This document shows, piece after piece, positions 1 through 23,126 of a stretch of 23,126 nucleotides of DNA; position 1 is the stretch's first letter, and the number at the start of each line of letters is the position of its first letter. Location of the stretch: positions 1 to 23,126 of IMG/VR virus record IMGVR_UViG_3300039149_000014; one strand, given 5' to 3'. Source of the stretch: a virus. The position numbers were made by a program, and so were the translations under genes. The notes below the pieces were generated by a model. That model saw only the letters and a list, made by a program, of their open reading frames with translations, was not told the origin of the DNA and did no database searches.

Positions 1-121
1 GTATTATAGCAGCACGCACGCCGATGAGCAAGGCCCGCAACTCAGGAGAGACTTGCTGGTCAGTTAACTGCTCCCGCGCGGCCGGCCGGGACAGGTGCTC
101 CTCCAGGCGGCGGACAGTCAC
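1..121 (-). CDS. Small unknown protein, 3' end cut by window edge
   Basis: A GTG codon at 121-119 overlaps the TGA stop of the preceding Cys-rich gene (GTGA). A GGGAGG ribosome binding site lies 6 nt upstream. The frame then stays open for 40 codons to the window edge, giving a charged, helix-prone start (VTVRRLEEHLSRPAAREQL). No family is recognised. The coupling to the upstream gene and good binding site support a real gene, but only its N-terminus is visible. Confidence 0.5.
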   Translation of the reverse strand, partial: MTVRRLEEHLSRPAAREQLTDQQVSPELRALLIGVRAAII

Positions 122-306
122 GCCCGCCCTCCCTTGGCCCACAGCCGTCTGGCGCGTTCCCTCCAGGTAGGCCGTGGCGGTGGATTGCATCGTGGGCACT
201 TGATGACACCGCGCCCATGACATCGCGCGCACCCCTTGCCCAGCCTGCCGCCGTCACAGCCAACACATGGCAACTCCCCCTTGCCTCCACAACTGACACA
301 GATCAC
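118..306 (-). CDS. DnaJ-type zinc-finger-like Cys-rich protein
   Basis: This 62-residue protein carries four closely spaced Cys pairs: CVSCGGKG, CVGCDGG, CARCHGRG and CPRC. The spacing matches the CxxCxGxG repeats of the DnaJ central zinc-binding domain, so it probably folds around two zinc ions. It lacks a J domain and has a basic tail (RERARRLW). The GTG start has a run of G 5 nt upstream and follows the methyltransferase stop by one base. Free-standing CxxCxGxG proteins are common in phages. The role is unknown; protein or nucleic-acid binding is a guess. Confidence 0.65.
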   Translation of the reverse strand: MICVSCGGKGELPCVGCDGGRLGKGCARCHGRGVIKCPRCNPPPRPTWRERARRLWAKGGRA

Positions 307-307
307 G

Positions 308-955
308 TCATCCCCCCTTGACGAACTCCGCGCACCAGACGGTCAGGTTGGCGCCCTCGATGCCATACTCACCGACCAGTTCGCAGCCGTCCAGCCAGCC
401 TCTAATCTGCGCCCTTGTCAATATCCGATCTCGGTTGAACAGGGTCACCGGCTTATCGGCTATGGGCACGCTCAACAGCAGGCGCCCGCCGGGTGCCAGC
501 ACCCGCTGCAACTCCCGGCATGCCTTGACGCTGCCCTGCGGGTCTATCGCATCGCCGTACCTGCCCAGGCCGACGTGCTCTATCGTGCTCAGGCACATGA
601 CGGCGGGCGCGCTGCCGTCCGCGTAATCCAGGGCGGTCACGTCACCCTTGACCGGCGTCAGGCCGGGGATCTGGACGGTCAGCGGCCGCAGGTCCATGGC
701 TGTGATCGGGATGAACTGCGCCAGCAGCGCCACCAGCCAGGCATCGCTGCCCACGTCCAGCACCCAGGCCGGCCTCAGTGTCAGCAGCCGCCGGAATGCC
801 CACACGTCCTGGTGCAGCCCCCACGGGTCGGCCTGCGTGGTCGGCGTGCGCTCATCCCGCGGCGCGATCGGCAGGATGCGCTCGGCGGGGTCGGCCAGGG
901 CACGGTATCGCTCCAGGTCGTCGGCGTACCAGGCGGGGACTAGTCGGGTGGTCAT
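308..955 (-). CDS. DUF268-like SAM-dependent methyltransferase
   Basis: This 215-residue protein is probably a class I SAM-dependent methyltransferase. Motif I is degenerate but in place (VLDVGSDAWLVALLAQF, about residues 65-81). It is followed by an acidic strand end (AMDLRPL, near 86-92), a CLSTIEHVGLGRYGD segment at about 121-135 and LAPGGRLLLSVP at about 153-164. The STIEHVGLGRYGD block and the final GCELVGEYGI stretch resemble the DUF268 family, often found in polysaccharide or sugar clusters. It overlaps the upstream gene by ATGA. It is one of two methyltransferase domains in the sugar block, so sugar or glycan methylation is the likely job; the substrate is not known. Confidence 0.75.
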   Translation of the reverse strand: MTTRLVPAWYADDLERYRALADPAERILPIAPRDERTPTTQADPWGLHQDVWAFRRLLTLRPAWVLDVGSDAWLVALLAQFIPITAMDLRPLTVQIPGLTPVKGDVTALDYADGSAPAVMCLSTIEHVGLGRYGDAIDPQGSVKACRELQRVLAPGGRLLLSVPIADKPVTLFNRDRILTRAQIRGWLDGCELVGEYGIEGANLTVWCAEFVKGG

Positions 956-1338
956 GTCTCGTCTGGTGGCTCGGAGCCGGTTATCAGCGCCCGGGCCAGT
1001 TCCTGCGTTATCTGGCCGACTACCCAGCGGACCATCTTGTCCCTGTCCGCCCCACCATCCCGGACCAGATGCGCAGTGACCACAGTCATGCTCGTGAGGC
1101 TGTGACCACCGGCAAGGTCCAGCGAGGCGCGGATCTCAAACCGCTGCAGCCGGTCCTTGATTTGCTTGCCCTGCACTACCATGTCTATCGGCGCGCCCCT
1201 CCAGACATCCCACTGGAGCACAGCGCCATGGTGCTTGCGCAGGTGGTCCTCCAGCGCCTTGGCCTCTCTGCCATGCTCCTGTACGGCCCGCACCAGCGCA
1301 CCACCAAAGAGCAATTCAACCTCTGTCCACGCTGTCAT
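952..1338 (-). CDS. Conserved-looking hypothetical protein
   Basis: A 128-residue protein beginning MTAWTEVELLFGG is chosen because this ATG sits behind GAGGGAGGGGGAG, the same ribosome-binding cassette as the gene starting at 1699. The frame remains open upstream to a GTG at 1419, which would add 27 residues and also has a possible GAGG site, so the start is uncertain. The sequence reads as a mixed alpha/beta soluble protein without signal peptide, membrane segment or recognisable motif. Its stop overlaps the downstream methyltransferase start. No function is assigned. Confidence 0.65.
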   Translation of the reverse strand: MTAWTEVELLFGGALVRAVQEHGREAKALEDHLRKHHGAVLQWDVWRGAPIDMVVQGKQIKDRLQRFEIRASLDLAGGHSLTSMTVVTAHLVRDGGADRDKMVRWVVGQITQELARALITGSEPPDET

Positions 1339-1426
1339 CTCCCCCTCCCTCACGATGCCCGGGCATATCGCGTCGGCCTGGGCCATCCAATCGGCGGGCC
1401 ACTGCTCCCCCTTGCTCACGTCTGCC

Positions 1427-1699
1427 TCATTTCCTCCTCAGCGTCAGGCCCCTCGAGCACTCGCCCTGTATCTTCGGATTTGGCGTGATGGGCGGCGGCT
1501 CGGGTAGCCCATCTGGATACTCATAGACCACCCAGAAGTGCTCGCCCGACTTGCTTTCATAGCAGGGGTCACCCCCATAGCAATCTAAGCAATCACCGCA
1601 AGCATCACAGAAGTCCTCGCCACATTCTGGCTCGGCTTCCTCTGTGCGCCGAGATCGCTCATGGCCCTGCTTGTCTATGGTACAGATGTACTTCTTCAT
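1427..1699 (-). CDS. Small acidic Cys-rich hypothetical protein
   Basis: A 90-residue protein starting MKKYICTIDKQG behind a GAGGGAGGGGGAG site immediately before the ATG. Residues about 27-48 hold seven cysteines in the spacing CGEDFCDACGDCLDC followed by CYGGDPC-type positions, suggesting a small metal-binding knuckle. The C-terminal half is proline-rich (PDGLPEPPPITPNP). The upstream glycosyltransferase stops 11 bases before this start. The family is not recognised. Confidence 0.6.
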   Translation of the reverse strand: MKKYICTIDKQGHERSRRTEEAEPECGEDFCDACGDCLDCYGGDPCYESKSGEHFWVVYEYPDGLPEPPPITPNPKIQGECSRGLTLRRK

Positions 1700-1710
1700 C
1701 TCCCCCTCCC

Positions 1711-2697
1711 TCACATCACCCCCAGCGCCCCGAACGCATCCTCAAACCGCCGGCGCCACGTGTGCTCACGCCTGGCCCGCTCCGCGCCCCTGCGCCGGAT
1801 GGCCTCTGCCTCCTGCGGATGGGCCAGGTAGTGCCTGCACTTGTCGGCCAGGTCGGGCACGTCCTTCCAGGTCACGATCTCCTGCCCTATCTCGTAGTGC
1901 GCCGCCAACTCTGGGTTCGCCTGGGCCAGGTAGAACGCCCCGCACATGGGCGCCTCAAAGTCCCTGGCCTTCAGGCTCAGCAGTGCCGGGTCCGCCGTCT
2001 CGCTGATGCCGATGGTGATGGCAGCCCGGTTCATGGCCTCTACCATGGCCTCGGTGCCCAGTGGGCCATTCGGCCAGCCCTGGCCGTAGGGCCGCACGTC
2101 TACGCCGGCGTCCTGTAGGCCCTGCACAATCTCGGCCCGCCGCCCATAGTTCTTGCCGACGAACAGGACGCTAGGATTGCGCGAGCACTCCCGCGGCGCG
2201 AACACGCCCGGGTTGGCGCCGGCCGGCAGGTAGATCGCCCGCGCGCCATGCTCAGCGTACCACTCCAGCGCCGTCGGGTCGCTGGTCCAGCACAGGTCGA
2301 AGGCGCTGGCGATGTCCACCATGCCAGCGAAGCCGGTCGGCTCCAGGGCACTGTAGCGGTGCGTCTTGTCATCCAGCGTCATGTTGAGTGTCGGGATGCC
2401 CAGGTGCTCACGGATGGCGGTGATGTAGGCGGGGAACACAAGGCGCCCGCACAGGTAGCCGTAGAACACATCCAGCGGCGTCCGCTTATGGGTCTCCTGC
2501 ACGCGCTCCAGCAAGACCAGATTCATTGCGGCCTTGCCACGTCTGCCCCAATCCGACCGATGCCAATCTCCCGCATACTGGTCGTACCCGTCCTCCGCAT
2601 GCCAGTCGTACCACGTCAAGTCGCCCAACTCGCGCAGCGCCGGGGCCAGGTTGTGCCGCTCCCAGTTGAAGTGGCGGAAGGCGGCGAAGATGTTCAT
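1711..2697 (-). CDS. CgeB-like glycosyltransferase
   Basis: A 328-residue cytosolic protein with the layout of GT-B glycosyltransferases of the CgeB/YkvP type. The N-terminal half starts MNIFAAFRHFNWERHNLAPAL, a Rossmann-like entry. The C-terminal half has VLFVGKNYGRRAEIVQGL (about 177-194) and a glycosyl-transferase group 1 (PF13524-like) signature: KARDFEAPMCGAFYLAQ (about 243-259), then NPELAAHYEIGQEIVTWKD and a helical tail ending HTWRRRFEDAF. The FEAPMCG segment corresponds to the donor-nucleotide binding region. The start overlaps the upstream stop (ATGA). It is one of three related glycosyltransferases in the block; donor and acceptor cannot be read from sequence. Confidence 0.85.
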   Translation of the reverse strand: MNIFAAFRHFNWERHNLAPALRELGDLTWYDWHAEDGYDQYAGDWHRSDWGRRGKAAMNLVLLERVQETHKRTPLDVFYGYLCGRLVFPAYITAIREHLGIPTLNMTLDDKTHRYSALEPTGFAGMVDIASAFDLCWTSDPTALEWYAEHGARAIYLPAGANPGVFAPRECSRNPSVLFVGKNYGRRAEIVQGLQDAGVDVRPYGQGWPNGPLGTEAMVEAMNRAAITIGISETADPALLSLKARDFEAPMCGAFYLAQANPELAAHYEIGQEIVTWKDVPDLADKCRHYLAHPQEAEAIRRRGAERARREHTWRRRFEDAFGALGVM

Positions 2698-3155
2698 GGC
2701 GTACCCCTTGGCGGTGCTGGCCCCCAGTCTGTCCAGTACGACGGCTCCGGGCTGTATGAACTATCGTCATTGGGAAGCCACACATAGCCATTCCACTCAC
2801 GCTGCTCCATATAGTCATTCCATTGGCAACCCTCGGCATCACGCCATTTGCTGTAGTACACATAATAGCGCCCATAGTCAGGCGGGTCTTCATCGGGCCA
2901 CTTGCGCCAAGTCGGTTCAGCACAGACCGTGAAGACAGGCCGCACCCGGGGCAAGTACTCATTTGGAGGCGTCTCCGGCCAGTCTGCCGAATCCAGTACC
3001 ACTGCCACAGTTCGCCCATGCTGTATTTGTAGGTCTACCAGATGCGCATCTTCCGGCAACGCCTCGCTCACCATCAGTGAGCGCATCCACTCACCCGGCG
3101 CCTTGCACAACGCGATTATCCACTCTGGTGCCACTTCCAATACGCGCCTGCCCAT
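2694..3155 (-). CDS. Hypothetical protein with DUF551-like C-terminal region
   Basis: A 153-residue protein. Residues 1 to about 75 form an unrecognised region (MGRRVLEVAPEWIIALCKAP). The rest is Trp-rich, with TWRKWPDEDPPDYGRYYVYY, an EWNGYVWLP segment and a closing SYWTDWGPAPP. This layout, a Trp start, a central 'W + tail' and a terminal YW..PLPxPP-like motif, recalls DUF551 phage proteins such as the one at 5067-5270. The ATG follows the strong cassette GAGGAGGGAGGGAG. Its first 65 bases overlap the 3' end of the dehydrogenase gene. Function is unknown. Confidence 0.6.
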   Translation of the reverse strand: MGRRVLEVAPEWIIALCKAPGEWMRSLMVSEALPEDAHLVDLQIQHGRTVAVVLDSADWPETPPNEYLPRVRPVFTVCAEPTWRKWPDEDPPDYGRYYVYYSKWRDAEGCQWNDYMEQREWNGYVWLPNDDSSYSPEPSYWTDWGPAPPRGTP

Positions 3156-3933
3156 CTCCCTCCCTCCTCAGTCTCCCATTAGCCGCCGCCATGCCGTCCA
3201 GCAATTCCGCCTGGCCGGCCAGCCAGTGCCGGATGGCGTCGGTGTCCTTCGGGAAGCACGCGCCGCCGTAGCCGCGCCCGCCATCCTTCCACACGTCCCA
3301 GTAGGCATTGGCGATGGGCTGGCCGATGTAGCCCAGGCTCGGCATGGCCCGCTTCAGCGCCCCAAAGTCGGCACCTGTCCGCTGCGCCATGTCATACAGC
3401 AGATTGGCGAATGTGACCTGTAGCGCGCCGTGGACATTGTGCGCATACTTGATGAGTTCGGCGGTGGTGCGGTCCACGTAGACGACCTGCATCGCCTTGG
3501 GCAGCAGGCCACGCCAGGTATCGGCCCACTCGGCAGCATCGCCGCCGACGACGTGCGCCCATGGATGGCAGAAGTCCCGCCAGGCCGAGCGCGCGGTCAG
3601 GAACTCGGGCCAGTGGTAGACGCGCCACTCGGGATGCTCCTGGGCGATGCGCTCGCAGGTGCCGGGCAGGACGGTCGAACGGATGACGACGGCATGCGGC
3701 ACCTTGGCCCACGATGCGATTAGTTCTATCACGTTCTCCAGGGCCGTCTGGTCCTGGCCGTCTGGTCCTGTCGGTGTAGGCAGGCACAGGAATACCCAAT
3801 CGGGCGTCTGCCAGTAGCTGCCGTCCCGCCGGTCCAGCGATATGCCCGCCAACTCCAGCGGCGTCCTCTCCTTCAGCCACCGATACAGTTGGCTCCCGAC
3901 CGTGCCGGTGTGGCCGTAGACTGTGACGCGCAT
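3091..3933 (-). CDS. UDP-glucose/GDP-mannose dehydrogenase-like enzyme, short form
   Basis: This 280-residue protein resembles nucleotide-sugar 6-dehydrogenases, which oxidise a sugar C6 alcohol to an acid using NAD. It has the NAD-binding loop GHTGTVGSQL (7-16), WVFLCLPTPTG (46-56), RSTVLPGT (85-92), the catalytic ELIKYAHN block with Lys162 and Asn166, and GGACFPKD with the nucleophile Cys226. All key residues are present. It is much shorter than typical family members (about 400-450 residues) and lacks the C-terminal nucleotide-binding domain, so activity is uncertain. GGAGG lies 8 nt before the ATG. Its last 22 codons overlap the next gene, an unusually long overlap here, suggesting a shifted 3' end. 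The epimerase nearby points to a GDP-mannose-type substrate. Confidence 0.82.
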   Translation of the reverse strand: MRVTVYGHTGTVGSQLYRWLKERTPLELAGISLDRRDGSYWQTPDWVFLCLPTPTGPDGQDQTALENVIELIASWAKVPHAVVIRSTVLPGTCERIAQEHPEWRVYHWPEFLTARSAWRDFCHPWAHVVGGDAAEWADTWRGLLPKAMQVVYVDRTTAELIKYAHNVHGALQVTFANLLYDMAQRTGADFGALKRAMPSLGYIGQPIANAYWDVWKDGGRGYGGACFPKDTDAIRHWLAGQAELLDGMAAANGRLRREGDGQARIGSGTRVDNRVVQGAG

Positions 3934-3934
3934 C

Positions 3935-4132
3935 TCAGCCACCTCCCAAGATATGCTCGCCGTGCGGCCCATCATAGACCTCGGGCTCGTCGGCCAACGC
4001 TCCGTCTATGTCCTCCCAGTCCTCTGCATTCTCCCTGATAAGCCTGCGTGCTTCCTCTGCGCTTTCAGCCATCGCGAAGGCAATCCCGCAGGTGTAGTCA
4101 CAGAATACATTATGCCACACATAGAGTTTCAT
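3935..4132 (-). CDS. Small conserved-looking hypothetical protein
   Basis: A 65-residue protein starting MKLYVWHNVFCDYTCGIAF. The ATG is coupled to the epimerase stop (ATGA at 4132-4129). The N-terminal strand plus the AESAEEARRLIRE helix give a small alpha/beta fold of the kind seen in short phage accessory proteins. The C-terminus is acidic and ends in glycines (GEHILGGG). It sits between the two nucleotide-sugar enzymes, but nothing in it suggests catalysis. Function unknown. Confidence 0.65.
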   Translation of the reverse strand: MKLYVWHNVFCDYTCGIAFAMAESAEEARRLIRENAEDWEDIDGALADEPEVYDGPHGEHILGGG

Positions 4133-5073
4133 CCTAGCACCTGCCGCTCTATCCACGGATACGTCAACGCTAGCCCCTCCTCCAGGCTCACGTTCGCCTG
4201 CCAGCCCAGCCCCTTGATGCGCTCGCTGCTGAAGTTGCGCGACCGTACGCCGACCGGGCCGTCTATGTGCTCCAGCGTTAGCCGCTTGCCGGCCACCAGC
4301 GCCACGGTGCGCGCCAACTCGTCCACAGTCACATACTCATCGCCGCCGATGTTGGCCGGCCCCTCCAGATCCGACAGCGCCAGCCGATAGATGCCGTCTA
4401 TCAGGTCGTCCACGTAGATGTAGTTACGCACGGCCCCGCCGTCGCCCCAGACCTCGATGCTGCCGCCGTCCTCGGCCTCGGCCACCTTGCGACACAGCGC
4501 CGCCGGCGCCTTCTCGCGCCCGCCCTGATAGGTGCCGAACGGCCCGTAGCAGTTCTGGAAGCGCGCGATCCTCACGGCCATGTCATGCTGCCGCCCGTAG
4601 GCCAGGGCCATGCGCTCGGCGTATAGCTTCTCCCAGCCGTATTCGTTGTCAGGCTGGGCCGGGTAGGCACCATCCTCATCCAGCGCCGGCTCGCCAGGCT
4701 CCATGTCCCGGTAGACGCAGACTGACGATGAGAAGAAGTAGCGCTTGATGCCGGCCAGGGCCGAGGCGTGCAACACGTTGGCATTGATAAGCGCGTTGTT
4801 GCGCATGATCTCGCACTCTGCCACGCTGATGTAGCCCATCCCGCCCATGTCGGCGGCCAGCTGGAACACCGCATCGAAGCCATCCGGAATGATGTCTGCC
4901 CAGGGCTGCGCCGGGCCGCGCAGGTCGGCCTGCACAAAGTCATCGGCATCGCTGGCCTTGAACTCAGGCGGATGCAGGTCGACGCCGCGCACCCACCAGC
5001 CCTCGGCCTTGAGGCGGGTCACCAGGTGCCCGCCGATGAAGCCGCCTGCGCCACAGACTATTGCGCCTAGCAT
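4129..5073 (-). CDS. GDP-mannose 3,5-epimerase (extended SDR family)
   Basis: This 314-residue enzyme would convert GDP-D-mannose to GDP-L-galactose/GDP-L-gulose. It has the NAD-binding GAGGFIGG (8-15), then AADMGGMGYI (73-82), the SSSVCVY segment with Ser and Cys119 (115-121), and the YGWEK active-site Tyr145/Lys149. The stretch RFQNCYGPFGTYQGGREKAP (171-190) and the closing GVRSRNFSSERIKGLGW match the plant GDP-mannose 3,5-epimerase pattern closely, including the cysteine acid/base. Length is close to the SDR norm. The ATG at 5073 is chosen because the preceding 28 in-frame residues lie inside the upstream gene and do not fit the Rossmann start. It overlaps the upstream gene by 7 bases. Confidence 0.88.
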   Translation of the reverse strand: MLGAIVCGAGGFIGGHLVTRLKAEGWWVRGVDLHPPEFKASDADDFVQADLRGPAQPWADIIPDGFDAVFQLAADMGGMGYISVAECEIMRNNALINANVLHASALAGIKRYFFSSSVCVYRDMEPGEPALDEDGAYPAQPDNEYGWEKLYAERMALAYGRQHDMAVRIARFQNCYGPFGTYQGGREKAPAALCRKVAEAEDGGSIEVWGDGGAVRNYIYVDDLIDGIYRLALSDLEGPANIGGDEYVTVDELARTVALVAGKRLTLEHIDGPVGVRSRNFSSERIKGLGWQANVSLEEGLALTYPWIERQVLG

Positions 5074-5270
5074 GTGCTTACCGCCCTCGGTGGTTCTGGC
5101 AGTGGCCGCCAGTAGTCTACCAGCGGCATGTGCGGCCCAATCTTGTATTCCTGCCACTCCTCGCCAGTCCAGTAGGCCATATCATACGGCTTATGCGCCG
5201 AGCAATGCACCCAAAAGTGCCCTCGTTTGGGCGGGTTCTCTCTAGGCCACTCGTGCCAACCATCCCTCAC
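5067..5270 (-). CDS. DUF551-like small protein
   Basis: A 67-residue, Trp-rich protein with the DUF551 layout: an opening WHEWPRENPPKRGHFWVH, a middle MAYWTGEEWQEY and the diagnostic end VDYWRPLPEPP. DUF551 proteins are common in phages and prophages; their function is unknown. A GTG start at 5270 overlaps the glycosyltransferase stop. The 153-residue protein at 2694-3155 appears to contain a longer relative, so the sugar block carries two. Confidence 0.75.
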   Translation of the reverse strand: MRDGWHEWPRENPPKRGHFWVHCSAHKPYDMAYWTGEEWQEYKIGPHMPLVDYWRPLPEPPRAVSTC

Positions 5271-6118
5271 AATCCCATCACCTCCAACATCTGCTGCGCC
5301 CGGTGGCGGTACGTGTGGCGGGCCAGGACGGCAGCGCGGCCCCGTGCGCCCCAGAAGTCCAGCGCCTCCGGGGGCGATGCCAGTACCTCGTCAATGACCT
5401 TCAGCGCCTCCAGGTTGGCCTGGTAGAAGTCCATCGGCGGCGGCTCTCCGAACAGTTCTGGTATGCCCGCCTCTGGCACCCAGTCCGTGACCAGCGGGCG
5501 CCCCGAGCACAGCGCCTCGAACACGCGCATGTTCAGATCGTCCGACGTCGACACGTTGAACACCACGCGCCCCTTGGCGTGGGCGATAGCCATGTCCTGC
5601 AGATAGGCCCCCTTGTACACGCCCAGGTCGTAGTGCTCGGCTAGCATCGCCAGCAGGCGCCGCCTGCGCTCGTATAGCGGGCTGCCGGGGTAGGTGTGGC
5701 CGCAGAACACTACGTCGTGCTCGGGCTCGATGCCCTCCGGCGGCGTGTGGATGTCCGGGTCGCAGGCCACGGGCAGCCAAGTGGCGGGCCGGTCGAAGCG
5801 GTCCACGTAGGCGCGCTGGGCGACGAACACATGATTGAAGTGTTGCGCGAACTCGCGGTGCCAGGAATGCTGGCTATGGCTGTCCAGGAACCAGGCGGCC
5901 TTGCGTTTTATAGGCAGTATAAATGGCCCCCGCCATTGGGGTCGCCCACCACCCGCTTCAACCCATATCACCGCATCACAGTGCCAGCAATCGCCCACTG
6001 CCTCCGGCTGCCCCGGCCCGAAGCAGCGCACCTCATGCCCCAGCGCCCGCAGCGCCTTGACCAGATAGTTGGCCGTCGTGTACGGACTGTAGCGGTAGGC
6101 GCACAGGATGTTAGCCAT
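5267..6118 (-). CDS. CgeB-like glycosyltransferase
   Basis: A 283-residue GT-B type glycosyltransferase. The N-terminus MANILCAYRYSPYTTANYLVKALRAL is truncated here to its key MANILCAYRYSPYTTANYL strand-helix. A middle block holds HDVVFCGHTYPGSPLYERR (about 134-152). The C-terminal donor region has NVSTSDDLNMRVFEALCSGR (about 195-214) followed by PLVTDWVPE, the family's Glu-containing loop. No signal peptide or membrane segment is seen, so it acts in the cytosol. It overlaps the upstream GT-methyltransferase gene by 8 bases. Of the three glycosyltransferases here, this has the most standard C-terminal motif. Confidence 0.87.
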   Translation of the reverse strand: MANILCAYRYSPYTTANYLVKALRALGHEVRCFGPGQPEAVGDCWHCDAVIWVEAGGGRPQWRGPFILPIKRKAAWFLDSHSQHSWHREFAQHFNHVFVAQRAYVDRFDRPATWLPVACDPDIHTPPEGIEPEHDVVFCGHTYPGSPLYERRRRLLAMLAEHYDLGVYKGAYLQDMAIAHAKGRVVFNVSTSDDLNMRVFEALCSGRPLVTDWVPEAGIPELFGEPPPMDFYQANLEALKVIDEVLASPPEALDFWGARGRAAVLARHTYRHRAQQMLEVMGL

Positions 6119-7277
6119 CGCTCACCGCCGGCCTCATCAGCACGTCGATGAACCGCTCCAGCGGATGCCCCGGCGGGTATGCCCGGCAGTACACGATGTG
6201 CCAGGGCCGGATGCCGTAGCCCTGGCCGTACTGCTGCCAGCGCTGGTGGTCCGCGTTGAAGTAGTCGAAGGTATCCGGCACCCACGCCCGCACGTGCGTT
6301 GGGTCGGCCCAGGCCACGGTCGCCCCGCGCTCGGCATTGGGCACGCGGATGTGCATGCGGCCGTTGGGCAACAGCGCCTGGTGACAGTCGTTCAACAGCG
6401 GTATTAGGTTCTTAATGTGCTCCAGCAGGTTGTCGGCTACGATGACATGGGAGCGCTTGGGCCGGACAAAGAACGGCAGGCCGGACTCCAGGTCTTCTTC
6501 TGCAACACGCGCACCGCCCCGCTTGTCCACGCCTATCATGCCCGGCCTGGGCTTCTCACCGCATCCCAGGTCCAGCATCACGCGCTCTGTTGGCACCGCG
6601 TCCATCAGCACCGCCGCACACTCCGCGAACGTCGGCACCTGCTCGCCCCGGACGGCCAGGATGTCGTAGTGACGCGGGTTGTTCATGCCCCACTTCTGCA
6701 TGTCGGCGTGTGTGTCGTTGGGCAGCACCCTCGCTTTGGCGTACAACTCATTCAGGTGGTCGTGCGGATAATACTCGCCATAGGTGCTGTTGGGCCGCTT
6801 TAGGTGTTCCCTCCAGCCCTCGCCCCAGACGTTGAGTTCCATATCCTCAGGCACGTCCAGTGTACGGCCGGGTCGCCAGTTGCCGACAAAGATAGCATCA
6901 AATGTCTGTTCCACGTCCATGGGCACCATGTCCGACGCGCCGGGCAGGTGCTTGGCGTCTATGCCCTGGCCCCGCAGGTGCTCCGCGAACTTGTAGCTCT
7001 CCGCGAACACCGCATCGTACTCCCAGCACCCCTGGGGCGTCACGGCATCCGGGTGGCCGATCACCCACAGGATGTTGTAGGTCCACTCGGGCAGGTGCTG
7101 GACTGCCGCGCCGTGGCAGTTGATGACGACCTCAGCCTCCAGCGCGTTCTCAGTGATGCTGTGGCCCAGCGCCTTGATGGCCTGCCCCAAGCTCTCCTTG
7201 AACCAGTAATCGCCCCAGCGCTTGCGCCGCTCCGGGTCGGCCTCTGCATCGCTGGCGGCGACGATGTAGACGTTCAT
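6111..7277 (-). CDS. Fusion: CgeB-like glycosyltransferase half + SAM methyltransferase
   Basis: A 388-residue two-domain protein starting MNVYIVAASDAEADPE. Residues 1-225 look like a CgeB-type glycosyltransferase (WGDYWFKESLGQAIKALGH, DAIFVGNWRPGR, WGEGWREHL) up to the donor-site region NNPRHYDILAVRGEQVPTF (199-217). The usual remaining C-terminal part is missing. From about 230 a class I methyltransferase follows: VMLDLGCGEKPRPG (233-246, motif I), IGVDKRGG, VIVADNLLEHIKN (278-290) and LLPNGRMHIRVP. GAGGAGAGAGGG precedes the ATG. The fusion suggests one protein that transfers and methylates a sugar, or a methyltransferase with a recruited sugar-binding domain; the second is my weaker guess. 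Confidence 0.82.
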   Translation of the reverse strand: MNVYIVAASDAEADPERRKRWGDYWFKESLGQAIKALGHSITENALEAEVVINCHGAAVQHLPEWTYNILWVIGHPDAVTPQGCWEYDAVFAESYKFAEHLRGQGIDAKHLPGASDMVPMDVEQTFDAIFVGNWRPGRTLDVPEDMELNVWGEGWREHLKRPNSTYGEYYPHDHLNELYAKARVLPNDTHADMQKWGMNNPRHYDILAVRGEQVPTFAECAAVLMDAVPTERVMLDLGCGEKPRPGMIGVDKRGGARVAEEDLESGLPFFVRPKRSHVIVADNLLEHIKNLIPLLNDCHQALLPNGRMHIRVPNAERGATVAWADPTHVRAWVPDTFDYFNADHQRWQQYGQGYGIRPWHIVYCRAYPPGHPLERFIDVLMRPAVSDG

Positions 7278-7297
7278 CCCTCTCTCCTCGTCTGTTG

Positions 7298-7438
7298 CTA
7301 TACCAAGTCGCTCAGACGCGCCTCGCGCATCTCGCGTTCGTAGTCCGCCTGCGCCAGCAGCGCTATGACCAACTCCTCCAGTGTTGTGATAGGCCGCCCA
7401 TATAGGTAGCCATAGAATGACTGATGCTGTTCCGCCAT
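7298..7438 (-). CDS. Very small hypothetical protein (46 aa)
   Basis: An ATG at 7438-7436 stands directly behind GAGGAGAGAGGGAG, the same ribosome-binding cassette used by neighbours, and the upstream gene stops just before it. The frame runs 46 codons to TAG at 7300-7298. The peptide starts MAEQHQSFYGYLYGRPITTL, followed by a helical, charged end (ALLAQADYEREMREARLSDLV). No family is recognised. It fills what would otherwise be a 170-base gap. Confidence 0.6.
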   Translation of the reverse strand: MAEQHQSFYGYLYGRPITTLEELVIALLAQADYEREMREARLSDLV

Positions 7439-7450
7439 CTCCCTCTCTCC

Positions 7451-7648
7451 TCACTTCTGCCTCAGCAACCGCATCCGCAGTATGCCCGTGGCCCGCGCTT
7501 TGGCCGGGTCGCCGTACAGGATGCGCTCCTCTTCCTCTGCCCGCACAGCCTCTGCGTGCGGCCGCATGCCCTCCACAATCCGCGCCCTGACCCAGGCTTC
7601 CAGGTCGAATGTGTCCCACTCCTCCGGTTCGGTTGGCAGTCTGTCCAT
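7451..7648 (-). CDS. Small helical hypothetical protein
   Basis: A 65-residue, acidic-then-basic protein starting MDRLPTEPEEWDTFDLEAWV, with AGGAGGAGC directly before the ATG. The remainder is predicted helical (RARIVEGMRPHAEAVRAEEE) and ends in a basic tail, GILRMRLLRQK. In size and position it could be a small virion or chaperone-like protein, but no family is recognised. The frame stays open upstream to 7717, but the ribosome binding site marks 7648 as the start. Confidence 0.6.
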   Translation of the reverse strand: MDRLPTEPEEWDTFDLEAWVRARIVEGMRPHAEAVRAEEEERILYGDPAKARATGILRMRLLRQK

Positions 7649-7658
7649 GCTCCTCCTC

Positions 7659-7910
7659 CTAGACAATGCCCATAGCCCGGTTGAGAGCAACTTCATCCGG
7701 TTCAACTGACATGTCAAACATCACAAGAACCCGATTGTCAGCCAAAACGATGTATCCTCGGTGCCGACTATGGCCGCAGCAGCAACCGTGAGTCCAAATG
7801 CTGCCATTGTTGAGCGCCACAATCATATCTATTATGCATTCATCTATTTTGGTGGGAGCCAGCGAACCATCGGGCTGAGGCAGGCTGATGGTCACCCTAC
7901 TATCGCACAT
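7659..7910 (-). CDS. Conserved-type phage hypothetical protein with CCCGH motif
   Basis: An 83-residue protein with the layout 'VALNNG.IWTHGCCCGHSRHRGYIVLADNRVL'. The Cys/His cluster CCCGH followed by a 'GYIVLADNRVLVMFD' strand is a pattern I recognise from unnamed phage proteins (often written xCCGHGxxxGxIxLxDGRxL). The clustered Cys and His could bind a metal. The ATG at 7910 lies about 35 bases after a perfect hairpin. No function is assigned. Confidence 0.65.
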   Translation of the reverse strand: MCDSRVTISLPQPDGSLAPTKIDECIIDMIVALNNGSIWTHGCCCGHSRHRGYIVLADNRVLVMFDMSVEPDEVALNRAMGIV

Positions 7911-7944
7911 CGCTTATCCCCCCTCACTTGCCCATCTCAGTGGT

Positions 7945-7971
7945 GCCCTGCCATCACCTAGATGGCAGGGC
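7945..7971. other. Perfect 11-bp stem-loop between gene blocks
   Basis: GCCCTGCCATC and its exact complement GATGGCAGGGC flank a 5-base loop. The hairpin lies in the 94-base gap 7911-8004, between the head/packaging block and the sugar block. No T-run follows it on either strand, so it is not a standard intrinsic terminator. It could be an mRNA-stabilising or processing hairpin, or a terminator needing a factor. The rest of the gap shows no convincing promoter. Confidence 0.55.
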
Positions 7972-8004
7972 AAGCGCTACGTACTATTCGGTTGTGGGCG
8001 AAAC

Positions 8005-8466
8005 CTAGCCTACGCTGTCAGCAAAGGCTATTGCCATGCGCTTGGCATCATCAAGAGTGTCCGCCGTAAAGCCTACGGGTACGCTTAGGTCTGCCTCTGG
8101 ATGCTCCGCCACGTACTCCGGTATACTACCCGATTGGGTGCATAGCGAACCCTCTTGTGCCACGTCGCCGATGCCGTAACCGTAGATTGCCCGGTGAGAC
8201 CAGCCATACCACTTCTGTTCTCTTTCACAGAAGCCGATGGAGCATACGTTATGGTCGGGCGCAGCCTTCTCCGGGCGGATGCCCCGCTTGACTACCAGAT
8301 AACGGGCCATCTTGGGATCACCCAGGTAGTCACCCTCTGGAGTGTAGGCGCAGCGCATATCCATAACCGCGCCTTCCGGCATGCCATGCTCCTCTCCACT
8401 GATGCGCTCGGTGCGCACCTCGTAGCCGGCCTTGTAGTGCAGAACCTTCACGACTTCCCTTGCCAT
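8005..8466 (-). CDS. Conserved-type phage hypothetical protein (GWSHRAI motif)
   Basis: A 153-residue protein starting MAREVVKVLHYKAGYEVR behind GGAGGAGCAGGA. The middle contains CSIGFCEREQKWYGWSHRAI followed by YGYGIGDVAQEGS, and the end reads LPVGFTADTLDDAKRMAIAFADS-like (here SVPVGFTADTLDDAKRMAIA). I recognise the 'WYGWSHRAIYGFGIGD' and 'TLDDAKRMAIAFADS' pieces from unnamed phage proteins. No catalytic motif is evident. The frame remains open upstream to 8517, but the binding site sets the start at 8466. Confidence 0.68.
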   Translation of the reverse strand: MAREVVKVLHYKAGYEVRTERISGEEHGMPEGAVMDMRCAYTPEGDYLGDPKMARYLVVKRGIRPEKAAPDHNVCSIGFCEREQKWYGWSHRAIYGYGIGDVAQEGSLCTQSGSIPEYVAEHPEADLSVPVGFTADTLDDAKRMAIAFADSVG

Positions 8467-8510
8467 TCCTGCTCCTCCTTTTATACATGGAAACCGCCCT
8501 CGCGGCATCC

Positions 8511-8969
8511 TCACCACTTGCTCGTTATGTCCTCCAACAGCCGCTCCGCTACCCCTGACCGCTCTACCTTCCTGCCCGCCTCCTCATCGGTGACCCAGCC
8601 CGTCGCTGCATGGCCCGGCTGCTGCTTGCCCTTCTCCTGCACGTAGGGCGCGTAGGTAACGCGCGTCCCGACCGCCGCATCATGCTCGCCCCGGTGCTCA
8701 GTGGCCCACGATGGCCCCAGGCGCTGGGAGAACGGGTCGCTGTTGCGCACGTATGGCCCCATCCCCCGGCGCTGGGCCAGCACGAAGGTACGCTGTTTGC
8801 GGCTGGCCCACTTGAATGGCAACTTGACCGGGCCGGGGTACTGCGCGATCTCGGCGCGCACCTCCTCTGCCACGCCGCGGGTGAGGGCGCGGATGATGGG
8901 GATGGAGCCCAGGCCGAGCTTGTCGACCAGTTGCTCCAGGCCCTTGACGTCGATGGAGACGTTAGGCAT
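8511..8969 (-). CDS. HK97 gp10-like / minor structural protein
   Basis: A 152-residue protein: N-terminal MPNVSIDVKGLEQLVDKLG and a helix RALTRGVAEEVRAEIAQY lead to a basic middle KWASRKQRTFVLAQRRGMGP and then GTRVTYAPYVQEKGKQQPGH. The 'VTYAPYVQ' turn after a two-strand region is the hallmark of gp10-like neck/tail-completion proteins, where YAPYVE.G is typical. It directly follows the head genes, overlapping the upstream small gene by 8 bases. Such proteins usually follow the major capsid gene, which is not seen here. The family call is moderately sure. Confidence 0.55.
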   Translation of the reverse strand: MPNVSIDVKGLEQLVDKLGLGSIPIIRALTRGVAEEVRAEIAQYPGPVKLPFKWASRKQRTFVLAQRRGMGPYVRNSDPFSQRLGPSWATEHRGEHDAAVGTRVTYAPYVQEKGKQQPGHAATGWVTDEEAGRKVERSGVAERLLEDITSKW

Positions 8970-9183
8970 TGTCTGCCTCTATCGGCTCGAAGCGGATGCC
9001 ATGGTCGCCCCGATATGGCTTGCGATGGTCGTGCTCACCCATCCATATTGCCATCGGAATCCCGTCCGGAAAGGCACGGCACATCCGCTCGCCAGGAACG
9101 GTCCACCAGCGACAGCCAGTACACACTGGACTCAGTACAGGAACCGTAAGACTGCTATCATCTAGTGACAGGGATTCTACCAT
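8962..9183 (-). CDS. Small conserved phage protein (Cys-rich, FPDGIP motif)
   Basis: A 73-residue protein with CTGCRWWTVPGERMCRAFPD-type features and the run FPDGIPMAIWMGEHDHRKPY followed by RGDHGIRFEPI. The pattern C..C......C.AFPDGIP..I..GE.DH..P..GD.GI.FEP is familiar from small phage proteins encoded just after the MuF gene. A small metal site from the three Cys and later His is possible. It overlaps the MuF gene by 7 bases. Function is unknown. Confidence 0.72.
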   Translation of the reverse strand: MVESLSLDDSSLTVPVLSPVCTGCRWWTVPGERMCRAFPDGIPMAIWMGEHDHRKPYRGDHGIRFEPIEADNA

Positions 9184-10304
9184 TCTGCCCTCTCGTAAAT
9201 TATGCTTTTGTCTGGCACTGCCTGATAGTTCTCTACTAGGCGCCGCAGCACGTTGTGCCAGTGGGCGTTGTTGGCTTCTGTTAGCGTGATTTCGCCTGTT
9301 AGGACCGCTGCGCGCTCCTCAGTCGCCAGTGCCTTATGTATCTGCTTATACTCTCGCTTTAGCTGCGGCCAATCTGAGTATGTGAAGCCGTCCATGCGCA
9401 GACGATGACGGTGGCGCACCCCGTCCAATATGCCGACTGCCCTGGATTCCAGATGCCCATAGTAGAGGTGACACTGTATATCCCCATCAGAGAATGTGTA
9501 GCCGTTCGGGTGATTGTGAGTGAAGATATTGCCCCCTGAAATCCTCTCGGCCTCCTGGCGAGTAATGCTCACGCGGGTACGGGAGCCCTTCTTGTTCAGT
9601 AGCACCTTCCCATCAGGAGTAACCACATAACCATACTCAACCCCGTGCCTTGGTATCGCCGCTATCACTTCCTCGCGCTCGTTCATCATTGGTTCCCACG
9701 GACCACTGGGTAGCCTTGACCCCACGGGGAACTGCGTTTCCTGCGTCCCTGCCGCCTCCGCCCGCCGCCTCAGCACCGTCCAGCATCGGCAACGCGGATG
9801 CCGGGGCGGCCCATCACTCGCCTCACCCCATTCATCTTCCGGCTTGCCGTCCAATGGCGAGCATAGGTCGCATACGTCTGAGCCACTAGTCTGCCAGTGC
9901 AGCGTCATCTCCAGCCCAGCTCGCTGCAACTCCGCCTGCACCATGCGGTTGCCCTCGGCGTAGGCCCGCGTCGTCTCGGTCACGGCGATGGCCTGCGCCC
10001 GGCTCTGGCCGAACGCCCCTGTGAGCATCTGCCGCAGTTGGCCGATGGTCATACCGGGCGTCTCGGTAAACGACCGCACCTTGTCGCCGACCAGCCTGGC
10101 CGTGTTGTCGGTGATGCCGCGTATCAGGTCGTAGCCATAGCGTCCTGCCCAGTCGGCGGCCTCCCTGGAGATCACGGCCTCATCCCACACCACCGGCACG
10201 CGGGTGACGATCTCCTTCATTATGGCCTTGCCCGTGCCGGCCAGGGACGCGATGCTGTCCAGCGCCATGCGCTCTATCTCCATGCGCAGGTCGCCCAGCA
10301 TCAA
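9177..10304 (-). CDS. Phage head morphogenesis (MuF-like) protein with HNHP/JAB-like C-terminal domain
   Basis: The visible part is 375 residues. The MuF core spans about 1-185 and contains QAIAVTETTRAYAEGNRMVQ and the SDVCDLCSPLDGK...HPRCRC cysteine/histidine motif typical of the family. From about 215 a second domain carries GGNIFTHNHPNGYTFSDGD (residues about 267-285), close to the HxHP-x(n)-S-x-x-D metal site of RadC/JAB-type proteins, and some MuF proteins carry C-terminal effector domains. The first usable codon is TTG at 10304, without a good binding site. Coding-like sequence continues upstream in the same frame to about 10512 without ATG, GTG or TTG, so the true N-terminus is probably longer (CTG at 10421, or frameshift from the portal gene). 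Confidence 0.82.
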   Translation of the reverse strand: MMLGDLRMEIERMALDSIASLAGTGKAIMKEIVTRVPVVWDEAVISREAADWAGRYGYDLIRGITDNTARLVGDKVRSFTETPGMTIGQLRQMLTGAFGQSRAQAIAVTETTRAYAEGNRMVQAELQRAGLEMTLHWQTSGSDVCDLCSPLDGKPEDEWGEASDGPPRHPRCRCWTVLRRRAEAAGTQETQFPVGSRLPSGPWEPMMNEREEVIAAIPRHGVEYGYVVTPDGKVLLNKKGSRTRVSITRQEAERISGGNIFTHNHPNGYTFSDGDIQCHLYYGHLESRAVGILDGVRHRHRLRMDGFTYSDWPQLKREYKQIHKALATEERAAVLTGEITLTEANNAHWHNVLRRLVENYQAVPDKSIIYERAEW

Positions 10305-10473
10305 GGCGCCCTGCTCATCCCAGAACTCACGTGTCAGGTTGGCAAGGTCCGGCGGGTCGCCCAGTTGCTCGATGACCGCCCGCTCCTGCTGGCTCAGCCG
10401 GCGCCGTAGCTTGCGCTCCAGCCGCGCCTCTGCCTCATCCTTGGCATCAGCATTCGGGTCGCGCTCCCCGTTC

Positions 10474-11931
10474 TCACGGATACGGGATGGCTTCGAGGCG
10501 AAAGGGACCGCGAAACGCGGCTTTCACCTCCTCGTCTGTCCCGGCCTGGGCCAGCCGGCCGGCGATGACCTGCTGCTGCTCATCGGTGAGCACGTCGCTG
10601 TCAAAGTCCACCGCTGCGCCCTTGCCGCTGCTCAGGCTCTTCAGGGCCTTGCGCCGCCAGCGGCGGATCTCCTCGCGCTGCTCCTGCTGCTGTGGCGGCT
10701 GGCCGGGCGGCGTCTGCTGCGGCTGCCGGGCCGCGAACGCCTGACGCTGCCGCTCTGCCGCCTTCGCCTTGTCCTCCTCGAGCCGCTGCCGGAACTGATT
10801 GTAGGTCATCTCACCGGGCAGGTCCATGCCGAGCATCTGCATTGCGACATCGAGCGGCACGCCTGATGCCGTGAGTTGCTGGAGGGCCACGGCCCGCTCG
10901 CCCTCGTCCTCCTGGAAGATAGAAAGCGCCTGCCAGTCCAGCACCAGGCGGAGGCTGATGGGGTTGAACAACTGCCGGTTGAGCCACGCCTGGATACGGA
11001 TGGCCTCGGGTACGACTGTCTCCTCGTAGAACGCCTGATGGTGTTCTTGGGCAGTCGCGAAGTTTGCCGCGTCGGCAATCATCGTCTCCGGCACGCCAGC
11101 GGCGACGGCGATCTGGCTGCGTATGGCCGCCAGCAGGTCGGGCATGGCTAGCTGCTCGGTCGGGAAGCCGATGACCTCAGGGTGGACACTGGCCCGGATG
11201 GCAACCGTCTCAAACGCCTTCTTGACGCCCTGCACCAGCCGCCGCCACCACGCTTCCAGCCGGTCCAACTCCTCCTGCTTAGGGTTGCCCTCTACGCTTA
11301 GCAGCACGGCGGGGATGGCGCCCCGGTCGAAGAACGACTCCGCGAACTGATTCATGGCCTGCGCCACGCCGGCCTCAGTCAGCACCTTCGATACCCAGCC
11401 CTTGCCCGGCCCAACCTCATCCTTCAGGTTGGGGTGCCAGTAGTAGAGCACGTCCTTGACTGGCTTCAGTGTCTCCTTCGGGCGGTTCGGCAACTGGCGC
11501 TCGAAATAGTCCAGGCCCTTGGTGGCCGAGTACTTGGGCGTGATGGTGGACGGCGCCAGCCAACGGTATCCCTTGTCCTTGACGAGGTTCTCCTCGCGCA
11601 GCCAATAGGCCCTACCGTAGAGCTGCACCGAGCCCTCGGTCATCCAGAGTATATCGGCCAGGCTCTCGGCGAACTCCCATTCCTGCTCCTGCGGCGCCTT
11701 GCCACCGCGCGGCTTGCCCGCCTTGTACACCTTCGCAGGGATAGCTGACAGGGCGTTGCAGCGCAGTTCTATGCAGCGGGACACCCACGACACGGCCTGG
11801 TACGCGCCGTGCTCGTCCAGCTCGCCATCGTCCTGCCCGCCGAACATGGTCTTCCAGTCCAGCGCGCTCATGCTCACGGCGCCGCTCTTGAGGGCATGCG
11901 ACTGCGCGACGTATACGAAGGACTTATTCAT
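10474..11931 (-). CDS. Phage portal protein
   Basis: This 485-residue protein is a portal of the HK97/SPP1-like type: the dodecameric ring at the capsid vertex through which DNA passes and to which terminase docks. Supporting blocks are AVSWVSRCIELRCNALSAIP (about 46-65), EGSVQLYGRAYWLREE, LYYWHPNLKDEVG and IAVAAGVPETMIADAANFAT (about 280-299), where the GVP.....  step is typical. The C-terminal third is a Gln/Pro-rich linker (QPQQTPPGQPPQQQEQ) followed by a helical region, and the protein ends RLEAIPYP. It lies 6 bases after TerL, and the frame at its stop shifts +1 into MuF-like coding sequence. Confidence 0.9.
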   Translation of the reverse strand: MNKSFVYVAQSHALKSGAVSMSALDWKTMFGGQDDGELDEHGAYQAVSWVSRCIELRCNALSAIPAKVYKAGKPRGGKAPQEQEWEFAESLADILWMTEGSVQLYGRAYWLREENLVKDKGYRWLAPSTITPKYSATKGLDYFERQLPNRPKETLKPVKDVLYYWHPNLKDEVGPGKGWVSKVLTEAGVAQAMNQFAESFFDRGAIPAVLLSVEGNPKQEELDRLEAWWRRLVQGVKKAFETVAIRASVHPEVIGFPTEQLAMPDLLAAIRSQIAVAAGVPETMIADAANFATAQEHHQAFYEETVVPEAIRIQAWLNRQLFNPISLRLVLDWQALSIFQEDEGERAVALQQLTASGVPLDVAMQMLGMDLPGEMTYNQFRQRLEEDKAKAAERQRQAFAARQPQQTPPGQPPQQQEQREEIRRWRRKALKSLSSGKGAAVDFDSDVLTDEQQQVIAGRLAQAGTDEEVKAAFRGPFRLEAIPYP

Positions 11932-11937
11932 TGCTCA

Positions 11938-13419
11938 TCAGTCACCCCACAGGAGAAGCGGGCCAGCGCCGGGCAGGTTGGCTAGCAGCAGGGATTCGCC
12001 TTTGTCGGGGCTTCGCCCCAGCCGTTTCTTGATTGCTTCCTTCTCCTCGATCTGCACGCCCGCGGTCGTCAGTTTGTAGTGTGCAGCACAGAGGTCAGCC
12101 ACAATCTCGTTGCCTGGCGGCAATGCAACGTCGTCGCCACGCTCGGGGTCCAGCGCGTCCCGCATCCGCCAGTAGTACTCGGCGCGCAGGTTCCGCATCT
12201 TCAACTTGCCACTCCGGTCGCGGTAGTCCGAACCACTCGCTGCATTGATCGGCTGCACAGCATTATACATCGTCACCAGCGAATCGTATGCTGAGGCGCC
12301 ATAGCCTATCACGTCGATGTTCACGTAGCCCGGCTCCTCATCGCCCAGCGCCTGCTTCACCAGCCCTGCCGTGGTAGGCCCGTCGCTGGTCGCCACGCCG
12401 GGCCAGGCCACAATCTCGTCAAACCAGTTGTCGTATCGCTTCGCCATCGCCGTGTTGTCTCGCCCCCCGCGCGCCGGGTCAATACCTGCTGCCGTCAGCG
12501 GCACCTGTGGACGCTCTCTTTCCAGCCATCGCCGCTGCGCCAGCCTCACCCATTCGGTAGGTATCACCTGCCAGGGGTCGGCGTCCACAGAGGCGCGAAA
12601 GTCGCCATACAAGAGTTGTGAACGCAGCGGCTCCGGCAGCGCCTGGAGCACACTCCTGTAGCGGTTGTCCTGCACGTAGAACGGATTGTCGTCCAGCAGC
12701 GCCGGAATGAACGTCCGTGAGCGCGGATAGATGGCCTCTCCCTTGTGCTCAATCGGCGTGTTGTCGGTGTACTCTCTCTCCTGGCCGTCAATCGTCGCAT
12801 ACCAGCGCAACTCCCCAGGCTGGGCCGGGTTGGGGTGCAGATCGTCCAGCCATGCCGCCCAGCGCCGTATCACCCAGCTGCCCTGCTCGTCTATCGGCGG
12901 GTTGCCTGTCGCTATGACCCGCACCCGCTGCTGCGGGTCTGTGGTGCGGTTCCAGCCGCAGATGAACTCGTATTGCGACTCCGTGAACTCCGGTATCTCG
13001 TCGAACGCCTTCAGGTCGTGCGGCCGGCCCTGCCAGTCTGTCTTGTTCTCCTCATACTGCACCGCGCCAAACTCGACGGTACGGCCGCCGGGCAGCGTCC
13101 AGATGCGGTCGGCCCTGTTCTCCTGGCCGTAGTCGCCGATCAACTCTCGGGCTCGGCGGATGACCTCACGCAGGTTCGGATAGACCCGCCGAAAGATGAC
13201 GCTGTGAGTGTGGCACTCTACCGCCATGCCGATGAGCAGGTCCGTCTTGCCACCGCCGGCAGCCCCGCCGTAGAACAACTCGTCGGCGCGAGTCAGGAAC
13301 GCCCTCCATTGCGGCTTACTCTGCGGCACCCATAGCGCCGTCCGAGTCTGGACCCGCGCCAGATATGCCTTCTCGGACGGTAGCAATGAGTGCAGATATT
13401 GCTCGGTTGTAATGCTCAT
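11938..13419 (-). CDS. terL: Terminase large subunit (ATPase and nuclease)
   Basis: This 493-residue packaging motor has all expected motifs. Walker A is GGAAGGGKT (51-59), Walker B LKAFDE (136-141) and the coupling motif ATGNP (170-174). The RNase H-like nuclease domain begins GIDPARGGRDNTA (312-324), with likely metal-binding Asp314 and Asp321, then VNIDVIGYG (366-374) and a later conserved Asp in the NEIVADLCAAH region. ATG at 13419 is chosen although the binding site is weak; the frame opens farther upstream. It overlaps the TerS gene by about 100 bases. It cuts concatemers and pumps DNA through the portal. Confidence 0.95.
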   Translation of the reverse strand: MSITTEQYLHSLLPSEKAYLARVQTRTALWVPQSKPQWRAFLTRADELFYGGAAGGGKTDLLIGMAVECHTHSVIFRRVYPNLREVIRRARELIGDYGQENRADRIWTLPGGRTVEFGAVQYEENKTDWQGRPHDLKAFDEIPEFTESQYEFICGWNRTTDPQQRVRVIATGNPPIDEQGSWVIRRWAAWLDDLHPNPAQPGELRWYATIDGQEREYTDNTPIEHKGEAIYPRSRTFIPALLDDNPFYVQDNRYRSVLQALPEPLRSQLLYGDFRASVDADPWQVIPTEWVRLAQRRWLERERPQVPLTAAGIDPARGGRDNTAMAKRYDNWFDEIVAWPGVATSDGPTTAGLVKQALGDEEPGYVNIDVIGYGASAYDSLVTMYNAVQPINAASGSDYRDRSGKLKMRNLRAEYYWRMRDALDPERGDDVALPPGNEIVADLCAAHYKLTTAGVQIEEKEAIKKRLGRSPDKGESLLLANLPGAGPLLLWGD

Positions 13420-13888
13420 CTTGAACTCGTATCGGCCCGCCGCCTGTGCCGCTATGCTCGTGTCTGTCGGGCGCATCAACTCCAATGATCTTGCACCGCC
13501 GCTCGATGCACCACTGCACGCCCTGGAGGAAGCGCGGATCCCCGGCCTGCCCCTTGCGCTGCGTGGCAACCTCGTATCGCTTGCCGTCCTTCACGTCTAT
13601 GGCCTTGGTGGCCTCAGTCTCGGCGTCCTCCTGGCTGCGCTGCCAGGCGGCCCAGTAGGTGCGCTCCAGGTGGTCTATCTTGGCGAGTTCCCGCGCCTTG
13701 GCCTCGTTGAAGTCCATCAGGGCCGACCGCAGCCACTCGCCCTGCAACGCCTTCAGGTCGCGGCTCACCGTGGACTGAGATATGCCAACCTGCTCGGCAA
13801 TCTCGGCCTGGAGGCGCCCGCGCAGATACAGGTCGGCAATCTGCCGCCTGTGTGCCGCTATCTGCGCGCTATCTCTAGGTCTGCCCAT
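13316..13888 (-). CDS. terS: Terminase small subunit (HTH DNA-recognition protein)
   Basis: A 190-residue protein with an N-terminal helix-turn-helix: LRGRLQAEIAEQVGISQSTV then SRDLKALQGEWLR (about residues 23-54). A central helical region (AKARELAKIDHLERTYWAAW) looks like the oligomerisation core, and the C-terminal third is low-complexity. Position just before TerL, with an overlapping 3' end, and the HTH-plus-coil layout are what TerS genes show. It would recognise the packaging site and recruit TerL. Transcription-factor function is a weaker alternative, because the HTH also resembles Mor/sigma-like DNA-binding folds. Confidence 0.8.
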   Translation of the reverse strand: MGRPRDSAQIAAHRRQIADLYLRGRLQAEIAEQVGISQSTVSRDLKALQGEWLRSALMDFNEAKARELAKIDHLERTYWAAWQRSQEDAETEATKAIDVKDGKRYEVATQRKGQAGDPRFLQGVQWCIERRCKIIGVDAPDRHEHSGTGGGPIRVQDEHYNRAISALIATVREGISGAGPDSDGAMGAAE

Positions 13889-13909
13889 AAGAATCCACCA
13901 AGTACCCCG

Positions 13910-14974
13910 CTAGTCCGCCAGCCGTCGGTCCAGGCTCATCTGCGCCAGTATCTGCTCTCTCACGTGCCCTGCTATTGCCCGCATGAATAGAGGCGGGACG
14001 CTGTTGCCGATGCGTGCCCACTTCTCTCCTGGTTCGCCGAGCAGCCTGAACCACTTGGGAAAGGATGCTATCCGCCTCAATTCCATAAAGGTGAGTGTCC
14101 TCTGTTCCGTGGGATGCCAGTAGTGATAATGACCAAAACCTGAATCGGCCAGCACCGCCATTGATGGCCTATCATATGGCAACCTGACATGAGAATGATG
14201 TCCAGGTTGAGAACCGCCTGAAGGAACGTTGAGCATGTCCTGATAGATCTTCGTATGGACTCCACAGATAAACGCTTCAGCATCAGCGGGCACGTTCTCA
14301 AATGCCTCTCGCACCGTGTACGGCCTCGCCTCTGCCTTCGGATGGCTCGGCTTCATGCCTAAGTCTTCCCGCACGCCCACGAATATCAGCCGCTCCCGGC
14401 TCTGTGGCACGTGAAAGTACATTGCATTCATCAGCCTGGCGCTTACCTTGTAGCCACTGGCCTTCAATTCTCGCAACACCTCGGCAAAGACCAGTTTCAT
14501 CTTGCCTTTGACCATGCCGGAGACGTTCTCAGCCACAAAGACCTTGGGTTGCAGGCCGCGCAGCAGACGAATATACTCCATGAATAGGTTGTTACGCGGA
14601 TCGTCCAGTTGCCGCTTGCCCGCCGTGCTGAATCCCTGGCAGGGCGGCGAGCCATCCAGCACGTCCAACTCACCGGGTTGCAGGCCGGTCATCTCTAGGC
14701 ATTCCCCTACGCTCAACTTGGCTATATCGCCATGATAGACCGGTACCTCTGGAAAATTGAGGCGGAACGTTGCCACGGCATTGTCATCCCATTCGACCGC
14801 CAGCAATTCGCGATAGCCCGCCATACTATAGCCGAGGCTGGAACCGCCACAGCCGGCAAAGGTGCTGATGACGGTCGGCGCATCTTCAGTCCTTGGCGCA
14901 AGATGTTGCCGCCATGCTTCAGTGAGAATGTCCAGATAGGTCACTTGGGCCACTTGTGACCGCACTCCGGACAT
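13910..14974 (-). CDS. C5-cytosine DNA methyltransferase
   Basis: A 354-residue enzyme that would methylate cytosine C5 in a specific DNA sequence. Motif I FAGCGGSSLG (39-48), motif IV GSPPCQGFS with nucleophile Cys112 (108-116), motif VI AENVSGM (148-154), motif VIII SRERLIFVG, and the closing GNSVPPLF motif X are all intact. The target-recognition region between VIII and X is about 90 residues. The ATG at 14974 overlaps the ParB-like gene by 34 bases; a GTG at 14944, GTGA-coupled to that gene's stop, is an alternative start. No restriction enzyme is seen beside it, so protection against host restriction or marking of phage DNA is likely. Confidence 0.92.
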   Translation of the reverse strand: MSGVRSQVAQVTYLDILTEAWRQHLAPRTEDAPTVISTFAGCGGSSLGYSMAGYRELLAVEWDDNAVATFRLNFPEVPVYHGDIAKLSVGECLEMTGLQPGELDVLDGSPPCQGFSTAGKRQLDDPRNNLFMEYIRLLRGLQPKVFVAENVSGMVKGKMKLVFAEVLRELKASGYKVSARLMNAMYFHVPQSRERLIFVGVREDLGMKPSHPKAEARPYTVREAFENVPADAEAFICGVHTKIYQDMLNVPSGGSQPGHHSHVRLPYDRPSMAVLADSGFGHYHYWHPTEQRTLTFMELRRIASFPKWFRLLGEPGEKWARIGNSVPPLFMRAIAGHVREQILAQMSLDRRLAD

Positions 14975-15489
14975 TCGATATACTCAACGTCATCAGCGAC
15001 CGATTCATCATACTCCTTGAACTCAACATCGGGCGGCGGTGCCTCAAAGTACATGCCTTCCTTCTGTGCCAACTCCGCCAGCATCTGCTGCACCGCGCTC
15101 TCGCCCGACTTGACCTCACTCAGCAGCGCGTCCAACTCTGCCTTGCTGGCCTGGGCCATTGCGCTCAGCGGGTCGTGCGTAGCGAGCGCATAATCGGCCT
15201 CGGCATCGGTCAGGTCCGTGACCAGCACGGGCCATTCCCTGTCCGGGTCCAGTGAACGCCGCAGATGCCCGTCTATGGTGGTCAGCGCCCCACCCTCGCG
15301 CTCCGAGTACCACGCCAGCAGGGCACCGGCGATGCCCAGCTCGCGCAGGACGCCGCTCATGGCGTGGGCCTGCGCCTCGCCATGGTCGCGCCACTGGGCG
15401 GGATGGTCGCGCAGGTCGCGCGCCTTCATGCGGCGCAGTTCCACGACGCGATCCTTGATGTTCATCAAGTCAAACGGCTTGCTCGCCAC
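14941..15489 (-). CDS. ParB-like nuclease-domain protein with C-terminal zinc knuckle
   Basis: This 182-residue protein begins with a ParB-N-like region: VVELRRMKARDLRDHPAQWR, then QAHAMSGVLRELGIAGALLA, then TTIDGHLRRSLDPDREWPVL. The D-G-H-L-R element corresponds to the ParB-like nuclease GxRR region. A coil-like middle (PLSAMAQASKAELDALL) precedes an acidic tail and a CPEC zinc half-site. Such short ParB-like proteins are common in phages beside methyltransferases or terminases. The GTG start lies right behind GGAGG with almost no spacer, so the start is uncertain; ATG at the MNIKDRV position is an alternative. It is the first gene after the promoter-terminator region. Confidence 0.7.
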   Translation of the reverse strand: MASKPFDLMNIKDRVVELRRMKARDLRDHPAQWRDHGEAQAHAMSGVLRELGIAGALLAWYSEREGGALTTIDGHLRRSLDPDREWPVLVTDLTDAEADYALATHDPLSAMAQASKAELDALLSEVKSGESAVQQMLAELAQKEGMYFEAPPPDVEFKEYDESVADDVEYIECPECGHKWPK

Positions 15490-15580
15490 ACCTCCGCCCC
15501 TCTATGCTCCGCTCCCACCCATCCCGCGTTTGAGGCCGCATACTCGCAGAGCGGTTGCCCTCACCTGCGCGCCGAGAATC

Positions 15581-15626
15581 AAAAAGGCCACCGACTGGAC
15601 ATCCCTCTCGGATGCCAGCGGTGGCC
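15581..15626 (-). terminator. Strong intrinsic terminator ahead of packaging genes
   Basis: Read on the minus strand, GGCCACCG, CTGG and CATCC pair with GGATG, CCAG and CGGTGGCC around a 5-base loop, a 17-bp stem with two single-base bulges, followed directly by five Ts. It lies 92 bases before the ParB-like start and downstream of the predicted promoter start site. It would stop transcripts from that promoter and from the upstream block, unless overcome by antitermination. Confidence 0.85.
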
Positions 15627-15657
15627 CATGCCGCATCTGCCCTATTCTGTTGCCGCC

Positions 15658-15686
15658 ATTCTAGCACATATGAGCGGCGTGGTCAA
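15658..15686 (-). promoter_or_regulatory. Predicted sigma70 promoter firing into a terminator
   Basis: Minus strand: -35 TTGACC (15686-15681), 17-base spacer, -10 TAGAAT (15663-15658). Both hexamers match the consensus at five of six positions with ideal spacing. The start would be near 15651, about 25 bases before the intrinsic terminator at 15626-15581. It lies in the 212-base gap between the RHH gene and the ParB-like gene, so late genes depend on read-through. No operator palindrome is obvious. Confidence 0.7.
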
Positions 15687-15701
15687 GGGGTTGGCGCCTG
15701 C

Positions 15702-15860
15702 CTACTCCTCCCTTGGCTCTATCAGCCCCTCGCGCTCCATCCGCTGGCGTACCGCCTCGCGGATGTAGTCGCTCATGGTGCGCGGCTCCATATCCCGCAG
15801 CACCAGATACAGGTCGTAGTCCATGTCGATGTTCATCGACTGGCGCGGCTGGTCGGTCAT
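15702..15860 (-). CDS. Ribbon-helix-helix DNA-binding protein (52 aa)
   Basis: A 52-residue protein starting MTDQPRQSMNIDMDYDLYLV, coupled by ATGA to the upstream zinc-ribbon gene. A short polar strand (MNIDMDYDLYLVLRDM) is followed by TMSDYIREAVRQRMEREGL, the two-helix pattern of CopG/Arc/MetJ-like repressors, where the S-D-x-I-R-E-A-V-R helix N-cap is typical. RHH proteins bind DNA as dimers, often at palindromes. It is the last gene of the block driven by the 17046 promoter, so it may act on that promoter's palindrome or on the late promoter below; neither is shown by the sequence. Confidence 0.7.
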   Translation of the reverse strand: MTDQPRQSMNIDMDYDLYLVLRDMEPRTMSDYIREAVRQRMEREGLIEPREE

Positions 15861-16162
15861 GCGCTGGCCTCCTCCCCCGGCGTGTAGGTCGTGCCGCACA
15901 TGGCGCAGGTGACCTGCTCGCCCAGGCTGTCCCACACCAGATAGTCGGACGCGCTCTCGCCGCACCTGGGGCACGGGAAGGGGACCGCCACCTCCGCGTC
16001 GGACTGGTACTCATTCGCCAGGTCGATCACTTCCTGCACATCCAGCTCGTCCACCTGCCGGCCCTGCTCCTTGCACAGCGTCGCCACGGCGTGCTTGGCA
16101 TACTGGCTCATGTAGGGCACAAAGTCCGCCAGCGTCATCTCTGCTACTGTCTTGCCTGCCAT
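15857..16162 (-). CDS. Zinc-ribbon hypothetical protein
   Basis: A 101-residue protein starting MAGKTVAEMTLADFVPYMSQ behind AGGAGCAGGGAG. The first two thirds are helical (AVATLCKEQGRQVDELDVQE). The C-terminal third holds CPRCGESASDYLVWDS and CAMCGTTYTP: two CxxC pairs about 25 residues apart, a classic zinc ribbon. The zinc ribbon may bind nucleic acid. It overlaps the RHH gene by 4 bases (ATGA). No family name is recognised. Confidence 0.65.
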   Translation of the reverse strand: MAGKTVAEMTLADFVPYMSQYAKHAVATLCKEQGRQVDELDVQEVIDLANEYQSDAEVAVPFPCPRCGESASDYLVWDSLGEQVTCAMCGTTYTPGEEASA

Positions 16163-16197
16163 CTCCCTGCTCCTCTCTGCTAGCGGCTCAGTCGCCG

Positions 16198-16692
16198 CTA
16201 GTCCCAGTACCGCTTCCCATATACTGAGGGCTCGCGGCCCTCGGCCCGGTCCACGTACTCCTGGTAGTAGCCACTCCCGGCCGGGATGTCCTGCCCCTGG
16301 TGATGCACCGGGCGGCTCAGGCTCAGCAACCGAGCCAGCTCTGCGCAATCCTCCGGCCCCATGTATCCCCATTCGCCCGCTGCCTTCTCCTCTGCCGTCA
16401 TCTGGCGCCAGCGATAGCAGCGCTCATGCATGCTCATGTCAAAGCGGTCCACGCTGGGCGGTAACTCTGCATCCGGAATGCGCTCCTCAATCCACGTGCG
16501 TTCGCGGGGCAGAACCTCAATAGTGATCCAGCCCCAGCCCGTGCCCTTGCCTCCCGTCACGCTCCAGGTGCGGCCGCTACGGCGCCTGAGCGCTGCCTTG
16601 ATGCGCTTGATCGTCTCATTGCGGGTCAGGTGCTGGCGCTGCTTCGGCTGCTGCTGGGTGCGCCCCTGCGGAAACTGGATAACCTTTGCCAT
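16198..16692 (-). CDS. Conserved-type hypothetical protein (WSVTGG...WGWI layout)
   Basis: A 164-residue protein starting MAKVIQFPQGRTQQQPKQRQ behind AGGAGCAGGGAG. A helical block (NETIKRIKAALRRRSGRTWS) is followed by VTGGKGTGWGWITIEVLPRE. Later it has MGPEDCAELARLLSLSRPVH, then IPAGSGYYQEYVDRAEGREP and a final SVYGKRYWD. I recognise this as an unnamed protein family found in phages and Actinobacteria-like genomes. Function is unknown; the basic N-terminal region suggests nucleic-acid contact. Confidence 0.68.
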   Translation of the reverse strand: MAKVIQFPQGRTQQQPKQRQHLTRNETIKRIKAALRRRSGRTWSVTGGKGTGWGWITIEVLPRERTWIEERIPDAELPPSVDRFDMSMHERCYRWRQMTAEEKAAGEWGYMGPEDCAELARLLSLSRPVHHQGQDIPAGSGYYQEYVDRAEGREPSVYGKRYWD

Positions 16693-16744
16693 CTCCCTGC
16701 TCCTTCTGCCAGCCTATTGCCCGACCGGCGGGGCTGTGGGTGGC

Positions 16745-17005
16745 TTATCCCAGGTAATCTCCGAGGGTATGCTGGGTACGCCCGGATACCTCTTCCTCTA
16801 CCTTCGGGTAGATCGGGAAACGGACCAAGTTCTTGACCACTCTCAGCTCCGCCCCGTCCAGTTCCTCGACCGCGATCACAACCAGCTCGTAGGTGGCACC
16901 CTTGTTCATCTCCCAGGTGTCGCGCTCGGATGTGTACTCTTCCTCGCGGAGAACCGTCCCGTGCCAAGTCTCTCCGTTGCTGTTCTCAAACTCTACCCTC
17001 TGCAT
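16745..17005 (-). CDS. First gene after the palindromic promoter: hypothetical protein
   Basis: An 86-residue acidic protein starting MQRVEFENSNGETWHGTVLR behind AGGAGCAGGGAG. The strand-rich middle (KGATYELVVIAVEELDGAEL) looks like a small beta barrel. It lies about 34 bases downstream of the predicted transcription start, so it would be the promoter-proximal product of this block. It is followed by a 52-base gap. No family is recognised. Confidence 0.6.
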   Translation of the reverse strand: MQRVEFENSNGETWHGTVLREEEYTSERDTWEMNKGATYELVVIAVEELDGAELRVVKNLVRFPIYPKVEEEVSGRTQHTLGDYLG

Positions 17006-17045
17006 CTCCCTGCTCCTCTCTGTCGTCTATTCCTATCCTGCCCCC

Positions 17046-17075
17046 ATTATACAGCATATATATATATGCTGTCAA
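17046..17075 (-). promoter_or_regulatory. Consensus sigma70 promoter with palindromic operator in its spacer
   Basis: Minus strand: -35 TTGACA (17075-17070), 18-base spacer, -10 TATAAT (17051-17046). Both hexamers are perfect consensus. The spacer is part of a perfect 22-bp palindrome, 17072-17051, built of an AT-alternating core flanked by GC and GCTGT arms. A repressor bound there would cover both hexamers. Transcription would start near 17039 and enter the gene starting at 17005. Confidence 0.85.
17051..17072. repeat. Perfect 22-bp palindrome (candidate operator)
   Basis: The 22 bases are their own reverse complement: ACAGC, a 12-base alternating AT core, and GCTGT. The length and two-fold symmetry fit a dimeric repressor site. 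Candidate ligands encoded nearby are the RHH protein (15702-15860) and the HTH protein (19967-20194). An AT-alternating core could also ease strand opening. Confidence 0.85.
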
Positions 17076-17097
17076 GCCCTTTTACGCCCTCAGAGTA

Positions 17098-17147
17098 GTA
17101 CAATTGGGACAAGTTTCAGCGGCCCGGACTAGCACAATTGGGACATG
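17098..17147. repeat. Two direct copies of ACAATTGGGACA at 34-bp spacing
   Basis: ACAATTGGGACA occurs at 17100-17111 and 17134-17145 with similar preceding bases (TAGTACAATTGGGACAAG versus TAGCACAATTGGGACATG). The second copy lies inside the 3' end of the Cys-rich gene (encoding a CPNC motif) and the first just after its stop, 25 bases upstream of the promoter -35. It may be a partial duplication of the gene end or an upstream regulator site. Confidence 0.5.
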
Positions 17148-17376
17148 GTGCAGGCGCATCGGAGTGGTGCCAGTCGTTGCGCTGGCCGCAATTGCACAGC
17201 ACCCAGGTCCACGGGCCGCTGCGCAGATGGAGGCGCGTGCAGGCATCGTTGACGACCAGCTCGGCGCCTCGCACCCAGCCGATGACGTTGGGGCAGCGCG
17301 GCCGGCCGCAGTGCCAGGGCGTCCAGTCCGGGCCGGGGCGCACTTGCTCGGTTAGTTGCTCAGTCGGGTCCAGCAT
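17116..17376 (-). CDS. Cys-rich zinc-binding hypothetical protein
   Basis: An 86-residue protein starting MLDPTEQLTEQVRPGP with GGAGG 9 bases upstream of the ATG. Cys positions occur in CGRPRCPN, CNCGQ and a terminal CPNC motif, so one or two zinc sites are likely. The start directly follows the nuclease stop by one base. The 3' end contains one copy of the 12-bp direct repeat. No family is recognised; small zinc proteins are frequent in this window. Confidence 0.6.
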   Translation of the reverse strand: MLDPTEQLTEQVRPGPDWTPWHCGRPRCPNVIGWVRGAELVVNDACTRLHLRSGPWTWVLCNCGQRNDWHHSDAPAPCPNCASPGR

Positions 17377-17377
17377 G

Positions 17378-17674
17378 TCAGTCCGCCTCCGCACCTATCG
17401 CCTCCAGCGCCTCATCCACCGACCGCGCCACGACCACCGGCTGGCCGCGCCATGCCTCGTGCCACTCGCGCTGGCACTGCCTGACGCGCCCCCTCGCCGT
17501 CTTGATCTCGATGAGCAGGTTCACGCCGCCACGCCCCACCAGCAGGTCAGGAGCACCTTCCACGCCGATGTCGTGCAGGTCCAGGACAGACGCGCCCACA
17601 CGCTCCAGCGCATCCACGATCTCGCGCTGGTTGGCGTCCGGGCGGCTGCGGCGGGTCACGACCAGGCGCCCCAT
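17378..17674 (-). CDS. VRR-NUC-type PD-(D/E)XK nuclease
   Basis: A 98-residue protein, about the size of single-domain VRR-NUC phage nucleases. The catalytic pattern is GVEGAPDLLVGRGG (residues 37-50), with Asp43 as acidic ligand, and LLIEIKTARGRVR, with Glu56 and Lys58 (53-65). An N-terminal helix starts ANQREIVDALERVG. The family is related to Holliday-junction resolvases, so it may cut branched or unpaired DNA during replication or recombination. It overlaps the upstream gene by 19 bases. Confidence 0.82.
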   Translation of the reverse strand: MGRLVVTRRSRPDANQREIVDALERVGASVLDLHDIGVEGAPDLLVGRGGVNLLIEIKTARGRVRQCQREWHEAWRGQPVVVARSVDEALEAIGAEAD

Positions 17675-17916
17675 GGGTCCGGCGCCTCACGGCCATCATC
17701 CGGCCCCTCGTCATGCTCCAGTGCTTCAGCCCAGTCCCTAACGGCCTCAGACCAATCAGACAGCCTCTGTGCCCAGGCCAGGCAGACATTAGCGAGCCAG
17801 CTGCGCACCCAGCACAAGAGCGGGCCGCCGGGCCGCTCGCAATGCCCGTTCTCTGCCCACCAGCAATCATCCCAGCCGTCCGATAACTCTGGACACAGCC
17901 GTCGCCACAGTTTCAC
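17656..17916 (-). CDS. Small Trp-rich hypothetical protein
   Basis: An 86-residue protein; the GTG start at 17916 is GTGA-coupled to the upstream stop, with GGGAGG 4 bases away. It begins VKLWRRLCPELSDGWDDCWW and continues with CERPGGPLLCWVRSWLANVC, giving six Cys and many Trp, then a helical stretch and an acidic tail. No motif is recognised. The Trp/Cys bias may mean a small metal-binding or membrane-touching protein, but no transmembrane segment is clear. Confidence 0.5.
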   Translation of the reverse strand: MKLWRRLCPELSDGWDDCWWAENGHCERPGGPLLCWVRSWLANVCLAWAQRLSDWSEAVRDWAEALEHDEGPDDGREAPDPWGAWS

Positions 17917-18131
17917 GTTGCCTCCCACTCGCTCAGCCGCGCTGACTCGATGATGCCGCCGCCATCCCTGCGCACCAGCACCCGGTCCACCGTCCAGGCG
18001 ACCGGCTTGACGAAGGTGCCTAGCAGCTCCGGGCACCGCCGCATGCGCAGCCGCTGGCCGGGCTGCCACCGGGAGGCGGGCAGGAGGTCGGCCAGGCGCT
18101 TAGTGTGGTAGGTGGCTTTCGTCTCGGTCAT
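17913..18131 (-). CDS. Hypothetical protein, small beta-rich
   Basis: A 72-residue basic protein starting MTETKATYHTKRLADLLPAS, with GGAGG 7 bases before the ATG. The remaining part is strand-like: RWQPGQRLRMRRCPELLGTF, then WTVDRVLVRRDGGGIIES. It overlaps the 3' end of the preceding gene by 32 bases. No family is recognised. Confidence 0.55.
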   Translation of the reverse strand: MTETKATYHTKRLADLLPASRWQPGQRLRMRRCPELLGTFVKPVAWTVDRVLVRRDGGGIIESARLSEWEAT

Positions 18132-18351
18132 GCTTGGCCCTCCATATGGCGTCCTCGATGACCTCTGGATGCAGGTACAGGAACATCAACTCTGGATTGA
18201 CGACCTTGGACGCCTGCTCATACTGCTGTGCCGCCGTTATCTCGCCCTTTGTGTGGCGCTCCCTGATGTCTGCTAGTTCGCGCAGCGCCTCGGGCGTTGC
18301 CGTCAGCGCGTACTCAACTGCCGTTATCGGTGCCTCTTTGGTTACGACCAT
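18100..18351 (-). CDS. Hypothetical helical protein
   Basis: An 83-residue protein starting MVVTKEAPITAVEYALTA behind GGTAGGGAG. It is almost wholly helical, with ALRELADIRERHTKGEITAA and a His-rich end (HPEVIEDAIWRAKHDRDE). No known family. Confidence 0.6.
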   Translation of the reverse strand: MVVTKEAPITAVEYALTATPEALRELADIRERHTKGEITAAQQYEQASKVVNPELMFLYLHPEVIEDAIWRAKHDRDESHLPH

Positions 18352-18355
18352 CTCC

Positions 18356-18595
18356 CTACCTCTTCAGTGGCGGCTCAAAGTCGGGATCCTCCAGCGCTCG
18401 CCGCCCCCAGTCGGTGATATGGCAGTAGCCCCAGTCATCAGCCTTTATGAGCAGCTTGCGCTTGAGACTCCAGCAGGTGCGCTGATTGACCTGGTGATTC
18501 CCCAGCCACCAGCCGCCACCATCCTTGTAGTGCGTAAGTTCGCGACCCGTCGCTAGCGCCTCCAGGATCGTCCGCTGGCCCTTTGTCAGTTTCAT
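18356..18595 (-). CDS. Winged-helix-like small protein
   Basis: A 79-residue protein starting MKLTKGQRTILEALATGREL, with a following winged-helix-like order: helix TKGQRTILEALA, then HQVNQRTCWSLKRKLLIK as a recognition-helix candidate, and a turn with DWGYCHITDWGRRAL. The layout fits a small DNA-binding wHTH similar to phage or archaeal regulators. It is ATGA-coupled to the upstream gene. The family is inferred from the pattern only. Confidence 0.6.
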   Translation of the reverse strand: MKLTKGQRTILEALATGRELTHYKDGGGWWLGNHQVNQRTCWSLKRKLLIKADDWGYCHITDWGRRALEDPDFEPPLKR

Positions 18596-19086
18596 CTTGC
18601 CTCCATCCTCTGCCAGCGCCGGCGCGTGACCTCCTGCCAGCGTCGACGCTGCCAGTCCCACGCCGCGCTGCGCAGCGCCGGCTCGTGGCACGGGCAGTGG
18701 TGCTCCATGCGCTCGGTGCAGGCCGCGCACTCCCCACCATGCCCGGCGCAGCCGAGGCGCCTGTAGAGCCGGTCGTAGTGCTCGCAGCCGCCCCGCCAGC
18801 AGTAACGCTGGCCCTCGATGTCCTTGTAGCCGGGGCAATCGGGCTCATGGCCGGGCGTGTGCCGCGCCTGCGGCGTCGGCTCAACTGTGCGCTTCGGTGG
18901 CCGGCGCACGATCCCCAGGCAGTACCGGGCGTGCTCCTGGAGGGTGCTCTCGGCCATCTCGCCCATGAGGCCGAACATCTGCCAGATGGCGCGGTACGAG
19001 CGCCGCCCAGGACCGAGCTTGCACAACTCGGCGTCGATCATGTCCTGGTCGGGGTGGTCGCACAGTTTACAGTGGCGCTCAGCCAT
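18592..19086 (-). CDS. Zinc-knuckle plus HTH-like protein
   Basis: A 164-residue protein. The start MAERHCKLCDHPDQDMIDAE continues with LCKLGPGRRSYRAIWQMFGL and ESTLQEHARYCL. This is the pattern 'CxxCxHPxxxxID..L..G.S.R.I...FG....TL..H', a zinc-stabilised HTH found in small phage and bacterial DNA-binding proteins. The C-terminal half is Cys- and Trp-rich (CWRGGCEHY, CAGHGGECAACTERMEHHCP). The ATG at 19086 overlaps the upstream gene by 8 bases. The role is probably DNA- or RNA-binding. Confidence 0.68.
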   Translation of the reverse strand: MAERHCKLCDHPDQDMIDAELCKLGPGRRSYRAIWQMFGLMGEMAESTLQEHARYCLGIVRRPPKRTVEPTPQARHTPGHEPDCPGYKDIEGQRYCWRGGCEHYDRLYRRLGCAGHGGECAACTERMEHHCPCHEPALRSAAWDWQRRRWQEVTRRRWQRMEAR

Positions 19087-19816
19087 GGGATGCCTCCAGC
19101 CTCCGAAACTCAACGACCCACACCCACGGATTGACCTCCCAGCTGTAGCCGCGCTTGGCGTTGAGGCGGTCCCAAAGCTGCTGAAAGTGGTAACGGTGTG
19201 TGTGCCCGGTGGCTCCGCAGTGCGGGCAGCCACTCGGCCACGTGTGATTGTAGCGCGAGCCGTTGCACCACTCACAGCAGCCGCCAGCCGCGTAACACAT
19301 ACCCTCGGCTGTGGCATCCTCCTCCGTGATGCTCTGCACCTGCTCGACCCGCACGCCTGTGACCTCCAGCGTGATGCGGCTGGCCCAGCGGGGCATAAAG
19401 ATAGACGGGCGCGTCTTGCCTGGCCTCTTGCCCAGGTATCGCACGCTATAATGATCCGCGATATACCATAGACTGCTATCCGGCGGGATCTCAGATGGCT
19501 TTGTGTCATCATACTGCTTGGATGTGCGCCACGTCTCCCGTACCCATAGCGACTCCCCAGGCGCGCCATAGGGACAGCGTAGCCCATTCTTGTACTGTTC
19601 CTTGGTAAACTCGGCCAGGCCCTCTGGATGTTGACTATCCCAGAACACAAAGCCGCTATCTGCTGCGGGGTACACATAGGGCATCTGGTGGATAGACATT
19701 GGATGTTCCGGCGCATAGCCGTTCGGGTCCTTCAGCACCCGCCGTGTCTGGGACTTTCGCTCCCCCAATATCGCCCGCACCATCGGGCCGCTGAATAGTA
19801 TCGGCCGCTCCTTCAT
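19079..19816 (-). CDS. ASCH-like phage protein, paralogue 1
   Basis: A 245-residue protein starting MKERPILFSGPMVRAILGER. The features are the ones seen in phage 'morphogenetic'/ASCH-like proteins: KSQTRRVLKDP near the start, PYGAPGESLWVRETWRTS, FMPRWASRITLEVTGVRVEQ and the end FQQLWDRLNAKRGYSWEVNP then WVWVVEFRR. ASCH folds are related to PUA and may bind RNA or modified bases. GGAGG lies 7 bases before the ATG, which is ATGA-coupled to the 53-aa gene. A Cys-rich insert (CCEWCNGSRY...GCPHCGATGH) is present that paralogue 2 lacks. Confidence 0.78.
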   Translation of the reverse strand: MKERPILFSGPMVRAILGERKSQTRRVLKDPNGYAPEHPMSIHQMPYVYPAADSGFVFWDSQHPEGLAEFTKEQYKNGLRCPYGAPGESLWVRETWRTSKQYDDTKPSEIPPDSSLWYIADHYSVRYLGKRPGKTRPSIFMPRWASRITLEVTGVRVEQVQSITEEDATAEGMCYAAGGCCEWCNGSRYNHTWPSGCPHCGATGHTHRYHFQQLWDRLNAKRGYSWEVNPWVWVVEFRRLEASHG

Positions 19817-19974
19817 TCCTGTGCCTCCTCCAGGGCCTTCATCCTCTCCGCCTCGCTCAGCCGACACTGGGCCTGCGCCCGCTTGCGCCAGTCCCGGCGC
19901 ACGTGGCACCAGACCCAGGGGCAGCGCTTGCTCGCGTCGCCGTGCTGGCACTCGCCGCAGGTCCGCTCAGCCAT
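19813..19974 (-). CDS. Small Cys-rich protein (53 aa)
   Basis: Recovered from the gap between the HTH gene and ASCH-like paralogue 1. ATG at 19974 overlaps the HTH gene's stop by 8 bases, and the TGA at 19815-19813 couples to the next ATG (ATGA). The peptide starts MAERTCGECQHGDASKRCPW and continues VWCHVRRDWRKRAQAQCRLS, with five cysteines, then a helix EAERMKALEEAQE. A small zinc-binding knuckle is likely. No family is recognised, but the junction geometry is convincing. Confidence 0.7.
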   Translation of the reverse strand: MAERTCGECQHGDASKRCPWVWCHVRRDWRKRAQAQCRLSEAERMKALEEAQE

Positions 19975-20194
19975 CGGGGGCCTCTTCTCTTGGCCGGTAC
20001 AGCACTACCCGCTCAAATCCTAGGTAGTCTAGCACCTTTCCGCTCGGCACACGCTTGCCATGCAGGATGTCGTTGAGGAATTGTGGCGAGACGCCAATCT
20101 CTTGGGCCAGTTGCCGCTGTGTTCTGCCGGCCGTCAGGCACAGCAGCAGCATACGCACGCCATGCTCATCATGTGTCGGTAGTGGCTCAGCCAT
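19967..20194 (-). CDS. Cro/CI-type HTH regulator
   Basis: A 75-residue single-domain protein starting MAEPLPTHDEHGVRMLLLCL, with AGGAGG 6 bases upstream of the ATG. The XRE-type HTH is clear: RTQRQLAQEIGVSPQFLNDI then LHGKRVPSGKVLDYLGFERV. It lies between two ASCH-like genes. It may be a regulator of this block or of the palindromic promoter at 17051-17072. No partner C-terminal (cleavable) domain is seen, so it is not a LexA/CI-type repressor. Confidence 0.82.
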   Translation of the reverse strand: MAEPLPTHDEHGVRMLLLCLTAGRTQRQLAQEIGVSPQFLNDILHGKRVPSGKVLDYLGFERVVLYRPREEAPDG

Positions 20195-20903
20195 CGTCAC
20201 CCTCCTCTACTCTCCTCACCATCACGAACCACGCCCAGCCGTCATCCCCCCAGGGATGGCGCGGGTGGTAGTGGCCCCAGGCCTCTGCCATCGCCCGCTG
20301 CGCCATCGTGGCTATCAGGCCGTCCAGGTCTGCCCCTGGGGCCACCCAGGCCGGCAGATGGCGCACGACGTTGACGCCAGCGGCCTCTACCTGCTCCGGC
20401 TTGATGCCCTGCCAGCGAGCCGCCTTCACATGCTCGACCTCGACGGTGGCGCGGCTGGCCCAGCGGGGCATGTGGGTGGCCGATGTCCAGGGGCCTCTGT
20501 AGTCGTCATTCGTGGCCCGATGGATGGGAACGTACTCACTCTCGTTGCCCATGTGGATGGGATAGCCCTCCAGGTCGGGGTCGCCCGCGTCCATGGCCAT
20601 CTCATGGCTGGCGCCCTCGTATATCGGATGCTCACAAACCCAGTAGGCCCAGCATTCCCGCACCCACCGGCGTTCGCCAGGCTTGCCGTAGGGCGAATAC
20701 ACATCACAGTCCGCAATGCGGCTGCCATCTGTATCATAGAAGGCGGCATAGACGTTGCCTCGCTTGTGGTCCTCTAGCACCCTGGCAGAGGCGATCTCGC
20801 TAACGATAGCCTCAGGCTGCTTCGCCATAGGCCGCACCAGCAGCACGCGCCCCCGCTCCAGCAGCGCCCGGACCTCGTGGTCGTGTAGTATGATGGCCTT
20901 CAT
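20187..20903 (-). CDS. ASCH-like phage protein, paralogue 2
   Basis: A 238-residue protein starting MKAIILHDHEVRALLERGRV, with GGGAG 7 bases before the ATG, which is ATGA-coupled to the radical SAM gene. It shares the paralogue 1 layout: VYSPYGKPGERRWVRECWAY, THMPRWASRATVEVEHVKAA, and an aromatic end (WGDDGWAWFVMVRRVEEG). It lacks the Cys-rich insert of paralogue 1. Such phage proteins are related to ASCH/PUA-like folds and are of unproven function. An upstream in-frame ATG at 20930 is rejected because it lacks a binding site. Confidence 0.78.
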   Translation of the reverse strand: MKAIILHDHEVRALLERGRVLLVRPMAKQPEAIVSEIASARVLEDHKRGNVYAAFYDTDGSRIADCDVYSPYGKPGERRWVRECWAYWVCEHPIYEGASHEMAMDAGDPDLEGYPIHMGNESEYVPIHRATNDDYRGPWTSATHMPRWASRATVEVEHVKAARWQGIKPEQVEAAGVNVVRHLPAWVAPGADLDGLIATMAQRAMAEAWGHYHPRHPWGDDGWAWFVMVRRVEEGDDG

Positions 20904-21307
20904 GCTCCTACTCCCTTCGGCTCCAGCCACTCCTCAAACGGCACGCCTGCCGTGTACCGCAGGTTCGCCCAGTAGCGCATAAACCGGCGCTCGAGGTCAT
21001 CAGTCCAGTGCTCACCCACGTAGCGGTCGCGCTCCAGGCTGTCCAGCGGGTTGTAGCGCATCGGGTTGGGTTTGATGCCCATGCGCCGCAGTGTCTCCAG
21101 CCGGTAGTAGGCACTCTCTGGCGTGTCCCGGTAGCCCAGCATGATGTAACAGCGGATCCGCGCCTTGGGGAAGCCCGCCCGGCGGAGCATGGCGATCGCC
21201 TCCATGACGACCGGCTCCAGCGCCAGGTCATCCCAGGCCAGCCGCACGGTGCAGTCCAACTCAGCTAGCCGGCCGCTCGGCGTGATACGCTGTGAGCAAC
21301 CGGGCAT
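20900..21307 (-). CDS. Radical SAM protein, C-terminal half (second part of a frameshifted gene)
   Basis: The coding sequence that continues the radical SAM barrel: ELDCTVRLAWDDLALEPVVM, then AMLRRAGFPKARIRCYIMLG, YRDTPESAYYRLETLRRMGI and KPNPMRYNPLD. These are typical of the C-terminal part of phage radical SAM proteins. It lies in the +1 frame relative to the N-terminal half. The in-frame ATG at 21307 falls inside N-terminal coding sequence and has no good binding site, so it is probably not a real start. See the finding for the junction. Confidence 0.75.
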   Translation of the reverse strand: MPGCSQRITPSGRLAELDCTVRLAWDDLALEPVVMEAIAMLRRAGFPKARIRCYIMLGYRDTPESAYYRLETLRRMGIKPNPMRYNPLDSLERDRYVGEHWTDDLERRFMRYWANLRYTAGVPFEEWLEPKGVGA

Positions 21308-21740
21308 CGAGCCCCTGATTGAAGTCCACGCCCGCCAGCGGCTTCAACCGGTCCACCACGCGGTCAAAGTGTGCCCGGCTGCAGGCCAGGAGGTTGTTGT
21401 CGCATACGATGGGCCTGGCCGGCCAGTCGTCCAGCTCGCGCAACTCGCCCTCGATGCGAGGGACAGCGCAGAACGGGCAGCGGCGAGGGCAGCCCCGGCT
21501 CGTGAACGTCGCCTCCGGGTTGTGGTGCGGCAGTGCGTCCACCTCGCCGCCGATCTCGGCCACGTCGGCCAGATACCCGGGCATCAGCGACACGGCAGGC
21601 CCGCCGGCCCGGACGCGGTAACCCTCTGCCCGCAGCCAGGCCGCTCGCTGGTAGACGGCAGGTAGCGACCACGTGAACGGCACGCTCAGGTAGGCGGTAT
21701 GGTCCTCGGTCCACTCTGCAAAGCCGCCGCGCCAACTCAT
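21261..21740 (-). CDS. Radical SAM protein, N-terminal half (frameshifted at 3' end)
   Basis: A 159-residue reading frame starting MSWRGGFAEWTEDHTAYLSV behind GAGGAGGGGATC. It contains the iron-sulfur-binding CxxxCxxC motif as CPRRCPFC (about residues 84-91), preceded by an AGGPAVSLMPGYL segment, then VCDNNLLACSRAHFDRVVDR and GVDFNQGLDARLLTAYHAER. The motif coordinates the 4Fe-4S cluster that cleaves SAM. The frame then ends PAS-stop, while the family's barrel continues in the +1 frame. Substrate is unknown; phage radical SAM proteins of this type have no settled role. Confidence 0.85.
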   Translation of the reverse strand: MSWRGGFAEWTEDHTAYLSVPFTWSLPAVYQRAAWLRAEGYRVRAGGPAVSLMPGYLADVAEIGGEVDALPHHNPEATFTSRGCPRRCPFCAVPRIEGELRELDDWPARPIVCDNNLLACSRAHFDRVVDRLKPLAGVDFNQGLDARLLTAYHAERPAS

Positions 21741-21808
21741 GATCCCCTCCTCAGAACGCTATCTCGCGCTCGGCCTCCCGGCGCACGCCGGACATCAGGG
21801 AGCGCCTG

Positions 21809-22690
21809 CTAGTGTTTCACCCTCTCGCCGTACTTGCCCTTGACGTAGCGCCGGCCGTCTGCCTTGCGCCTCACCTCGCCCTGGCGATCAATCGCCGTCT
21901 TGAGCAGTGACTTTGGCGAGGAAACCCGCATCGTTTTACCGTCGCTCGTCGCCTTCAGTTCCCGATAGGCGTCGGCCATGATTTCCTGCGCCAGGCCCGG
22001 CGCCCGGTCGGCCATGTCACCGATCTGCCGCAAGGGCAACCGCCACAGCGTGCGCACATCGGACCGGGTCAGCCCCGGCTGGTCCTCGGGCGGCGGGATG
22101 CCCGTCAGTTGGCAGAAGATCTCGCATAGGTCTTCAATCGTCGCGGTCTCGGCGTGGGCTGATGAAGGCAGAGCGTGCGGTGGCGCGGATGCGCCACCAC
22201 TCTCTGGATCTGAATCTGTTTCTGGGTCTGTATCTGAGTCTGAGTCTGAGTCTGGGGGCGTTACAGGTCGTTGCGCTCTCGTTACATCGTCCTGTAACGT
22301 CGTTACACCCTCGTTACGCTCATCTGTCTGCTTTGCTCGATGTCGTTTCACCCGCCCTGCAACGGCATCTGGCCTGGCTGATGGCGGGCGTCCCTGGCGC
22401 TCTCGGTACTTGCGGATGTAGAGCACACCATCCCTGTCCTCCAGCCATTTCCGCTCGCCGCCCATGAATACCTGGATCGCCTCGCTCAATTCTCCAAGTT
22501 CGCAGCGGATCGACCACGCGACCTTCTCAGGTGTGTCCAGCTTGCCAGTCTCGCGGCCCCGCTCGTCCCGATCGTCAATCTGGCCGGCCAGGGCCAGGAG
22601 TGCCGACCAGATACCGCGCTGCGCCCAAGTGAGGGTGCCGACATCTGGGTTTCGGTTGATGTCTGTATAGAGCTTGACCCAGGTCTTCAA
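21809..22690 (-). CDS. Phage replisome organiser / O-like replication protein
   Basis: A 293-residue protein. The N-terminus KTWVKLYTDINRNPDVGTLT resembles the phage replisome organiser N-terminal winged-helix domain (xxWVKLxTxI...), roughly residues 1-100. The middle is a low-complexity linker (about 135-165; DSDSDSDTDPETDSDPES-like). The C-terminal third is helical, with TIEDLCEIFCQLTGIPPP, and ends KYGERVKH. The start is TTG with GGAG 6 bases before it. This would bind the origin and recruit helicase or loader, like lambda O or SPP1 gp38. The linker DNA contains phased repeats. Confidence 0.75.
   Translation of the reverse strand: MKTWVKLYTDINRNPDVGTLTWAQRGIWSALLALAGQIDDRDERGRETGKLDTPEKVAWSIRCELGELSEAIQVFMGGERKWLEDRDGVLYIRKYRERQGRPPSARPDAVAGRVKRHRAKQTDERNEGVTTLQDDVTRAQRPVTPPDSDSDSDTDPETDSDPESGGASAPPHALPSSAHAETATIEDLCEIFCQLTGIPPPEDQPGLTRSDVRTLWRLPLRQIGDMADRAPGLAQEIMADAYRELKATSDGKTMRVSSPKSLLKTAIDRQGEVRRKADGRRYVKGKYGERVKH
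22203..22256. repeat. Short tandem TCTGRN repeat coding an Asp-Ser linker
   Basis: About nine tandem six-base units (TCTGAG, TCTGGG and TCTGAA types) encode the Asp-Ser/Thr linker of the replication protein. Simple repeats like this can change length by slippage. They would vary the linker without shifting the frame. Confidence 0.8.
22259..22317. repeat. Phased CGTTAC repeats inside the replication gene (candidate origin iterons)
   Basis: CGTTAC occurs at 22259, 22280, 22301 and 22312, a degenerate copy CGTTGC at 22269, and an inverted copy (GTAACG) at 22294-22299. Start-to-start spacing is 10, 11, 21 and 11 bases, about one helical turn. The inverted copy and the 22301 copy form TGTAACG-T-CGTTACA, a 15-base palindrome. 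In lambda and related phages the origin lies inside the initiator gene as iterons, as here. Confidence 0.6.
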
Positions 22691-22699
22691 TGGCGGCTC

Positions 22700-23126
22700 C
22701 TATGTGCGCTCGGATTCCGGCATCGGCGGGATCTGGCGCTGCTTGCACAGCGACAACTCTGCTAGCTCCTCGATAGGGACCTTGAGTCCCCATGTGCAAT
22801 AGCCGTTGTTCTGACTAGCGACCTCGGGGTACATTTGCCGCCATTCGCGCAGGGCTCCCTTGAGTACATACATCGGTAGCATATAGATTCTGTTCCAGCC
22901 TGGAATGTAGTAGACCAGTACCTGAGCCAGGGACTTCACGGCCCAGCCGGGCGCATCCGTTGTATCCATCGACACGGTCTCGATGAAACAGTTACCCGTC
23001 TTTGATGCCAAGTAGTCAGTCTTATATTCAACAGAGAACCGAATGCGGTCTCTTTTTCCGACAAAGAGCCGGTCAATGCCGTCGCGCTTCTGCTCACGCG
23101 TGAGCACGACGGTTATCTCGTAGAAC
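22700..23126 (-). CDS. PD-(D/E)XK-like nuclease, 5' end cut by window edge
   Basis: The frame is open to the window edge, adding the strand FYEITVV upstream of an internal GTG at 23107, so the true start is outside. Visible sequence contains REQKRDGIDRLF and FSVEYKTDYLASKTGNCFIE, where D...EYK fits the PD-(D/E)XK nuclease catalytic core (Asp at the GID position, Glu and Lys in EYK) and the TGNCFIE strand follows as in phage RecB-like or VSR-like nucleases. The last half (YVLKGALREWRQMY) is helical. Cleavage of foreign or branched DNA is likely; the exact family is uncertain. Confidence 0.6.
   Translation of the reverse strand, partial: FYEITVVLTREQKRDGIDRLFVGKRDRIRFSVEYKTDYLASKTGNCFIETVSMDTTDAPGWAVKSLAQVLVYYIPGWNRIYMLPMYVLKGALREWRQMYPEVASQNNGYCTWGLKVPIEELAELSLCKQRQIPPMPESERT

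Follow-up and report, generated by a model that had tools for sequence, protein, structure and literature searches.

The window analyzed here, an IMG/VR virus record taken whole (23,126 bases), carries a cassette of nucleotide-sugar, glycosyltransferase, and methyltransferase genes that is inserted at a single point of a compact phage head module. We propose, with a probability of roughly 0.55, that this cassette acts late to glycosylate the virion, making a glycan that is methylated and contains an L-sugar. The proposal builds on enzyme families, conserved residues, gene order, the insertion site, selection, and gene loss, all of which were observed directly in the window and its relatives.

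The minus strand is the coding strand for all genes concerned (Table 1). In reading order, the small-terminase-like, large terminase, portal, and MuF genes are followed by a small protein, a gp10/Neck1-like protein, Tad6, and two small proteins. The second part of the order is GTMT, GT2, a DUF551-like protein, GME, a small protein, a short dehydrogenase-like protein, another small protein, GT3, two small proteins, and MT1. The initial annotation had assigned a sugar and glycosyltransferase block to positions 1–7910, directly after the portal and MuF genes. Family matches bear out the block itself, but its enzymes are confined to 308–7277; the block does follow the portal and MuF genes, but a gp10-like neck gene and the Tad6 gene intervene. 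From the portal to the small ORF past MT1, 15 of the 18 junctions overlap or are at most 7 nt apart, the exceptions being portal–MuF (169 nt), Tad6–g7659 (94 nt), and g7451–GTMT (173 nt). The enzyme block and the head genes have similar G+C contents (0.648 and 0.639, respectively). Promoter and terminator scans gave results at chance level, and no repeats resembling mobile-element ends were found. The enzyme block extends to the left end of the window, and no capsid gene was seen within its 23,126 bases.

Table 1. Features of the head operon and the inserted cassette in the window.
Feature	Position	Strand	Evidence or remark
Portal	10474-11931	-	Family/profile match
MuF-like protein	9177-10304	-	Family/profile match
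gp10/Neck1-like protein, upstream border of insertion	8511..8969	-	phrog_5 E 9e-4
Tad6	8005-8517	-	Pfam match E 2e-55; inside head operon
GTMT, putative glycosyltransferase-methyltransferase fusion	6111..7277	-	Start is the ATG at 7277
GT2, CgeB-type glycosyltransferase	5267..6118	-	PF13524 E 3e-19
Small DUF551-like protein	5067..5270	-	PF04448 19.9 bits, below cut-off 22
GME, GDP-mannose 3,5-epimerase-like SDR, 314 aa	4129..5073	-	2c59 E 6e-79
Small protein	3935..4156	-	phrog_34232 E 3e-7
Short UDP-glucose/GDP-mannose dehydrogenase-like protein	3091..3933	-	Pfam UDPG_MGDP_dh E 7e-13
Small protein	2694..3155	-	No family match above cut-off
GT3, CgeB-type glycosyltransferase	1711..2697	-	PF13524 E 2e-26
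Two small proteins	1427-1714 and 952-1419	-	No family match
MT1, methyltransferase	308..955	-	DUF268 E 1e-11, Methyltransf_11 E 5e-7
Small cysteine-rich (CxxC) ORF immediately after MT1	118-306	-	

A DNA comparison of window positions 1–7910 with isolated phages gave no match. The large terminase (11938–13569, minus strand) is closest to those of Limnohabitans, Acidovorax, and Bordetella BPP-1 phages (43–47%), and the large terminases of the cassette-bearing relatives, where present, do not match it; the window genome therefore looks mosaic. Tad6 is, according to Pfam, a type I Thoeris inhibitor family. Among isolated phages it had one partial match only (Phage NCTB), and a literature search on it found nothing. 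A radical-SAM-like protein at 20900–21740 (minus strand) is split across two overlapping frames (21261–21740 and 20900–21307), both of which have relatives in the contigs L071 and L084.

GME matches the Arabidopsis GDP-mannose 3,5-epimerase from end to end in a phmmer search, scoring 269 bits against this enzyme (2c59) and 102 bits against GDP-L-fucose synthase. The aligned residues are Cys119, Tyr145, Lys149, Lys188, and Arg277, of which we take Cys119 and Lys188 to be the catalytic Cys and Lys pair and Tyr145 and Lys149 the Tyr-x3-Lys motif. Since these residues are conserved, it is plausible that GME supplies an L-sugar donor, as the initial annotation had suggested. Its further remark that phage-encoded epimerases of this kind are uncommon does not hold. 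GME-like proteins with 45–51% identity are present in the best 30 phage records, every one of them a cyanophage or marine-virus record, and ORF123 of cyanophage S-SCSM1 is described as a GME in PMC9602691.

Two of the three predicted CgeB-type glycosyltransferases, GT2 and GT3, are clear. The N-terminal half of GTMT is borderline, scoring 23.8 bits against PF13524 (cut-off 25) and just above the cut-off in a second scan that took in its frame neighbours. Two methyltransferase domains had also been predicted: one is MT1, and the other is the C-terminal half of GTMT, whose Methyltransf_23 score (23.0 bits, E 7e-5) lies below the cut-off of 27. An AlphaFold2 model of GTMT from 7 sequences (pLDDT 47) was too poor to confirm the fold, and the GTMT profile gave three matches to solved structures, all weak (E of 0.05 or higher); two of these structures are methyltransferases. 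From these profile matches, GTMT appears to be a divergent CgeB-type half fused to a methyltransferase half. GT3 had no match in isolated phages, and its search of cellular genomes returned 11 loci, all of distant transferases; GTMT had one partial match only among isolated phages (S-CRM01). Nothing relevant was found in the literature on CgeB in phages or viruses. The single DUF551-like protein that had been noted was recovered as one weak match, and no counterpart of it was found in the cassette-bearing relatives.

The dehydrogenase-like protein was also recognized by Pfam, including its N-domain (E 4e-12), and keeps the catalytic Cys motif and the central domain (GGACFPKD, ELIKYAHN, and PEFL). 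We rank it as dehydrogenase-like only, because it has 280 aa from its ATG, compared with 390–480 aa in three domains for its solved relatives, because the Pfam scan did not find the C-terminal UDP-binding domain, and because its score against TIGR03026 of NCBIfam (108 bits) is below the cut-off of 189.8. A viral_contigs scan with the single sequence found no relatives, and the gene was found in the window only, in none of the related contigs. The earlier suggestion of an acidic sugar finds no support beyond this short protein. Phage C48C1 carries a similarly short dehydrogenase (319 aa) paired with an epimerase near replication genes. We rejected it as a direct parallel because its epimerase shares just 27% identity with GME and resembles other SDR enzymes more closely.

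Relatives of the cassette were collected from viral_contigs. A GT3 scan gave one contig (L109), and an alignment of GTMT gave eight loci (L109–L116), of which L114 and L115 are similar and may be one virus. The window portal as a single sequence found no relatives; a portal alignment did. Five of the eight GTMT loci (L109–L113) extend well past this gene. In L109, L111, and L112, the genes GTMT, GT2, GT3, and MT1 are colinear between gp10 and the protease/capsid gene, in the order GTMT-GT2-[GME]-GT3-MT1. The cassette proteins share 44–71% identity with those of the window across this conserved order: GTMT orthologues are 53–60% identical (alignment of six relatives), and those of GT3 and MT1 in the three contigs are 63–65% and 55–57% identical, respectively. 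Upstream, gp10 is 57–59% identical in L109, L111, L112, and L113, and GTMT begins 9–12 nt past it in all four. All five extended loci have GT2, which in L110 is broken across two frames with two N bases between them. L109 and L111 also carry the epimerase gene. In L113 this gene occupies two frames close to the end of the contig, in L112 it is reduced to a remnant, and L110 lacks it together with GT3 and MT1. The L113 contig stops short of GT3 and MT1. Neither MuF nor gp10 was called in L110, where a radical-SAM gene (8734–9813) precedes GTMT in the cassette position; its protein could not be assigned to a named maturase.

Portal relatives with at least 49% identity carry at least GTMT wherever the contig passes gp10; two contigs (L131 and L132) stop before this can be judged. 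The protease/capsid gene comes after the cassette in all four contigs reaching that far, in agreement with the earlier remark that the block sits where capsid and tail genes would be expected. The insertion site was also examined in the 40 loci in which local profiles called both gp10 and the capsid gene, in order, a count that is not de-duplicated and excludes loci lacking either call, such as L110. The gap between the two genes is shorter than 700 nt and free of cassette genes in 34 loci, and in two it is filled by other ORFs over 1.3 and 1.7 kb. In the remaining four loci, which represent three contigs because L112 and L130 are the same, the gap is 4.7–5.8 kb and contains the cassette. Four further loci (L192–L195) with capsid genes 34–49% identical have a gap of 3 nt. 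Because these gaps are otherwise short, we conclude that the head module is compact and that the cassette was inserted into it at one position. The comparison with related contigs that had been proposed as a check thus revealed an insertion shared across the clade, within which genes were gained and lost, and no assembly breaks; the cassette is no assembly accident.

In L109, L111, and L112, dN/dS values of 0.09–0.18 indicate purifying selection on the five core enzymes (0.01–0.13 for portal, MuF, gp10, and capsid), and no internal stops were found in these enzymes. The epimerase behaves differently from the other enzymes. Between L109 and L111, its dS is 1.31 and that of the others 0.38–0.66, and it was apparently replaced in one of these two contigs. 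In L112, a scar at about 7046–7098 retains approximately 16 codons near its 3′ end. This outlying dS and this deletion make GME the exchangeable part of the cassette. Moreover, the full pathway is not essential, since L112 and L110 lack GME and the latter also lacks two further enzymes.

Homologues of GME were found in 27 viral loci, and several of them sit within the head or tail modules of unlike phages. The homologue is located between terminase and portal in L006, between portal/MuF and gp10 in L007, past the terminase and ahead of a cement-like gene in L004, past the capsid gene together with a CgeB-type transferase in L021, and next to a collagen-like tail-fibre gene in L018. Other homologues occur within glycan-type gene clusters, although most neighbours were judged by eye only. 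A CgeB-type transferase exceeded the Pfam cut-off in 5 of the 27 records, and a PF04860 portal was found, besides the window, in L006 and L007 only. More distant relatives also carry glycan-type genes in their late region; L081, for instance, has a transferase and methyltransferases past its capsid gene. Look-alike proteins, recognized by eye and possibly another glycan enzyme, are encoded in or near head modules of distant relatives (L173, 4777–5682; L184, 8225–9430; L196, 13281–14420); the first two had no Pfam match.

From these observations, we infer the timing, substrates, sugar, acceptor, and methylation site of the proposed glycan. The module would be late and co-transcribed, built into the head operon of an uncultivated clade of tailed phages; its place in this operon points to the late timing. 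The presence of GME suggests the donor step, and GT2, GT3, and the transferase half of GTMT may build a short glycan from epimerase-derived and host donors. The presence of two methyltransferases suggests that hydroxyl groups of the glycan would be capped with methyl groups. In the window lineage, the short dehydrogenase may provide a uronic-acid donor as well. The glycan would be attached to a virion protein synthesized in the same period, and the likeliest candidates are the capsid protein or another head or tail protein. The choice of the capsid is a guess from its adjacency and from mycobacteriophage precedent; the capsid C-termini examined showed no extension rich in Ser/Thr.

A more specific form of this proposal is a self-contained capsid-decoration operon, which would make its own rare L-sugar donor, attach an O-methylated glycan to the capsid at assembly, and swap or drop the donor gene to change the glycan. 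We regard this form as tentative and rather doubtful. If it is true, swaps of GME, the dehydrogenase, and perhaps the radical-SAM gene would amount to a fast-evolving coat, in which the donor slot varies and the rest of the coat-writing cassette is conserved.

The main rival to virion glycosylation is modification of the host envelope, in which late remodelling of the surface polysaccharide would block adsorption of competitors or the sticking of progeny to debris. It is possible, but we give it clearly less weight. The position in the head operon suggests timing rather than an acceptor, and the host surface could equally be the target of an enzyme made late; soluble enzymes could also act on cytoplasmic precursors. 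Seroconverting Gtr operons encode a membrane flippase and membrane transferases. No candidate membrane segment was found in the 14 block proteins tested (highest 19-residue hydropathy, 1.55), which argues against a Gtr-like flippase or membrane transferase in the block. That L109, L111, and L112 all have the cassette inserted between neck and capsid genes also speaks against this rival. The GME and transferase genes of a cyanophage are described as cell-wall or LPS modification genes (PMC9602691), which favours it.

It is improbable that the block is metabolic cargo in transit, lacking an acceptor of its own, or that it has partly decayed. The internal gains and losses, such as the lost epimerase of L112 and the broken GT2 of L110, would fit such cargo, but the low dN/dS and intact frames, the gene order conserved despite sequence divergence, and a base composition equal to that of the rest of the genome do not. 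Least likely is that the transferases glycosylate a modified base of hypermodified phage DNA, a target also suggested by the initial annotation: a C5-cytosine methyltransferase gene adjoins the terminase (13910–14974, minus strand) and phage SP-15, whose UDP-glucose dehydrogenase has a proposed role in providing the glucuronate on its DNA (PMC5977210), is the top-ranked phage match to the window dehydrogenase, but both genes are found in the window only (the methyltransferase in 1 of 11 records, absent from the 10 relatives tested), the block lies among head genes and not replication genes, and neither Tet_JBP (PF12851), which also gave no match over the cut-off in control genomes, nor a thymidylate-synthase-type gene (PF00303) was found in any of the 11 records, an absence that is weak evidence because none of them is rated at least 90% complete and they may be fragments.

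Each component has precedents: phages are known to carry glycan genes, to encode GMEs, and to glycosylate their own virions. As far as our searches show, the new feature is that such a cassette is conserved at one site between gp10 and the capsid gene and that its donor-making gene can be replaced. Few phage isolates are known to have glycosylated particles; a donor-plus-transferase cassette conserved at a fixed site of the head operon would be a genomic signature predicting virion glycosylation in uncultivated phages, and it would make the acceptor structural protein and coat variation testable.

Among the known systems, the plant and bacterial GDP-mannose 3,5-epimerases resemble GME over the full length and in the aligned catalytic residues, and the activity of the window protein is predicted from this likeness. 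The Gtr seroconversion operon differs in its membrane proteins, which have no counterpart in the block. Bacillus phage SP-15 likewise combines a UDP-glucose dehydrogenase (31% identity) with transferases in its DNA modification cluster, but SP-15 is assigned a hydroxymethyl-dUMP synthase, whose counterpart was not found in the window or its relatives. The cyanophages, such as S-SCSM1, share the epimerase and have transferases in the same genomes; they differ in their large genomes and in the LPS or cell-wall role described for these genes. Capsid glycosylation by phage transferases is reported for the mycobacteriophages Che8, Corndog, and Myrna in PMC12363180 and PMC11256854, which cite Freeman et al. 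2023. These phages resemble the window in encoding the transferases themselves, and their proposed acceptor is a capsid or tail protein. In contrast, the cassette genes lie between neck and capsid genes, their virion acceptor is a predicted one, and the block adds a putative donor-making epimerase and methyltransferases.

Follow-up and report, generated by a model that had tools for sequence, protein, structure and literature searches.

The region between positions 15581 and 15686 of the minus strand raises the question of whether a promoter that fires into a strong terminator just ahead of a phage packaging block is an antitermination-controlled late switch, as in lambda, or something else. 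The window analysed is an IMG/VR record taken in full, 23,126 bases long and perhaps a fragment of the phage genome; every gene recognised in it is on the minus strand.

Direct reading bore out the promoter of the original prediction, TTGACC-17-TAGAAT on the minus strand. It is of the extended -10 sigma70 type (15658–15686; 10/12 plus TG), with the -35 hexamer TTGACC at 15686–15681, the -10 hexamer TAGAAT at 15663–15658, a 17-nt spacer ACGCCGCTCATATGTGC and a TG one base ahead of the -10. The scores assume a sigma70 promoter model, and the consensus of the host may differ from it. Transcription is predicted to start at A15651, a C/A step at position 7 after the -10. The spacer also includes a near-palindrome, GCTCATATGTGC (10/12), which was spotted by eye, has no support across the relatives and could well be due to chance. 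Lambdoid phages carry a sigma-pause element in their first transcribed bases, and in the window a weak -10-like word, CAGAAT (15644–15649, minus strand, +3 to +8), is found at that position, which is suggestive only. The other minus-strand promoter-like sites of the window scoring at least 9/12 were those at 17075 (12/12) and 10826 (9/12), and no sigma70-like site of at least 9/12 was found on the minus strand between the terminator and the start of the portal gene. The first of these is a perfect promoter, TTGACA-18-TATAAT (17075–17046, minus strand), located ahead of an 86-aa ORF (16745–17005), and it would drive the small-gene block ending at the terminator.

The predicted start is followed after 24 nt by the intrinsic-terminator hairpin (15586–15627, minus strand, about -34 kcal/mol) and a TTTTT tract read directly at 15581–15585, so that the predicted RNA (15651–15581) is 71 nt long. 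The terminator was thus as strong, as close to the start (within about 25 bases) and as well provided with Ts (five) as predicted, but its stem has 18 pairs instead of 17, with a 5-nt loop and two one-base bulges in the 3' side. The hairpin with its T-run (15627–15581) is the sole convincing intrinsic terminator of the window, although an initial terminator scan overlooked it because of the bulged stem. The minimum free energy of the segment 15660–15570 was -39.8 kcal/mol in comparison to -30.7 ± 3.3 in shuffled sequences, none of 200 shuffles being as stable. In 300 dinucleotide-shuffled windows, both strands included, only six promoter–terminator pairs were found (0.02 per window), none of them with a ΔG of -25 kcal/mol or below, whereas the real window has one at -34. 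The promoter and the terminator of the window are therefore real and improbable by chance.

Two kinds of RNA element were rejected for this promoter–terminator cassette: an attenuator or riboswitch leader, because the 24 nt ahead of the hairpin are too short and one fold dominates, and an oop-like antisense RNA, because the cassette lies between genes and has the orientation of the late genes. Rfam and tRNA searches gave no match, and comparison of the 71-nt RNA with the rest of the window revealed neither unusual complementarity nor an antisense target.

The gene order past the terminator is ParB-like protein, methyltransferase, putative TerS, TerL and portal, all on the minus strand. The distance of 92 nt from the last T to the first codon of this block, given in the original prediction, was confirmed (GTG 15489). 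The ParB-like gene (14941–15489; starting at GTG 15489 or at an ATG further in) encodes a C-terminal zinc-ribbon motif and has relatives in the loci L001 and L002; the protein itself had no match in the Pfam search, and its name is inferred from relatives such as those in L002 and L126. It is followed by a C5-cytosine DNA methyltransferase (13910–14974; PF00145, 3.6e-59), a putative small terminase (13316–13888), which is an HTH protein directly ahead of TerL and similar to proteins preceding TerL in relatives, the large terminase subunit (11938–13413; phrog_979, 6.8e-40) and the portal protein (10474–11931; PF04860, 3.9e-30). Further along the minus strand, at 308–7600, genes looking like sugar-nucleotide, methyltransferase and glycosyltransferase-type genes come after the head genes, in the place expected for the capsid genes. 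A radical-SAM-like gene within 20900–21740 is split into two overlapping minus-strand ORFs (21261–21740 and 20900–21307), both of which match a single ORF of L035 (1556–2386), pointing to a frameshift or a sequencing error.

No Q homologue had been recognised in the window by the original prediction, and the searches agreed: the Q families PF06530 and PF03589 (Pfam models) were found in none of the 29 records, the window included. Neither did the five genes upstream of the cassette include any antitermination match in Pfam or PHROG. The two genes proposed earlier as a new antiterminator, a small ribbon-helix-helix (RHH)-like ORF (15702–15881, minus strand), the stop codon of which lies 16 nt before the -35, and a 108-aa zinc-ribbon protein with weak zinc-ribbon matches (15857–16183, minus strand), fared poorly and are candidate regulators only. 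The RHH-like ORF had no match in the family searches (Pfam, PHROG), and a scan of viral contigs revealed no relatives of it, of the zinc-ribbon gene or of a gene for a 164-aa protein; the locus set, too, held no relatives of the small genes immediately upstream. The structure model of the zinc-ribbon protein, of moderate confidence (pLDDT 69), gave no significant match in the fold search, and the model of the 164-aa protein was too poor for such a search. In one relative, the gene directly upstream of the cassette (L174:3-479) matches phrog_1558 (2e-42) and, weakly, a phage transcriptional activator family, and is a possible regulator as a single case. Since neither of the two Pfam models used detected the gene that defines such a system, the layout cannot be classed as Q-controlled.

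The scan for similar cassettes covered 80 viral and 12 genome loci with TerL relatives and 80 loci with methyltransferase relatives, and required a promoter followed by a compact hairpin and a T-run within about 120 nt. The positive controls, lambda pR'–tR' and P22 PR'–tlate, were recovered, and the scan also picked up P22 oop and its phi80 homologue M3; since both late leaders and oop RNAs are recovered, a layout of this kind can be that of a late switch or that of a small RNA gene. A cassette of about 100 nt was found to recur on the late strand of the TerL and methyltransferase relatives, with unrelated sequence. In the TerL set, a promoter (score ≥ 10) was present just upstream of 11 of the 98 late-strand terminators, while 0.5 were expected from shuffles; two sets of displaced windows yielded 2 and 1, respectively, and the antisense strand 1 of 106. 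Promoters running into a terminator numbered 16 of 105 on the late strand of the methyltransferase set against 3 of 85 on the antisense strand. With both sets pooled, the counts were 32 of 201 and 5 of 136, respectively (Fisher p = 0.0003). These and the other statistics are to be read with the thresholds chosen during the analysis, the window itself counted, de-duplication by identical sequence only and an assumed promoter model. The tail following the pooled hairpins was T in 32 cases, A in 5, C in 8 and G in 6, and this excess of T suggests that terminators are enriched rather than plain leader hairpins or hairpins of any kind. When 20 elements, including that of the window, were aligned at the -10, a pyrimidine was present at position 6 in 16 and a purine at position 7 in 17 of them, which is the initiator signature expected and was absent from the search criteria. 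The -10-like pause word was not enriched across these elements (2 observed, 2.2 expected).

The cassette was not general among the relatives. It was detectable within 1 kb upstream of the methyltransferase in 6 of the 64 methyltransferase relatives and not in the remaining 58; this upstream kilobase included six sense and no antisense cassettes per 64 kb, in comparison to 3 per 188 kb within the downstream module. The cultured TerL relatives BPP-1, AP1, DC33, 4316, PaV-LD and CL131 had no clear late cassette on the TerL strand. One record (G001, loci L096/L097) includes three late-strand cassettes with RNAs of 82–87 nt, which share no motif beyond the -10 and the T-run and none in the spacer, whereas a single factor recognising a specific sequence would be expected to load at promoters with a common motif. 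CCTCC stretches, which are anti-Shine-Dalgarno-like, were seen in the short RNAs of L013, L018, L019 and L080, in the last of these in a hairpin loop.

With several gene names read by eye from the sequence and not from database matches, the cassettes of the relatives were placed ahead of ParB–methyltransferase(–terminase) genes as in the window (L119, L126, L138, L153 and L174), ahead of TerS (L013 and L070), membrane or lysis-like genes (L004, L138 and L153), the portal gene (L132 and L192) and the prohead protease gene (L004, L016, L043 and L065). By these positions they lie at the starts of late blocks. The next ORF begins within about 45 nt of the T-run in 16 of the 32 cassettes, some of these distances being underestimated because the ORF caller picks early start codons. 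Such a distance would leave no room for a promoter of its own, so transcription would have to pass the terminator.

The cassette of the window is probably the leader of a packaging or late operon, similar to pR'–tR' of lambda and P22 and needing read-through by a factor outside the Q families tested. Host sigma70 polymerase would start at about 15651 and by default halt at the hairpin after an RNA of about 71 nt, and transcripts of the upstream block would end at the same hairpin. The ParB-like, methyltransferase, TerS, TerL and portal genes would then be expressed only when polymerase passes it, as the packaging genes have no other recognisable promoter. The 24 nt of RNA ahead of the hairpin leave no room for an alternative antiterminator fold or a put- or nut-like RNA site, and a read-through factor would thus load at the promoter or bind the polymerase directly. 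Promoter loading or direct polymerase binding is the mode of Q, AlpA, GafZ and Xp10 P7. The lambda-like late switch of the original prediction stands as far as position, strand and geometry are concerned, which match the pR'–tR' leaders, and the arrangement recurs before the late blocks of relatives; a Q family, a shared binding motif and an enriched sigma-pause were not found in the records and relatives searched. The points against this explanation are the antiterminator gene not found, the lack of a common spacer motif in the three G001 cassettes, the pause word not enriched, the low share of methyltransferase relatives with the cassette and the assumed promoter model; some natural read-through might also be enough by itself.

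That the cassette instead is a stand-alone small-RNA gene at a module boundary, with the RNA of about 71 nt as its product and the packaging genes transcribed otherwise, is considered unlikely. A promoter and a terminator at such spacing are the design of phage small-RNA genes such as P22 oop and phi80 M3, the pR'–tR' product of Stx phages, StxS, is a working small RNA (PMC7873438), and the RNAs of three relatives (L013, L018 and L019) have the CCTCC stretches. However, the sequence is not conserved across relatives, has no Rfam match and shows no unusual complementarity within the window, and the cassette is intergenic and sense to the late genes, unlike oop, which is antisense to a gene. A small-RNA gene would also leave unexplained how the genes starting right past the T-run are transcribed. 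The sense orientation, the position at the operon start and the lack of an antisense target in the window favour a switch over a small RNA gene. A late switch and a working RNA of about 71 nt appear compatible, and by analogy with StxS (PMC7873438) the RNA may also act.

Quite unlikely is a leaky attenuator without a dedicated factor, in which a fixed fraction of polymerases passes the hairpin, giving a modest and constant level of packaging-gene expression, with the hairpin closing the operon upstream as well. In its favour, neither an antiterminator gene nor a shared loading motif was found in the sets searched, and several late-block cassettes per genome, such as the three in G001, would fit level-setting. 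The hairpin of the window is, however, very stable and has a clean T-run, so that little leakage would be expected, and late genes usually need high and timed expression. A chance neighbourhood, with the terminator closing the upstream small-gene operon and an unused promoter-like word ahead of it, is very improbable, for even if the upstream small genes need a terminator and consensus matches alone are no evidence of function, the shuffle rate of 0.02 per window, the enrichment in relatives and the initiator signature all speak against it.

If the preferred reading, a leader that needs a read-through factor, is extended to the relatives, the result is a group of uncultured phages in which the packaging, lysis, portal and capsid blocks are each under their own leader and are served by an undescribed antiterminator family with no shared DNA site in the spacer, acting for example by direct polymerase binding; this generalisation is tentative and rather unlikely. 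The recurrence of the layout in uncultured phages related by TerL and methyltransferase, without a recognisable Q and ahead of several late blocks in one genome, suggests antiterminators not yet recognised, and the cassette offers a simple sequence signature for hunting them. The short RNAs, if stable, would be a further source of phage small RNAs, as is StxS.

Detailed knowledge of antitermination at late genes comes from a small number of lambdoid phages and some systems that work in a similar way, such as AlpA and GafZ. In lambdoid phages Q has a binding element between the -35 and the -10, together with a -10-like pause (PMC6606751), and AlpA, which is also loaded between these two hexamers, allows a terminator to be bypassed (PMC7969949). 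The AlpA-controlled alpB promoter of Pseudomonas aeruginosa resembles the window in having the terminator immediately ahead of the first gene, but belongs to a chromosomal lysis pathway. In Caulobacter, GafZ is a promoter-loaded antiterminator that turns on the gene-transfer-agent cluster with its phage-like genes for packaging and heads, and GafY/GafZ bind to a near-palindrome within the promoter spacer (PMC11150451). The spacer of the window also has a near-palindrome, which could well be chance, and in the GafY/GafZ system the terminator comes after the first gene while in the window it comes ahead of it. StxS, which arises when transcription from PR' stops by default at tR' and which works as a small RNA (PMC7873438), is similar to the window RNA in its layout as a short promoter-to-terminator product, but it binds Hfq and has known targets, whereas no target of the window RNA was found within the window. 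The lambdoid leaders are controlled by Q or gp23 and have the lysis genes first, whereas in the window the packaging genes (ParB-like, methyltransferase, terminase) come first and neither a Q-type gene (PF06530 and PF03589) nor a recognisable Q binding element was found. The late leaders of lambda, P22, phi80 and 21 consist of a sigma70 promoter, a short RNA and a strong terminator within 60–200 nt, with same-strand late genes behind. Correspondingly, the window has a sigma70-type promoter directly upstream of late genes on the same strand and an intrinsic terminator within about 200 nt, with no gene between the two. In the records of P22 and phi80 the late promoter and terminator are annotated with this layout, and the distance that is 101 nt in the window is 89 nt in P22 PR'–tlate.
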